The notes under the pieces were generated by a model. It was not told the origin of the DNA. It made no database searches and saw only the letters and a list, made by a program, of their open reading frames with translations. Below are positions 1 to 51,367 of a stretch of 51,367 nucleotides of DNA, piece by piece (the first letter of the stretch is position 1; each line of letters opens with the position of its first letter). Source of the stretch: Candidatus Peregrinibacteria bacterium (lineage in GTDB: Bacteria; Patescibacteriota; Gracilibacteria; UBA1369; JABINC01). The stretch is taken from contig JAUYJN010000040.1 of NCBI GenBank assembly GCA_030700255.1, forward strand, positions 1 through 51,367. Direction: 5' to 3'. The position numbers were made by a program, and so were the translations under genes.

Positions 1-14
1 CCATTTCTCTCAAA

Positions 15-80
15 GCGCGCGGTGAAACCTGGCACCGCGCGCCTGTCCTTAGCTTCTCATCAAAAAATTGTCATTTTTTG
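15..80. repeat. Two adjacent hairpins at the left edge
   Basis: Two stem-loops lie next to each other. The first has a perfect 10-bp GC-rich stem (gcgcgcggtg / caccgcgcgc, 15-24 with 33-42) and an 8-nt loop. The second pairs caaaaaat (61-68) with attttttg (73-80). They precede a perfect palindrome and the recombinase remnant. They could be transcription terminators or structured ends of a mobile element; the sequence does not decide which. Confidence 0.5.
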
Positions 81-116
81 AAGAGAAGCATGGAGGCTAG
101 CCTCCATGCTTCTCTT
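81..116. repeat. Perfect 36-bp palindrome
   Basis: Each base from 81 to 98 pairs with its partner from 116 back to 99, with no loop and no mismatch (half-site aagagaagcatggaggct). It lies just outside the 3' end of the inverted recombinase remnant. A loopless perfect palindrome of this length is unusual outside mobile-element ends, recombination sites or protein-binding sites. Its role is unknown. Confidence 0.8.
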
Positions 117-147
117 TGAAATAAGTCCGAACTTCGCCATAGGTGCA

Positions 148-432
148 GCTCCAAACGGAATATTGCGAAATTTTTGCGGTCTGCGCCCACGGAAAACCCA
201 ATTCCACGGCGGCTTTTTGGCCGATGATATGGAAGTTCGCCGCGCGAAGCGCGGAATAAACCACAATGGTATACTGTTTATTTTACCACTGTGGTTTATA
301 GCCAATTTTTTGCATTTTGCCGAAGGCAAAACTTCTAAATTTCCAGTCAAAGAAAGCGACAATTTTTGCCCAAAAGCGATACGAAATTTGCAACCCTGCT
401 GGACTTGATCTATTATTGTGGCGGACACAAAT
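148..432 (-). pseudogene. Inverted, internally deleted copy of the serine recombinase locus
   Basis: The minus strand carries pieces of the neighbouring recombinase locus in the same order but with the middle removed. 148-239 matches 1938-2029 (about 90 of 92 bases). 300-314 matches 1923-1937, 332-346 matches 1893-1907, 349-368 matches 1154-1173, 366-382 matches 930-946, 390-404 matches the leader at 513-527, and 423-432 matches 507-516. About 60 bases without a match, containing an imperfect palindrome (around aaaccaca/tgtggttt), interrupt it at 240-299. Reading frames are broken, so it cannot encode a recombinase. It resembles a MITE-like derivative of the full-length element. At least one junction (930-946 to 1154-1173) overlaps by a few bases, which suggests microhomology deletion. 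Confidence 0.8.
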
Positions 433-471
433 AGCAGACTGCACGGATTTTTTTAATCCAGATTGAAGCTC

Positions 472-2029
472 CAAACGAGCAACTCTGTACAGATTCGTGC
501 AAACGCATTTGTGTCCAGCAGGGTTGCTCCTTTGGGATTATCACTTAACCAAAAGGTCTATGAAATATTATCTCTATGCTCGCAAATCTACAGATGAAGA
601 CGACCGCCAAGTTCTCTCTATTGAAGCACAATTAACAGAACTAAGAGAATATGCCTCTAAAGAAAAATTAGAGGTAATTGATGAATTTATAGAAAGCAAA
701 ACAGCTAAAGTGCCAGGCAGACCAATATTTAACAAAATGATTGAGCAAGTTGAACTTGGCGGTCATCCGGATAATAACGTGGGAATTTTAGCGTGGCATC
801 CTGATAGGCTGGCAAGAAATAGCATTGATGGAGGCAAAATCATCTATTTAATTGATGAGCAGAAAATTGAATCGCTAAAATTCCCTACCTTTTGGTTTGA
901 TAGCACGCCGCAAGGAAAATTCATGCTCAGTATCGCTTTTGGGCAAAGTAAATATTACATTGATAATCTTTCAGAAAACATTAAACGTGGCATACGCCAG
1001 AAGTTAAGGCGCGGCGAACTGCCCGGGCTTGCACCAGTAGGTTATTTGAACGAATTAAGGCATCACACAATCGTAAAAGACCCTGAAAGATGGAAGGCAG
1101 TTCGCACGCTCTTTGAGGCGTATGCCACTGGTGAGAAAACACTTGAAGATTTACAAAAATTGTCGCTTTCTTTGGGCTTGGTGAGCCGACGTACTGACAA
1201 AGCATTGTCGCTGTCGCGACTTGATGGAATGTTACAAAATCCATTCTATTATAGTGTTATTACCAGAAAGGGCGAAGCCTACCAGGGAAGCCATGAACCG
1301 ATAATCTCAAAGCAACTTTTTGATAAGGTGCAGCGGGAAATGCAGAAACGATCTAAGCCACGAAAGGCAAAAGAAATTGCGGCTTTTGCCTTTCGTGGGA
1401 TCTTTACTTGTGGAGAGTGTGGCCGTGCTATTACAGCAGAAAAGAAGGTGAAAAAATCCGGCCGCACCTACATTTATTACCGCTGCACCAAAAAGAACCG
1501 TGTTTGTAGCCAGAAATATGTGGAGGAGCGAGAACTTGTGAAACAACTCAATGAGCTTTTTCAAAAAGTTGCTTTGAGTGATGACTGGAAAGAAAAATTT
1601 ATGAAACAATGGGAGCTTGATTACAAAAAGGCTTCGACCGCTTCGTCCTCTTCCGCCGGTGAAAGTAAAATGGAACTCAAGGTACTGGAAGAAAAGCAAA
1701 TGCGCCTTCTTGATGCCTACCTTGAGCAAACCATAACCAATGAGGAGTACACGGAAACCAAGAAGAAGCTATTAAACCGCAAAATTGAAATCAAAGAGAA
1801 TTTAAAGGAATCCGGCGGAAGAGGACTCTACTGGCTCGAACTCTTCAAAGAATGGATTTTGTCGGCTCACCAAGCCATCAACTACGTTGATTCTGGAAAT
1901 TTAGAAGAAAAGCGGAGCTTTCTGCAAAAAATTGGCTCGAACTTCTACATCATCGGCCAAAAAGCCGCCGTGGAATTGGGTTTTCCGTGGGCGCAGACCG
2001 CAAAAATTTCGCAATATTCCGTTTGGAGC
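472..2029. mobile_element. Putative recombinase-only integrative element at tRNA-Gly
   Basis: The segment is bounded by gctccaaacg on the left (472-481) and its reverse complement on the right (2020-2029). The right copy overlaps the last three bases of the tRNA-Gly gene. The only gene inside is the large serine recombinase. The same 9-mer also starts the inverted miniature copy at 148-156. tRNA 3' ends are classical integration targets, so the right boundary is well supported. The left boundary is inferred from the repeat alone, and a larger element extending left of the window cannot be excluded. Confidence 0.45.
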
Positions 2030-2035
2030 ACGTAA
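560..2035 (+). CDS. Large serine recombinase (resolvase/integrase family)
   Basis: Site-specific DNA recombinase of about 491 residues. The N-terminus YYLYARKSTDED carries the nucleophilic serine (Ser10) of the resolvase catalytic domain, followed by the central recombinase domain. A zinc ribbon follows, with CGEC at about 283 and a C-x6-C pair near 308-315, and then a coiled-coil-rich C-terminus typical of large serine integrases. I chose the ATG at 560 because the catalytic domain starts there; an in-frame ATG at 497 adds 21 residues unlike the family. The last codons run into the 3' end of the oppositely oriented tRNA-Gly gene, as expected for an integrase next to its attachment site. A degraded inverted copy lies immediately upstream. 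Substrate sites and directionality factor are not visible. Confidence 0.92.
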   Translation: MKYYLYARKSTDEDDRQVLSIEAQLTELREYASKEKLEVIDEFIESKTAKVPGRPIFNKMIEQVELGGHPDNNVGILAWHPDRLARNSIDGGKIIYLIDEQKIESLKFPTFWFDSTPQGKFMLSIAFGQSKYYIDNLSENIKRGIRQKLRRGELPGLAPVGYLNELRHHTIVKDPERWKAVRTLFEAYATGEKTLEDLQKLSLSLGLVSRRTDKALSLSRLDGMLQNPFYYSVITRKGEAYQGSHEPIISKQLFDKVQREMQKRSKPRKAKEIAAFAFRGIFTCGECGRAITAEKKVKKSGRTYIYYRCTKKNRVCSQKYVEERELVKQLNELFQKVALSDDWKEKFMKQWELDYKKASTASSSSAGESKMELKVLEEKQMRLLDAYLEQTITNEEYTETKKKLLNRKIEIKENLKESGGRGLYWLELFKEWILSAHQAINYVDSGNLEEKRSFLQKIGSNFYIIGQKAAVELGFPWAQTAKISQYSVWST

Positions 2036-2098
2036 CGGGAATCGAACCCGTATTTCTGCCTTGGCAAGGCAATGTAATAGCCACTATACGATACGTGC
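2027..2098 (-). tRNA. tRNA-Gly (anticodon GCC)
   Basis: Read on the minus strand, the gene folds into a complete cloverleaf. The acceptor arms GCACGTA and TACGTGC pair perfectly. The anticodon stem TTGCC/GGCAG encloses loop TTGCCAA with anticodon GCC. The T arm is ACGGG-TTCGATT-CCCGT. CCA is not encoded. The 3' end overlaps the last codons of the serine recombinase and the element core gtttggagc, so this is the probable integration target. A terminator-like hairpin separates it from the gene upstream. Confidence 0.93.
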
Positions 2099-2121
2099 AA
2101 GAAGAGCAGGGATATTTTTAC

Positions 2122-2147
2122 CAAAAAACTGGGCTTGAATGCAAGCC
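2122..2147 (-). terminator. Rho-independent terminator after the TrmB-like gene
   Basis: On the minus strand a GGCTTG-CATT-CAAGCC stem is followed by AG and six Ts. It lies directly after the stop of the TrmB-like gene and before tRNA-Gly, so it would end that transcript. The stem is only 6 bp, so strength is uncertain. Confidence 0.5.
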
Positions 2148-2152
2148 TAAGG

Positions 2153-2653
2153 CTAAAAAACATTTTCAAATCGCTCACGTACTTTGATATCACTCTCTTT
2201 GGCTGAGTCGTATGCTAATTCAAATATAATACGCATGCAGTCAGCTACGGTTTTGCTGCGGATGATTACTGCAAAGTTATCTTCAAATGACATGATTGCG
2301 ACGGAGTCGCCGTAAATATTGATTTCTACGGGCATGGTTGTCTCTCTGCCTATGAAACGCGTGGTCCTAAGATGTGCAACATCGTTTTGTATACATTCTT
2401 TGAGGCTTTGTGCGTCAGCCGGTATGAGGCATCTGGTTGATATATTTCGTTTAACACGCTCGGCATAATAGTTTGGAAAAATACTTGGTAGAGCACGTGT
2501 TTGATGTTTTACTGTGCCGTAGCAGAGTAGGGTGGTGTTTGGTATTTTGAGAGTGTCTTCGAATGCACGAATAAGCCCATCCTCACCGTCCAGACGTTCT
2601 ACCTGTGAAGGATTGGCATCATTGATGATCTGTGAAATTAGATCTTCTACCAT
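2153..2653 (-). CDS. TrmB-like regulator effector domain without HTH
   Basis: A 166-residue protein resembling the C-terminal, ligand-sensing part of TrmB-family transcription regulators. It shows an N-terminal helix, a strand like TTLLCYGTV, then YYAERVKRNISTRCLIPAD, and later EINIYGDSVAIMSFED, followed by an F-E-LAY-type helix. Full TrmB regulators of about 250 residues carry an N-terminal winged helix-turn-helix, which is absent here, and no HTH-encoding frame lies upstream. It may therefore act as a partner or sensor rather than a DNA-binding regulator, or be the remaining half of a split regulator. The assignment is by recalled family pattern. There is no Shine-Dalgarno; the start follows an A-rich leader. 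Confidence 0.6.
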   Translation of the reverse strand: MVEDLISQIINDANPSQVERLDGEDGLIRAFEDTLKIPNTTLLCYGTVKHQTRALPSIFPNYYAERVKRNISTRCLIPADAQSLKECIQNDVAHLRTTRFIGRETTMPVEINIYGDSVAIMSFEDNFAVIIRSKTVADCMRIIFELAYDSAKESDIKVRERFENVF

Positions 2654-2710
2654 TTTTTCTCTTTAAATAGGACAGGAGTTTAACAGAAGTAATGTCTAAT
2701 GTTAAGCTGA

Positions 2711-3478
2711 CTATTTGAATTCAACAAAAAACAATGCGATTATATCTATGACGAACAAAAGTATGATGATTCCTTCGAGTAAGGTTGATCTTTTTGAATT
2801 TAGAAAATCGAGGATAAATGAAACGCTGTCAAAAATAGTAGTTAATTTATGACTTAGAATTTCATAACGTTCTTCGATTTCGTAGAACTCAAGTAGGTCG
2901 TTATAGAATTTGTCGAGTGGCTCATCATCCCAAGTTATATCTGGTTTATCGAGTAGGGCCATTTGAGTAACTATCATGTGGCGAACATTCATGGCAAAGC
3001 CGACTCTTTTTAAGAGTTCTTTGTGAGAGAGTGATGATCTTCCGCGTTCAGCAAATGATTTCATAACTGTTGCAAAATTGTTGAGTACTTGATCGACCTC
3101 TCTATCATAGTGATCCAGCGCGACAGAGCGTCCGAGGATCAGTGAAATAACTGCGATTTTTTCGATGGTTATTTCGTCAACTTTTATTTCATGTGTACTA
3201 GTTTCATTTTTCTTATTCCCTGCTTTGACTTGAATCTCTTCCTCCATAGGTATTTCAAAACTTTCAACCAAAAATTCTCGTAATTTGTTTGAAAATTCAT
3301 TAACTTCTCCTGAGGAGAAATTCCAAAATACAGCAACTCCGTATTTGAGGAGCACGACGTATTTACCTTTACCATATTCGATAATTAGAGGGTCTTTGTG
3401 AGATGCTTTTACGCCAAGTTTAGTTGGGATTTCGCGCAGATGGAATTGTCTTCCGAGATGAAGGGCATGGACTTGCAT
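2711..3478 (-). CDS. RMND1/Rmd1/YagE (DUF155) family membrane protein
   Basis: A 255-residue protein with the layout of the RMND1/Sif2 (DUF155) family. An N-terminal alpha/beta region includes the hydrophobic strand YGVAVFWNFS. A middle helical region has ILGRSVALDHYDREVD, then the characteristic ERYEILSHKLTTIFDSVSF stretch. A C-terminal transmembrane helix (about 234-251) ends just before the stop, giving a tail-anchored topology. In eukaryotes the family acts at the mitochondrial membrane in translation support; bacterial function is poorly defined. It lies on the same strand as the TrmB-like gene, with a promoter-like sequence upstream. Confidence 0.75.
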   Translation of the reverse strand: MQVHALHLGRQFHLREIPTKLGVKASHKDPLIIEYGKGKYVVLLKYGVAVFWNFSSGEVNEFSNKLREFLVESFEIPMEEEIQVKAGNKKNETSTHEIKVDEITIEKIAVISLILGRSVALDHYDREVDQVLNNFATVMKSFAERGRSSLSHKELLKRVGFAMNVRHMIVTQMALLDKPDITWDDEPLDKFYNDLLEFYEIEERYEILSHKLTTIFDSVSFILDFLNSKRSTLLEGIIILLFVIDIIALFFVEFK

Positions 3479-3522
3479 AAAAAATTTGTTCAGTAAGATT
3501 GGATATTTGACTTTTCCGCGCT

Positions 3523-3550
3523 ATTGTACCATAACAATAAACCTTAGCAA
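3523..3550 (-). promoter_or_regulatory. Sigma70-like promoter for the DUF155 gene
   Basis: On the minus strand TTGCTA and TACAAT are separated by 16 bases; the -10 is preceded by TGG, giving a weak extended -10. It lies about 45 bases upstream of the ATG. Motif match only. Confidence 0.4.
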
Positions 3551-3577
3551 GGGGAAAATGACGTAATACGCCTTTTT

Positions 3578-4441
3578 TTAGCCAAATAGTGTTGGTAACT
3601 CCAATGACTTTTTATCATGGATTATTGGCTCAGAGAGCTTTGAATCTTCAGGTAATTGAATGTCAATTTCGATAGGGCAGTGGTCTGAGCCAAAAATATT
3701 ATTGAGAATACTGGCTGATTTTAGATGTTTCCGTAGCTTTGGATCTATCATCGTGTAGTCGATTCTCCAACCTACATTTCGGGCTCTGGCATTTGAGATA
3801 TAATGCCACCAAGTATAGTGCTCTCCTTCTTTTTCAAATTCACGAAAAGTGTCTATAAATCCTAGATCCTCCGTTACCCAGTCGAGCATTTTGCGTTCTG
3901 CGATTGTAAATCCTATGCTTTTCTCATTTTCTTTTGGGCGAGCGATGTCGAGTTCGGTGTGGGCGATGTTAAAATCTCCGTTGATGATCACTGGTTTCCC
4001 GGTTTTTTTTGAAAGATCTGCAAGGTGTGCAAATAGATATTTGTAAAAATCAAATTTGAAATTAAATTGGTCTTCGTTGCGTCCTCCATTTGGAAAATAT
4101 GCTGTGCAAAATAAAAATGAGTCGAATTCCGCAATTGTGCTCCGGCCCTCTGTGTTGTGGTATTCATGGTCGAAGTCTGCGTATTCAAAATGATACCAAA
4201 TATTCAGGGGTTTCACCCTGGTCCAGAGGGCCGTCCCTGCATAACCTTTTTTTATCGCTGGATTCCAGTATGTGTAATAGTTTTTTGGGTAAAGTAATTC
4301 ATCACTCAGTTGATCGTGAGTTACTTTTATTTCTTGAAAACCTATGAGATCCGGTGCATCCGGCCCATCCAAATATCCGAAGAAATCAGGTTTCTTCATT
4401 ATGGCACGGACTCCGTTGACGTTCCAAGCTGCAATTTTCAT
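3578..4441 (-). CDS. xth: Exodeoxyribonuclease III (AP endonuclease)
   Basis: A 287-residue member of the ExoIII/APE1 branch of the endonuclease/exonuclease/phosphatase fold, acting in base-excision repair on abasic sites and 3' blocks. All signature motifs are present: NVNGVRA near the start, the Mg-binding Glu in FQEIK, the tyrosine-containing CTAYFPNGG, GDFNIAH with catalytic Asp/Asn, WRIDY, and GSDHCPIEID with the catalytic Asp-His. Length is normal for the family. It is transcribed leftward, away from tRNA-Phe. Confidence 0.95.
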   Translation of the reverse strand: MKIAAWNVNGVRAIMKKPDFFGYLDGPDAPDLIGFQEIKVTHDQLSDELLYPKNYYTYWNPAIKKGYAGTALWTRVKPLNIWYHFEYADFDHEYHNTEGRSTIAEFDSFLFCTAYFPNGGRNEDQFNFKFDFYKYLFAHLADLSKKTGKPVIINGDFNIAHTELDIARPKENEKSIGFTIAERKMLDWVTEDLGFIDTFREFEKEGEHYTWWHYISNARARNVGWRIDYTMIDPKLRKHLKSASILNNIFGSDHCPIEIDIQLPEDSKLSEPIIHDKKSLELPTLFG

Positions 4442-4510
4442 GAATTCAAATATACAAAATAAGCGATATGCACTCTACAATAATATTAGAAAAAATGTAA
4501 GAAAAATTGT

Positions 4511-4538
4511 TTGTAAATTCAGGTTCCTTTGATATACT
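4511..4538 (+). promoter_or_regulatory. Promoter for tRNA-Phe
   Basis: TTGTAA, a 16-base spacer and TATACT lie 22 bases before the tRNA-Phe gene. The -10 matches the consensus in 5 of 6 positions and the -35 in 4 of 6. Confidence 0.5.
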
Positions 4539-4560
4539 CAGCCGGCAAGTTTTTATACAT

Positions 4561-4635
4561 GCCCGGGTAGCTCAGTGGTAGAGCAGAGGATTGAAAATCC
4601 TCGTGTCGGTGGTTCAATTCCGCCCCCGGGCACCA
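4561..4635 (+). tRNA. tRNA-Phe (anticodon GAA)
   Basis: Complete cloverleaf. Acceptor GCCCGGG/CCCGGGC, D arm GCTCAGTGGTAGAGC, anticodon stem GAGGA/TCCTC with loop TTGAAAA (anticodon GAA), T arm GGTGG-TTCAATT-CCGCC. The 3' CCA is encoded, unlike in the tRNA-Gly of this window. Confidence 0.97.
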
Positions 4636-4638
4636 CTC

Positions 4639-5397
4639 TTAATAGAATTTCTCGTGATGGATCTTGTCTTCACTTAGACCCATCTCTTTGAACGTGTCGA
4701 CAACTTCTTTGATCATATCGCCGTTTCCACATATAAAAATTCTTAGATTTTCTAAGTCCAAATTCGCACCTGGTTTGAAGTCGCCACGTTCTTTGTATTC
4801 TTGAATTAGATTTGTAATACGGCCGCGGTTACCTATCCATGAGTCCTGTGGGCGAGATAATGTAAGCTTGTAATCGATGTTTTTGTGAGCCTGCGCCATA
4901 CCGTTAAATAGTTCATCATAAAAGATGTCTTCCTCATGCCTGACTCCAAAAAACAAAGTCATATTACTTCTGAAATTCATTTCGATTTGGTATTCCATCA
5001 TGCTTTTCATAGGGGCAACTCCCGTTCCTGTTGCGATCATTAGCATGTTTTCAGTGTAGTTGTCTTTGGTTGCAAAAAGCCCAAAAGGCCCATTTCCTGT
5101 AATTTCATCGCCTACGTTTAATGAGCCAAGATGACGCGACCCTGGGCCATCAACTAATTTTATACAGAGCTCGAGATGCTCTTTTATTTTTGGATTCGAA
5201 GCGATCGAATATGAGCGAACTATACGTTTTTCATCTGATGGAATATTGATATTTATAAATTGTCCTGGCTCAAAATTGAACGGAGTTGTATCAAGAGGTG
5301 TAAACGTGAATTCCCACACATCACGAGTGAGCTCAAGTTTTTTTGCGAGTTTAAATTTTACCGCAGTTGGTTTGTAAATTGGAGGTATTAAAGCCAT
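4639..5397 (-). CDS. FAD/NAD(P)-binding oxidoreductase (ferredoxin-NADP reductase family)
   Basis: A single-subunit flavin reductase of about 252 residues. The N-terminal FAD-binding barrel carries RSYSIAS (flavin-binding RxYS) and GPFGLFA. The NAD(P)-binding domain carries GTGVAPMKSM, GVRHEEDIFY and the terminal ICGNGDMI motif. No iron-sulfur or globin domain is fused. The physiological electron partner cannot be told from sequence. I start at the ATG giving MALIPPIYKP; an in-frame GTG 24 bases upstream is possible. The stop is four bases from tRNA-Phe, on the opposite strand. Confidence 0.85.
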   Translation of the reverse strand: MALIPPIYKPTAVKFKLAKKLELTRDVWEFTFTPLDTTPFNFEPGQFININIPSDEKRIVRSYSIASNPKIKEHLELCIKLVDGPGSRHLGSLNVGDEITGNGPFGLFATKDNYTENMLMIATGTGVAPMKSMMEYQIEMNFRSNMTLFFGVRHEEDIFYDELFNGMAQAHKNIDYKLTLSRPQDSWIGNRGRITNLIQEYKERGDFKPGANLDLENLRIFICGNGDMIKEVVDTFKEMGLSEDKIHHEKFY

Positions 5398-5478
5398 GTT
5401 GATTTGATTATTTTCCAGCACAATATAGCAAATAATCCTTTTTTAACAAAGAAGATCATGAACACTCCTCATAAAATA

Positions 5479-6492
5479 CTACATTCCAAAATCAGTTTCA
5501 TAGTATCCAATTTCCAAGTTCTTCATCATCATAAATTTCTCATCCATGACGTGTGCGATGTCATGATGCTCTTTGCAGAGTGGCGCCAGGAAATGAGGGT
5601 TATTGCTGCCAGTTAGCCCAAATCTCGCTGTGTGATGAATATTTTTTGATTCTCTCGCACAACCTGGCGCCGCACATTTAACCCCAAATTCTTCTTCAAG
5701 TATTTTTTTTGTTTCAACTCCGATGTATCTCACCGGCCTTTTGCCATCTGCCTTACGTTTCCATTCTTTTTTTGCCACATACTCCGCATTTCTCACCTTT
5801 TTTCCCGCCAAATCTTCGTTTCGCTTCACGAAACCACCTCTCACAATTTTATCTATATCGATGCCTTTTTCTTGAAGTGCCAAAAGATGATTAATCGTAT
5901 CTTCAGCAAGATTTAACTGTGCTTTTTTCAAAATAATCTCCTGGCTTTGTATATTGATTTGAGAGGCTTGCACGTGCAGACTTTTTGCATCGATTTGCGG
6001 CTCAAATAAGCCATTTTGATTTCTTAAGTCTGACTCACCCCCTCTCTTAACATCACGAACCAGAACCTCAAGTGAACGATTTGATAAAACTTCCGCACTC
6101 GCAGCCAAAATCGATTCATTTGAAACATTTGCAATAGAAACGATTCTAGACAATTTGTTAATACTTACTCGACCTTCGACTAGAGCTCTGCGCAAAACCG
6201 GTTTATCTTCAAAACGTTTTTCTAGATTTATCGCAAGCCGTATTTGATCTTCGCTCAAGCCCGCCATACGTTTGCCAAATTCAAATATCGAGCCATACCC
6301 TTTTTTCTCATAAAGTTTGCGACGATTGGCTTCAGGAAGAAGTCCTATGAATTTTTGCCGCCAAAGTAGCGCCTGCGTGCCATATTTTTTACAGAGAGCG
6401 AGAAGTTTTTTATCTGAAAAATTTGTAAGTGGAAGATTGGAAGATTGAGAAAAAGATGAGGTAGATAGTTCAAATATTGCATTAGAATTCAT
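5479..6492 (-). CDS. HNH nuclease-domain protein, copy 1
   Basis: A 337-residue protein with an N-terminal helical domain (about 25-165, including EANRRKLYEKKGYGSIFEF), a low-conservation linker (about 165-190) and a second helical segment (NLAEDTINHLLALQEKG). A C-terminal HNH/McrA-like domain has zinc-ligand pairs in CAAPGC and PLCKEHH, catalytic IHHTARF and final HHDIAH. Two other loci in the window encode the same architecture and a further partial copy lies at the right edge. The linker DNA (5968-6024) resembles repeats found in several intergenic regions. The ATG at 6492 begins MNSNAIFELS; an upstream TTG/ATT extension is unlikely. HNH proteins cut DNA, but the target and role of this multicopy family are unknown. 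Confidence 0.8.
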   Translation of the reverse strand: MNSNAIFELSTSSFSQSSNLPLTNFSDKKLLALCKKYGTQALLWRQKFIGLLPEANRRKLYEKKGYGSIFEFGKRMAGLSEDQIRLAINLEKRFEDKPVLRRALVEGRVSINKLSRIVSIANVSNESILAASAEVLSNRSLEVLVRDVKRGGESDLRNQNGLFEPQIDAKSLHVQASQINIQSQEIILKKAQLNLAEDTINHLLALQEKGIDIDKIVRGGFVKRNEDLAGKKVRNAEYVAKKEWKRKADGKRPVRYIGVETKKILEEEFGVKCAAPGCARESKNIHHTARFGLTGSNNPHFLAPLCKEHHDIAHVMDEKFMMMKNLEIGYYETDFGM

Positions 6493-6761
6493 ATGGTAGA
6501 AGTTTAAAAAATAAGAGGTTTTCAGTGGATTTAAATTACCAAAAGTACGCTTAAAAATCAAGACTTAAAAGCTCGAAAAGTAGCTAAGGCAAGCGACTTG
6601 CGCCATTTTGACGTGACGATTTGTCAAGAATATTTTATGGTGAGCGAGCGCTACCCTTGGGGCGAGGGGCACGCTTCTCTAAAATTCACCCTGGAAATTC
6701 CGTCACCTTCGAATTCATGTGTTAGCTCATTAGAAAACCTAACCTAACTTATTATAAATCA
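6493..6761. other. Intergenic region between divergent genes, no gene seen
   Basis: No credible coding frame or RNA gene is visible between the HNH gene and the promoter at 6762. The middle part (about 6640-6700) is GC-richer than the rest and contains short imperfect hairpins. It must hold the promoter of the leftward HNH gene, which I could not pin down. Confidence 0.4.
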
Positions 6762-6790
6762 TTGAATTTTACCCTAAAATATGCTATTAT
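6762..6790 (+). promoter_or_regulatory. Sigma70-like promoter for the 6827 gene
   Basis: TTGAAT, exactly 17 bases, then TATTAT. The predicted transcript starts near 6797, about 30 bases before the ATG of the small secreted protein. One of the better promoter matches in the window. Confidence 0.6.
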
Positions 6791-6826
6791 TACATGATAA
6801 TTCAAAAGATTTAAGACAAAAATAAA

Positions 6827-7156
6827 ATGTCAAAGAAGAAAATTTTTATGGCTATGCTGGTTCTAACTATGATGCTGAGTGGATTTTCTTTGGCTATAGA
6901 GACTGATGGTATGGGGAGTTCAGTTGCCAGTATTCTTAAATATGACGCTTTGACTGGCCATGAACAGGTTTTGAATTCTTTGGAAAAGGTAAAAAGGAGA
7001 GATAAGGTTGCACGAACCGATGTTATGCAATTTATCAAGCATGAAGATATAAAGGATTTTCGAGCGACCAATGGTGCAGTTAGTAATTCGATGATAGTTG
7101 AACAGGCGAGAAGAGATATTGAATCGGTTGATATGAGGTTCGAAGACCTTAAATAA
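6827..7156 (+). CDS. Small secreted protein of unknown function
   Basis: A 109-residue protein with a clear signal peptide: a positively charged start (MSKKK), a hydrophobic core of about 15 residues and a likely cleavage after FSLA (about residue 23). The mature part is charged and helical (QVLNSLEKVKRRDKVART, EQARRDIESVD). I recognise no family. The start follows the A-rich leader aaaaataaaATG with no Shine-Dalgarno. It stands before the diadenylate cyclase gene but has its own promoter. A second promoter and a hairpin follow it, so co-transcription with dacA is doubtful. Confidence 0.75.
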   Translation: MSKKKIFMAMLVLTMMLSGFSLAIETDGMGSSVASILKYDALTGHEQVLNSLEKVKRRDKVARTDVMQFIKHEDIKDFRATNGAVSNSMIVEQARRDIESVDMRFEDLK

Positions 7157-7165
7157 GCGGAGACA

Positions 7166-7194
7166 TTGACTTAAGGCTGTATTTTCGGTAGATT
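7166..7194 (+). promoter_or_regulatory. Sigma70-like promoter for dacA
   Basis: TTGACT, 17 bases, TAGATT. The expected transcription start (about 7201) coincides with the first base of a stem-loop that ends two bases before the dacA start codon, giving a very short, structured leader. Confidence 0.5.
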
Positions 7195-7200
7195 TCTACT

Positions 7201-7224
7201 CCACTAGTGAATAGTGGTTTTTTT
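7201..7224 (+). terminator. Terminator-like hairpin abutting the dacA start codon
   Basis: CCACTA-GTGAA-TAGTGG followed by seven Ts forms a small intrinsic-terminator-like structure. It could end the transcript of the upstream secreted-protein gene. If the promoter at 7166-7194 is used, it would be a 5'-terminal hairpin of the dacA mRNA instead. The ATG at 7226 follows the T run at once. Confidence 0.5.
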
Positions 7225-7225
7225 A

Positions 7226-8047
7226 ATGTTCAAGATGGAAATTTTGGGTCAAATACTGGCGAAAGCAATCACATTCATATCTGATCAGGTCATCAACGCA
7301 TGGCAGACTATAAATTATATGGATATTTCAATGTATCAAATTTTTGTTGATATATTTGTGGTGACGATACTTTTTTATTGGATTATTCAGCTAGTTCGAG
7401 GGACAAAGGCAAAGCAAATCCTGACTGGCCTCGCTCTACTTGGATTTCTTTATATAATCAGCAGAGCATTCAATTTGATTGCGCTGGAGTGGTTACTCCG
7501 AAATTTCTTTACAGTTGTGCTTATTGCGATTCCGATTATATTCCAGGAGGAGATAAGGCGAGGGCTCCAGAGAATAGGAGAGACTAAGTTTTTGTCGTCA
7601 TCTAGCCATGTAACGCATGACGTGATCAAAGAAATTGTTCATGCTACGTTTGAAATGGCTGAAAAACGGCATGGGGCATTGATTGTTTTTAAAAAAGAAG
7701 TGAGTTTAGAAGAATATGAATCTACTGGTATTGAGATGGACGCAAAGGTAACTTCTCCGTTGATTGAATCTGTATTCAATCCAAAGGCACCACTTCATGA
7801 TGGAGCGGTAATTATACATGGAAATAAATTGAAATATGCAGCCTGCATACTTCCTCAGTCTGTTAAGAAATTTGATAAAAAATTTGGTACTCGGCACAAA
7901 GCCGCAATGACACTTTCTGAATATACTGATTCAGTTATTATTGTGGTTTCCGAAGAGCGAAAAGTCGTATCTGGTGTATATGATGGGGAAATATACGAAG
8001 ACCTTGAGGTCTCAGAGCTTACGAATTTCCTGAAAAATAATTTATAA
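7226..8047 (+). CDS. dacA: Diadenylate cyclase (c-di-AMP synthase), CdaA type
   Basis: Makes cyclic di-AMP from two ATP. Three transmembrane helices in the first 105 residues (for example FVVTILFYWIIQLV and FFTVVLIAIPIIF) are followed by the DisA_N catalytic domain with QEEIRRGLQRIG, PLHDGAVII (DGA motif, about residue 192) and FGTRHKAAMTLSE. The second active-site motif is usually RHR; here it is RHK, a conservative change worth noting. Length about 273 residues, as usual for CdaA. A YbbR-domain gene follows seven bases downstream, the standard cdaA-cdaR pair. A GTG at 7214 lies inside the hairpin and is an unlikely start. Confidence 0.93.
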   Translation: MFKMEILGQILAKAITFISDQVINAWQTINYMDISMYQIFVDIFVVTILFYWIIQLVRGTKAKQILTGLALLGFLYIISRAFNLIALEWLLRNFFTVVLIAIPIIFQEEIRRGLQRIGETKFLSSSSHVTHDVIKEIVHATFEMAEKRHGALIVFKKEVSLEEYESTGIEMDAKVTSPLIESVFNPKAPLHDGAVIIHGNKLKYAACILPQSVKKFDKKFGTRHKAAMTLSEYTDSVIIVVSEERKVVSGVYDGEIYEDLEVSELTNFLKNNL

Positions 8048-8053
8048 ACATAC

Positions 8054-8980
8054 ATGAAAATAAATCTTTTTAAAAATTTACCATTTAAAATATTTGCGCT
8101 GCTACTAGCTGTCAGCTTTTGGTTTTTCTTGATAATTTTTCAAAATGTTATTTATGACGTGCCGGAGGCATTAACGATACAAGTGCTCAATAGCCCGACA
8201 GGTGTTGAGATCGCAAATCCTTTGCCGGAAATAGTTGTTAGGGTTACAGCCCCAAAAGATGATACGGCGTTTTTGCACGCTGAAGAATTCAAAGCACAGA
8301 TTGATTTAACCGGTTTAAAAGAAGGCGTTCATAAATTGCCTATTCGCGTTAGTACTGAAAAAAGCAATGTTAATATAGTGTCTTATATCCCTCGTGAAGT
8401 TGAAGTTACTTTGGAGGAAATAGAAACAAAATCTTTTGCTATACGTGCGGAGATCGTAGGGTCGCCAGCTCCAGAATATTCTATAGGAGAGTCTTTATAT
8501 AGTACTAGGAAGGCTACGGTAAAAGGACCGAGTAGCTTGATCAATTCAATAGCTTATATTGGCCATAAGATTGAGCTGACCGGACAAGATAAGGTGAATA
8601 TAAAAAATACTTATACATTGGTAGCTTACGATGAAGATGGCGAGCCGATAGATCACAGTATCAAAATAACTCCGGAAACTGTCAGTACGGAATTGCAGTT
8701 GGTCAAAGAGCTCGGTGAAAAGTTAGCATTTATATCATTGCAATATGCTGAGGATGTCGATGTGACACGTATAAATGGCACCATAATTAAACCATCAAAT
8801 ATTCTCATTAGGGGGAGACTTACTGACTTGGCAGATATATTATCAATCAAAACAGAGCCTCTAACGGTGGATGATATTGAGAAAATTATTACCGGTGGAG
8901 AATTCTTTGTAAAACTTGTTATTCCTGATAATGTTACTTGGGTGAATGAAGATCAAAAAGTAACAGTAGAAATCAAATAA
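8054..8980 (+). CDS. cdaR: YbbR-domain protein (CdaR-like)
   Basis: A 308-residue protein with one N-terminal membrane anchor (FKIFALLLAVSFWFFLIIF) and an extracytoplasmic chain of YbbR-like beta repeats. Repeated patterns such as YIPREVEVTLEEIE, KATVKGPSSLINSI and SNILIRGRLTDLADI mark at least three repeats. In Firmicutes CdaR binds and regulates the membrane diadenylate cyclase CdaA. The position right after dacA supports the same role. No Shine-Dalgarno. Confidence 0.88.
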   Translation: MKINLFKNLPFKIFALLLAVSFWFFLIIFQNVIYDVPEALTIQVLNSPTGVEIANPLPEIVVRVTAPKDDTAFLHAEEFKAQIDLTGLKEGVHKLPIRVSTEKSNVNIVSYIPREVEVTLEEIETKSFAIRAEIVGSPAPEYSIGESLYSTRKATVKGPSSLINSIAYIGHKIELTGQDKVNIKNTYTLVAYDEDGEPIDHSIKITPETVSTELQLVKELGEKLAFISLQYAEDVDVTRINGTIIKPSNILIRGRLTDLADILSIKTEPLTVDDIEKIITGGEFFVKLVIPDNVTWVNEDQKVTVEIK

Positions 8981-8983
8981 TTT

Positions 8984-9688
8984 ATGAGAAATAATATTAC
9001 GGTATGTGTACCTATCAGGTGTACTACCTTCGAAGAAGTTGTTAATAGTGCAAAGAAGTCATTGTTAGAAGGTGCTGATATGGTTGAGGTATGGCTTGAT
9101 TCATTGCCATTTACTTATGATGTTTCCCGCAAAGATCAGAAACTTTTAAATGAATTGTTTTCGTTGATAGACTTGCCGATTTTATGTGTTAACAAAGGAG
9201 ATATAGAGCACGGGTCTTTTGATGGTAGCGAGGAAGCGAGAGTGGGTTTGCTTTGCAAGGCCGTGATTGCCGGAGTTGATTTTGTTGATATAGGGATCCA
9301 CACATCAAAAGATCTCGTGCAAAATTTAAAAAATGTTATCGAAGAAAATGGAGGTATAACTCAGATCATTATTTCATATCATAATTTTGAGAAAACTCCT
9401 TTATTTGATGAACTAAAAGCTGTGGTACAAACTGCCGATGAATTGGGAGCGGATATTATAAAAATTTCTACATACGCGACTGAAGAAAGTGATAATGATG
9501 TAATATTTGCAATGCTTGATTTAATTCACAAAGAAGGTAAAAAAGGTATAGGTGTATGTATGGGAGAGAATGGAGCGCGCTCTAGGATAGATTCACACAA
9601 TCATGGTTCTCAGTGGACATATGCGGCACTCGATGAAGATTCTAAGACAGCCACCGGCCAGATAACAATTAATGAACTGCATGGATAA
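8984..9688 (+). CDS. aroD: 3-dehydroquinate dehydratase, type I
   Basis: A 234-residue type I DHQ dehydratase, a Schiff-base TIM barrel converting 3-dehydroquinate to 3-dehydroshikimate. The family residues are present: Glu in MVEVWLDSL (about 36), the catalytic His133 in SYHNFEKTP and the Schiff-base Lys160 in IIKIST. The C-terminal GVCMGENGARSRI is close to the usual MG..G..SR. The start is three bases after the cdaR stop, and the end overlaps the next gene by 17 bases, so co-translation is likely. No other shikimate gene lies in the window. Confidence 0.9.
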   Translation: MRNNITVCVPIRCTTFEEVVNSAKKSLLEGADMVEVWLDSLPFTYDVSRKDQKLLNELFSLIDLPILCVNKGDIEHGSFDGSEEARVGLLCKAVIAGVDFVDIGIHTSKDLVQNLKNVIEENGGITQIIISYHNFEKTPLFDELKAVVQTADELGADIIKISTYATEESDNDVIFAMLDLIHKEGKKGIGVCMGENGARSRIDSHNHGSQWTYAALDEDSKTATGQITINELHG

Positions 9689-11951
9689 ATTCACGCCACC
9701 AATTCAAAATCTATATGGATATTTAAAAGACCTTGCGATGAATCAGGGGGGTAAGACTGTACTCGCTTCGTATTCAAAAATAGGTGAACTTATTGAAGAA
9801 ATTTCATACAAGGATTTTCTGCAATTGGTTGAAAAAGTTGGAGCGTGGATGATTTATAAGGGGCTAAACCCCGGAGATAGAATCGCGATTCAATTTCCGA
9901 ATTCTATTGAATTACTTGTGCTTAGCTGGACAGCTTGGAGCATCGGTATTGTGAGTGTGCCACTCGATACTAAGCGTGATACGATCGATGATATAAAATA
10001 CAAAACAGAACTTGCGAATACCAAGTTGACTTTGAATCCTAAGAATTTTAATTTTGAAATTATAAATGAGGTATTGGAAGCTGTGGGAAATATAGATATT
10101 CCATGGAAAGAAAGTTTGGATCATGAGGCTTTGATTTTGTTTACTTCAGGGACGACCGGGCGCCCAAAGGGCGCCTCACTTAGTCTCCAAAATCTCATTG
10201 CAAATGGAGATGGAATACGTGAATGGTTCAGTATTACAAGTGATGATATTTTCATGGTGATACTTCCTTTGCATCATATAAATTCTACGAGTTTTTGTTT
10301 TGCATCATTGCTCGGTGGAGCAAGCATTGCGATTCCACCGGCTTATTCCGCTTCTCAATTTTGGGCACAGGTCGCTCGGACAAAGGCGACATTCACATCA
10401 ATAGTTCCTACAATTTGTTATGATCAGACTTCAATGCTTGGTGAATATGTAAAATGTCATGAGAGTGTTCGGCTGAAAAAAATTCAAATAGGATCGGCAC
10501 CGGTAAAGCCGAGTGAGGTTCAAAAATTCATGGATCTTTATAAGATTCGTCTTTATCAAGGTTACGGTCAAACAGAAACTGCATTGCGAGTAACCGGTAT
10601 CCCACATGACGTATCGGAAGATCTGTATAAAAAACTTATACAGGAGAATTCTATAGGAGTGCCTATGAAGTGGGCGGAAGTCACAGTGCTCAGCTCTGAT
10701 GGACAAAAGCTAAAGGAAGACGAAGAGGGAGAGCTTGCAGTCAAAGGCCCAATAGTTATGAAGGGTTATATTGGTGGCGAAAAAGCATTCAATCCTGACG
10801 GCTGGTTCATGACCGGTGATTTGGCATATTTTAAAATGATAGGCGATAGAAAATTTTATTATCTTTTAGGGCGTCTCAAAGAAATCATAATAAAAGGTGG
10901 AGTCAATATTTCACCGTCCGCAGTGGAGGATAGGCTCAAGCAAATAGATTCGAATATAGATAAAGTTTGTGTGATTGGTGTGCCGGATGATAGATATGGA
11001 GAAGAAATCGCAGCAGCCATAGTTTGGCACAATGCCAAAAATGAAACACAAATCTCAAGATTTGAAGTTGAGCTAAAAAGAAAACTCGCATCAGAACCAT
11101 CACAAATTTCAGCATATGAAATCCCTGCGTATATAGTGACAATATCTGAAGATGAAATCCCTATGACTTCAACTCGCAAAGTTCAACGTTCAGTTTTAGC
11201 TAGTCAAATCGACAAAAAAAAACTTCAGCCGATTTTACAAATTACAAAAAATAATATGTACGAATTTATTTTACTCAAATCAAACAACAAGCCATATATG
11301 AAGCGGGCTTTTGAGCTTTACAATCATTGCTGGGATCCACTTACGATAGATATGAATAAGTTCGTGCAATACATCGATAATGGAACGACCATCCTCGCAA
11401 CAAAAGATGGCAAAGTTGAAGGATTTCTATCAATGGTTATCACTGATATTTCAGAAGATGAAATTGCAAATTCCACATATTCGCAGATCACAGGAGATTT
11501 AACTTTAAGCACTTCAAAAGAGCAGGGTGACAAAGTAATCTGCGTTGCAATCGGTAGCTCAAATTATGAGAAAAAATCAGTGCTAGACCAACAATTTAAC
11601 GCCGTAAGCAAGCCTCAAACCCCAACTGAGGAAGAGGTTTTGAAATATTTAAATGATGGATTAGACAGCGTATATAAATTTCATTCCGGAGCAAAGGGTG
11701 GTTTGAGTGAAGGGGCATCTCTCATCAAACTTATGCCAAATTCTCGTCCGGAAGATGAATCTTCAATGGGCTACAATATGCTCATGAAATACCCATCACT
11801 TACAGAGCTTGAAATTATCCCAAATTCCTCTCGCAGTATCGGTGTTCAACTGATAGAATCCGCGATGAATTATGCGACTAAGTGCACCCTCCGGGATGTA
11901 TACGCCTTTTCTCGCCCTGCCGGCCTTAAGGAATATTTAACTAAAAAATAA
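9672..11951 (+). CDS. AMP-dependent acyl-CoA synthetase fused to a GNAT-like domain
   Basis: A 759-residue two-part protein. Residues 1 to about 515 form an ANL adenylating enzyme: TSGTTGRPKGAS (P-loop-like A3), YGQTE (A5), GWFMTGDLAYF (A7), GRLKEIIIKGGVNISP (A8) and PMTSTRKVQRS with the catalytic Lys (A10). It should activate a carboxylic acid as acyl-AMP and transfer it to CoA or another thiol. The C-terminal part (about 525-759) resembles a GNAT acyltransferase: GTTILATKDGKVEGFLS, then VICVAIGSS, and SIGVQLIESAMNYATKC before the final AFSRPAGLKEYL. Together they could activate and transfer an acyl group to an amine. Substrate unknown. The start may be the ATG at 9681; neither has a Shine-Dalgarno. 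Confidence 0.85.
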   Translation: MNCMDKFTPPIQNLYGYLKDLAMNQGGKTVLASYSKIGELIEEISYKDFLQLVEKVGAWMIYKGLNPGDRIAIQFPNSIELLVLSWTAWSIGIVSVPLDTKRDTIDDIKYKTELANTKLTLNPKNFNFEIINEVLEAVGNIDIPWKESLDHEALILFTSGTTGRPKGASLSLQNLIANGDGIREWFSITSDDIFMVILPLHHINSTSFCFASLLGGASIAIPPAYSASQFWAQVARTKATFTSIVPTICYDQTSMLGEYVKCHESVRLKKIQIGSAPVKPSEVQKFMDLYKIRLYQGYGQTETALRVTGIPHDVSEDLYKKLIQENSIGVPMKWAEVTVLSSDGQKLKEDEEGELAVKGPIVMKGYIGGEKAFNPDGWFMTGDLAYFKMIGDRKFYYLLGRLKEIIIKGGVNISPSAVEDRLKQIDSNIDKVCVIGVPDDRYGEEIAAAIVWHNAKNETQISRFEVELKRKLASEPSQISAYEIPAYIVTISEDEIPMTSTRKVQRSVLASQIDKKKLQPILQITKNNMYEFILLKSNNKPYMKRAFELYNHCWDPLTIDMNKFVQYIDNGTTILATKDGKVEGFLSMVITDISEDEIANSTYSQITGDLTLSTSKEQGDKVICVAIGSSNYEKKSVLDQQFNAVSKPQTPTEEEVLKYLNDGLDSVYKFHSGAKGGLSEGASLIKLMPNSRPEDESSMGYNMLMKYPSLTELEIIPNSSRSIGVQLIESAMNYATKCTLRDVYAFSRPAGLKEYLTKK

Positions 11952-11955
11952 AATT

Positions 11956-13044
11956 ATGAAAATAGGAATCGTTGGACTCCCAAATGTTGGTAAGTCTACA
12001 ATCTTCAATGCATTGACCAAAAGTAAAGCCGCAAGGGCGGAGAATTTCCCGTTTTGCACTATCGATCCAAATGTAGGTTTGGTTGAAGTGCCGGATTATC
12101 GTATGAAACATTTGGCTGAAATAGTTAAGCCTGAACGTGTACTTCCGGCAGTGGTTGAATTTGTGGACATCGCAGGGCTCGTGAAGGGGGCTTCAGAAGG
12201 TGAAGGGCTCGGAAACAAGTTCCTCGCCAACATTCGAGAATGTGAGGCGATTGCGCAAGTTGTTAGGTATTTTGAAGATGATGATGTTCACCATGTTCAT
12301 GGAAATATAGACCCGAAGCGTGATGTTGAAATTATTCAGACAGAATTGATCTTGGCTGATCTTCAGACCGTTGAAAAACGTTATGGCAAAGCATCCGGGG
12401 ATGCGAAAACAGGAAAAAAAGAAGCGGTAGTATATCTCAATCTTATTGAAAGACTTAAAAACCATCTAGAGAGCGGAGGTATGGCGTGCGAGGTGGATCT
12501 AACCGAAGATGAAGAATTGGAGATAAGAGACTTGCATTTACTCACAGCAAAACCGATCGTATATGTAGTTAATGTCGCAGAACATGAGATTGCAGAATTT
12601 GATATTAGCAAAGCACGGAACGTGCTTGGTCTTCCGGACCACTCACGCCTAGTTCCGATTTCAGCAAAAATAGAAGAAGATCTTATGCAGCTTCCGGAGG
12701 AAGATGCGCAGGAGTTTTTGAAAGAATACGGCCTTGAAGAGCCGGGCCTTAATCGCCTAATCCGCGAAGCTTACGATACTTTAGGATTACATACATATTT
12801 TACAGCCGGAGTAAAAGAAGTGCGCGCTTGGACAATTCCAAAAGGTGCATCAGCTCCGCAGGCAGCAGGTAAAATTCACACTGATTTTGAAAAAGGATTC
12901 ATCCGCGCAGAAGTTGTCGCCTATAATGATTACCTTGCTCACAAGGGTGAAAAAGGCGCTCGTGACGTAGGTAAACTCCGCTCGGAAGGAAAAAGCTACA
13001 TAGTCGCCGATGGAGACGTGATGCACTTCCTAACTTCGAACTAA
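11956..13044 (+). CDS. ychF: Ribosome-binding ATPase YchF
   Basis: A 362-residue, full-length Obg-family P-loop NTPase. G1 GLPNVGKST (6-14), the switch [12 protein letters not shown]3 [10 protein letters not shown], an NVAE motif in place of the canonical NKxD (as in YchF, which prefers ATP), and a C-terminal TGS domain ([13 protein letters not shown], then [12 protein letters not shown]). YchF binds ribosomes and takes part in stress and translation control. It closes the rightward dacA block four bases after the ligase gene and overlaps the convergent antiporter gene by four bases. Confidence 0.96.
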
Positions 13045-14009
13045 AACAAGTACATCCACTCGGGGATCGGCATTACGTCCAGTTTGAATAATATGAATAC
13101 GCCATAGATTGCTATCAATATAGCAGCTTGGCTTTTGTGTAATGTTTCACCCCGCATATTTAAAAGTATCAAGGCTATACAAGAAGAGAGAAACCAAAAA
13201 GGAAGATCAAATCGTAGTAAGTCCATATCAGTCTCAAATCCATTGAACAAAGAACCTATTCCGGTTGAGAGTAGGGGGTCGGTAATATTTGAACCGATAA
13301 GTGTTCCAACTGCTATACTTGGTGCATTTTTCCACATTCCAACGATCGCCGTTGAGAGTTCGGGGAGACACGAAGCGACTCCGATAATCATAACTCCGAT
13401 AAAACTTTCCGATAACCCATGTGCTCTCGCTATGGTAGTCGCGCTTTCAAGTACAAAATGCGCAGACCCAAGCAGGATAGTCATTCCTATAAACAATTGC
13501 CCTATTCTGAAAATCGCAGGTTTATCGCCTGCCGTATGTACACCGAGTAACCTTTTGTTTTCACATATAACATCATTGTGAGCTGTAAACCATATGTAAG
13601 AAATGTATATCCAAATCATCAGAATACCTTCAAACCGTGTGAGTTCACCACCGCTATATAACATCATTCCAAAAATAAGTATTGCGACAAGCATCATTGG
13701 ACCATCTACTTGCATGGCTTTTTTTTGAGAATGTACGTCATGCACCATCCCTGAGATTCCAAGTATAATTGTAATCTGTGCAAGGCAAGACCCAATCATC
13801 GTGCCAATGGCAACATCAGATACACCTCTGGCACCGGAAAAACTCGTTACCATTATTTCAGGCAGGGACGTTCCTATACTTACAACAGTGATTCCGATAA
13901 GGAGCTCAGATATACCAAATCGGCGAGCTATAGCTTTACAGGCTTTGACCACGTATTCAGAGCCAACCCATAGCCCAATCAGTCCAAGTATCAAAAATAC
14001 TATTTCCAT
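13041..14009 (-). CDS. Na+/Ca2+ exchanger family (CaCA, YrbG-like) antiporter
   Basis: A 322-residue integral membrane protein of about 10 helices. The two inverted alpha repeats that form the ion site are clear: the first with SIGTSLPEIMVTS and IGTMIGSCLAQI, the second with GVASCLPELSTAIVG and VGTLIGSNITDPLL. The acidic residues in both (PE) are intact. It should extrude Ca2+ or another cation in exchange for Na+ or H+. The gene converges on ychF. The upstream side is a long repeat-rich interval. Confidence 0.9.
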   Translation of the reverse strand: MEIVFLILGLIGLWVGSEYVVKACKAIARRFGISELLIGITVVSIGTSLPEIMVTSFSGARGVSDVAIGTMIGSCLAQITIILGISGMVHDVHSQKKAMQVDGPMMLVAILIFGMMLYSGGELTRFEGILMIWIYISYIWFTAHNDVICENKRLLGVHTAGDKPAIFRIGQLFIGMTILLGSAHFVLESATTIARAHGLSESFIGVMIIGVASCLPELSTAIVGMWKNAPSIAVGTLIGSNITDPLLSTGIGSLFNGFETDMDLLRFDLPFWFLSSCIALILLNMRGETLHKSQAAILIAIYGVFILFKLDVMPIPEWMYLF

Positions 14010-14550
14010 AATTTTTTGTTTTTATTTCATCTATTAATTATGCCACAAAACAGCGTTATTCTCAACTGTATTATGCGATTTTACGGGTCAATAGCACAAC
14101 ACACTTGTGGTTCTTTAAACAAATTGGGCAATGCTGTGCGCGCACACGTCTTGAACGCCGTACTTCAGACGTCATTCCCGGGAACGGGCGTCGAAATGCC
14201 GTATTTCAAAGTTCAATCTCCATGAAAACGCTTTGAAATGTGTACTTCAGACGTCATTCTTAAGAACAAGCCATGAAGTACGTACTTGAGAGACCATTTT
14301 ATGAGAGAAGTGTGTCTGGGAGTATTTTTTTTAGCAAGTGCATAAAAACCAAATTGTACGGATTATTGTACAATGCCTCCTTCCGGGAAGAGTTTTTGTA
14401 CAAGATAACGTACAAAATCTGTGCACGTGCACACTTCCACATGATCAAAATTCATTAAATTTGTTTTCGCACGTTTGGATTTTTTAGATTTCAGCATCTA
14501 CACGCCCTCAAACATACTTTTGGTTTACCAATTTGTTTAAGGAACCGTTA
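14010..14550. repeat. Palindrome-rich intergenic region with HNH-linker-like repeat
   Basis: About 540 bases without a credible gene. Contents: a 12-bp palindrome tgtgcgcgcaca (14135-14146); an 18-bp direct repeat gtacttcagacgtcattc at 14160 and 14242; an inverted repeat ttgtac/gtacaa (14354-14373); an 8-bp stem ttttgtac/gtacaaaa with loop aagataac (14394-14417); and a perfect 14-bp palindrome tgtgcacgtgcaca (14420-14433). On the minus strand 14394-14440 translates as SVHVHRFCTLSCTKT, matching SVHVHTFRTLFRTF at 46.5 kb. I read it as the trace of an HNH-gene linker or of a repeat shared with it. Confidence 0.65.
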
Positions 14551-14558
14551 ATGGGGTA

Positions 14559-14870
14559 TTGGGAAAAGTTAAATTTTCAACAGGACTTGGCCGTGAAGAT
14601 ATCAAAGCTACTGTAGAAGATCGAGTTGGTGAATATTGTGGGTTGATTAGAATGAAAACTGAAGCTGGCTTTTTATTGATCATCTTAAAAAGGCACGGGG
14701 ATTCTTACATGCTTTCTAAAGCTTTTCTTGATTCAGAACTTAATCAGGTGGAGTGCCAAAATAATGCTATTTTTATATTAGATACGAATAATATGCCAAG
14801 CTATGATGGTATGGATGAGGCTGTGAAAACTATTGTAAATTGGTATTATCAAGATTGTGTCAGTAAGTAA
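14559..14870 (+). CDS. Hypothetical protein, 103 residues
   Basis: No family recognised. The sequence reads like a small compact alpha/beta domain: CGLIRMKTEAGFLLIILKR is strand-rich, and the C-terminus MDEAVKTIVNWYYQD is helical. The only in-frame start near the N-terminus is TTG; the next is the ATG at codon 32. Composition and frame continuity favour a real gene, but the 5' end is uncertain and a lost or shifted N-terminus is possible. Confidence 0.5.
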   Translation: MGKVKFSTGLGREDIKATVEDRVGEYCGLIRMKTEAGFLLIILKRHGDSYMLSKAFLDSELNQVECQNNAIFILDTNNMPSYDGMDEAVKTIVNWYYQDCVSK

Positions 14871-14883
14871 ACCACATGTATCA

Positions 14884-14911
14884 TTGCAGTTCGCTGGGTT
14901 TTTAGTATAAT
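14884..14911 (+). promoter_or_regulatory. Promoter-like element before mnmA
   Basis: A perfect TATAAT lies 31 bases before the mnmA ATG, with a weak TTGCAG sixteen bases upstream of it. Confidence 0.4.
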
Positions 14912-14942
14912 TCTAGCGTTTTTTGTATATTAATGATTTTGG

Positions 14943-16364
14943 ATGACAAAGGATAAATCACATATAGGGGAAGAGATTGAAGGGCTCAAATATTATCCGG
15001 TGCTGGATGGTGGTTGCGGCGCTTGCCTAGACGAGCCGAATGGCGAGTCTATTGAGTACAAGGATGATAAAAACTGTGTTGTTGATGAAAATGGTAAGAG
15101 GTTGAATAATGGCAAAAAAAACACGCAAGATGTATCCAAACTCGATGAAGTAGTGTCTCGCCTCGGTGGGGAGAATTCTCAATCAGGGACTGTCGTTATG
15201 GCGATGTCCGGAGGGGTTGATTCTTCAGTGCTCCCAGCCATATTAACTCGACTTGGTTACAAAGGCATAGGAGTGCACATGCAATTTTGGGTTGACCCGC
15301 ACAGCGTGAGCGAAGGCGAACTTGCTGATGCGAATAAAGTGCGAAGCAACCATTTAGAAAAAGTAAATAAATTCCCGGAAAACAAATGTTGCTCACTTGA
15401 AAGTTTGGAGCATGCCCGTGAAATCGCTCATAAATATGACATGCCTTTTTATGTTTTAAACACTAGGGATGTCTTTAAGCAGAAAATAGTTGATTATTTT
15501 ATAGATGAATTTGCAGAGGGTGTTACTCCAAATCCCTGCGTTGAATGTAATCGTTCGATAAAGTTCGGATATTTAATAGAAAAGATGAGGGAGCTCGGAG
15601 CGGATTTTCTTGCAACCGGGCACTATGTCAAAAACGAACTTGTTACAGATGAGGATGGTGATACTCACTTTGCACTCAAGATGGCAACGGACAAGTTAAA
15701 AGATCAGTCATATTTCTTGTATACAATTACTCAGAACAATTTAAAACATTGTATTTTCCCATTAGCGGATTTGAATAAAGATGAGATAAGGGAGATTGCA
15801 GAGGAAGAGGGGCTCATGAAAGTTGCAAAGAAAAAAGATTCTCAGGGGATATGTTTTTTCCCGGAAAAAAGTCATGTGCCTTTTTTGAAGAGACATATGA
15901 AGCCGGAGGTAAATGGTGCGAACATTCTAGGGCCGATGCTTACCAAAGACGGAGAAGAGAAGGGTGTTCATGAAGGGCTTGCTTTTTATACTATCGGACA
16001 GCGATGTGGACTTGAAATCGGCGGCCCGGGCGGCCCATGGTATGTAATCGGCAAAGATGCCAAGAAGAATGCGTTAATAGTCGGAGCCAATGAAGACCTT
16101 TTTGCCAAAGAAGTTAATGCAATCAAGCTTACATTTGTGGCGGATAAAATCCCAAAAGCTGCCCTCACAGATGCAGGTATGCCGATTTTGGCGCGCTTGC
16201 GTCACAGGTTTACTCCAAATGATGCAATTTTAAAAGTAAACAATTCAAACGAACTCGCTACCGCTACAATAATCTATGTAGATCCGCAGCGCGCTGTTAC
16301 CCCGGGCCAATCCGTCGTTTTTTACAAAGGCGATGAAGTCCTTGGCGGCGGGATAATAGTTTGA
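14943..16364 (+). CDS. mnmA: tRNA-specific 2-thiouridylase MnmA with N-terminal extension
   Basis: Thiolates U34 of tRNA-Lys, tRNA-Glu and tRNA-Gln. The PP-loop MSGGVDSSV lies at about 87-95, the catalytic cysteine in NPCVECNR (about 198) and the second cysteine in DSQGICFFPE (about 302); the C-terminal barrel contains FYTIGQRCGLEIGG. The family is usually 360-390 residues; this one is 473. The surplus is an extension of about 80 residues with YYPVLDGGCGACLDE and a charged, probably flexible part. The extension is in frame from a plausible ATG, so it is probably real. A CCCGCCGGCGGG palindrome follows the TGA stop. Confidence 0.95.
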   Translation: MTKDKSHIGEEIEGLKYYPVLDGGCGACLDEPNGESIEYKDDKNCVVDENGKRLNNGKKNTQDVSKLDEVVSRLGGENSQSGTVVMAMSGGVDSSVLPAILTRLGYKGIGVHMQFWVDPHSVSEGELADANKVRSNHLEKVNKFPENKCCSLESLEHAREIAHKYDMPFYVLNTRDVFKQKIVDYFIDEFAEGVTPNPCVECNRSIKFGYLIEKMRELGADFLATGHYVKNELVTDEDGDTHFALKMATDKLKDQSYFLYTITQNNLKHCIFPLADLNKDEIREIAEEEGLMKVAKKKDSQGICFFPEKSHVPFLKRHMKPEVNGANILGPMLTKDGEEKGVHEGLAFYTIGQRCGLEIGGPGGPWYVIGKDAKKNALIVGANEDLFAKEVNAIKLTFVADKIPKAALTDAGMPILARLRHRFTPNDAILKVNNSNELATATIIYVDPQRAVTPGQSVVFYKGDEVLGGGIIV

Positions 16365-16370
16365 GAATGT

Positions 16371-16382
16371 CCCGCCGGCGGG
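16371..16382. repeat. GC-rich 12-bp palindrome after mnmA
   Basis: cccgccggcggg is self-complementary and stands six bases after the mnmA stop in otherwise AT-rich sequence. No T run follows, so it is at best a weak terminator or an mRNA 3' stabilising hairpin. Confidence 0.4.
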
Positions 16383-16491
16383 GCTTAGTTCACAACAAGT
16401 GGTAATATATGTCAAAATTTTCCAATGAAAATACTTCGGTAATAAGTTGTTTTGTTGTATAATTGACGTAAGACAAAATAAAAAACAAAAA

Positions 16492-17781
16492 GTGAACGCT
16501 TCTAAGTTCCACAAAATAAGGGATTTCGAATATGCGCATCGTAAAAAATATGATGCCTCTTTGTGTGAGAAAATTCAGAGACTGGCTGAGGCGGTTGATT
16601 TTCAACATGCGAAGCACAATTTCTTCTCTGTTTTTTTGCATGTGCAAGACCAAGTAAAAGAGCGCCTCAGCGAGGTGATAAGAGAAAAAGAACCTATGTT
16701 TCTGAGAATGAAAAAAGGTCTATCGAAACTGTTTGCAAAATCAAAGATTAAAACTTCTCTTGTTAAAAGTGCACACGTAATAAAAAAACATTTGATAGAG
16801 AATAAGGAGCGAGTGCTTGAGGTAATGCACATGGATGAGATTATAGATTATGCGGTGAACGAAGCTATCAAGAAAAAAGAGTTTAAGGCCAAAGCTGAAC
16901 GCACGCTCGAAAGCGCCGCGGGCATTGTGAGTACAAATTTTGTACAGCCTCTTAGGGAGGTGTGTACTGTATCGGCATTTGAGCGGTTTTCAAAATTTAT
17001 AAAATTGAGTTATTACAAATTTAAGGCAGGTATGCATATGGCATCAAAGCCGGTGTTTGCAGGGGCTAGAGTTTTTTCTGTTTTTGCAATTATTTTTGCG
17101 ATTACATTTACGATTTTAAATGCACAGGCTCTCACGACAATTACAAAAGACCACATAAAGACAAATAGTTTTATGAGTGAGTATTTCACTGCAAAAGAAG
17201 CGGCAAAAGAATATGTAGAGGTTGAGTCGCTTGAACCGGCTCCGGAGGATTTAGTATTGGCGGAAGATGAGCGTCAGGTAAATAAAGACAAATTGCAACT
17301 TTTGCCACTCGACATACAAGTGACTCCGGATGACAATAGAATTATGATTCCGCGCATAGGGAAAAATATACCACTTTCAGAAGTAAGTGACGAAAAAGTT
17401 ATATATTCAGATAGACTTCAAGATATAGAAGATTCTATCCAGGAGGCTCTTCAGGATGGGGTGGTACGTTATCCCGGTACTGCAAAACCGGGCGAGCAGG
17501 GGAATGTATTTTTAACCGGGCATAGTTCTTATTATCTTACAGCTCCTGGCGATTACAAGGATGTATTCGCACTACTTCACAAGGTTGAATTAAATGATGA
17601 AATTGTCGTTTATTATAATCAAAGACGGTTCAAATACAAAGTAACTGAAATCAAACAAGTTTGGCCAAGTCAGGTTGATGTTTTGAAGCAAACAGATGAT
17701 TATCGCTTAACACTAATGACTTGTACGCCAATCGGTACAAATTTAAAACGCCTGATTGTAACCGCAATCCAGGTTGAATAA
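16492..17781 (+). CDS. Sortase-domain protein with long cytoplasmic N-terminus
   Basis: About 429 residues. The first 190 or so are charged and helical, presumably cytoplasmic. One transmembrane segment follows (about 193-213, VFSVFAIIFAITFTIL), then a C-terminal sortase domain with catalytic His in FLTGHSSY (about 343), Cys in LTLMTCTPIGT (about 411) and Arg in LKRLIV (about 419). The TC-TP-GT context resembles class D/E sortases. It would cleave sorting signals and attach surface proteins; no obvious LPxTG substrate is encoded here. I chose the GTG at 16492; the longer frame begins with a weak TTG. Confidence 0.85.
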   Translation: MNASKFHKIRDFEYAHRKKYDASLCEKIQRLAEAVDFQHAKHNFFSVFLHVQDQVKERLSEVIREKEPMFLRMKKGLSKLFAKSKIKTSLVKSAHVIKKHLIENKERVLEVMHMDEIIDYAVNEAIKKKEFKAKAERTLESAAGIVSTNFVQPLREVCTVSAFERFSKFIKLSYYKFKAGMHMASKPVFAGARVFSVFAIIFAITFTILNAQALTTITKDHIKTNSFMSEYFTAKEAAKEYVEVESLEPAPEDLVLAEDERQVNKDKLQLLPLDIQVTPDDNRIMIPRIGKNIPLSEVSDEKVIYSDRLQDIEDSIQEALQDGVVRYPGTAKPGEQGNVFLTGHSSYYLTAPGDYKDVFALLHKVELNDEIVVYYNQRRFKYKVTEIKQVWPSQVDVLKQTDDYRLTLMTCTPIGTNLKRLIVTAIQVE

Positions 17782-18291
17782 TTAAACATCATCAAGCTGT
17801 TGCAATAAATCCTCCTCAGCCTTCTTCTCTTGAACCTCGGATTGCTTCTCAGCAGTTTCTATTTCTTTGCGTTTTTCGCGGGTTTCAAATTCTTGCCATT
17901 CTATAAGATGTCGGCTGTTTAGTTTTTTCAATTGATCATCGTACTCTTGATCGAGTTTCTGTAATTGTTTTTTCTCTGTTTCAAGTATTCCTTGAAATTT
18001 AAGTAACTGCTGCTCAGTCATCACAGGCATTATTTGAAACCAATATTGACGCTCATCATCGGTCATAGATTCTGTCATAACTACGAGGTCAACGAGTGCC
18101 GGATATTTTTGCTGCATATCCGCAGGTATCTGAAATTGCGCTCGCTTTGCAACTACTGGGTCAGTAGCACCGGCTCCTTGTCCTGCACTACCTGAATTCC
18201 CCGCACTAGCTGAATTTCCATCCCCACCAATCCCCTGCAAATTGATCACATTGCCAGTCACCCATCCCTGATTTTGCTGTCCATCGCTCAT
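17782..18291 (-). CDS. Coiled-coil protein of a lineage-specific family (paralog of 28186 gene)
   Basis: 169 residues: a Gly/Asn/Ser/Ala-rich disordered N-terminus (about 1-50), a short helical module with MTDDERQYWFQIMPVMTEQ, then a long coiled coil rich in K, E and Q. The module and the following heptads (ILETEKKQLQKLDQEYDDQL) align with the 220-residue protein at 28.2 kb. No enzymatic motif. The start codon overlaps the stop of the upstream nucleotidyltransferase gene (TAATG), so the two are probably translated together. The end abuts the convergent sortase stop. Confidence 0.7.
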   Translation of the reverse strand: MSDGQQNQGWVTGNVINLQGIGGDGNSASAGNSGSAGQGAGATDPVVAKRAQFQIPADMQQKYPALVDLVVMTESMTDDERQYWFQIMPVMTEQQLLKFQGILETEKKQLQKLDQEYDDQLKKLNSRHLIEWQEFETREKRKEIETAEKQSEVQEKKAEEDLLQQLDDV

Positions 18292-18602
18292 TATTTTTTC
18301 TTATAGATTACTTTGCCGTGAGTATCGATATGTTTTTTTAAGTTTTCATTTGTGATGGAATTATAATCCAGCAAATCAACGAAATAAGGCAAATTTGTTT
18401 CTTCTTCAATTTTTGATAGTACTCTCAGTTGATCTGACAGACCGACTTTACCTTCCACTATTGCTAAATCGACATCTGAATAAGGTTTATGATTTCCAAT
18501 CGCTCTCGAGCCGAAGATGACGACTTTGTTAATTTTGCCAAACCTTTGAAAAGAGTTTTTCAAATCCTCAATGTCGTTAGCTGTCAATCCGAATTTTTTC
18601 AT
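18291..18602 (-). CDS. MNT-type minimal nucleotidyltransferase
   Basis: 103 residues with the Pol-beta-superfamily signature GSRAIGNHKPYSDVDLAIV (GSRA...SDxDL), the metal-binding Asp pair, and a further acidic residue in FVDLLDYN. MNT proteins often pair with HEPN partners as toxin-antitoxin modules, in which the MNT AMPylates the HEPN toxin. Here the partner overlapping by one base is a coiled-coil protein, not HEPN, so a classical module is not supported. Confidence 0.85.
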   Translation of the reverse strand: MKKFGLTANDIEDLKNSFQRFGKINKVVIFGSRAIGNHKPYSDVDLAIVEGKVGLSDQLRVLSKIEEETNLPYFVDLLDYNSITNENLKKHIDTHGKVIYKKK

Positions 18603-18698
18603 TTTTGAAAAAAGCTAAGTAGCATATTTATTTTAACACGGAGGAGATGACATAATCCACCGATTTTATCACTCCGGACTTAAGTCCTTCTTCACGCC

Positions 18699-20951
18699 TC
18701 AGCTTTCTGCCACCGCCACTGGCTCCGTAGAGTTTGCTACGCCCATAGCTGAAAGTAAATCCGCAAGGGTGTACTGCTTGTCAGAGGTGATTCCATATAA
18801 GCTTGTCAAAGTCATGGTAGTGCCGTTGTACTGGCCAGTTTCAGGATTGTGAAGCCATTTCACGAGTGTAAGCAAATCCTTCGACTCGATTCCAATGTTC
18901 GTTGCGAAGAGCGAACGGCTTTCCTCATTTAGAAGGTTATAACTAACCTCTATATCTTTTATCGGTTGCAACAAGAGTTGCATGAAGGCGTCACGTTTAT
19001 CCGGTGTTACTTGGATATTTTTCTTCGTTTCTCCATCAGTCTGGGGTGACAGTCCGGTAGAGATGAAATAATCGGCGATTTTAGCCGTATTACCGCTTCC
19101 GACATTTGTTTTATGTAAATTCTCCTTAATTATTGCGCTTTGACTTTCATTATCTTCGACTACTGGTGGAGTCTCTATTTCCGGAGCAACCGCCGGTTTC
19201 TTTTCCCATTGAGAGCTCCAGCGACCATTGCGATTGATGAGTCCGCTATCATACAAAAATGTACTTACATCCGTATCGCCGCCATCCGCTTCGAATTTCG
19301 CCGTAAGTCTTTTCGCTCCTGCATCATCTCCTGCCTCTACTTCTTCATCGGTAGGATTCATTGAGCCGTGGATTTTATCCAATGTGTTAAAAAGATTTCG
19401 TCCATTCTCTCCTTCGGTATCAAATCCATTCGCCTGCAAATTTTCAACGGTAGCGGCAAAGTTGCCGACATCGCCATTTTCCCCAGGGACATAACAATCC
19501 ATAAAGTCGCTCATCGAGACTTCTTTTAATTTTCCGACGTTTTTTGTTCCGAGTTTTTCTTTGATAACAAACATCCAAAGTCGTTTATCCGCGTTATTGT
19601 CCTTGTTCATATCTATTCCGAGGCTTTCAAGTAGTTCGAGGATAGTCGCGATCAATTCTTGTACCGTTCCCATAAAACCTTTTACGCTATTTTGCATATC
19701 CCGACTGATGTATTTATCAAGTTTGCTTTTGCCGGCGCCTCCACTTTTACCGTCACCTTCACTTTCTTCACTTTCCGCATCACCTCGCATGTCCGCGATC
19801 TGCTCATCCGTGAAGCCGGCAGATTTGAGATTCTCTTCTCCGAAGAGCGCTACTATATCGGTGTCATCAGGGATAGGTTCACCGTCAAGCGTTATCTGTA
19901 CGTCTTCTCCAGCCGAAGGTGCAAACGGCATTGTTAATGTTTGATTTGAGTTTTTTCCAAGGCCTTTCATTGTTACTTTATCTTCTTCAAAACTTAGTAC
20001 GATTTTCTTATCTCCAATCTCACTTTCTAATTCCGCTTTATCGTTTAGCGTGAATGGTAGAGCTGGGCCACCAAGAAATGGCATTTTTCCTGAAAGTTTC
20101 ATTTCGTCTCCAGCGCCTTCAACTGTCATTGTAAATTCAGTGTTGTCGACGGTTACTGTAATAACTCCTTCTGCGCTATTTTTTATGGCTTCTGCAAATG
20201 CATTTTTGAAAGTTCCTTTGAAATCCTCCGGAAAATTTACCTTATCAAGTAAAGCATCGAAATCAGTCTCCATTGCAGTTGCATGGATGACATTAAGTTT
20301 GGTTAGTTTTTTAGTCGTGAGGTTGGTGAGCGGTTTACCTACGAGGTTTTTTATCCACATGTTAATTGTTTTGTCACCCGCATTTGGATCAATCGTTATA
20401 TCTGTAATTTTGTTCGTGGCGATATCGACATTTACGGTCAGCGAGTCAGGAGCGGCACCGGACGTAGTTGCCTTGGCATCTATGACAAGAGTTGCTGTTC
20501 CTGCTTTGAAGTCGATCTTGCTTCCGCTTGCAAAAATGAAAGAGTCGAATTCGGCGGACATGAGGGTGTTGAGAGTTTTTGCATTTTCAGGTTTCGTGTT
20601 TGCATCTATGGTAAATTCAATTCCTTTGTATGAGGCTTTGACTTCGGTGATGTTTTCGCCTGCGCCTACTGTGACGTCATCGGCCTTGATTTTTAGTTTG
20701 TCTGCTACTACTGCCGGCGCGCCATCTCCTAACAATTTTTTGACGAACTCTTTTGCTTTATTGATTTTTTCAGTGTTTGCCTTTTCATCTGCTGTCGGTA
20801 CCGCTGGCGCTGCTTCCACTGTTGCCTCGGCTGCCGCTGACACTTCCGGCCCCCCATCATCAGCCATAAAAACCATTCTCCTTTCCATGAAATCGGCTTC
20901 AGTGAATGCGTTGAATATATCGTTTAAATTTAGGTGTAAGTTTTTCTTCAT
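18699..20951 (-). CDS. Large acidic protein of unknown function, 750 residues
   Basis: No family recognised. It starts MKKNLHLNLNDIFNAF and has no signal peptide. An Ala/Glu/Pro-rich stretch (about 30-60) is followed by a long region of alternating strands (for example EVKASYKGIEFTID and NKITDITIDPNAGD, then KIVLSFEEDKVTMKG), suggesting repeated beta domains. A Ser/Gly/Glu-rich linker lies near 390-410. The C-terminal half has helices and Trp-containing motifs (NRNGRWSSQW) and ends with YTLADLLSAMGVA, a style seen in CPR proteins carrying peptidoglycan-binding or lysozyme-like parts, but I see no catalytic signature. The base composition is richer in GC than its surroundings. Confidence 0.75.
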   Translation of the reverse strand: MKKNLHLNLNDIFNAFTEADFMERRMVFMADDGGPEVSAAAEATVEAAPAVPTADEKANTEKINKAKEFVKKLLGDGAPAVVADKLKIKADDVTVGAGENITEVKASYKGIEFTIDANTKPENAKTLNTLMSAEFDSFIFASGSKIDFKAGTATLVIDAKATTSGAAPDSLTVNVDIATNKITDITIDPNAGDKTINMWIKNLVGKPLTNLTTKKLTKLNVIHATAMETDFDALLDKVNFPEDFKGTFKNAFAEAIKNSAEGVITVTVDNTEFTMTVEGAGDEMKLSGKMPFLGGPALPFTLNDKAELESEIGDKKIVLSFEEDKVTMKGLGKNSNQTLTMPFAPSAGEDVQITLDGEPIPDDTDIVALFGEENLKSAGFTDEQIADMRGDAESEESEGDGKSGGAGKSKLDKYISRDMQNSVKGFMGTVQELIATILELLESLGIDMNKDNNADKRLWMFVIKEKLGTKNVGKLKEVSMSDFMDCYVPGENGDVGNFAATVENLQANGFDTEGENGRNLFNTLDKIHGSMNPTDEEVEAGDDAGAKRLTAKFEADGGDTDVSTFLYDSGLINRNGRWSSQWEKKPAVAPEIETPPVVEDNESQSAIIKENLHKTNVGSGNTAKIADYFISTGLSPQTDGETKKNIQVTPDKRDAFMQLLLQPIKDIEVSYNLLNEESRSLFATNIGIESKDLLTLVKWLHNPETGQYNGTTMTLTSLYGITSDKQYTLADLLSAMGVANSTEPVAVAES

Positions 20952-23510
<2,559 letters not shown>

Positions 23511-23511
23511 T

Positions 23512-25032
23512 CTACCAGCTTTCAAATACATTGATTGCATCTTCGGGGGACTCTTCGATAGTTGCATCAGCGGGTGTCTGAGTCGAAGGGGTTACAGTCT
23601 GTTTGTCTGGAAGTGAGTTTGCCGTATCATTACTTTCAAGTCCGCTATGCTCTCGATTTTTGACGGTTGGAGTCAAATCCACTTTGCGCAATTCCATTTT
23701 TATACTGAGTTTTTGGTTGTACATCTCTTCAATTGCATTTTCTATTTCAGATAAGGCTTCGACAGTAGAGGATTTTTCCAGATGAAATTGCGTACTAAAA
23801 TGAAGCAGTAGAGTGTTATCTTTGATAGATACAGCTTTGGCATCTTTGAAAGAAGTTCGAATCGCAGGTTTTTTTATTTTTGCAACAACAGTATTCCAAT
23901 TTTTACGAAGTTTGCTTAAGAAATCATTTTCATTGCTACTTTCGAGTTCATTTAGAGTTGTTTCATATTCTTCGGATTCTATAGGGGACATCCTTGCCGG
24001 TTGCACTATATTACAATCAATTCCACATAACTTAATTGCAGCTATTTCGAGTGCCAATTGAGGCAGGCTAGAGTTTTTGATTTTGCTTTTAGCATCCTCA
24101 AGTTTGTCGATTATCAAAACTACTCTCCCGATACGCGCTGTGTCATTGGCTTTTACTGCGATTAGCATTTGTTTCCTGCAGTACTCCAAAAAGTCTTTGC
24201 TCATCTGTTCGAGGTCAAATCCTTGATTGTGAATATCATTTATCATTTTAAGACTTTGTAACATGTCTCCGGAATAAATAGAGTCAAAAAGATCTATGAT
24301 TGATTGGTTTTCGGTGAGTCCTAGGGTTTTTTTTAAATTTTCTAAAGTGATACCTCCATGTTTTGTACTTTGCTCGAGTAGTCCGATGGCATCTCTCATT
24401 CCTCCATTTACTCTTTCCGCTATGCATTCCAGTGCCTCAGTTTCGTATTCCACATTTTCTTCTTTTGCTATAAATGCGAGCCTTTCGATTAGAGTTGCTT
24501 TGGCCATTCTATGGAAATCAAATCTTTGGCATCGTGAAATAATTGTATCTGGAACTTTGTAAATCTCTGTAGTTGCAAGGATAAAGTATGCATGAGCAGG
24601 TGGTTCTTCGAGGGTCTTGAGTAGTGCATTGAAGGCTTCTTTTGTTAGCATATGCACCTCATCTATGATGTAGATTTTGTACTTTGCCGTATTTGGTGAG
24701 AAGCTGATTTTTTCGCGTAACTCACGGATTGGATCAATACCGCGATTTGAAGCCGCATCGATTTCTATTATGTCAGTCAGTCTATTGTCATTTATTTGTA
24801 CGCAAATATCGCACTCATTACATGGGCCTCCATCGCTTGATGGAGAAAGGCAATTTATCGCTTTTGCGATAAGTCTTGCCATAGATGTTTTACCGGTTCC
24901 GCGAGGCCCACAAAAAAGATACGCATGAGACACCCGATCTTCCTTGAGTGCATTGATCAAGGTTTGGATTATGTGATCTTGTCCGACTAAATTGTCGAAA
25001 TCCTGTGGTCTGTATTTGAGATATAGTGACAT
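23512..25032 (-). CDS. dnaX: DNA polymerase III subunit gamma/tau
   Basis: 506 residues, the clamp-loader ATPase. Walker A GPRGTGKTS (about 43-51), the zinc-binding cysteines (CLSPS..., CNECDIC), Walker B IIDEVHML and the sensor ATTEIYKVPDTI are all present, followed by DNA_pol3_gamma3 helices and a short tau-like tail. The stop lies one base from the convergent ligA stop. The ATG has no Shine-Dalgarno. Confidence 0.96.
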   Translation of the reverse strand: MSLYLKYRPQDFDNLVGQDHIIQTLINALKEDRVSHAYLFCGPRGTGKTSMARLIAKAINCLSPSSDGGPCNECDICVQINDNRLTDIIEIDAASNRGIDPIRELREKISFSPNTAKYKIYIIDEVHMLTKEAFNALLKTLEEPPAHAYFILATTEIYKVPDTIISRCQRFDFHRMAKATLIERLAFIAKEENVEYETEALECIAERVNGGMRDAIGLLEQSTKHGGITLENLKKTLGLTENQSIIDLFDSIYSGDMLQSLKMINDIHNQGFDLEQMSKDFLEYCRKQMLIAVKANDTARIGRVVLIIDKLEDAKSKIKNSSLPQLALEIAAIKLCGIDCNIVQPARMSPIESEEYETTLNELESSNENDFLSKLRKNWNTVVAKIKKPAIRTSFKDAKAVSIKDNTLLLHFSTQFHLEKSSTVEALSEIENAIEEMYNQKLSIKMELRKVDLTPTVKNREHSGLESNDTANSLPDKQTVTPSTQTPADATIEESPEDAINVFESW

Positions 25033-25087
25033 TGTATTTGTTCAGAGGGGGCAATTTTAGCGGCTTTAAACCTATTTGTGAATACGA

Positions 25088-26182
25088 TTATTTTTTTAGT
25101 TTTTCTATAAATTCACTCATGTGGTCTTTGAATTTTTTGTCTGAGAATTTCTCAGCTTGTTTACGGATTTTTTTCTGGTCGTAAAATTTGTAATTTAGTA
25201 GGAGGCGGCCGAGACCGTCTTCCATAGACTGAAGGCTGTGTTCATCAAAGAATTCCCCGGTTTCGCCTTCGACCACTGATTCAAGTAGGCCGCCTTTGCG
25301 GTAAGCCAATACCGGCTTTCCGCACGCCATTGCTTCGATAGGGGTTATGCCAAAATCTTCTTCACCGGGAAATATCAAAGCTTGGCAATTTTGCATATAT
25401 TCATTTACCTCTTTGTCACTTCTAAACCCGAGGAAATCAACATTTTTACCGGCTATACTTTCGAGTGCGCCTCTAGCGGGACCGTCTCCAATAATCACTA
25501 GTTTTTTGTTTACCTTATTAAATAATCGCACAGCATGATCAATTTTTTTGTACGGAGTTAGTGTGGAAACAATTAAGAAGAAGTCTTCATGGTATTTTTG
25601 GATTTTAAATCTTGAAATATCTACCGGTGGATAGATCACAGTGGATTCTCTTCTGTAATATTTTTGGATGCGTTTAGCGACGTGCTCTGAATTTGCTATG
25701 TAAAAATCAGGTCGTCTCGAAGCCAAAAAATCCCATTCACGAATATTTTTTATGAAATATCTGACGATACAGCGATTTATGATATTTAGGTTTTGTTCAG
25801 CTAGGTATTTGTGAGCATAGTCCCATGCATAACGCATTGGAGAATGACAATAAACGATATGTTTGGTTTCAAGGTCAGTGATTACGCCATGTGCATATGC
25901 AGAACTTGAGCTTATAACCAGATCGTATTCGCTTAAATCGAATTTCTCGACGAACCCGGGGAGTAGTGGGAAGAAATATTTATATCTTTTTTTGAGAAAA
26001 TTAGGCCATTTTGCAAACTCTGACTGTGTTACTTTGTTCTTCGGAAAAACTTTACCGATGGACTCTTCATCGTAGAGTAAGGTGAAGATATCGGCGTTCG
26101 GATACATATCAAGTAGGCATTTGACGACGCGCTCGGCTCCGCCCAATTTCAGTAAAAAATCTGCAACTATAGCTACTTTCAT
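25088..26182 (-). CDS. Glycosyltransferase family 4 (GT-B)
   Basis: 364 residues. N-terminal acceptor domain with ADFLLKLGGAERVV and the HSPMRYAWD motif common in WbaZ/mannosyltransferase-like enzymes. C-terminal nucleotide-sugar domain with STLTPYKKIDHAVR, VIIGDGPARG and the E-x7-E motif around FGITPIEAMACGKPVLAY. It probably builds a surface polysaccharide or glycolipid using an NDP-sugar; the sugar cannot be told. It lies between dnaX and comF on the same strand with short gaps. Confidence 0.88.
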   Translation of the reverse strand: MKVAIVADFLLKLGGAERVVKCLLDMYPNADIFTLLYDEESIGKVFPKNKVTQSEFAKWPNFLKKRYKYFFPLLPGFVEKFDLSEYDLVISSSSAYAHGVITDLETKHIVYCHSPMRYAWDYAHKYLAEQNLNIINRCIVRYFIKNIREWDFLASRRPDFYIANSEHVAKRIQKYYRRESTVIYPPVDISRFKIQKYHEDFFLIVSTLTPYKKIDHAVRLFNKVNKKLVIIGDGPARGALESIAGKNVDFLGFRSDKEVNEYMQNCQALIFPGEEDFGITPIEAMACGKPVLAYRKGGLLESVVEGETGEFFDEHSLQSMEDGLGRLLLNYKFYDQKKIRKQAEKFSDKKFKDHMSEFIEKLKK

Positions 26183-26224
26183 TATTTTTGTGGTGAGAAT
26201 TTCTGTTGTTTATTACGGACGTGA

Positions 26225-26902
26225 TTATACTTTTTTTTTCGCAATAACCAAACCAAATACGTTTTTTACACCGGCATTTTTTAAAGTCTTGGCACATTCA
26301 TTCATAGTAGTGCCAGTAGTATAGACATCATCGAACAAGATAACTGCATTTGGTGGTCGTATGTTTTTATTTACTTCGAAGGCGTTTTCCACATTGGCTA
26401 AGCGTTCCAGCTTTGATGAGCACGCCGCCTGCGGCGGCGTGTCCTTCACCTTTCTCAAGATTTCATCCTCGATTCGTGTATCAATTCCAAGCTTATTCAA
26501 TCGCCTTACAATTTTACCCCCAATAAGCTCGGCTTGATTAAACCCTCTCCATTTTCGCCTTTCTTTTGATAATGGCACAGGGATAAGAATACCGATATTA
26601 CTCCAATCTATAGAATCAATTAAATTCTGTACTACGATATCTGCGAGCGAATCCGCTAATTCTTCAGAGAATTTATATTTGATACGTTTTATAAGTTTCC
26701 CTATCAAGTTTTGGTTGTCATATTCACATGCTATAAAAACAGTATCCAGGAAGTCGGTATGAAGCGAGTTCTGAGACACCGTTTCTTTTAAGAGGTTTTC
26801 GCAAGTATGGCATAGGTATGCGCCTTCCATGTCACATCCGAGACATATTCTTGGGAAGAAAAAATCGAGGAAAGTCGCGAGCAAAGATACAATTTGTTTC
26901 AC
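26225..26902 (-). CDS. comF: ComF family phosphoribosyltransferase-like protein
   Basis: 225 residues with the ComF layout: an N-terminal zinc finger (CLGC ... CHTC) and a C-terminal type I PRTase domain with the PRPP loop VILFDDVYTTGTTM. The family acts in DNA uptake for natural transformation. The segment encoding KDTPPQAACSS contains a strong GC-rich hairpin (cacgccgcc-tgc-ggcggcgtg, about 26420-26440) that stands out in an AT-rich gene, although the residues it encodes fit the family. The gene is divergent from the Nudix gene. Confidence 0.9.
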   Translation of the reverse strand: MKQIVSLLATFLDFFFPRICLGCDMEGAYLCHTCENLLKETVSQNSLHTDFLDTVFIACEYDNQNLIGKLIKRIKYKFSEELADSLADIVVQNLIDSIDWSNIGILIPVPLSKERRKWRGFNQAELIGGKIVRRLNKLGIDTRIEDEILRKVKDTPPQAACSSKLERLANVENAFEVNKNIRPPNAVILFDDVYTTGTTMNECAKTLKNAGVKNVFGLVIAKKKV

Positions 26903-26908
26903 AGTTTA

Positions 26909-26938
26909 TTGTTTTTTAAATATAAAGTAGGGTATTCT
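26909..26938 (+). promoter_or_regulatory. Promoter-like element for the Nudix gene
   Basis: TTGTTT, 18 bases, TATTCT, placed about 30 bases before the first ATG of the Nudix hydrolase. Confidence 0.4.
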
Positions 26939-26967
26939 ATCGAAGAAAGTTAAAAAAAATTTAAAAA

Positions 26968-27486
26968 ATGGGAGGGAAAAAACATTGCAAGACAATTAAT
27001 ATGCGATTTGACAATGAGAAAACTACAACCGGTAGTTATACAAAGTCTAAACCAAAGATAGAAAAATCATGTGGCGTTATAGTCTTTAGAGATTCTGAAA
27101 AAGGTAGAGAGTTTTTACTTTTAAAATACCCGGAAGGGCATTGGGATCTTCCAAAAGGCCATGTGGAAGAGGGTGAAACAGAAGAGGGGACGGCCAAAAG
27201 AGAATTTACAGAGGAGACTGGAATAGAAGAACTTACAATTTTAAATGGATTTAGGGATTATCTGACATATACTTTTTATGCAAATTTCCCAAATCTTAAA
27301 GGATGGATACGCAAGACCGTTGTGTTTTTTGTTGGACGTACAATCCCCAGTGCGGAAACGGAACTTTCTCATGAACATGATGATTTCGTATGGCTTTCAG
27401 AAGCGGAAGTCATTGAGAAAATCACATATGACAATGCTCGTGAGATACTGGCTAATGCATTGAATTTCATACGTAAAAATGTATAA
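26968..27486 (+). CDS. Nudix hydrolase
   Basis: 172 residues with a complete Nudix box, GHVEEGETEEGTAKREF followed by TEETGI (G-x5-E-x7-RE-x2-EE-x-G). The surrounding CGVIVFRD, YPEGHWDLPKG and the later VVFFVGR resemble bis(5'-nucleosyl)-tetraphosphatase-type enzymes that hydrolyse Ap4A-like dinucleotides. Substrate assignment is tentative. The ATG at 27001 (MRFDNEK) is an alternative start and would give a length closer to the family. Confidence 0.88.
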   Translation: MGGKKHCKTINMRFDNEKTTTGSYTKSKPKIEKSCGVIVFRDSEKGREFLLLKYPEGHWDLPKGHVEEGETEEGTAKREFTEETGIEELTILNGFRDYLTYTFYANFPNLKGWIRKTVVFFVGRTIPSAETELSHEHDDFVWLSEAEVIEKITYDNAREILANALNFIRKNV

Positions 27487-27512
27487 TAGTTCAGAAGATT
27501 ACTTTGAAAATA

Positions 27513-28121
27513 ATGACGAAAAAAAAGATCGATAAATCAAAAGGTAGAGTGATAAAAGCAAGGCTTGGTTTTAGTCTTGAAGTGGTTCTCACGGTAGTAG
27601 TTCTTGCAGTTTTGTCGCAGGTATTCCCATTTTTTAACAAGCACGAGGATCAGCCAAAATCAGAAAAGACCGATAATGCTAATATATCAACATATATGTC
27701 AGGTGGGCGCGTTTCTCAGACAGGTGAGCACTTTACGCCAATAGAGATGGTAATTATAGGATCTCCAACACTTAGTGAAAAGGTGGTTACAAAATATCCG
27801 GATCTACCCGGCGGGATTAAAGTTTTTGATAAGTCAAAATTTATAGAATCTGAAATAAATCAATTTGAAGGTGGGACGGAGTATTTTCTTACATTCGAGT
27901 ATCCCGGCATGACGGACTCAGACGGATTTAAAACATTTTATGAAAATTTTGCATCAAAAAATGGATGGCAATTGAATCTTATAATGAGTGCTATCAATGG
28001 GATTAAGGTAACAATGCAAAATGAGAATATAGAAATGCGCATCGTTACATTCGAAAAAGAAAATCCTGAGACGCAAGAGAGGTTTATCAGAGAAAAGGTA
28101 AGGGTTTTTGAAGCAAAGTAA
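27513..28121 (+). CDS. Membrane-anchored protein of unknown function
   Basis: About 202 residues: a basic N-terminus, one transmembrane helix (LEVVLTVVVLAVLSQVFPFF), then an extracytoplasmic domain with EYFLTFEYPGMTDSDGF and KNGWQLNLIMSAI. The pattern of a strand, 'F.. F' and 'GW' resembles small alpha/beta domains seen in anchored proteins, but I recognise no family. It follows the Nudix gene closely and may be co-transcribed. The ATG at 27513 is preferred over the TTG nine bases upstream. Confidence 0.65.
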   Translation: MTKKKIDKSKGRVIKARLGFSLEVVLTVVVLAVLSQVFPFFNKHEDQPKSEKTDNANISTYMSGGRVSQTGEHFTPIEMVIIGSPTLSEKVVTKYPDLPGGIKVFDKSKFIESEINQFEGGTEYFLTFEYPGMTDSDGFKTFYENFASKNGWQLNLIMSAINGIKVTMQNENIEMRIVTFEKENPETQERFIREKVRVFEAK

Positions 28122-28185
28122 CTATTGCGGTCTAAAAGCCCATTCTATAAACTAAATAACGAAAATTAAACTTTAATTAAATGAA

Positions 28186-28848
28186 ATGAATTCACAAGAT
28201 CAAAATTATGGAATGCAAGGGGGTGGTCAACCAGCTGATCCGGGAGGAGGACAAGCTGGAGGTTTTAATCCGGGTTTTGGAGGTGGTCAACCGGCAGGTG
28301 GTCAACCTGCAGATCAAACCTTTGTACAACCGGCAGCAGCACCGCCAGTACAACCGGCAGCAGCGCCGGTTGAGCCAGTCGCACCAGCGCCAGTACAACC
28401 AATAGCGGCACCAGTTACACCAGTTGAGCCGGTAGCACCGGTTACACCACCTGCATCAGGAGGAGGAGCCGGAGATTATGTTTTTGGACAGATCTGGGAT
28501 GGATTTGATACAAATATCAAACTTCCACCACATCAATTGCAATTCGACGAAGTTAAATTTTTGAAACTTTTAGCAGGTTCGATTTCTCTTACAAAAGAAG
28601 AAAAGTGGAAGATTATTCAATACGTTCCAAAGCTTACTCAATACAAAGTTGAACAATTGATGAAAATTTTGGAAGAAGAACAACGTAAATTCCAAGAATT
28701 ATCTGCTGAACATGGAGAACATCTTCAAAAACTAGAAGAAAAACATGCATCTGAGTGGAAGGATCTTGAATACAAATTCGACCAAAAAAACCAACGCGAC
28801 GAAGATGCAGGTAAAGCTGACGATATAAGGAAAAGCCTCGGACTTTAG
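28186..28848 (+). CDS. Pro/Ala/Gln-rich coiled-coil protein (paralog of 17782 gene)
   Basis: 220 residues. Residues 1-90 are low-complexity repeats of Gly/Gln/Pro and then Pro/Ala/Val (tandem variants of PAAAPVQPAAAPV). A helical module (LTKEEKWKIIQYVPKLTQ) and a charged coiled coil (LMKILEEEQRKFQELSAEH) follow. The module and coil align with the 169-residue protein at 17.8 kb; the low-complexity heads differ. No transmembrane or catalytic motif. The two copies define a small lineage-specific family, perhaps a scaffold. The start follows an A/T-rich leader without Shine-Dalgarno. Confidence 0.75.
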   Translation: MNSQDQNYGMQGGGQPADPGGGQAGGFNPGFGGGQPAGGQPADQTFVQPAAAPPVQPAAAPVEPVAPAPVQPIAAPVTPVEPVAPVTPPASGGGAGDYVFGQIWDGFDTNIKLPPHQLQFDEVKFLKLLAGSISLTKEEKWKIIQYVPKLTQYKVEQLMKILEEEQRKFQELSAEHGEHLQKLEEKHASEWKDLEYKFDQKNQRDEDAGKADDIRKSLGL

Positions 28849-28884
28849 TACCTATAATAATTTTAGCAAAGTAATTTCTCACCA

Positions 28885-29211
28885 ATGAAAAAAAATCTAT
28901 CATGGCGAAGCGTGAAACTTGCTTTGCCAAATAAGGCGTGCAAAGCACAACCATATATTCTGTGTATGATAATGTTTATGTCATTTGCACTTACCGCTTG
29001 TAATAGTCCGAAAACTACAGATGCAGATCCAAATATTACGTTTGATGAATCAGACTATATAGATTCTCTAACAGAGGAGGAGCAAGTAGCGCAGAGTCAA
29101 TCAGATAAGGAGTTCTACAAACAAGCAAAGGTAGAAAATAACTCAGCTCTTTGCGAGAAAATCGAATTCATCGACCTACGAAAACTCTGTCTCCAAAAAA
29201 ATAGCAAATAA
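28885..29211 (+). CDS. Small lipoprotein with Cys-pair motif
   Basis: 108 residues. A basic N-terminus is followed by a hydrophobic segment ending in the lipobox FALTAC-N, so Cys about 39 should be lipidated. The mature part is acidic and ends with NNSALCEKIEFIDLRKLC, one unit of the C-x-x-I...C motif that is repeated in the lipoprotein at 39.6-40.2 kb. Function unknown. The long N-terminal stretch before the hydrophobic core suggests the true start may be a later Met (MIMFMSF). Confidence 0.7.
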   Translation: MKKNLSWRSVKLALPNKACKAQPYILCMIMFMSFALTACNSPKTTDADPNITFDESDYIDSLTEEEQVAQSQSDKEFYKQAKVENNSALCEKIEFIDLRKLCLQKNSK

Positions 29212-29319
29212 TCGATCATCACAATGATTTGAATTCATTTACTTATTTCTGTCCGCTTAAAGTACCTGGTCTGCGGCCACGCCAAAGTACCTCCGCTTAT
29301 CCGTCTGCGCCCACACGCC

Positions 29320-29343
29320 AAAGTCTGCACGGGCAGACTTTTT
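29320..29343. terminator. Terminator-like hairpin after the lipoprotein gene
   Basis: aaagtctgc-acgg-gcagacttt with five Ts at the end can terminate rightward transcription from the lipoprotein gene. It is also the palindromic part of the repeat unit here, so the terminator role may be incidental. Confidence 0.4.
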
Positions 29344-29393
29344 CATTCATTTAATGGCTCAAGGAAGTCATTTTTATTTCAAAAAAGTTAAGG

Positions 29394-29467
29394 AGGGAAA
29401 GATCAGTTTTAAGGATGGAGGAAAAGGTCGGTTTTAAGGACGAAGGAAAAGATTGATTTTAAGGACG
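29394..29467. repeat. Tandem repeat, three 25-bp units
   Basis: Three imperfect copies of a 25-base unit centred on g(a/g)ttttaagga (at about 29405, 29430 and 29455), each preceded by ggaaaa/ggaaag. Noncoding; role unknown. Confidence 0.65.
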
Positions 29468-29653
29468 AGCGGAATGATAAAGATTGCCTCCGCCTCAAAA
29501 TTTTCCCTGGGGAAAAAGTGGTTGAGTTGGGCTTGTATAAGCCGTTTTAGTATTTCCTTGTTGGATTGTACCCTCATTTTGTGTTTCATTTTTTTTGCAT
29601 TTGTATCGCATCTGTTTATAATGTTCAGTTTTTTCACCTGTTTCCTAGCTTTC

Positions 29654-29677
29654 AAAAGTGTGCGGGCGCACACTTTT
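29654..29677. repeat. Palindrome aaaagtgtgc-gggc-gcacactttt
   Basis: A perfect 10-bp stem with a 4-base loop. The same aaaagtgt...acactttt design occurs at 46509-46532 and, in part, at 51199-51216 inside the truncated HNH gene. Confidence 0.7.
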
Positions 29678-29789
29678 AGCCTCATATAATAGCTCAAACA
29701 AGCCATTTTGCTCTGAGAAATTGTTTTGTGAAAATAACTTATTCGTCATACCCACCGTTTTAGAATCAGTAGTAGAATAATTTAAATTA

Positions 29790-30821
29790 CTAAGGGAGTT
29801 GCGGAACCATACACATAGCTGCGGCATGCACGTAGCCCTCACCTTTGTTTTGGGCATAAGATTTACAACCATTATTATCATTTGTAGAAGTGCCTCGGAA
29901 GCTTGAAAAGCCTAGATATTCAGGGGAAATTTCAACCGTAGATGTTACGTCACCATAACAAGAAATTCGCACACTACCATTTGGGCAAGTTGCAGTTGCT
30001 TGGGTGAGGCCGGGTGCTGATGTTGTTAATACAGGGGTGCTGTTTCTAACAGTAAATATCATTTTATTCAGATTGTTTTGCAAAAAATTAGTAGCGGCAG
30101 ATGTCGTGATTTGGGCGTTCTCATACAGATTTGCATCCAGTACGAATTTGTCCACAGTTAAGGTGTCCTCAACTGTTAAGGATCCGAGAAAATCAACAGG
30201 GCCTTCGAATTCAGTTGTTCCATCAGTTGAAGTTACAGTTGAAGTTATCCGCCCATCGATTGTAACATTGGCAAGATGTGACTCGGCAGCATCAGCATAT
30301 ATCCCATATAAATTCCCTGTATCAATTGGAGTGTATTTTGGTATAGCATTTGGATCAGGAGGAGGTGATGATATACTCGCGATCGGTTCAAGATAACCAA
30401 GTATACCTCTACCAACGCCTTGAGATGGTGTAATGACTTGTCCGATAACACCGGTACGACCATATTTATTTGCTGCATTTTGTTTATTCTCTCCAAGTAC
30501 GCCAACGTTTTTACCTGTTACTATAGTACCGGCTTTATTAGAATTAATACTTACCGCGTACAGAGAGCCGGTAGGGGATAGAGAATCCATATAATTTAGC
30601 CCCCAAAAATCGAAAGAAAAATTATCTCCAAAAATTGTCATACCTATGTTATCAAGCCCCGCTCGTCCAATCACAAGAGATTTGAAGTTAGGAGTTTCTG
30701 TGGTTGGAGTAGCGCCGAAGGCGATAAATGAAGAAATACCTACAATAAGGATTATTCCACATATGAAAAGTATGAGATTTATAATTGTTTTTGAGATTTG
30801 TGTTTTCTGAATTTTTGGCAT
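29790..30821 (-). CDS. Secreted protein, tandem paralog 3 of 3
   Basis: 343 residues. N-terminal hydrophobic segment (IILILFICGIILIVGISSF-like, about 12-33) acting as signal or anchor, then a beta-rich body with YGRTGVIGQV and GRGILGYLEP, then LYGIYADAAES, a strand-repeat region (DGRITSTVTSTDGTTEF), and a C-terminal four-cysteine domain ending GCKSYAQNKGEG...C. The same order of motifs occurs in the next two genes, so all three arose by duplication. It probably sits on the cell surface. Function unknown. Confidence 0.8.
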   Translation of the reverse strand: MPKIQKTQISKTIINLILFICGIILIVGISSFIAFGATPTTETPNFKSLVIGRAGLDNIGMTIFGDNFSFDFWGLNYMDSLSPTGSLYAVSINSNKAGTIVTGKNVGVLGENKQNAANKYGRTGVIGQVITPSQGVGRGILGYLEPIASISSPPPDPNAIPKYTPIDTGNLYGIYADAAESHLANVTIDGRITSTVTSTDGTTEFEGPVDFLGSLTVEDTLTVDKFVLDANLYENAQITTSAATNFLQNNLNKMIFTVRNSTPVLTTSAPGLTQATATCPNGSVRISCYGDVTSTVEISPEYLGFSSFRGTSTNDNNGCKSYAQNKGEGYVHAAAMCMVPQLP

Positions 30822-30836
30822 TGATTTAAGTTAAAT

Positions 30837-31910
30837 TTATTCCGGCCTCCAACAAAATGCATAAGCACTTAGGGAGCCAGGTACAATCGGGCCGGGTGGT
30901 CTTCTTGCGTAAGATTTACAACCCCTGTCTGAGATTTGTTCTTCTCCTAGGTATGGAGCACTGGAGACGGTAGGATTAGGTGTGATTACGGCTCCTCCAC
31001 ATCCGAGCCGTATAGATGGCGTAGGGTTTAGTGGGCAATAAATTATAGCTGAGATAATTTGTAAATCAGGGCGTTGGTTTCCATTTGGATATGTTTGAAG
31101 CATTGATAGAGCCGGATCACTAGTTTGTAAAAAAAATTGTTCCGATAAATCACCTGTAGCTGAAAAATTATCTGCAAATACATCATCCAAGACAAGGTCT
31201 CCATTATTCATCTGTACAACAGGGTCACTTACGGGCCCACTCAAATCAGCAAATGTTATTGGCTCATTTCTTGAGGTTATGTTACCTGTGATTTCAACAT
31301 CATCTTTGAATTTAGATTTATTCTCAGTATAAAAAGCCCATGGAATACCTTTTGAAATACGAATAAAGTCATCGAATAATGAATTGTTTGGGCTATTTGG
31401 CAATGTCGAGAAATTTATATCATTTTCAACGGTTGGATTGAGCGATGGGTCGTATTCAAGGTATCCTGCGAATCCACGTGCCGTGCCTGTACCACCTGTT
31501 GCTTGAGTTGCCGTGACTCTACCTTCTACTCCGACCCTTCCAAATAGCCCCTCGCCTTGGGTTGGGCTAGCTTTTAGTCCCATATAATTCCCTAGGGTAT
31601 ACAGACCTGCATTTGCTGAATTTATATCGAAGCCAAAACGGAGTGGTAGCAAATTACCATTTTCATCGGTTGTAAAAGGATCTGGTAAATCGCTGTTGAA
31701 TAGAGTCTGCCCTATTGAGTTTATATATAGATCACCATCTACATCATCCATATCGTACCCAATTTTGAAAGCTGGGAAATTCACTACTGTGGTATTGGCG
31801 GATGGAGGGTTAAGTGCAAATGGAGCAACCGCTATTGCAAAGGCAGCTCCACCAAGTATCCCGGAAATAATCAGGAATAAGTTAACGCTTTTTGAAAAAG
31901 TTTTTTTCAT
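30837..31910 (-). CDS. Secreted protein, tandem paralog 2 of 3
   Basis: 357 residues with an N-terminal signal/anchor (LFLIISGILGGAAFAIAVA), FGRVGVEGRVTATQ, RGFAGYLEYDPS, PWAFYTENKS followed by FKDDVEITGNITS, and the C-terminal cysteine domain CPLNP...LGCGGAV...GCKSYARR...FCW. Compared with its neighbours the cysteine domain is the best conserved part. Spacing of 15 bases on each side indicates one transcript with the flanking paralogs. Confidence 0.8.
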   Translation of the reverse strand: MKKTFSKSVNLFLIISGILGGAAFAIAVAPFALNPPSANTTVVNFPAFKIGYDMDDVDGDLYINSIGQTLFNSDLPDPFTTDENGNLLPLRFGFDINSANAGLYTLGNYMGLKASPTQGEGLFGRVGVEGRVTATQATGGTGTARGFAGYLEYDPSLNPTVENDINFSTLPNSPNNSLFDDFIRISKGIPWAFYTENKSKFKDDVEITGNITSRNEPITFADLSGPVSDPVVQMNNGDLVLDDVFADNFSATGDLSEQFFLQTSDPALSMLQTYPNGNQRPDLQIISAIIYCPLNPTPSIRLGCGGAVITPNPTVSSAPYLGEEQISDRGCKSYARRPPGPIVPGSLSAYAFCWRPE

Positions 31911-31925
31911 AAGGTACTATGAGGT

Positions 31926-32915
31926 TTAATTTAGATTAAAACAATAAGGTACAGAATATAGTGTGAAATCAGATGCTCCAGGAGGAACGGAGGCATAGGA
32001 TGTGCATGAACCACCTTTGAGATTTGAAGAAGGTACGGCTCCACGGTAAGGGGCATAAGAGTTAGCTCCGGTAACGTATCCGGAGCAGCCGACTAAATAC
32101 GCATTAGGAGCGCAGGAGCGAGTAGCATTGAAGATATCAAAATCAGCATAACTTGAGCTACTAGCATTGTCTAAAACGATTGCATCCGGATCTCCGATTA
32201 AAAGACGATTATCCAGATTATCTATATTTGAGAAATTCAACACATCAGTTTCAAGATTCCCATTTACATTCATATTTCCGGAGACAGTCGCGTCAGCAGC
32301 GATCGTTACAGCAGAGGTGCCATTTTTTATATCACCATCAATTGTAACCGTATCACCGAGGTATGTATTACCGGTAGTATAAAATGCATATGGCGTCATT
32401 GGAACGTTAGCGGGTAGTGGCTCGTATTCTTGAAACACCCCTGGCGTTGCGGCATGCTGGATATACCCAACAAATCCTTTCATTATACTCGGAGCCCCTG
32501 TTTGATTGCCTATTATTACTCGACCTTCAACACCGACCCTTCCGTATTGATCCGGGTTTTTTGGTATGATATTTACGTCGTTGATACCGGCGACAGGGTT
32601 ATATGGTGCAGATACATGGAGCCCACCTTTGCTTGAACCTATATTGAGTCCATATTGAGGGTCGTTATAAGAATCGGTTAATGTCCCGGTATGGATATCC
32701 ATCTTCCCATCATTATCAATACTCACTCCATTGTTATCAGAATCAGTAGCTCCTCCGGCTATATCTAAACTGTGTACGGTAGGGGAGATCGCATCGCCAC
32801 TAAGGGGTGGAGGTAAAGCGACCGCAAACACGAACTGTGCCAAGAAAATCAAAAAGAAACCACATACGAAAGATAGGTAGGTGATGATGTATTTATTCTT
32901 TGGGATTTTTAGCAT
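31926..32915 (-). CDS. Secreted protein, tandem paralog 1 of 3
   Basis: 329 residues. Signal/anchor YLSFVCGFFLIFLAQFVFAVA, then YGRVGVEGRVIIGN, KGFVGYIQHA, PYAFYTTGNTYLGDTVTIDG and a C-terminal domain C...VGCSGYV...SCTSYAS...YC with four cysteines that could form two disulfides. It is the first of the three after the PKD/SLH gene and is probably expressed with it. Confidence 0.8.
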   Translation of the reverse strand: MLKIPKNKYIITYLSFVCGFFLIFLAQFVFAVALPPPLSGDAISPTVHSLDIAGGATDSDNNGVSIDNDGKMDIHTGTLTDSYNDPQYGLNIGSSKGGLHVSAPYNPVAGINDVNIIPKNPDQYGRVGVEGRVIIGNQTGAPSIMKGFVGYIQHAATPGVFQEYEPLPANVPMTPYAFYTTGNTYLGDTVTIDGDIKNGTSAVTIAADATVSGNMNVNGNLETDVLNFSNIDNLDNRLLIGDPDAIVLDNASSSSYADFDIFNATRSCAPNAYLVGCSGYVTGANSYAPYRGAVPSSNLKGGSCTSYASVPPGASDFTLYSVPYCFNLN

Positions 32916-32996
32916 ATGTGTGTTTGTTTGGAGGGCCTTTACATTAAAGCGAAGTTTATGCTTTCTCGCAATATTTTTTAATTGAGTTATTGTTGT

Positions 32997-34544
32997 TTAA
33001 TTCGTTTTGTTCAATTCTCCAACTTGATATAACATTTTTGAGATTTCACCAAATGTAATTGGGTCATGTGGACCGAAGTACCCGGTGTCATATCCGCTAA
33101 CCAGTTCGTTTACAGTACCGGTATCTACATATTGAAAAAACCATTCACTCTTTGGGACGTCCGGGTAAAATTGAAAACCTCCACGAAGGATATGAACGTT
33201 GAATGCTCGGAGTATCATAGCCAGAGTTTCACTGCGACTTATAGATGAGTCAGGGTGGAACGATCCGTCCGGATAGCCTTCAACTATGCCAAGTTCCTCC
33301 GCTTCAAGAATATATTTATAGTTTGGGTTAGAGCTTCCAACGTCTGAAAATCTTGGTTCATATCTTATTGTAAATACATTAACTCCAAGTTTTTTTAGAA
33401 TCATTTTGATAACTTCGCCTCGGGAAACAGGTTTGTCCGGATTAAAATCATTATCATATCTGGTAGCTATGATACCGGCATCATTAAGCATTTTGAGATA
33501 CGGCGAAGCCCAGTGCAATTCGATGTAAGCGATAGCAGTCCCGATCCGGCCATCTTTATCACGTACATCCATGCGGATTTTTTGAGTCCCGGTTCTTTGG
33601 TCCGGATGATTGAACTTGAGAAATTTCCTATACCCTATGCGTGCGAAACCGGAATCATATATTATATCATCCGGCCCGTTGTAATCTGTATCCCATCTAA
33701 ATTCCAAGCTATTGAATTCGGTTTCATCATCAAAACTTTTTTCTCCGGAGAAACGGAACATAGTATCAAATGTCCCAATTTTCGGTTCTATATCGAGTAC
33801 CGCAACAGGGATAGTGTTTTCTAGGATTTCAAGATTTCTAGTAAATTCACTTCTTTCATTGTTTGGATCTTTTACTTGCAATGTTATTTTTTGCATACCT
33901 TTGACTCCATATCCATAAGTGTAAGAGGCGAAGGTGCGGCTAGACCAATCTGTATCGTATACCTTGTCTCCGTTGAAGTCCCAGCGATATTGAAGTCTTT
34001 GTGATTTGTATTGATCATCAAATGATTCATTGGCATTGAATCTGAATATTTGTGCAGGAGAACCTTTATCGGGATCCATAGTAAAAAACGCAGTCGGCTT
34101 TGTATTGCGAACGATTTTTATAGTTTTAACCGTATGGTCAAATTGCCCAGACCCATCTTTTACCGCTAATTTTACGTCAAAAGTTCCCATATCCCAAAAT
34201 ACTTTACTTATGGTTGGTTCAGTTAAAAACCCGGTATCATAGTTTCCGTCACCATTAAAATCCCACCTATATAATAGGGCTGTTTTTTCAGGGTCTCTTG
34301 AGGTTCTGGCATCAAAGAAAAATTCCGTACCTATTATACCTTCGGCTATTTGCCCCATACCTACATTTGTTTTTACAATAAATTTAGCTTCAGGCGGAAA
34401 ATTTGTAGGGTCATCATTTACATTTGGAGTGTATGTTCCCTGCGCTAAAGCATTTTGACTAAACATCAAAGCCACTGTCAGCACTGACATAGATGCCGTG
34501 GCAGCCAAACCAACCCTAAATAAATCTTTGAAAATAGCCTTCAT
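32997..34544 (-). CDS. Secreted PKD-repeat and SLH-domain surface protein
   Basis: About 515 residues. Signal peptide ending ALAQ-G, then PKD-like beta-sandwich repeats (motifs RDPEKTALLYRWDFNGDGNY, LQYRWDFNGDKVYDTDW and a third with LEFRWDTDYNGPDD), and three C-terminal SLH motifs (NDFNPDKPVSRGEVIKM, YPDGSFHPDSSISRSETLAM, YFGPHDPITFGEISKM). SLH domains bind secondary cell-wall polymers, PKD repeats act as extracellular spacers or adhesins. It heads a leftward surface cassette. I start at MKAIFKDLF; the longer frame adds nine residues before the charged start. Confidence 0.9.
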   Translation of the reverse strand: MKAIFKDLFRVGLAATASMSVLTVALMFSQNALAQGTYTPNVNDDPTNFPPEAKFIVKTNVGMGQIAEGIIGTEFFFDARTSRDPEKTALLYRWDFNGDGNYDTGFLTEPTISKVFWDMGTFDVKLAVKDGSGQFDHTVKTIKIVRNTKPTAFFTMDPDKGSPAQIFRFNANESFDDQYKSQRLQYRWDFNGDKVYDTDWSSRTFASYTYGYGVKGMQKITLQVKDPNNERSEFTRNLEILENTIPVAVLDIEPKIGTFDTMFRFSGEKSFDDETEFNSLEFRWDTDYNGPDDIIYDSGFARIGYRKFLKFNHPDQRTGTQKIRMDVRDKDGRIGTAIAYIELHWASPYLKMLNDAGIIATRYDNDFNPDKPVSRGEVIKMILKKLGVNVFTIRYEPRFSDVGSSNPNYKYILEAEELGIVEGYPDGSFHPDSSISRSETLAMILRAFNVHILRGGFQFYPDVPKSEWFFQYVDTGTVNELVSGYDTGYFGPHDPITFGEISKMLYQVGELNKTN

Positions 34545-34583
34545 GTTTTTTGTATTTATTTTCGCTACCAAATATACACTAAT

Positions 34584-36020
34584 CTAGTAAGACTTCGCAA
34601 ATAAAACTCTTTGGTTTGCATCTTTTCCGGAATAGAAACATTTTTGACCTGTTACGTTTTCATCTTCAATTATTCTAATAGTTGCCTTGGTTTCATCTTG
34701 CACGCGCTCTTCGAGCGCGCCATCTCCGCACCAATACACTCTGACGAATCCTGGTATATCTTGTTCGATAGCCTTTTTGAAGTCATCCATATTGTCAACA
34801 GTGTGGGTGTTGGCTTCTCTAAAATCCAAAGCATCTTTATATAAGTTCTCTTGAATTTCATCTAAAAGTTTTTGTACATCTTCTGCGTCGAATTTGCTAT
34901 GTATCTTGTGTGTGATTTTTTCTTGAGTGTCTCTACGTGCCAATGTAAATTCACCGTTTTCGAAATCGCGAGGGCCCATCTCAATTCTAATCGGAACGCC
35001 TTTTACTTCGTATTCGTTGAATTTAAATCCCGGGGACACATTGTCGCGGTCATCCAGATGTACTCGGATATTTGCTTCCCTGAGATCTTTTTCTATTTTA
35101 TTGAATATGTCGAGAACTTTCTTTTTGCCTTCATCATCTTTCCAAATAGGGATAAGCACCACCTGTATTGGTGCGACAGTTGGAGGCAGTCTCAGTCCTT
35201 TGTCATCTCCCAAGCACACGATCAATGTCCCGACAATTCTTGTAGAAACTCCCCATGATGTTTGCCATGCATGTTTGAGTTCTCCATCTGTATCTTGAAA
35301 TTGAATTCCGAATGCTTTTGCAAACGTCTGTCCCAAATGATGAGAAGTTCCGGCTTGAATTGCTTTACCGTCTTTTGCGAGAGCTTCTGTTGTCATAGTA
35401 TATAGAGCTCCTGCGAAAGTCTCTTTGCGAGATTTTTTACCGGTTACAACAGGTATGCACAAAAATTCTTTATCGAATGTCGCATACATATTGAGAGCTT
35501 TTTCTACAAATTCTGCCGCATCCTCTGATGTCGCATGTACAGTATGTCCTTCTTGCCATAGAAATTCTGTAGTTCGAAGGAATGGTCGAGTTCGCATTTC
35601 CCAACGTACAACATTCGCCCATTGATTCAGAAGTAATGGCAAATCTCGGTGGCTTTGAACCCAGCGAGAATAAGTGTCGTAAATAATAGTTTCAGAAGTA
35701 GGGCGCACAAATAGATTTTCTTCCAGCTTTTTGCCACCTCCATGAGTGACAACTGCACATTCGGGAGCAAAACCTTCTATATGATCTTTTTCTTTTGTCA
35801 GAAAACTTTCCGGTATAAACATTGGAAAATAACAATTTCTAACTCCGAGGGCCTTGATACGTAGATCCATCTCTCTTTGGATATTTTCCCAAATTGCATA
35901 ACCCCAAGGTTTGATAACCATACATCCGCGTACCGCAGAATTCTCTGCCATATCAGCTTCTTTGATCACGTCCAAATACCATTTTGAAAAATCTTCACTT
36001 TGCGGAGTTATACGAGCCAT
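34584..36020 (-). CDS. proS: Prolyl-tRNA synthetase (archaeal/eukaryotic-type ProS)
   Basis: 478 residues, class II synthetase. Motif 2 region FLRTTEFLWQEGHT, RPTSETIIY, TSHHLGQTFAKAFGI and motif 3-like GLRLPPTVAPIQVV are present, with an anticodon-binding domain and the C-terminal zinc-like/extension ending VLFAKSY. It lacks the INS editing domain of the long bacterial form, matching the ProS type 3 seen in many CPR. The start MARITPQSEDF is typical. Confidence 0.96.
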   Translation of the reverse strand: MARITPQSEDFSKWYLDVIKEADMAENSAVRGCMVIKPWGYAIWENIQREMDLRIKALGVRNCYFPMFIPESFLTKEKDHIEGFAPECAVVTHGGGKKLEENLFVRPTSETIIYDTYSRWVQSHRDLPLLLNQWANVVRWEMRTRPFLRTTEFLWQEGHTVHATSEDAAEFVEKALNMYATFDKEFLCIPVVTGKKSRKETFAGALYTMTTEALAKDGKAIQAGTSHHLGQTFAKAFGIQFQDTDGELKHAWQTSWGVSTRIVGTLIVCLGDDKGLRLPPTVAPIQVVLIPIWKDDEGKKKVLDIFNKIEKDLREANIRVHLDDRDNVSPGFKFNEYEVKGVPIRIEMGPRDFENGEFTLARRDTQEKITHKIHSKFDAEDVQKLLDEIQENLYKDALDFREANTHTVDNMDDFKKAIEQDIPGFVRVYWCGDGALEERVQDETKATIRIIEDENVTGQKCFYSGKDANQRVLFAKSY

Positions 36021-36121
36021 ACTTCTTAAGTTAATAAATTTAAGTCAACAACCTTAATTCTTTGGCATTCTACTGAAAAGTATATGTATATGACAATACG
36101 GTTTTTATGTACATGGAAATA

Positions 36122-36149
36122 TTGACAAATTTCAAATTAAGCATAAATT
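36122..36149 (+). promoter_or_regulatory. Promoter for the small gene at 36182
   Basis: A perfect TTGACA, 16 bases and TAAATT. The predicted start near 36157 supports the ATG at 36182 and rules out the ATG at 36107. Confidence 0.5.
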
Positions 36150-36181
36150 GCAAGTGGAGTTTATTTTATAACATTTTAAAC

Positions 36182-36442
36182 ATGGATGCGGAAAATGATA
36201 GACCGGTTGATCGAAAACGTACTGAGGATGAAATAGAAGTTAGAGTGAAAGATGGTGATATGCATTTTGGAGGAAGTCCATATAGAGGTAAGGTTGAGCA
36301 AAAATTAAGAGGCTTCGAACTTACTTTATCGGACGTTGAGGATCATTTAAGTCGTATTGGTGAATTAGCTCATTCAGAACGTGCAAGAACTGTGCGAGTT
36401 AGGATAGCAGATGTATTGGCAGGTAAAGAGCAGGCTGCTTAA
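36182..36442 (+). CDS. Small hypothetical protein, 86 residues
   Basis: Acidic start (MDAENDRPVDRKRTED), a strand-like segment (EIEVRVKDGDMHFGG) and an amphipathic C-terminal helical part (LTLSDVEDHLSRIGELAHSE). No family recognised. It begins downstream of a good -35/-10 pair and overlaps the convergent gene by four bases. Codon pattern looks coding, but homologs would be needed to confirm. Confidence 0.5.
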   Translation: MDAENDRPVDRKRTEDEIEVRVKDGDMHFGGSPYRGKVEQKLRGFELTLSDVEDHLSRIGELAHSERARTVRVRIADVLAGKEQAA

Positions 36443-38292
36443 TTATTACTTTCGGTGTTTTCAGAAGACACATTTATAGCTTCGCCTTGGATTACTTCTA
36501 TTTTAATGTTCTCTGGGACAGCTGGTAGGTTAGGGGCCCAGCTTGGCCATGTACTTATGTTCACTTTGTTTATCTCCGGGAGATTTTGGATGTAGTCAGC
36601 GGCTTCTTTTTTACTTTTGCCGATGACATGTTCTTTTATTTTTTTAATAAGCCTTTGTCCGGTTTCACTGTCCGGATTGATGTCGAATTCTTCGATGCCT
36701 TTTATTGAGGCGGTTATTTTTATAATTCCGGTTTGCTTGTCTATATCAGCTATGTCATAAGCAAATGATTGATCATATATATATACGAGTCGTTTATCAG
36801 GGCTTTTGTGAGTCTGTAAATCTTGACGAAGGATGTTCATTACTTCATTGAAATTGTATGCGATTCCGGTGACTTTGACCTCTCCTGATACGTCAAATTC
36901 TTGCAATTCTTTATCGATGAGGTCAGGTGCGACGGTGTATTTGGGTTCTGAGAAGGTTAGTACAAATGAATCCTCCATTAATTTTAAATTGGTGTTTTTG
37001 AGACTGTTATCCATCTCGATTTTATCTCGTAGCGCACTGACAGCATCAGATTTCATGACTTCCAATAACTTTTCTTTTGAGGCACTTATGTCTTCCTTCA
37101 CCACTCGTGGTGAACTTATGCTTTCTCCACCTGTAAAGTTGAATTTACTCTCTCCATAAAGTAGATTTTGACTTTCTTTGGAAAGGCCCGGTACGAAAAA
37201 ATGAGAAGGTCCTATATTACCTTTGTCACCTATAACTTGTCCGTAGGCATCTTCAATATCAGCAACGACACTTACAGCGAGTTCTCCCGGTACGCTGTCT
37301 GCATAAGCACTTCTATTCTCGCGTATCTTCGGAATCTCTCTGCTAGCTGGGATTATGGCATCCGTTTTTATACGGAATACGAGGCCATCCTCTGTTTGGA
37401 ATCGAGTATCTTTTACGAGTGGCCAGTTGTGATTACTTTTATTGATTATAGTTATTTCCCCGGAAGAATTTGATCCTTCAAAAAGGTGTCCTGTAGAACT
37501 ATATTGTATTGTTTTATTGATTGTTTCTTCTACTTTGTAGGTTTCTATAATATTGCCTGGAGAGGTGCTAAATAACCGAGGGTTACGTGTTTTGTCTGCA
37601 AGAGTTATATTTACACTTCTCTGTAGAGTGTTTGGGCTTGTTGTGAGCTCGATCAGAGCTCCGGGCAAAGCAAAATAGGCGATCAAGGTAAAGAGTCCAA
37701 TACTTGCTATGATCAATGTTGAGAATGCTCGCTTGCTCGGTGTAACGAATACTAGTTTCCTGTCATTTTGTTTCCCGATTTTTTCTGTGATCTTAGTTAT
37801 ATTTGTCAAAAGGTCGAACTTGCTACTTGCATTGTCGCGGGTTTTTTTAACGATTTCTATTATAGATAATTTTTTTAGTCTGCGCCGTTTTGGGTCATCA
37901 TCTAGCTTTTCATTGCTTAGCGCCACCATTGGTTCGTGGACGTTTGTTTTAGTTTTTTGGGTTTGCGTACCTATAAGGTCAGCATCAAGAGAGTCAAAGC
38001 TTTTTATCTCGGCTTGGGCGGCAAGTTTCAATCCAACTGTATCTTTGGTTACGATAAAGAGCTCCTTATCAATATCAACAAGTTTTTTATTTATTATTTT
38101 TAAATTAACAATACTATGAAAAAGTGCGGCCCGTTTTGGTACAACTAAGTATATTTTTTTATTTGGTAGATTTTTGACGCAGTCAAAAATCGTAGTTATT
38201 TCATCATCGATTTCTATATAAACTATCTTTTTTTTTATGGGTGGTCGAACTTTATGGCCACTGCTTATTGGCTTTTCCTCTTCGTTGGTCAT
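36439..38292 (-). CDS. Membrane protein, family sometimes annotated baseplate J-like
   Basis: 617 residues. A cytoplasmic N-terminal domain (KKIVYIEIDDEITTIFDCV, IYLVVPKRAALFHS) precedes a transmembrane helix (about 205-225), and a long extracytoplasmic beta-rich region follows with YKVEETINKTIQYSSTG and DTRFQTEDGLVFRI, the pattern that gives baseplate-J-like hits in CPR genomes. There is no phage context. It lies eight bases after the FtsA/PilM-like gene, so the two probably work together at the membrane. Function unknown. Confidence 0.65.
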   Translation of the reverse strand: MTNEEEKPISSGHKVRPPIKKKIVYIEIDDEITTIFDCVKNLPNKKIYLVVPKRAALFHSIVNLKIINKKLVDIDKELFIVTKDTVGLKLAAQAEIKSFDSLDADLIGTQTQKTKTNVHEPMVALSNEKLDDDPKRRRLKKLSIIEIVKKTRDNASSKFDLLTNITKITEKIGKQNDRKLVFVTPSKRAFSTLIIASIGLFTLIAYFALPGALIELTTSPNTLQRSVNITLADKTRNPRLFSTSPGNIIETYKVEETINKTIQYSSTGHLFEGSNSSGEITIINKSNHNWPLVKDTRFQTEDGLVFRIKTDAIIPASREIPKIRENRSAYADSVPGELAVSVVADIEDAYGQVIGDKGNIGPSHFFVPGLSKESQNLLYGESKFNFTGGESISSPRVVKEDISASKEKLLEVMKSDAVSALRDKIEMDNSLKNTNLKLMEDSFVLTFSEPKYTVAPDLIDKELQEFDVSGEVKVTGIAYNFNEVMNILRQDLQTHKSPDKRLVYIYDQSFAYDIADIDKQTGIIKITASIKGIEEFDINPDSETGQRLIKKIKEHVIGKSKKEAADYIQNLPEINKVNISTWPSWAPNLPAVPENIKIEVIQGEAINVSSENTESNN

Positions 38293-38300
38293 TTTTTTTG

Positions 38301-39548
38301 TTAACTTGTAATCCTTACTACTTTTCGTAGTAAGCTTGATAATACTTTTTCTTCTCCGGTGTATTCTATTCCAAGGTGGGCAAGTGCCATTGGAGTTATA
38401 TCCTGCTGGTCTACTATTTTACCGGTATCATCAGTTAATGAAGTTATATATTTGGGCTTCATGAAGCTTATCTGTGGCTTGCGAGCAAATGGTAACTTTT
38501 TATGCCAGTCACGTGATTCAAGGGCTTCTTTGATTTCCGGAAGTTTAGAGCCACCACCTGAAAGCAATATTCTAGATGGGAAAGTTTCGATATTTTCAAA
38601 TTCACTTAGTGTGAGTAAAACTCCGGCAAGCCATACTTCGCTGTCGCTCCGCATGGCCTCTCGCACAATCTTACTGGATTGTTGTTCGAGCTGCTCCTCT
38701 GAATAGGCGATTTTTATATCTTCGGCTTCATCAAAAGATATGTTCAATTCTTGACTTAATCTTTTGGTAAAACTCCTTCCGCCAAGGCTAAACATCTTTG
38801 TTCCTTCGAGACTGCCATCTGCAACGATTGCAATATCCGTAGTGCCACCTCCGATATCTATAAATATAGTGCTCATATGTCCGCCATCTTCATTTGGTAT
38901 GGATCGTGAGATTGCATATGGCTCAGAAGTTATTGCAAGTAGCTCCATATCTAGTTCGGCAGCTATGGTTTGCAAAGCACCATAATGAATTAATGGTGAA
39001 AATGCATTAAATACATTCATAGTTATTTCCTTCCCTTCAAACCCTATTGGGTTTGAGACTTTGTATCCGTCTATGCGGACATCAACGATTGCCGCATTTA
39101 CGAGTTTGACATCTATCTCATTGTAACCGGTTTCATATGCGAGTTCTTCACGAGCTTTGTCGTAGGCTTTCCACTGTACTTTGTGTACGATATTTTTTAG
39201 CTCATCTATATTTATCTTTGTTTCCGGTGATTTGCGGATGTAGGTGATTTTTGTTGTGATACCTTTGACAAGTTCGCCGGCAACGCCAAGTATCAATTGG
39301 CCCGGCATAACGTCAGCAATTCTTTCCGCATTTTTGATAGCGGTATTACAATTTTTAATAACAGCAGCTATGTCGGTAATAGCGCCACTTTGCATGTCGC
39401 CCAATTTTTGACGACATTTACCAATTCCTATTATTTTACCTTTGTTGCCATCGGTCTCATATATCAAAGCTTTTACGGATTCTGTCCCGATATCTAGGGC
39501 GAGTACATGATATTTTTCCGAGCGATTTTTCTTAAAAAGATTAAGCAT
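38301..39548 (-). CDS. FtsA/PilM-type actin-like ATPase
   Basis: About 415 residues of the actin/Hsp70 ATPase fold: phosphate-1 DIGTESVKALIYE, an inserted SHS2-like domain (SPETKINIDELKNIV ...), phosphate-2 FIDIGGGTTDIAIV and adenosine motif ILLSGGGSKLPEI. The family includes cell-division FtsA and type IV pilus PilM, and sequence alone does not decide between them. No ftsZ or pilN/pilO homologs are adjacent; the neighbours are an unusual anchored protein and a lipoprotein. The ATG at 39548 is preferred: the longer frame would overlap the lipoprotein gene. Confidence 0.85.
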   Translation of the reverse strand: MLNLFKKNRSEKYHVLALDIGTESVKALIYETDGNKGKIIGIGKCRQKLGDMQSGAITDIAAVIKNCNTAIKNAERIADVMPGQLILGVAGELVKGITTKITYIRKSPETKINIDELKNIVHKVQWKAYDKAREELAYETGYNEIDVKLVNAAIVDVRIDGYKVSNPIGFEGKEITMNVFNAFSPLIHYGALQTIAAELDMELLAITSEPYAISRSIPNEDGGHMSTIFIDIGGGTTDIAIVADGSLEGTKMFSLGGRSFTKRLSQELNISFDEAEDIKIAYSEEQLEQQSSKIVREAMRSDSEVWLAGVLLTLSEFENIETFPSRILLSGGGSKLPEIKEALESRDWHKKLPFARKPQISFMKPKYITSLTDDTGKIVDQQDITPMALAHLGIEYTGEEKVLSSLLRKVVRITS

Positions 39549-39591
39549 GGGGGTGTTGAAGGTAATATTGAATAGGCTCCAAGGGGACTTT

Positions 39592-40173
39592 TTATGAAGT
39601 TGGTACAACTTCAGTTTCACTTTCTGCCTCTGTAGCTGTCTCTGCCTCTACTTCTACTTCTTCCGGCTCATAGGTTCTTATGTATTCAACTGACTCAATA
39701 CACGTTTGTTTAAATTCTTCATTCTCGGTAATTTGTTCACAAATGCTATTGTCTAGGCTTGCTACGGCAACTTTTCTGAAACAAAATTCTTTATCTTTGC
39801 TGCGCGCTATCTCCGAGCAAATCTCTGCATCCTTATTTTTCTCGGCTAGATTTGATAAACATATATATGTCTCAATTTCATTCTCATTATCAAAACATAG
39901 GTCCTTGTGATCAAATTTCACAGCGACGTTCCGTATGCATGTATTACGAACTCCATTTTCTATCTTGTCACATGTTTTTAGTGCCGATTTCTCAGTTTCT
40001 TTTTCAAGAGCGATTTGCATCACGCAACTCCCTTGGGTTAGTGCGCTTTGATAATCTGTATTGCAGGCTTCGATTCTTGCGTTGTCAGTGCCACATGCAG
40101 ACAAAATAAGTGTGGTTACGATAATAAGTGGTAGGATGTAAACGGACATCGAATACTTTTTCATCTTTTTCAA
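39592..40173 (-). CDS. Lipoprotein with repeated Cys motifs
   Basis: 193 residues. Signal sequence with lipobox LILSAC-G, so Cys about 27 is lipidated. The mature part repeats a unit of roughly 30 residues of the form C-x-x-I/V...C-x-x-x-V-A (for example DLCFDNENEIETYICLSNLA, AEICSEIARSKDKEFCFRKV, SICEQITENEEFKQTC), giving paired cysteines that may form disulfides or bind a metal. The C-terminus is Glu/Thr-rich and flexible. One unit recurs in the lipoprotein at 28.9 kb. Function unknown. Confidence 0.75.
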   Translation of the reverse strand: MKKMKKYSMSVYILPLIIVTTLILSACGTDNARIEACNTDYQSALTQGSCVMQIALEKETEKSALKTCDKIENGVRNTCIRNVAVKFDHKDLCFDNENEIETYICLSNLAEKNKDAEICSEIARSKDKEFCFRKVAVASLDNSICEQITENEEFKQTCIESVEYIRTYEPEEVEVEAETATEAESETEVVPTS

Positions 40174-40226
40174 GGTTAGAATTATGATATAGTCAGTACA
40201 GGAGTTTTACCTATTATTCACTCTTT

Positions 40227-41075
40227 ATGCAAGTTAAATTAAGTGCAAATAATATGCCAATAAATGACAAATTTGAGAAGTATATAACATATATTGAGAT
40301 AGATGGCATGAAGATAAGATATGCATCCATTGGTTCTGGTAGGCCACTTTTTATGCTGCATGGGTGGGGTGGGGATTTGCATTCGTGGAAGCCACTGGCA
40401 GGATATTTGTCGAAGAAAAAGTATAAGATATTTAGCTTGGATATGCCTGGCTTTGGCAAGAGTGCTATGCCAAAAAAAGCTTGGTGTATCGCTGATTATT
40501 CAGCTTTTATTGAAAAGTTTGTACAAAAAATTTATACAAAATATGGGTTGAAAGGAGGGTATAATGTTGTAGTTCACTCGTTCGGAGGCCGGGTTATTCT
40601 AAAATTATTTGAAACACCTGGAGATTTAAAGTCTCCGACTTTAAATCGAATAGTGTTTATTGCTCCAGCCGGTATTAAGCATAGTCTCTCATTTAGTAAG
40701 AGAGTCCTGCAAAATATTGCAAAGTTCGGTGCCGGTATTTTCGACTTACCACCACTTCGTTTGTTTAAGCGTTCAGCTCGTAAATTAATGTACGGAATCT
40801 TGCGTGTACATGACTACGAAAACACATCAGGCGTGATGAGGAAAACATTCTTAAACGTTATAGGCGAGGACTTAACCGGCAATCTTGAACAAATAAATTG
40901 TCCAACATTGATAGTTTGGGGCACTGATGATACTTATGTACCGGTTTCTGACGCATACATTATGGATGATAAAATTAAAAATTCCAGCTTAAAAATAATA
41001 AAAGGTGGTCGTCATGGGATCCACAAAACCCACGCAAAAGAAATAGGTGGTTGGATTGATGAATTTATTGGTTAG
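40227..41075 (+). CDS. Alpha/beta hydrolase
   Basis: 282 residues with the hydrolase fold: oxyanion region LHGWGGDLHSW, nucleophile elbow VVHSFGGR (Ser within H-S-F-G-G), a lid region with FSKRVLQNIAKF, the acid WGTDDTYVPVSD, and the catalytic His in GGRHGIHKTH. It likely hydrolyses esters or similar small substrates. An alternative ATG 27 bases downstream begins MPINDKF. The gene is divergent from the Cys-repeat lipoprotein. Confidence 0.9.
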   Translation: MQVKLSANNMPINDKFEKYITYIEIDGMKIRYASIGSGRPLFMLHGWGGDLHSWKPLAGYLSKKKYKIFSLDMPGFGKSAMPKKAWCIADYSAFIEKFVQKIYTKYGLKGGYNVVVHSFGGRVILKLFETPGDLKSPTLNRIVFIAPAGIKHSLSFSKRVLQNIAKFGAGIFDLPPLRLFKRSARKLMYGILRVHDYENTSGVMRKTFLNVIGEDLTGNLEQINCPTLIVWGTDDTYVPVSDAYIMDDKIKNSSLKIIKGGRHGIHKTHAKEIGGWIDEFIG

Positions 41076-41334
41076 AACAGGTTGGGTTTACGAATGGGCA
41101 TTAAATATAGTTGGTTTTTTGTGGAATGCAGCTTTGCCAGACCCACCTTAAGGGTGAATGAAGCGCCACCATGTAATATTTCTAAAAATCGTCCAGTCAA
41201 AACGTCGTATTATGGCTTCTGGGCGCGCATTTTTGAGACTTTTATGTTGACTCAAAATGGTGAGCGTATGGTAAAATTCTCGTAGAGAAATAACTGATTT
41301 TCTCCTTCAAAAGCAATTTCATAATTACACGCTC

Positions 41335-42387
41335 ATGAACCAATTCAAAACAATTTTTCAAAAACAAAATGAAACACAAACATCTAAAGAGCAAATCAAC
41401 ACTCTGCATCTCGAATTCCAAACATACGGTCTCAATGCGAAAGAATGGATACAAAAATGTAAGATGTTACTTCCAAAAATTCAACAACAAGAAGTGTGGC
41501 GAGCCAAGGGATTTGCAAATATTTATGAATATGCGCGCGTGTTTGCTGGTATGAGCACGTATGCGGTCGATGATGCTCTTTGGATTATGAAAAAGCTTGA
41601 TAACAGGCCGATGTTGCAAAAAATTGCGCAGCAAAAAGGGATAAATGCAGTGCGTCCGGTGCTGACAATCGTGACCGAAGAAAGTGAAAAGTTTTGGGCG
41701 ACCAAGACGATGACCATGAGTAAAAACACTTTGGAAACATACGTAAAAGAATACAAAGGTGAAGTGCGGAATATTCCTGTAGAATCAGCTGTGGATAACG
41801 GAAAAGAAACCATGAAGTTAGAAAATGAACCACCGCAGGAATCTTGTACTAGTACGAGTCAGAGTCCTAAAAACCGCATAACAAAGTCAATTTATATGAA
41901 ATTAAATGTGAAAACGATTGAGAGATTGAAAAAAATAAAAGGTGAGAAGGAGTGGGATGAATTTCTAAATTACATGTTGGACTCTGTGGAAAAAGGTCAG
42001 AGTGATGGGGGTTGTGCAAATTTGGATAAGCTTGCGAATCAAGCGTTTGAAGAGCCAAAACCTGAGCCCGTAAATACCGGAAAACGTTATATTCCTGCGA
42101 AGATTAAGAAATATGTTGTTGCAAAAACAAGTGGGCATTGCGCATATCCGGGATGTAGCAAGCCATATGAAATTTTGCATCACACCGAGCGCTTCGCGCT
42201 CGATGGAGCTCATGACCCAGATACCTTAGTGCCACTTTGTAAATCGCATGAACGGCTTGCGCATGCGGGACTAATCGAAGGTGAAGAAGGTGGTGTAATA
42301 AATTGGTGTGTCAGGCTAAATGAGGAGACAAAAAATGCAAAGTACAAAATCGATAAAAAAGTGAATCTGTACTATGTTAGAAAGTAA
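41335..42387 (+). CDS. HNH nuclease-domain protein, copy 2
   Basis: 350 residues, homologous throughout to the copy at 5.5-6.5 kb: helical N-terminal domain (QEVWRAKGFANIYEYARVF), variable linker (about 150-185), second helical part, and C-terminal HNH domain with CAYPGC, ILHHTERFAL, HDPDTLVPLCKSHERLAHAG. The linker DNA (41841-41863) carries a gtactagtac palindrome that matches an intergenic repeat at 21.2 kb. A short Lys-rich tail follows the domain. Target and role unknown. Confidence 0.8.
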   Translation: MNQFKTIFQKQNETQTSKEQINTLHLEFQTYGLNAKEWIQKCKMLLPKIQQQEVWRAKGFANIYEYARVFAGMSTYAVDDALWIMKKLDNRPMLQKIAQQKGINAVRPVLTIVTEESEKFWATKTMTMSKNTLETYVKEYKGEVRNIPVESAVDNGKETMKLENEPPQESCTSTSQSPKNRITKSIYMKLNVKTIERLKKIKGEKEWDEFLNYMLDSVEKGQSDGGCANLDKLANQAFEEPKPEPVNTGKRYIPAKIKKYVVAKTSGHCAYPGCSKPYEILHHTERFALDGAHDPDTLVPLCKSHERLAHAGLIEGEEGGVINWCVRLNEETKNAKYKIDKKVNLYYVRK

Positions 42388-42480
42388 GGTGATCACAAGA
42401 TAAAAACATGTCGCTCAATTAATCATACTCATGCTAGTATACGGAGTGAATGATAGTGAGGAATATTTTAAAGATTAACT

Positions 42481-44091
42481 ATGTTTACGTTTTTAATACT
42501 TCTATACATCTTCTCAAGTTTGAATGGGGCGATATACTACACATACTTGTGGCAGTTGAAGGAGTATCGTCTCGATAGGATGATTGACTCTATGAGGACA
42601 AGGTCTGGACTACATAAGATCATGCCAAATTTTCAGATTGTTAAGGTCTTATTATTGGCTATTGGAATAGGTCATTTTTTCTTTGTAAAAGATATCGGTA
42701 TTTTTTCTTTTTATGCATTATTGGCGCTCTCGCTCGAGTTGTTGGAATTTTTAACTCGAGTAATTTCAAGGCAAGTTTTTCGTCCGAAAAAAACTACTAA
42801 GGCATTTTTGATTACAGCGGGAACATTTTTCTTGATGATGATACTCGGTCTGATCGTAAATTATTCTGTCCTAGAGATAGGGAGAGTTGCTTTGTATATA
42901 CTTGTTATAAGTATTTTGGTGGGTGACTTGAACTCATTGGTTGTATTTTTGTTTCATCCGATAACTGCGCATATGAAGCGTAAGGTTATTTTAAATGCGA
43001 AACGGAAGATGGCTGCGAATAAGATGAAAGTTATAGGAATAACCGGTTCATACGGTAAAAGTAGTACAAAAGAATTTTTGTATCAGATTTTGGAGTCGCA
43101 CTATAAAGGGAAGGTTTTTAAGACTCCCGGAAATACAAACGTAGATATAGGAGTGGCTCAGGAAATCTTGAAGGGACTTAAAACAGAACATGAATATGCG
43201 ATCATCGAGATGGGTGCATACAAAAAAGGTGAGATCAAAGCGATATGTGACATAGTGCATCCGGATATAGGTGTCGTTACGGCTGTTGCCGACCAACATC
43301 TCGCATTATTTGGTTCATTAAAAAACATACAAGAGGCGAAATATGAGTTGATAGAATCGCTTGGTGATGATGGGGTGGCGTTTTTTAATAATGATAGTGA
43401 AGGGGCGAGCGAGCTTTTGAAATGGGCGAGCGGAAGTGACAAAAAGATTATTTCTTATGCCTGCGAAGGTACTGCGAAAGTTATGGCCTTGCATGTAAAT
43501 GTCAAAGAGCGAGAAATTGATTTTGATATTCATGGCGTGCAATTCATGGCACCTGTATTTGGTAAGCAAAATTTACCAAATCTACTTTCGGCAATTTCGG
43601 TTGCACATGAATGCGGTATGACTTTGCAAGAGATATCAAAGGCGGTTCGTAAGATTGAAATGCCTGACGGAATTATGTGTTTAAAAGAATCTGTTTCACG
43701 TGGGGCCGATATTTTTGTGATAGATGATAGTTATAATGCGAACCCGGATGGTGTTCGTGCGGCTCTCGATTATTTGGCGAATTTCAAAGGTTATAAAAAA
43801 ATACTTATTTTCCCGGGTATGCTTGAGCTTGGTGCAAAAACAGATATTGAGCATATAAATGTTGGAGAAAAGATCAGGGCAATTTGTGATTTTTCAGTAT
43901 TTACATCGGAGGATTTTTTGAAACCGATTATGATTGGGCTTGGCCAGGATTATGATGAATCTAAATATATTTTTAGTGATTCCGCAGAGGTGATTTTACA
44001 AGCAATAAAGGGTGTTTCCGAGAATGAAAAAGCTGTGATATTATTTGAGAGCCGTGGCGCTGAGGCTGTAATGCGAGAACTTTTAAAATAA
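42481..44091 (+). CDS. murF: Membrane-anchored MurF-like ligase
   Basis: 536 residues. The first 170 or so form about four transmembrane helices (for example LITAGTFFLMMILGLIVNY), which classical MurF lacks. A Mur-ligase body follows: ATP loop ITGSYGKSSTKE, GNTNVDIGVAQ, IIEMGA, DQHLALFGSLK and DDSYNANPDGVRAALDYL. MurF joins D-Ala-D-Ala (or an analog) to the UDP-MurNAc tripeptide. The downstream aminotransferase and FemX-type genes suggest that the cluster makes or modifies the peptide. The first of three genes with 4-6-base gaps. Confidence 0.9.
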   Translation: MFTFLILLYIFSSLNGAIYYTYLWQLKEYRLDRMIDSMRTRSGLHKIMPNFQIVKVLLLAIGIGHFFFVKDIGIFSFYALLALSLELLEFLTRVISRQVFRPKKTTKAFLITAGTFFLMMILGLIVNYSVLEIGRVALYILVISILVGDLNSLVVFLFHPITAHMKRKVILNAKRKMAANKMKVIGITGSYGKSSTKEFLYQILESHYKGKVFKTPGNTNVDIGVAQEILKGLKTEHEYAIIEMGAYKKGEIKAICDIVHPDIGVVTAVADQHLALFGSLKNIQEAKYELIESLGDDGVAFFNNDSEGASELLKWASGSDKKIISYACEGTAKVMALHVNVKEREIDFDIHGVQFMAPVFGKQNLPNLLSAISVAHECGMTLQEISKAVRKIEMPDGIMCLKESVSRGADIFVIDDSYNANPDGVRAALDYLANFKGYKKILIFPGMLELGAKTDIEHINVGEKIRAICDFSVFTSEDFLKPIMIGLGQDYDESKYIFSDSAEVILQAIKGVSENEKAVILFESRGAEAVMRELLK

Positions 44092-44095
44092 CGTA

Positions 44096-45346
44096 ATGAA
44101 AGAAAATATAAATATAGCATTGTCACCGAATTCTACTGCCAAGGACGTGAAAGAAGCGGCTAAGCAGTTATTTCTTCCATGGAAATGGTTGGCGTGGCGG
44201 AGTGGTCGAAATATTTCAAAACTTGAATCAGAGTTCTGTGGATATTTTAAGGTGCCATATGCATTTGCGCTTAATTCTGGGCGTGAGTCTCTTTATGCAA
44301 TTTTGCAGGCGCTAAAATTTGCAAAGGGAGATGAAATTATTTTGCAGAGTTTCACATGTATGGTCGTTGTAAATTCTATTGTTTGGAATGGGTTAAAGCC
44401 TGTTTATGTCGATATTGATGCGAGTGATTATAATATGAATCCGGATGAATTTGAAAAGAAAATTACGAAACGTACAAAAGTTGTAATGGTGCAGCATACT
44501 TTCGGTGTGCCTGCGAATATGAAGAAAATTCAGGAGATTTGCAAAAGACGAAAATTGATTTTGATAGAGGACTGCGCTCATGCGATGGGTGCGAAATCAA
44601 ACGGTAAATATGTTGGGACTATTGGAGATATAGGTTTTTTTAGCCTTGGTCGTTCAAAGGTGATTTCATGTGTTAGCGGTGGAATGATAGTAACAAAAAA
44701 TGAGAAATATGCGGGAGCGATTAAGGAAATTTTGAAATCTTCGGAATATCCGAGGAACTTAGTGACTGCTAAAAATTTATTTCATCCTATCGCAATGGAG
44801 TGTATAAAAAAGTTGTACAACAAGGGTGTTTTAGGTAAGGTTCTATTGGTTGGTTTGCAGAAGCTTAAGCTGCTAACTATGGAAGTTGAAAAGAGTGAGA
44901 AGAGTGGTGAATTTAAATGTCCATATCCACTCCGAATGAGTAACGCATTGTCAGCGCTCGCTCTCTATCAATTTACAAAGCTAGATCAATTTAATACTCA
45001 TCGTCGAAATTTAGCACAGAAATATTACAATAAACTTAAATCTAAAAAAGGAATTAAAGTGATTGATCCTAATAAATATAAAGGTGCGATATTTTTGAGA
45101 TATCCGGTTTTAATGCCAACAAGAAAAGATATGGATGCGATATTACGTAAAGCAAAAAAATCCTCGATTATTCTTGGAGATTGGTATGCGTCGCCTATTG
45201 CACCGCCGACATGTGCGATGGAAAAAACTTTTTACAATGATGGGGATTGTAAGGTCACGGAGGATATATGTTCTAGGGTTGTAAATTTGCCGACATACAA
45301 TACACTGGACTTGAAACAAGCGGAGAAAATCCTTAAACTTTTTTAA
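44096..45346 (+). CDS. DegT/DnrJ/EryC1/StrS-family PLP aminotransferase
   Basis: 416 residues. Family signatures: LNSGRESLYAILQAL, SFTCMVVVNSI, IEDCAHAMGA and FFSLGRSKVISCVSGGM containing the PLP-binding lysine. These enzymes usually transaminate keto-sugars; in this cluster, between MurF and a FemX-type gene, a cell-wall or surface-sugar role is likely but the substrate is unknown. It starts four bases after murF ends. Confidence 0.9.
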   Translation: MKENINIALSPNSTAKDVKEAAKQLFLPWKWLAWRSGRNISKLESEFCGYFKVPYAFALNSGRESLYAILQALKFAKGDEIILQSFTCMVVVNSIVWNGLKPVYVDIDASDYNMNPDEFEKKITKRTKVVMVQHTFGVPANMKKIQEICKRRKLILIEDCAHAMGAKSNGKYVGTIGDIGFFSLGRSKVISCVSGGMIVTKNEKYAGAIKEILKSSEYPRNLVTAKNLFHPIAMECIKKLYNKGVLGKVLLVGLQKLKLLTMEVEKSEKSGEFKCPYPLRMSNALSALALYQFTKLDQFNTHRRNLAQKYYNKLKSKKGIKVIDPNKYKGAIFLRYPVLMPTRKDMDAILRKAKKSSIILGDWYASPIAPPTCAMEKTFYNDGDCKVTEDICSRVVNLPTYNTLDLKQAEKILKLF

Positions 45347-45352
45347 AATAAA

Positions 45353-46354
45353 ATGTACGAAATAAAAAAAATAGAAAATAAGGATGAATACGAGAGGGGT
45401 CGGAGGAGTACTGAGACGTCTTTTTTGCAATCGTGGGAATACGGTCAGTTACAAAAAGATTTAGGGTATGAGCCACTTTATCTTGGAATCTTTGAGAGTG
45501 GTAATCTGATGCAGAGTCTTTTATTTATACTTTTTAGAGCGAGGAGGGGGACTTATCTTTTTTGTCCTTATGGCGTTCATAGTGAAAAACAATTTGAATC
45601 TTTAATTCCATTTTTAAAGAAATATGCGACTGCACACAAAGTCGACTTTATAAGACTTAGTCCTCTGCTTGATGAGACAGAAGAGAATAAGGCGTTATTT
45701 AAGAAATATGGGTTTAAGGGAGCTCCGGTGCACATGGTGCACCCGGAGCTCTTGTGGCTCCTTGATATATCTGGCACAGAAGATGAGATCCTTGCACAGA
45801 TGCGTAAAAACACTAGGTACGGTGTGCGCCGCGCAGAAAAAGATGGTGTATCGATAAAATCCGGCGCAACGCAGGAGCTTCTTGATACTTTCTATGCGAT
45901 TCATGAAGAGACCGCAAAAAGACAGGGGTTTGTGCCATATAGCAAAAAATTCTTAGATGCACAGCGGAGGGTTTTCGCCCCTTTGGATAAGATAAAAATC
46001 TTTATCGGTATGTTCGAAGGTAAGGCTATTTCAGGAGCGGTAATTATGTATTATGGGGACGAAGGGGCTTATCATCATGGAGCATCTCTTACAGAATATA
46101 ACAAAATTCCTGCATCCTACTTGATTCAATGGGAAGCGATCAAAGAGGCGAAGAGCCGTAACATGCATACTTATAATTTTTGGGGAGTAGTGGATAATGC
46201 ACCAAAACATCCATGGGCGGGTTTGAGCTTTTTCAAAAAAGGATTTGGTGGAGAGGGGCGGCAAATATTGCATTGTCAGGACCTTCCAATTACAAAAAAA
46301 TATTGGTTGAATTGGATCGTAGAAACGATCAGGCGTATTAAACGTGGTTATTAA
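45353..46354 (+). CDS. FemX/FemAB-type peptidyltransferase
   Basis: 333 residues with paired GNAT-like folds of the FemAB family: SFLQSWEYGQLQKDLGY at the N-terminus, GTYLFCPYGVH, RKNTRYGVRRAEKDGV, GAYHHGASLTEYNK and a final YNFWGVVDNAPKHPWAG with the conserved aromatic residues. Fem enzymes transfer aminoacyl groups from tRNA to lipid II or wall peptides (cross-bridge synthesis). Placement after murF and the aminotransferase fits peptidoglycan modification. The start follows aaaataaaATG with no Shine-Dalgarno. Confidence 0.9.
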   Translation: MYEIKKIENKDEYERGRRSTETSFLQSWEYGQLQKDLGYEPLYLGIFESGNLMQSLLFILFRARRGTYLFCPYGVHSEKQFESLIPFLKKYATAHKVDFIRLSPLLDETEENKALFKKYGFKGAPVHMVHPELLWLLDISGTEDEILAQMRKNTRYGVRRAEKDGVSIKSGATQELLDTFYAIHEETAKRQGFVPYSKKFLDAQRRVFAPLDKIKIFIGMFEGKAISGAVIMYYGDEGAYHHGASLTEYNKIPASYLIQWEAIKEAKSRNMHTYNFWGVVDNAPKHPWAGLSFFKKGFGGEGRQILHCQDLPITKKYWLNWIVETIRRIKRGY

Positions 46355-46793
46355 GCCTGTTTTCAGACTAAATCGGTACTCCCGTTGGTACGCCAAATCC
46401 TCGCCCCGTCTCTTTAAGTTCGCATGCTGATATTGGTGAGTTGACGCAGGTATGTTGACGTAACTTTTTTGAAATAAAAATGGCTTCCTTGAGCCATTAA
46501 ATGAACCTAAAAGTGTTCACGTGCACACTTTTCGTACGTTATTTCGTACGTTTCTTACCCACATGCACACTTTTAGGACAGTGTAGTTGAGACGTTGCTT
46601 TTGTAAGCGGAATTTGATGGCTCCGAACTTGAGAGAGCGATTTAATTCTACCACGGTGTCCTAAATGTATGTGTACTATATACCTATTACTATATACCTA
46701 TTTAGAAGACGGCACTTGCGCGCCGGCTCTTTTTATGTTATGATTACCAGATACTTTATTGATTCTAAAAACATTTCTTTAACCCAAAACAAA
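46355..46793. repeat. Intergenic region with HNH-linker-like palindromic repeat
   Basis: About 440 bases without a gene. 46461-46505 is the reverse complement of the repeat at 29341-29390. It runs into an imperfect 24-base palindrome aaaagtgttcac/gtgcacactttt (46509-46532, one mismatch), then cgtac-gttatttc-gtacg (46533-46550, loop equivalent to those at 14.4 and 21.2 kb), and ends at cacttttagg, which inverts the cctaaaagtg at 46506. Read on the plus strand it gives KNGFLEPLNEPKSVHVHTFRT, continuous with the HNH-linker motif. Confidence 0.65.
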
Positions 46794-49739
46794 ATGTCTA
46801 ACAAAAATCAAAAAGGACTTAAGGTGGTTCTAATGGTTACTGGCCTGATGTTCGCATTCCTTATGCTTGCGATTCCAATTACGATGGAGGCCTTACATGC
46901 AAATCTTTTTAATGCCTTTGATGAAATTACACTTTTTTCCACAGGAGGTGGTGTAGTAGAAGAATTTAAAGAAGGTATGAGCGAAGAAGAGATGCGTGAT
47001 CAAGATGAAGAGATGAAAAGAGATGAAGAAAGGCGTCGTCAAGATGAAATAAAGAGGAGAGAAGAAGAGATGCGTGATCAAGATGAGATGAAAATGAAAG
47101 AAAGGATGCGTCATCAAGAAGAATCTGGAAATGGGTCTTCAGATCGATCTACTGATGCTCAGCCTCTTGATAATAAGAGGCCAGTTGTTGATAACGGTGG
47201 AACTATGAATGCAGATGGAAGTGATAGAGTTAGCTGTGAGGATAAAGTTAGAGAGGATGCGAAGAGAAATGGAATAGATATGAATTCACATTCTTTGAGT
47301 GAGGATCAGCTAAGGACTCTTCAAGCAATTAAGCTTAGACACTGTGGAGAGCAAGATAATGCAGATGGTAGAGATAGAATGGTTGTTAAGCCAATGCCAA
47401 GGACAAATCCTAACGGTGAAGGGTTCACTCCTACGCCAATATTAATCAATGGTGGCGAAGATTGTAAAGATAAAGTAAGAGAGGCTGCCAAAGTGATGGG
47501 TCTTGATATGAACTCGAGTAATTTAAATGAGGATGAGATTAGACTTCTTGATGCAATTAAAAAAAGATACTGTGGAGGTCATAACGCAAGAGGTGGAGTA
47601 GAAGAATTTAAAGAAGGTATGGGTAGGGAAGAAGGGATGCGAATGAGAGATGAAGAGGAGCGTCGTCAAGATGAATTCGGGAATGGGTCTCCATCTTTTA
47701 AACATATGGATAATAGTGAAAATAGAGGTGGTGGAGATTTATCAAGATTCAAACATATTGGAGAGGATTTGATACGTGTGGCAAAGGAGGCGGAGCGTGA
47801 ACATGAGGTTATGGGGCATGACTTTCAAAGGAGAGGTGGAGGTACTGAGCTGTTGAAAGAATTGAAGCAACTTGTAGAAGATTCTAAACTCTTAGGTCTT
47901 GAATTTGATGAAATATTTAAGAAATGTACGCAGATGTCAGGAAAAGATGGAGAAAAAGATGAAGCATATCTTGAATGTGAAAAAACATTGGAATCATTTC
48001 AATTAAAAGGTGATCTTATCAGGGTTAGAATGGATGCTATTCGTTTCGAGAGAGAGGTTGAGAAGTTTGAACATCAAGTAGAAGGGTATGAAAGAGAGGC
48101 TGCTAGAGTTGGTGTGACTCCGGCCACCGATGTGAAAGGAGTTTTGAGTAAAGTGCAGTCTCAAGTTGTGGAAATAGTAAGTTTGAAAGACGAGCTTGTA
48201 TCGATCGTTGAGTCTATGACGTCGGGTGTGGACATATACGATATGATGGATCGATACTGGGATGTTCATAAGAAATTCAGAGACGCGGTTGATAGCGTAC
48301 ACAGCTCGAATTATTGGGAAGTTCTCGGGCCGGAAGCTTGGCATCAATTAAATGCCAAGAAAACACAAGATTACAATGCTGATAGTTTTCAGGCAGTTCG
48401 TGCTAAGGTTATGAAAGTAGAAAGATGGGTGCAAGACCGTGAATCTAAAGGTGAAAACGTAGGCAGTTTTTCAGAGCTTATAAAAAAGATGTATGGCCTA
48501 ATCAAAGAAGGTGAAGATGCTACTTCGAAAGGTGATCTTGATACCGTTGACCTGATTTGGAAAAAAGTTGAGAGACTTGGAAATGAGTTTATGAAAGAAG
48601 TAAAAAGCCTTGGTATTGATGATTCATCTTTTGATGAAGATCCTCGAGAGGATAGAGGCGACCGTGACGGAGATGATCGTGAGCGTCGTCCCGAATTTCA
48701 ATTGAATGGCGGTGGTTTCGTGCCAGATGTAAAAGAGCAGTTTAAAAATACAGTAGGTAGCCAGGATGTGCTCAAAATGGTTGATGACTTATCCGACAGT
48801 GATGCAAAAGTTATTTTGAAGAAAATGCTTTTAGTAACAGAAGCTTCACTCCAGGATGTCGCAATGATTCGTGACTTAGGCGTAGATAAAGAGGTGTTTG
48901 ATCGTACAGTTAGGAACGTTGATATAGATAAATTTGCTGCAAGAAAACGAGATATAATTCCTGACGCCATGTTTCTATTTGAAAAATTGGATTTTGAAAG
49001 ATTGGATAAAGAGCCTGCTTTCAGACAAGATTTAGAGAGGATCAAAGAAATTGTGCTTTTAGACAATTTATCTGAACAAGCGACTGGAAGAGTGAAAGCT
49101 AAGATACAAGATTTCATTACTCGTGATAACCTTACTGAGCATGACTTTAGTAATTTGAAGCATTGGTTGGAGGGTGAGAAAAAGGCTTCCAGGCGTGAGA
49201 AGTTTGAGAATGGTGAAATAGTATTCAAGGACGCTGATGATAATGATTGGTATTATGAACCAATGAAATCCTTTTCTGAGAAAGGTATTATCATAGGTAA
49301 CAATGGAATGGTGCGTCCGGGAGATCCTACAAATGGCGCTGAATTTGCTAAGATGATAGTTACGGCTGCGAAGATAGGTGATGATAAAAAGATGGCTGCG
49401 AAGACAGGCGATGAATGGTATGAGCAGTACTTATCCAGATTAAAAGAGGCTGGAATATTTTTTGATACTGAACCGTGGGGGCTGGTTACTCGTGAGGTTG
49501 TAATCAGTACACTTGTGAAAGCACTTCAGCTTGAGGTCGAGGGGGTTGCTGAACAAGTTTTCAGTGATATTCCAGAGTCGCATCCTGCATTTAAGTCTGT
49601 GTTTATTGCTGTGAAATATGGCATAGTTGATAGCAGTAAGGAGAAGTTTAGAGTAGATGACTTTGTCAACCGTGCAGAACTTGCAAAGATGTTGAAGAAA
49701 GCTTTGGACGTTGTAGAGATAGAAGGCAGCATAAGATAG
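46794..49739 (+). CDS. Large secreted SLH-domain protein with internal duplications
   Basis: 981 residues from the ATG following the leader aacccaaaacaaa. A signal peptide (LMVTGLMFAFLMLAIPI) leads to a mature start near AEALH-like ANLF. Internal repeats: two copies of EEFKEGM-EE-MR-DEE (about 54 and 268 residues in; identical 24-base DNA at 46956 and 47598), and two copies of a C-x-DKVRE-AK-x2-G-x-DMNS ... IK-x-RYCG module (about 146 and 223). A very charged coiled-coil region (MRDQDEEMKRDEERRRQDE) is followed by a long helical part. The C-terminus has SLH motifs (PGDPTNGAEFAKM, WGLVTREVVISTLVK, RVDDFVNRAELAKML). A cell-surface protein bound to the wall. Confidence 0.85.
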   Translation: MSNKNQKGLKVVLMVTGLMFAFLMLAIPITMEALHANLFNAFDEITLFSTGGGVVEEFKEGMSEEEMRDQDEEMKRDEERRRQDEIKRREEEMRDQDEMKMKERMRHQEESGNGSSDRSTDAQPLDNKRPVVDNGGTMNADGSDRVSCEDKVREDAKRNGIDMNSHSLSEDQLRTLQAIKLRHCGEQDNADGRDRMVVKPMPRTNPNGEGFTPTPILINGGEDCKDKVREAAKVMGLDMNSSNLNEDEIRLLDAIKKRYCGGHNARGGVEEFKEGMGREEGMRMRDEEERRQDEFGNGSPSFKHMDNSENRGGGDLSRFKHIGEDLIRVAKEAEREHEVMGHDFQRRGGGTELLKELKQLVEDSKLLGLEFDEIFKKCTQMSGKDGEKDEAYLECEKTLESFQLKGDLIRVRMDAIRFEREVEKFEHQVEGYEREAARVGVTPATDVKGVLSKVQSQVVEIVSLKDELVSIVESMTSGVDIYDMMDRYWDVHKKFRDAVDSVHSSNYWEVLGPEAWHQLNAKKTQDYNADSFQAVRAKVMKVERWVQDRESKGENVGSFSELIKKMYGLIKEGEDATSKGDLDTVDLIWKKVERLGNEFMKEVKSLGIDDSSFDEDPREDRGDRDGDDRERRPEFQLNGGGFVPDVKEQFKNTVGSQDVLKMVDDLSDSDAKVILKKMLLVTEASLQDVAMIRDLGVDKEVFDRTVRNVDIDKFAARKRDIIPDAMFLFEKLDFERLDKEPAFRQDLERIKEIVLLDNLSEQATGRVKAKIQDFITRDNLTEHDFSNLKHWLEGEKKASRREKFENGEIVFKDADDNDWYYEPMKSFSEKGIIIGNNGMVRPGDPTNGAEFAKMIVTAAKIGDDKKMAAKTGDEWYEQYLSRLKEAGIFFDTEPWGLVTREVVISTLVKALQLEVEGVAEQVFSDIPESHPAFKSVFIAVKYGIVDSSKEKFRVDDFVNRAELAKMLKKALDVVEIEGSIR

Positions 49740-49766
49740 ATCTCTGTAAAAAATTCAACTTTAATC

Positions 49767-49794
49767 GAGAGGCCTTCCATAAGGCCTCTCTTTT
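49767..49794 (+). terminator. Rho-independent terminator after the SLH gene
   Basis: A perfect 10-bp stem gagaggcctt/aaggcctctc with a ccat loop, followed by four Ts. The strongest intrinsic terminator in the window; it ends the SLH transcript before the Bax-inhibitor gene. Confidence 0.85.
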
Positions 49795-49833
49795 ATGTAT
49801 CTTTGTAATGTATTAAAAATAACTTAAAACAAA

Positions 49834-50517
49834 ATGGAATCACCAATCTCAACAAATGGTATGCAAGGGGTTCAGTCTGCGGATGCGACGTTTATTAACA
49901 AAGTCTATTTCTTTTTTGGTTTAGCAATTTTGATCTCTGCCGGAGGAGTGTATTTTGGTACTGATTACGTGATGGGGATGATAATCGGAGCTCCATGGAT
50001 GCTTTTTGTGGTATTTGGATTAGAATTGGCATTGATATTTACGTCTAGGATGTGGAGTACAAGAAGACCTCTAAATTACATTTTATTTGCCTTGTTTGCC
50101 CTTATGTCAGGTATTACGGTAGTTCCTCTGATAGCTAGTTTTGCGCTCGAATTTGGGGGCTATGAGGTGATTATAAAGGCTTTGGTTGCAACGACATTTA
50201 TGTTTACTGCAAGTGCTATAATAGGTAGGACGACCGGTAGAAATCTGCAAGGTTTATCTGGCATACTCATGATGGGTATCATAGGTATGATTATTATTGG
50301 AGTTCTTAACATATTTTTTCCATGGGGAAATGGATTTGAGATGATTTATTCCGGCTTTGGAGTTCTGCTTTTCTCAGCATTTGTAATGTACGATATTCAG
50401 AAGCTAAAACATTATCCGGAGGATCGTTATATAGATGCAGCCTTAGCTCTATATCTAGATATTTTTAATTTGTTTATAAGCATACTCAGATTGATGGGAG
50501 CTCTCAGGAGAAATTAA
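49834..50517 (+). CDS. Bax inhibitor-1 (BI-1)/YccA family membrane protein
   Basis: 227 residues with about seven transmembrane helices. Signature features: a cytosolic N-terminus, GTDYVMGMIIGAP, IIGRTTGRNLQGLSG, and the conserved YDIQKLKHYPEDRYIDAALALYLD followed by FNLFISILRL (written here in two parts). BI-1 proteins are cation (Ca2+)-leak or quality-control membrane proteins. The start follows acttaaaacaaaATG. Confidence 0.92.
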   Translation: MESPISTNGMQGVQSADATFINKVYFFFGLAILISAGGVYFGTDYVMGMIIGAPWMLFVVFGLELALIFTSRMWSTRRPLNYILFALFALMSGITVVPLIASFALEFGGYEVIIKALVATTFMFTASAIIGRTTGRNLQGLSGILMMGIIGMIIIGVLNIFFPWGNGFEMIYSGFGVLLFSAFVMYDIQKLKHYPEDRYIDAALALYLDIFNLFISILRLMGALRRN

Positions 50518-50610
50518 TCAAATCTTAAAGCTTCACCATACCCTGTCACCTTCAGGAAGCCTCTGCCCAACTTTCGTCCAACCACTTTACTTTCCTCACC
50601 ACCGGCAACT

Positions 50611-50663
50611 TTCACTCGTCCCACCACCTCGTCGCCTCACCACCTTCACTCGTCCCACCACCT
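50611..50663. repeat. Two direct repeats, 19 bp, 34 bp apart
   Basis: ttcactcgtcccaccacct occurs at 50611-50629 and again at 50645-50663. They code for the Gly/Glu/Trp-rich tail of the truncated HNH frame and continue into a C-rich low-complexity stretch, consistent with slippage in a decaying gene. Confidence 0.7.
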
Positions 50664-51255
50664 GGCAACTTTCCCCCCTTCATCAGAAGAAACCTCTCGT
50701 CCATCGAGTGCGCGATGTCATGATGCGCTTTGCAGAATGGCGCCATGAAATATGGATTGTGGCTATGGGTAAGCTCAAATCGCGCCGTGTGATGAATCTG
50801 TTCAGCGTTTTTTCCGCAATTCCGCACCGCACATTTTGTGCCGAATTCTTTTTTCAAAATTCCCTTAACTTTTCGTGGTACATATCTTGAAATCTCTTTT
50901 TTAGCTATCTCTTGCGCAATCTCTTCTTTCTCCTCCGCGATTTCCTGATTTCTTTTTTGTAAAAATTCATTGAACAATTCGTCTATTTTAAGCCCTTTTT
51001 CTTGCAATTCCAAAAGTTGGTTAAGCGTATTTTCGGAAAGATTAAGTTGAATTTTTTTGTGCGCTGACCCGTTTTTCACCACATTTTCAACTCTCATCCC
51101 ACAATCCACCGCCATCGCCTCAACTTCTCCTTCACTCGTTTTATCATCCTCGATCACCCCACCACTCTGGATCGTCCCACAACTTATTTTCTCACCTCCA
51201 AAAGTGTTCACGTGAACACTATGGAGAATTTTGTGGGCTAAAAAGTCAAAATTTC
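50612..51255 (-). pseudogene. HNH nuclease-domain gene, copy 3, N-terminally truncated
   Basis: The frame contains the second helical part and HNH domain of the family (NLSENTLNQLLELQEKG, CAVRNCGKNAEQIHHTARF, HNPYFMAPFCKAHHDIAH) but not the N-terminal helical domain. The homologous part begins in the linker (FDFLAHKILHSVHVNTF), right where the partial copy 4 frame ends, and includes the aaaagtgttcac palindrome. The open frame extends in an unrelated register over copy 4. A usable start could be the ATG at 51115 (167 residues). It looks like the downstream gene of a tandem pair whose N-terminal half was deleted. Confidence 0.7.
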
Positions 51256-51367
51256 GTAAGTGCCAGTTTTCTGTGTTCCAAATAAAGCAAATCTGTTTTT
51301 GTAGGCTCGCGATACATTCCCGCATGTGTAATCTTATGATGAAGCTTGCACAGCGCTATGAGATTGT
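51246..51367 (-). CDS. HNH nuclease-domain protein, copy 4, partial at window edge
   Basis: The minus strand reads IALCKLHHKITHAGMYREP and ends KLALTKF before a TGA. L-C-K-x-HH-x-I-x-HA is the C-terminal zinc/catalytic part of the HNH domain, as in the other copies. Only the last 40 residues are inside the window; the rest lies to the right. Confidence 0.65.
   Translation of the reverse strand, partial: NLIALCKLHHKITHAGMYREPTKTDLLYLEHRKLALTKF

Follow-up and report, generated by a model that had tools for sequence, protein, structure and literature searches.

In the Dehalococcoides ssrA islands, the gene of the serine integrase DsiB overlaps the attachment site (att) at its 3' end, and islands are stacked at one RNA gene; in the part of the report cited here, the repeats described are direct, and it is suggested that DsiB may reach its full function only when on the circle or next to another island with the 3' gene fragment (PMC3146451). 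In the archaeal suicidal integrases of the SSV, pTN3, and pT26-2 type, integration disrupts the element's own integrase gene. The cited part of that work sees in the complete integrase gene a control of directionality and calls self-disrupting integrases exclusive to archaea (PMC8371274). In mycobacteriophage BPs, according to the section cited, attP lies in a coding sequence and integration alters the C terminus of the protein (PMC4557955). An inverted second attP is described in none of these accounts of Dehalococcoides islands, suicidal integrases, and integration-dependent immunity, as far as the cited parts go (PMC3146451, PMC8371274, PMC4557955). Two inverted serine-integrase attP sites do flank the cassettes of MiMIC/RMCE, which are man-made. 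On the small, circular 2-micron plasmid of yeast, a recombinase is accompanied by two inverted target sites; this enzyme, FLP, belongs to the tyrosine recombinases, acts on identical FRT sites, and serves copy-number control. To our knowledge, BPs has no inverted second attP.

The window, i.e., the whole stretch of 51,367 nucleotides analyzed here, is contig C40 of a 46-contig genome (G000) of a Candidatus Peregrinibacteria bacterium, and its start is a contig end. A sequence-only reading had noticed near this end a serine recombinase gene standing head-to-head with an inverted miniature copy of itself, taken for a recent, MITE-like deletion derivative. We instead find it likely that positions 148 to 432 are half of a second, inverted attP of a compact tRNA-targeting integrative element, for which integrase control would be the likeliest role.

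Inverted arms of the recombinase gene

The gene at 560 to 2035 (plus strand) encodes, in its integrated form, a large serine recombinase of 491 aa. PF00239, PF07508, and PF13408 all scored above cut-off, bearing out the earlier assignment to the serine recombinases: the protein has a Resolvase N domain, a Recombinase domain, a zinc ribbon, and a long coiled coil, and the model of a homologue shows long helices (330 to 433) and a beta hairpin (mean pLDDT, 75). These domains rule out two systems based on tyrosine recombinases, the integron (IntI with an attC cassette array) and the archaeal suicidal integrase proper (SSV/pTN3 type).

On the minus strand, 148 to 239 is the reverse complement of 1938 to 2029, with two mismatches (229 and 231) in 92 nt (E value, 1e-42), matching the identity of about 90/92 first reported for this segment. 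Four exact minus-strand pieces follow collinearly, namely 300 to 314 (corresponding to 1923 to 1937), 332 to 346 (1893 to 1907), 348 to 368 (1154 to 1174; 21 nt), and 365 to 382 (930 to 947; 18 nt). The longest exact match between leader and gene interior is 21 nt, and shuffled sequences (n = 1000) reached 14 nt at most. The two nearest pieces are the left arm continuing (300 to 346, minus strand) past a 60-nt hairpin insertion at 240 to 299, while the other two (348 to 382, minus strand) are remnants of the recombinase interior, similar to remnants in the leaders of many homologues. The description as an inverted, collinear copy with a missing center thus holds for the 92-nt end and the four pieces, but not for the piece assigned to the recombinase leader: 390 to 404, equivalent to 513 to 527, is the perfect 15-nt terminal inverted repeat (GCAACCCTGCTGGAC) of a separate insertion of about 138 nt (390 to 527). 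Neither insertion, 240 to 299 or 390 to 527, has a counterpart in G037, the genome with the closest homologue (90% identical protein, same anatomy at tRNA-Gly).

The right arm (1893 to 2029, plus strand) encodes the recombinase C terminus, and its end falls within the 3' end of a tRNA-Gly(GCC) gene (2024 to 2098, minus strand); the last codon of the recombinase (ACG) and its stop codon (TAA) come from antisense tRNA-Gly. The last 6 nt of the tRNA gene are shared with a core, GCTCCA, at 148 to 153 (plus strand), which is preceded by a hairpin-rich stretch at 1 to 147 (plus strand). An Rfam scan returned nothing but tRNAs above cut-off.

Conservation of the arrangement

We scanned 84,980 species genomes as well as viral contigs and obtained 83 homologous loci. 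This comparison with related genomes, which had been proposed as a check on the sequence-only reading, settles the origin of the block as an inverted copy of that locus with internal deletions. An inverted copy of the recombinase 3' end was found in 69 of the 83 loci, 63 of them with at least 60 nt, and had a median length of 106 nt and 98.45% identity (range, 74 to 100%; 25 loci at 100%). Seven of the 14 loci without a copy run out of contig beside the gene (L099, L115, L153, L159, L167, L172, and L173). The arrangement was present beside homologues down to about 46% recombinase identity, in Patescibacteria, Omnitrophota, and other hosts, and the inverted copy was absent from all 13 loci of more distant tRNA-gene recombinases of the same order whose gene was readable and had 900 nt or more of upstream sequence. 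In G037, the right arm lies at the tRNA gene and the inverted copy upstream, the arms being 99% alike. Further genomes of the order carry the arrangement at tRNA-Gln, -Ser, and -Pro genes and adjoining tRNA-Leu.

In a quick, midpoint-rooted tree with some long branches, all 65 repeat-bearing sequences fell within one group of 80 members (SH-aLRT, 99). Members from different phyla are neighbors in this group, e.g., Marinimicrobia L163 and Paceibacterota L166, suggesting horizontal transfer.

Because the same arrangement is found at so many loci, down to such low recombinase identity, and at none of the 13 outgroup loci, the left block is an old, conserved part of the element and not a stray fragment. 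It had been called recent on account of its high identity. However, arms are 98 to 99% alike within a genome and 84 to 88% alike between genomes, and this excess of within-genome likeness argues for concerted evolution, not for a young duplication.

The same data bear on the idea that a MITE-like deletion derivative inserted by chance head-to-head beside its parent. Such an origin would account for collinear inverted pieces without the center and for the interior remnants in many homologues' leaders. Nevertheless, a search of the same genome found no second copy of the left block, whereas a MITE by definition has several dispersed, short, non-autonomous copies. The block also keeps its position beside most homologous recombinases, is missing in outgroups, and has P-core as its outer edge, with a partner P on the other side of the cargo (see below). 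We dropped the MITE label and consider a chance insertion of this kind very improbable.

Predicted attP sites

In nearly all loci, the left junction reads P-core-P' and the right junction tRNA-core-P'. In the window, 1 to 147 would be the P half and 148 to 239 the P' half of an inner attP, the right arm would be P' at the tRNA junction, and the tRNA gene, as the integration target, would contribute the B half of attB. The motif GTTCG[AG]A occurs in both P and the tRNA T-arm, the P copy lying 5 bp further from the core; in the window, the half-site motif AAGTCCGAACTTCG (123 to 136, plus strand) is the equivalent of the T-loop GGTTCGATTCC. The shift was exactly +5 in 29 loci, +9 in six, and +1 in two. 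The +9 and +1 scores go back to an anchor that was placed four bases off in sequences of the type CCCCAGCCA, and the correction adds eight loci to the +5 class; in the remaining eight loci, the motif was misplaced or the locus was not at a tRNA gene. In serine integrases, attP and attB half-sites differ by 5 bp in their distance from the crossover (PMC3783163), and the offset seen here is of this size, on the P/B side only. The comparison thus shows the left block and 1 to 147 as an intact P-core-P' attP, opposite in orientation to the one by which the element integrated, and the tRNA junction as attL.

Whole elements and their cargo

In 20 contigs, P was found again 0.9 to 9 kb away, in inverted orientation, with 92 to 100% identity and ending at the core; the length scored was 84 to 156 nt, and up to 334 nt could be aligned in one contig. 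Since this second, inverted P encloses the cargo, the left block would be half of an intact inverted attP. The integrated order, starting from the tRNA gene and ending at the flank, is core-P'-recombinase-P'(inv)-core-P(inv)-cargo-P-core, with an element length of 2.6 to 10.9 kb (median, 6.1 kb). Beyond the core at the distal border, host sequence begins, and the tRNA end forms a direct repeat; L109 and L133 retain the original tRNA CCA. As in tRNA-integrated islands, the homologous elements abut a restored tRNA 3' end and end distally in a short direct repeat. Additionally, in both G008 and G012, a pair of contigs has P in common and parts ways right behind the core, one contig continuing into P' and the other into flank. 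A distal P was not found in eight other contigs with >2.5 kb upstream, some of which run out of sequence, nor was the distal cargo border of the window's own element found in G000. For an empty site, the queried flank gene turned up in too few and too distant relatives, those of G012 being too remote, and G001, of the same genus, had no homologue of the protein encoded at 2711 to 3478, our flank marker. An integron-like cassette array, which we had first drawn from contig ends, was dropped once whole elements showed the inverted-attP layout.

Contig C33 of G000 (L036; 9,466 bp) is bounded on both sides by P in inverted orientation (223 bp, 98.7%), and the outer 141 nt correspond to window positions 1 to 141. 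Between these repeats lies a complete-looking arginine biosynthesis operon (argininosuccinate synthase, carbamoyltransferase, semialdehyde dehydrogenase, class-III aminotransferase, amino-acid kinase, an AstE-like protein, and a lyase), apparently the cargo of the window's element. Judged by the larger ORFs only, cargo consists mainly of restriction/defense genes; other elements have type I restriction-modification genes, DpnI, EcoRI methylase, GmrSD, a reverse transcriptase, an AbiEii-like ATPase, a Schlafen-type protein, an SNF2 helicase, an aminotransferase, and a glycosyl hydrolase. These would be members of a mobile-element family that, across Patescibacteria and some other phyla, moves defense genes and an arginine operon between very small genomes.

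Many contigs, the window included, end just left of the arm, as chimeric joins at contig ends would also have it. Yet arms and P repeats also occur in the interior of long contigs made by many assemblers and in AP024682 (L164), whose record bears the title complete genome; the arms range from 74 to 100% in identity, and breaks are to be expected wherever an inverted repeat exceeds the k-mer in length. An assembly artifact is hardly conceivable. The label k141 stands in several record titles, and the overlap shared by C33 and the window is also 141 nt. We infer that this overlap reflects an assembler k-mer of 141, which would explain the contig breaks. The arrangement also suggests a reason for the frequent breaks next to recombinase genes at tRNA genes in assemblies of these genomes.

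In L164, tandem accretion has piled up three elements or remnants on a single tRNA-Ser gene (4362 to 15181); the tRNA-proximal recombinase is broken, and the middle one is intact, with its tail read from the neighbor's P. Extra, diverged P copies lie past the distal border in L126 (3183 to 6489) and L137 (681 to 4146), as repeated insertion predicts. Contig C157 of G008 (L053) holds several direct and inverted repeats of 90 to 145 bp and, where the contig ends, an N-terminal piece of a recombinase. In G000 itself, recombinase remnants beside tRNA-Gln(TTG) (C9, 234 to 545) and tRNA-Gly(TCC) (C11, 11261 to 11425) are older insertions. A copy of window 91 to 154 (P-core) at C38, 2129 to 2183 (L037), directly adjoins the 3' end of a tryptophan operon (trpA, trpB, DAHP synthase, fused trp genes, and trpE) and could be the edge of another or an older element, or belong to an array.

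Recombinase tail

When the recombinase 3' end was joined in silico to P, as expected on a circle, the frame continued into a conserved tail, usually of 11 to 19 residues, of the form ..[IV]RT[FY]F.. (CTYGEVRTYFKEKHGG in the window, CLYDEVRTHFKASGG in G037, and SLLNEIRTFFQENPDAEF in L122). The motif [IVA]RT occurred in 48 of 60 circle frames, in 2 of 60 integrated frames, and in 2 of 60 and 1 of 60 for the two remaining frames, and tail entropy was 1.11, 0.80, and 1.46 bits at the three codon positions. Given this conservation by frame and variability by codon position, P is predicted to be coding on the circle. In the integrated form, the tail is swapped for 0 to 90 residues from antisense tRNA and beyond, and the tail-truncated genes retain intact frames. 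The inner, older recombinase of L164 reads into the P of the next element, giving a tail in the chromosome. In the AlphaFold model of this naturally full-length homologue, a C-terminal helix (484 to 505) spans the junction and the core interrupts the helix, with confidence of about 82 at residues 491 to 500 and <60 on either side (overall pTM, 0.41). In the same bacteria, recombinases that lack the repeat likewise run into tRNA 3' ends, and loss of the tail alone can therefore not explain the second attP.

In L118 (1517 to 8835), the recombinase reads into a VRTYF-type tail. Downstream stands a different serine recombinase that ends at tRNA-Asn and whose family may encode a similar tail.

Orientation of the insertions

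The recombinase gene has its 3' end at the tRNA gene in 57 loci (isomer A). At least three loci (L115, L119, and L132) represent isomer B, in which the tRNA gene precedes the gene start at the left arm; their contigs break off at the gene 3' end, before the tail, which should be intact in this form. The excess of A could be due to unequal use of the two sites or to loss of B. Of 61 cargo ORFs with 150 aa or more, 60 point away from the recombinase, and cargo genes have the same direction in 20 of 20 elements. Since cargo orientation is constant, frequent inversion is disfavored, and inversion between the repeats must either seldom occur or be removed by selection.

These orientations bear on an invertible switch of the 2-micron or invertase kind, in which the recombinase or homologous recombination would flip the gene between truncated and full-length forms. 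Two near-identical inverted sites do flank the gene, both orientations relative to the tRNA gene exist, and intramolecular recombination between attP sites is known for the A118/LI integrase and CcrAB (PMC3783163). However, the two isomers stand at 57:3, and inversion of either circle segment would randomize the cargo orientation, which is fixed; a switch seems unlikely.

Exact inverted pieces of the gene interior (at least 11 nt) were found in the leaders of 50 of 85 loci, compared with 2 of 85 after shuffling. One leader region differed from its own gene by 0.97 mismatches in 16 and from other genes by 2.81, in loci chosen for a close own match. A promoter or antisense role of these remnants was considered; they make more sense as what is left of an inverted copy of the gene, and we infer that one recombinase may have been lost from a head-to-head pair, in line with the missing center noted in the sequence-only reading. 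The second attP might then be a structural relic of a head-to-head dimer minus one recombinase and one cargo, or a regulatory site, the gene-converted repeats being a recombinase-bound divergent promoter region. The remnants fit this proposal, as does transcription of both recombinase and cargo away from the inner attP, but identity over 200 to 300 bp goes far beyond the needs of an operator, and a relic should vanish in many lineages, whereas almost all members retain the second attP. We hold this explanation to be doubtful.

Discussion

Our preferred reading remains that of a second, inverted attP kept for integrase control. The element would excise as a circle with two inverted attP sites, whose junction we built in silico, and would insert by attP x attB recombination at the 3' end of a tRNA gene. 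On the circle, the recombinase gene would run through P' and the core into P and so acquire the conserved C-terminal tail. Insertion via the attP at the gene's 3' end, giving isomer A, the common state, would swap the tail for antisense-tRNA codons, and the inverted spare attP would store the lost tail sequence beside the gene. After insertion via the spare site (isomer B), the chromosomal recombinase should be full length, and inversion could restore such a gene. Integrase control would then consist of self-truncation after insertion with a built-in return route. Two equally active attP sites would predict A and B in equal numbers, and the observed ratio counts against the model.

A more specific version, which we put forward tentatively, is that the element might be a bacterial serine-integrase counterpart of the archaeal suicidal integrases, in which insertion clips a C-terminal helix and so locks the element. 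The spare inverted attP would hold the missing part of the gene, an insertion through that site or an inversion would give an active, full-length chromosomal integrase, and no separate excision factor would be needed. The model offers a testable answer to the question of how an integrase without a recognized excision factor could control direction.

The open-access full texts that we searched contain no description of a natural serine-integrase element with an inverted double attP, and an earlier account elsewhere is possible. The MiMIC/RMCE cassettes share the two inverted sites, but the element described here is natural and carries the integrase inside. In contrast to the 2-micron plasmid, its attP sites would serve integration into attB, and no replication gene was recognized. 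The gene altered in BPs is that of the repressor and not, as here, that of the integrase. The Dehalococcoides islands, in the part of the report cited, have a multi-gene integration module and a second recombinase, whereas one recombinase, a short cargo, and a conserved tail are found here (PMC3146451). As in the archaeal suicidal integrases, att would lie inside the integrase gene, and integration would disrupt that gene through tail exchange; compared with the systems covered in the cited part of that work, however, the recombinase is a bacterial serine enzyme, only the C-terminal tail would be exchanged, and an inverted spare att is kept (PMC8371274).

Follow-up and report, generated by a model that had tools for sequence, protein, structure and literature searches.

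A conserved actin-like ATPase and membrane-spanning partner in ultra-small Patescibacteria resemble an undescribed cell-envelope machine

The window, that is the whole stretch of 51,367 nucleotides that was analysed, belongs to a Candidatus Peregrinibacteria bacterium and harbors three adjoining genes on its minus strand. The open reading frames recorded by the initial annotation are exact to the base, as are the 8 bases that separate the stop of the ATPase from the ATG of a 617-residue protein (38292 to 38301) and the 43 bases from the end of a lipoprotein frame (39592) to the ATPase start ATG at 39548. The genes and their features are as follows.

38301..39548, minus strand: actin-like ATPase of the FtsA/PilM superfamily, 415 residues from the ATG at 39548, in a frame open to a GTG at 39620
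38307..38348, minus strand: C-terminal amphipathic helix of the ATPase, KVLSSLLRKVVRIT, a putative FtsA-like membrane-targeting sequence with the strongest 14-residue hydrophobic moment of the ATPase
36439..38292, minus strand: bitopic partner protein, 617 residues
37972..38235, minus strand: predicted cytosolic alpha/beta N-domain of the partner, about residues 20-107
37672..37728, minus strand: predicted transmembrane helix of the partner, about residues 189-207, from the model helix and a hydrophobicity scan of homologues
37123..37473, minus strand: predicted beta barrel of the baseplate-J/GlxA type in the partner ectodomain, residues 274-390, from a structure match of the model
36466..37098, minus strand: long helix and C-terminal alpha/beta region of the partner, residues 399-609, from the model
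39592..40173, minus strand: Cys-repeat lipoprotein, a neighbor outside the conserved part

The start of the ATPase is most likely the ATG at 39548 rather than the upstream GTG at 39620; an orthologue from the same genus (L036) starts at the residue that matches this ATG. The ATPase and its 617-residue partner are a genuine two-gene unit, with the lipoprotein as a local addition. The lipoprotein carries a lipobox, LSAC, recognized by eye, and 11 cysteines spaced by 9-17 residues. The initial annotation had counted it as part of a possible envelope machine, a role that is not supported, with homologues in just four of the 59 genomes of the order; in three of these four it precedes the ATPase, namely in this genome, in G001 of the same genus, and in G016, whose lipoprotein is 26% identical. 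What stands of that envelope unit is a cytosolic ATPase with a bitopic partner, whose adjacency is kept in both the order and the phylum sample; the refuting condition named by the initial annotation, a lack of conserved adjacency, does not hold.

The partner is detected in 58 of the 59 order genomes, this genome counted, and the pairing is therefore more than chance. The phylum sample consists of 75 hand-picked loci, usually one or two per family, from 74 of the 158 ATPase-positive genomes and from G003 of the same order. The two genes lie within 700 nt of each other in 71 of these loci and the partner is downstream of the ATPase in 73, of which 61 have a spacing of at most 60 nt or overlapping frames, as surveyed with ATPase and partner profiles built partly from those same loci. 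With an independent order-level profile, the partner is recovered at 72 of these 75 loci, including L125, where it lies on the opposite strand. The importance of the pair lies in its distribution: across the order the two genes adjoin in 54 of 59 genomes, and 158 of 286 sampled Patescibacteria have an ATPase of this family (limit 1e-20), in contrast with a partner profile match in one of 198 genomes of the Actinomycetota group. The ATPase and partner form a conserved pair across the ultra-small Patescibacteria, a group of largely unknown cell biology, and have the appearance of a cell-envelope machine that is as yet undescribed. Among the listings and passages returned by a literature search, no paper dealt with the pair.

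The partner has no Pfam match up to an E-value of 5, and its anatomy is taken partly from a structural model in which it consists of a cytosolic N-domain, one transmembrane helix, a J-type barrel, and a C-terminal alpha/beta region. The architecture proposed in the initial annotation is borne out, as the model helix at residues 189-207 coincides with the sole hydrophobic stretch, with the beta-rich part beyond it; the hydrophobicity scan also finds a transmembrane helix in the homologues. In contrast, a PilN-like fold, for which a search had been suggested, finds no support in a cytosolic part that is a domain of about 90 residues and a first outer domain modelled as a J-type barrel. The closest structure match of the predicted barrel is GlxA (Z 13.6, 102 aligned residues, 2.0 A), and phage Mu gp47 also matches (Z 11.4, 86 aligned, 2.1 A), which assigns it to the J type; identity to the baseplate-J/gp47 and GlxA proteins is 6-23%. 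Modelled alone, the C-terminal region, where a PilN-type protein would show a ferredoxin-like outer domain, has a mean pLDDT of 65, worse than within the full-length model, and matches no structure at Z 5 or more. For the N-domain, a putative STAS identity is suggested by structure comparison with 2ka5 (Z 6.1, 88 aligned, 3.6 A), but a profile comparison with 16 STAS proteins yields a probability of 0.64%, inside the 0.16-1.88% range of five controls. A search of 36 N-domain sequences against Pfam gave scattered weak matches and no family at a meaningful E-value, and a search against the PDB gave no match.

The ATPase exceeds the Pfam cut-offs of both FtsA (8.1e-21) and PilM_2 (7.8e-8) and harbors the actin-fold nucleotide motifs DIGT, DIGGGTTD, and GGG, in which the key D, G, and T residues are invariant in all 24 aligned family members. 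For the C-terminal amphipathic helix, 22 of 24 ATPases in the order set and 44 of 76 in the phylum set score in the 98th percentile or higher; among controls, 14 of 17 FtsA proteins do so, and the FtsA and PilM of this genome reach 0.87 and 0.55. The ATPase is neither FtsA nor the PilM of a pilus. It is not FtsA because a canonical ftsA-ftsZ lies elsewhere in the genome (contig C44), because its 126.6 bits fall under the 175.85 cut-off of the ftsA equivalog (389.8 for the canonical FtsA), and because SHS2_FTSA (PF02491) is found in the genome's FtsA and not in the ATPase up to an E-value of 5, by a Pfam sequence model that would miss a diverged 1C domain. It is not the pilus PilM because that gene also lies elsewhere, on C42, as part of a pilus-type cluster of its own that includes T2SSF, T2SSE, and a pilin-like gene of the N-methyl type. 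In a tree that took every second of 76 ATPase rows and omitted an FtsA row with a wrong start (L207), the FtsA rows group apart (100/99). The ATPase rows are not established as a single clade, since the only PilM row sits on a very long branch.

The FtsA Pfam match and ftsA score, the FtsA-like helix, and the coexistence with a canonical FtsA are what might be expected of a second, specialised division system, in which an FtsA paralogue brings to the septum a bitopic division protein specific to Patescibacteria. This explanation is unlikely in view of the sub-threshold score, the undetected SHS2 domain, the separate FtsA group in the tree, and the position of the pair away from ftsZ, both in this genome and in the 75 loci, where no FtsZ homologue is found. 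A phmmer search with this genome's PilM, PilC, and PilB as queries finds no homologue of these in the 75 loci, the control being that the PilB query retrieves PilB-like genes of four other genomes and the PilM and PilC queries themselves only. This absence slightly reduces the odds of another reading, in which the pair is an alignment complex similar to PilM-PilN and serves a type IV pilus or a machine resembling type II secretion. Its appeal is that the ATPase passes PilM_2 (32.1 versus 27 bits, a threshold that canonical FtsA at 28.8 and an MreB at 33.3 also pass) and that a short partner paralogue lacking the N-domain adjoins a T2SSE/PilB-like ATPase in L197, L200, L201, and L202. It is rendered improbable also by the separate cluster of the genome's PilM, by a partner with a folded N-domain and predicted J-type barrel, and by a score of 41.9 against the pilM subfamily cut-off of 133 bits, a weak test as the genome's PilM also falls below it at 49.3. 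It is very improbable that the pair is what remains of a phage tail or contractile injection device, now serving as a baseplate anchored in the membrane. The barrel does resemble phage baseplate-J proteins, and the sole PDB sequence match up to an E-value of 10 is Mu gp47, at a non-significant 1.2, but the closest structure match, GlxA, is not a phage protein, Pfam Baseplate_J (PF04865) is matched by one of 27 partner members (E 0.11; no match in the 617-residue protein itself) against two of 27 for the GlxA barrel (best E 0.0031), and no relative was confirmed in viral contigs or phage records, which speaks against a phage origin.

The ATPase and the N-domain tend to co-occur and to co-diverge. 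Both are present in 151 of 286 genomes, the ATPase alone in 7, the N-domain alone in 28, and neither in 100, a table that takes no account of shared ancestry and is biased towards agreement, as the N-domain profile derives from ATPase-adjacent proteins and the limits differ (1e-3 and 1e-20). For 10 of the 28 genomes with the N-domain alone, the region surrounding the partner (about 8-10 kb) was inspected and revealed no ATPase; a gene of ~390 residues between alaS and the partner in such genomes, considered as a diverged ATPase, is PGI-like in six loci. In a mirror-tree comparison, ATPase distances correlate with N-domain distances at rho 0.85 (bootstrap 5-95%, 0.79-0.88) versus 0.42 for the ectodomain of the same chain, and with those of neighboring genes at 0.40 (alaS, 53 loci), 0.46 (ruvX, 45), and 0.60 (mltG, 40). 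The 32 loci with everything give 0.84 for the N-domain, 0.56 for the ectodomain, 0.31 for alaS, 0.33 for ruvX, and 0.62 for mltG. The gap shrinks among 45 closer loci (0.64 versus 0.59 for N-domain and ectodomain), and the ectodomain distances are noisy (split-half 0.43), a reliability control that weakened the initially decisive-looking contrast of 0.85 with 0.4.

It is the gene neighborhood that suggests a link of the pair to peptidoglycan and the wall. A frequent order in the phylum loci is alaS–ATPase–partner–ruvX–mltG. Same-strand neighbors among the 75 loci comprise alaS upstream (51), ruvX downstream (48), mltG (41), a LysM gene (14), an SLT gene upstream (12), mreB (9), and mreC (6), labelled by phmmer to references with the families confirmed by Pfam in L099, plus one LysM gene of L078; for alaS, the AlaRS fit beats ThrRS in 53 of 53 loci. 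None of alaS, ruvX, or mltG is seen around the pair in the window. The alaS-ruvX-mltG arrangement is an old bacterial neighborhood, and the pair may simply sit within it.

The reading preferred here, with the balance for and against it about even, is a two-component transenvelope module typical of Patescibacteria that relays from the ATPase to peptidoglycan remodelling. The FtsA-type ATPase would be tethered through its C-terminal amphipathic helix to the membrane, where it might form filaments and run an ATP cycle, and would dock by direct binding on the cytosolic N-domain of the partner. The partner would relay the signal through its one transmembrane helix to the ectodomain of J-type barrel, long helix, and alpha/beta part, which may target the making or cleavage of peptidoglycan, with MltG as its most plausible collaborator. 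Such a module would operate in the manner of FtsA-FtsN or MreB-RodZ. More tentatively, and with the chances somewhat against it, the pair could be a dedicated further actin-like system besides FtsA, MreB, and PilM: an FtsA paralogue and its bitopic J-barrel partner, passed on together throughout the phylum, would link ATP turnover on the inner side of the membrane to the remodelling of peptidoglycan outside, possibly via MltG, and help to build the ultra-small episymbiotic cell. Should the pair prove to drive wall growth or some other process of the envelope, it would amount to an actin-like machine typical of its lineage, testable wherever a cultured Saccharibacterium carries it.

Known systems share parts of this design. 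The predicted fold of partner residues 274-390 is that of phage baseplate-J/gp47 and GlxA, from which the partner differs in its low barrel identity, its membrane anchor, and the lack of phage relatives found. PilM-PilN and GspL likewise place an FtsA/PilM-superfamily ATPase beside a single-pass protein, but PilM is separate here, in the pilus cluster, and the partner is larger, with a folded N-domain and a predicted J-type barrel. FtsA, with its bitopic FtsN, shares the actin-like ATPase, nucleotide motifs, C-terminal amphipathic helix, and bitopic partner; in contrast, the ATPase lies outside the FtsA tree group, under the ftsA cut-off, without a detected SHS2 domain and away from ftsZ, and its partner has no Pfam domain and a putative J-type barrel. 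RodZ has a helix-turn-helix. The N-domain of the partner has no Pfam match with a meaningful E-value, and MreB is encoded by a separate gene in the nine loci where mreB lies downstream. MreB-RodZ nonetheless resembles the pair in combining an actin-like protein with a single-pass partner that carries a cytosolic N-domain.

The actin-like ATPase and its partner, a 617-aa bitopic protein (P0001), are encoded on one 51-kb contig, the window, of a 1.37 Mb genome, to which MAGs of Candidatus Peregrinibacteria are the nearest named relatives. The spacing of the two genes and of a lipoprotein gene upstream, given in the initial annotation as 8 and 43 bases, is borne out by the ORFs on the minus strand:

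39592..40173, minus strand, Cys-repeat lipoprotein
38301..39548, minus strand, actin-like ATPase
36439..38292, minus strand, 617-aa protein (the partner)

Other genes of the window include one at 32997-34571 (-) whose product contains PKD and three S-layer homology (SLH) stretches; beside it lies a tRNA-synthetase-like gene of class II, proS by eye. Three tandem proteins at 29790-32915 (-) (343, 357, and 329 aa) are mutually similar by eye and carry cysteines towards their C-terminal ends; a Pfam scan of one of them at 1e-5 gave no match. The same was true of a 350-aa protein at 41335-42387 (+), HNH-like by eye, at this threshold; two proteins near ftsAZ on another contig (C44, locus L151) have a similar start.

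The ATPase matches Pfam FtsA (8.1e-21) and PilM_2 (7.8e-8), and reaches neither the NCBI ftsA cut-off (126.6 vs 175.85) nor that of pilM (41.9 vs 133), the latter a weak test because the PilM of the source genome is also below it (49.3). That PilM belongs to a pilus-type cluster that also contains T2SSF, T2SSE, and N-methyl genes, and the genome also encodes a canonical ftsA beside ftsZ (389.8 bits to the ftsA model, SHS2 domain present). A tree of 63 rows places FtsA in a group of its own (100/99), with the ATPase rows outside it and possibly not a single group. All 24 aligned relatives share the key residues of the nucleotide-binding motifs. The C-terminus of the ATPase is an amphipathic helix with the highest hydrophobic moment within the protein. 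The moment of this helix reaches the 98th percentile in 22/24 ATPases sampled within the order, 44/76 sampled across Patescibacteria (taken as the phylum of the genome searches), and 14/17 FtsA controls; the source genome's FtsA falls below this level (0.87), and its PilM has a value of 0.55.

The partner itself has no Pfam match. Among 27 relatives, searches up to E 1 gave weak matches, including TaqI_C in seven (best E 0.002), the GlxA barrel in two (best E 0.0031), and Baseplate_J in one (E 0.11), and the sole PDB match of the partner was Mu gp47 (E 1.2). An AlphaFold2 model from four sequences (mean pLDDT 69) displays an alpha/beta N-domain at residues ∼20-107, joined by a low-confidence linker to the presumed TM helix (residues 189-207), beyond which the exterior is folded. 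In this model, residues 274-390 resemble GlxA (Z 13.6, 102 aligned, 2.0 A) and phage proteins of the baseplate-J type, such as Mu gp47 (Z 11.4, 86 aligned, 2.1 A); Foldseek gave barrel matches as well. The N-domain is weakly STAS-like in structure (Z 6.1, 88 aligned, 3.6 A), a likeness unsupported by profile comparison. For the C-terminal part, modelled in isolation (mean pLDDT 65), structure searches yielded no fold match with Z 5 or more.

Within the order, the partner is present in 58/59 genomes, the source genome included, and an ATPase-like match in all 59, FtsA being counted among these matches. The ATPase is followed by an adjacent, same-strand partner in 29 of 30 loci of a first sample, the remaining locus beginning at a contig end, and the same arrangement holds in 25/25 further genomes (in G003 via a diverged pair), giving 54/59 genomes in total. 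The order search found no partner match in G029 and no close ATPase match in G018, G027, and G054; in G038 the two genes lie on separate contigs. The lipoprotein has homologues in 4/59 genomes and precedes the ATPase in three.

Across the phylum, the ATPase profile matches 158/286 genomes (1e-20), the N-domain 179 (1e-3), and the partner profile 256, paralogues without the N-domain included. Examination of 75 ATPase loci, mostly one or two per family, revealed a partner in 72 by the order-level profile, one on the opposite strand. A second count, covering all ORFs with profiles made partly from the same 75 loci, placed a partner at most 700 nt downstream of the ATPase in 71 loci and farther downstream (935 and 1392 nt) in two; neither L106, which lies close to the end of a contig, nor L125 showed one downstream. 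Beyond the phylum, the partner profile matches one of 198 Actinomycetota-group genomes (G374, loci L154 and L155), on a contig (C154) that is possibly a patescibacterial contaminant, and none of three non-patescibacterial genomes, one of which is also among the 198.

The ATPase and N-domain occur together in 151 of the 286 genomes, the ATPase alone in 7, the N-domain alone in 28, and neither in 100, a table tilted towards agreement by an N-domain profile built from ATPase-adjacent proteins, unequal limits, and shared ancestry. Over 67 loci, pairwise distances of the ATPase correlate with those of the N-domain (rho 0.85; bootstrap 5-95% 0.79-0.88); the correlation is 0.42 with the ectodomain, although it belongs to the same chain as the N-domain, and, over loci having each gene, 0.40 with alaS, 0.46 with ruvX, and 0.60 with mltG. 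Restricted to the 32 loci that have every gene, these correlations become 0.84, 0.56, 0.31, 0.33, and 0.62, respectively. This co-divergence of sequences lends moderate support to direct binding between ATPase and N-domain, and no more than moderate because noise affects the ectodomain distances (split-half 0.43) and the gap is small among the 45 closer loci (0.64 vs 0.59). ATPase-less loci count against strict dependence of the N-domain on the ATPase: in the 10 genomes inspected, out of the 28 with the N-domain only, no ATPase was found within ∼8-10 kb. A PGI-like gene lies between alaS and the partner in six of these (L186-L189, L191, L194; Pfam-checked in L186), and a different gene of ∼266 aa takes its place in L192 and L193.

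Genes for lytic transglycosylases and RuvX, and in some loci the elongation genes mreB/mreC, neighbour the pair. Among same-strand genes of the 75 phylum loci, alaS lies upstream in 51 and an SLT gene in 12, ruvX downstream in 48 and mltG in 41; LysM, mreB, and mreC genes occur at the pair in 14, 9, and 6. Pfam confirms SLT, AlaRS, RuvX, YceG/MltG, MreB, MreC, and a PBP dimerisation domain in the representative locus L099 and LysM in L078; remaining labels come from phmmer against references drawn from three loci. These neighbours, together with the relay parts, favour a peptidoglycan-related relay, its wall target being suggested by gene neighbourhood.

An association with a pilus or secretion machine stays alive because a short partner paralogue without the N-domain adjoins a T2SSE/PilB-like ATPase in four loci. 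In the 75 phylum loci, no homologue of the source genome's PilM, PilC, PilB, or FtsZ was found. The paralogue has ∼380-415 aa. The order in L197, L200, and L202 is ftsH-like gene, 4-5TM protein, T2SSE/PilB-like ATPase, and short partner, with thrS next in L197 and L202, while a 5TM protein and a T2SSE gene precede it in L201. Pfam confirms T2SSE in all four, and ftsH and thrS in L202, other loci being labelled by eye. In L196 and L198, a thrS-like gene adjoins the short partner. The alaS-ruvX-mltG cluster is old, so the pair may be hitchhiking in it.

Literature searches on the pair found no publication. Meheust 2019 (PMC6744442) describes 106 CPR-enriched families, mostly poorly annotated and 76 with a TM helix, among which the pair may fall. 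Wang 2023 (PMC10633639) reports 73 of 116 Patescibacteria-enriched genes as essential in S. epibionticum, in a main text that mentions none of the terms FtsA, PilM, MltG, and peptidoglycan. Two pilus loci of TM7x contain pilM1 and pilM2, according to PMC12206443.

In the favoured peptidoglycan-related relay, a membrane-associated actin-like ATPase would form the inner end of an inside-to-outside path, running through the cytosolic docking domain and TM helix to the folded exterior of the partner. MreB-RodZ provides one system for comparison. The proposed relay is also likened to FtsA-FtsN (PMC7613929).
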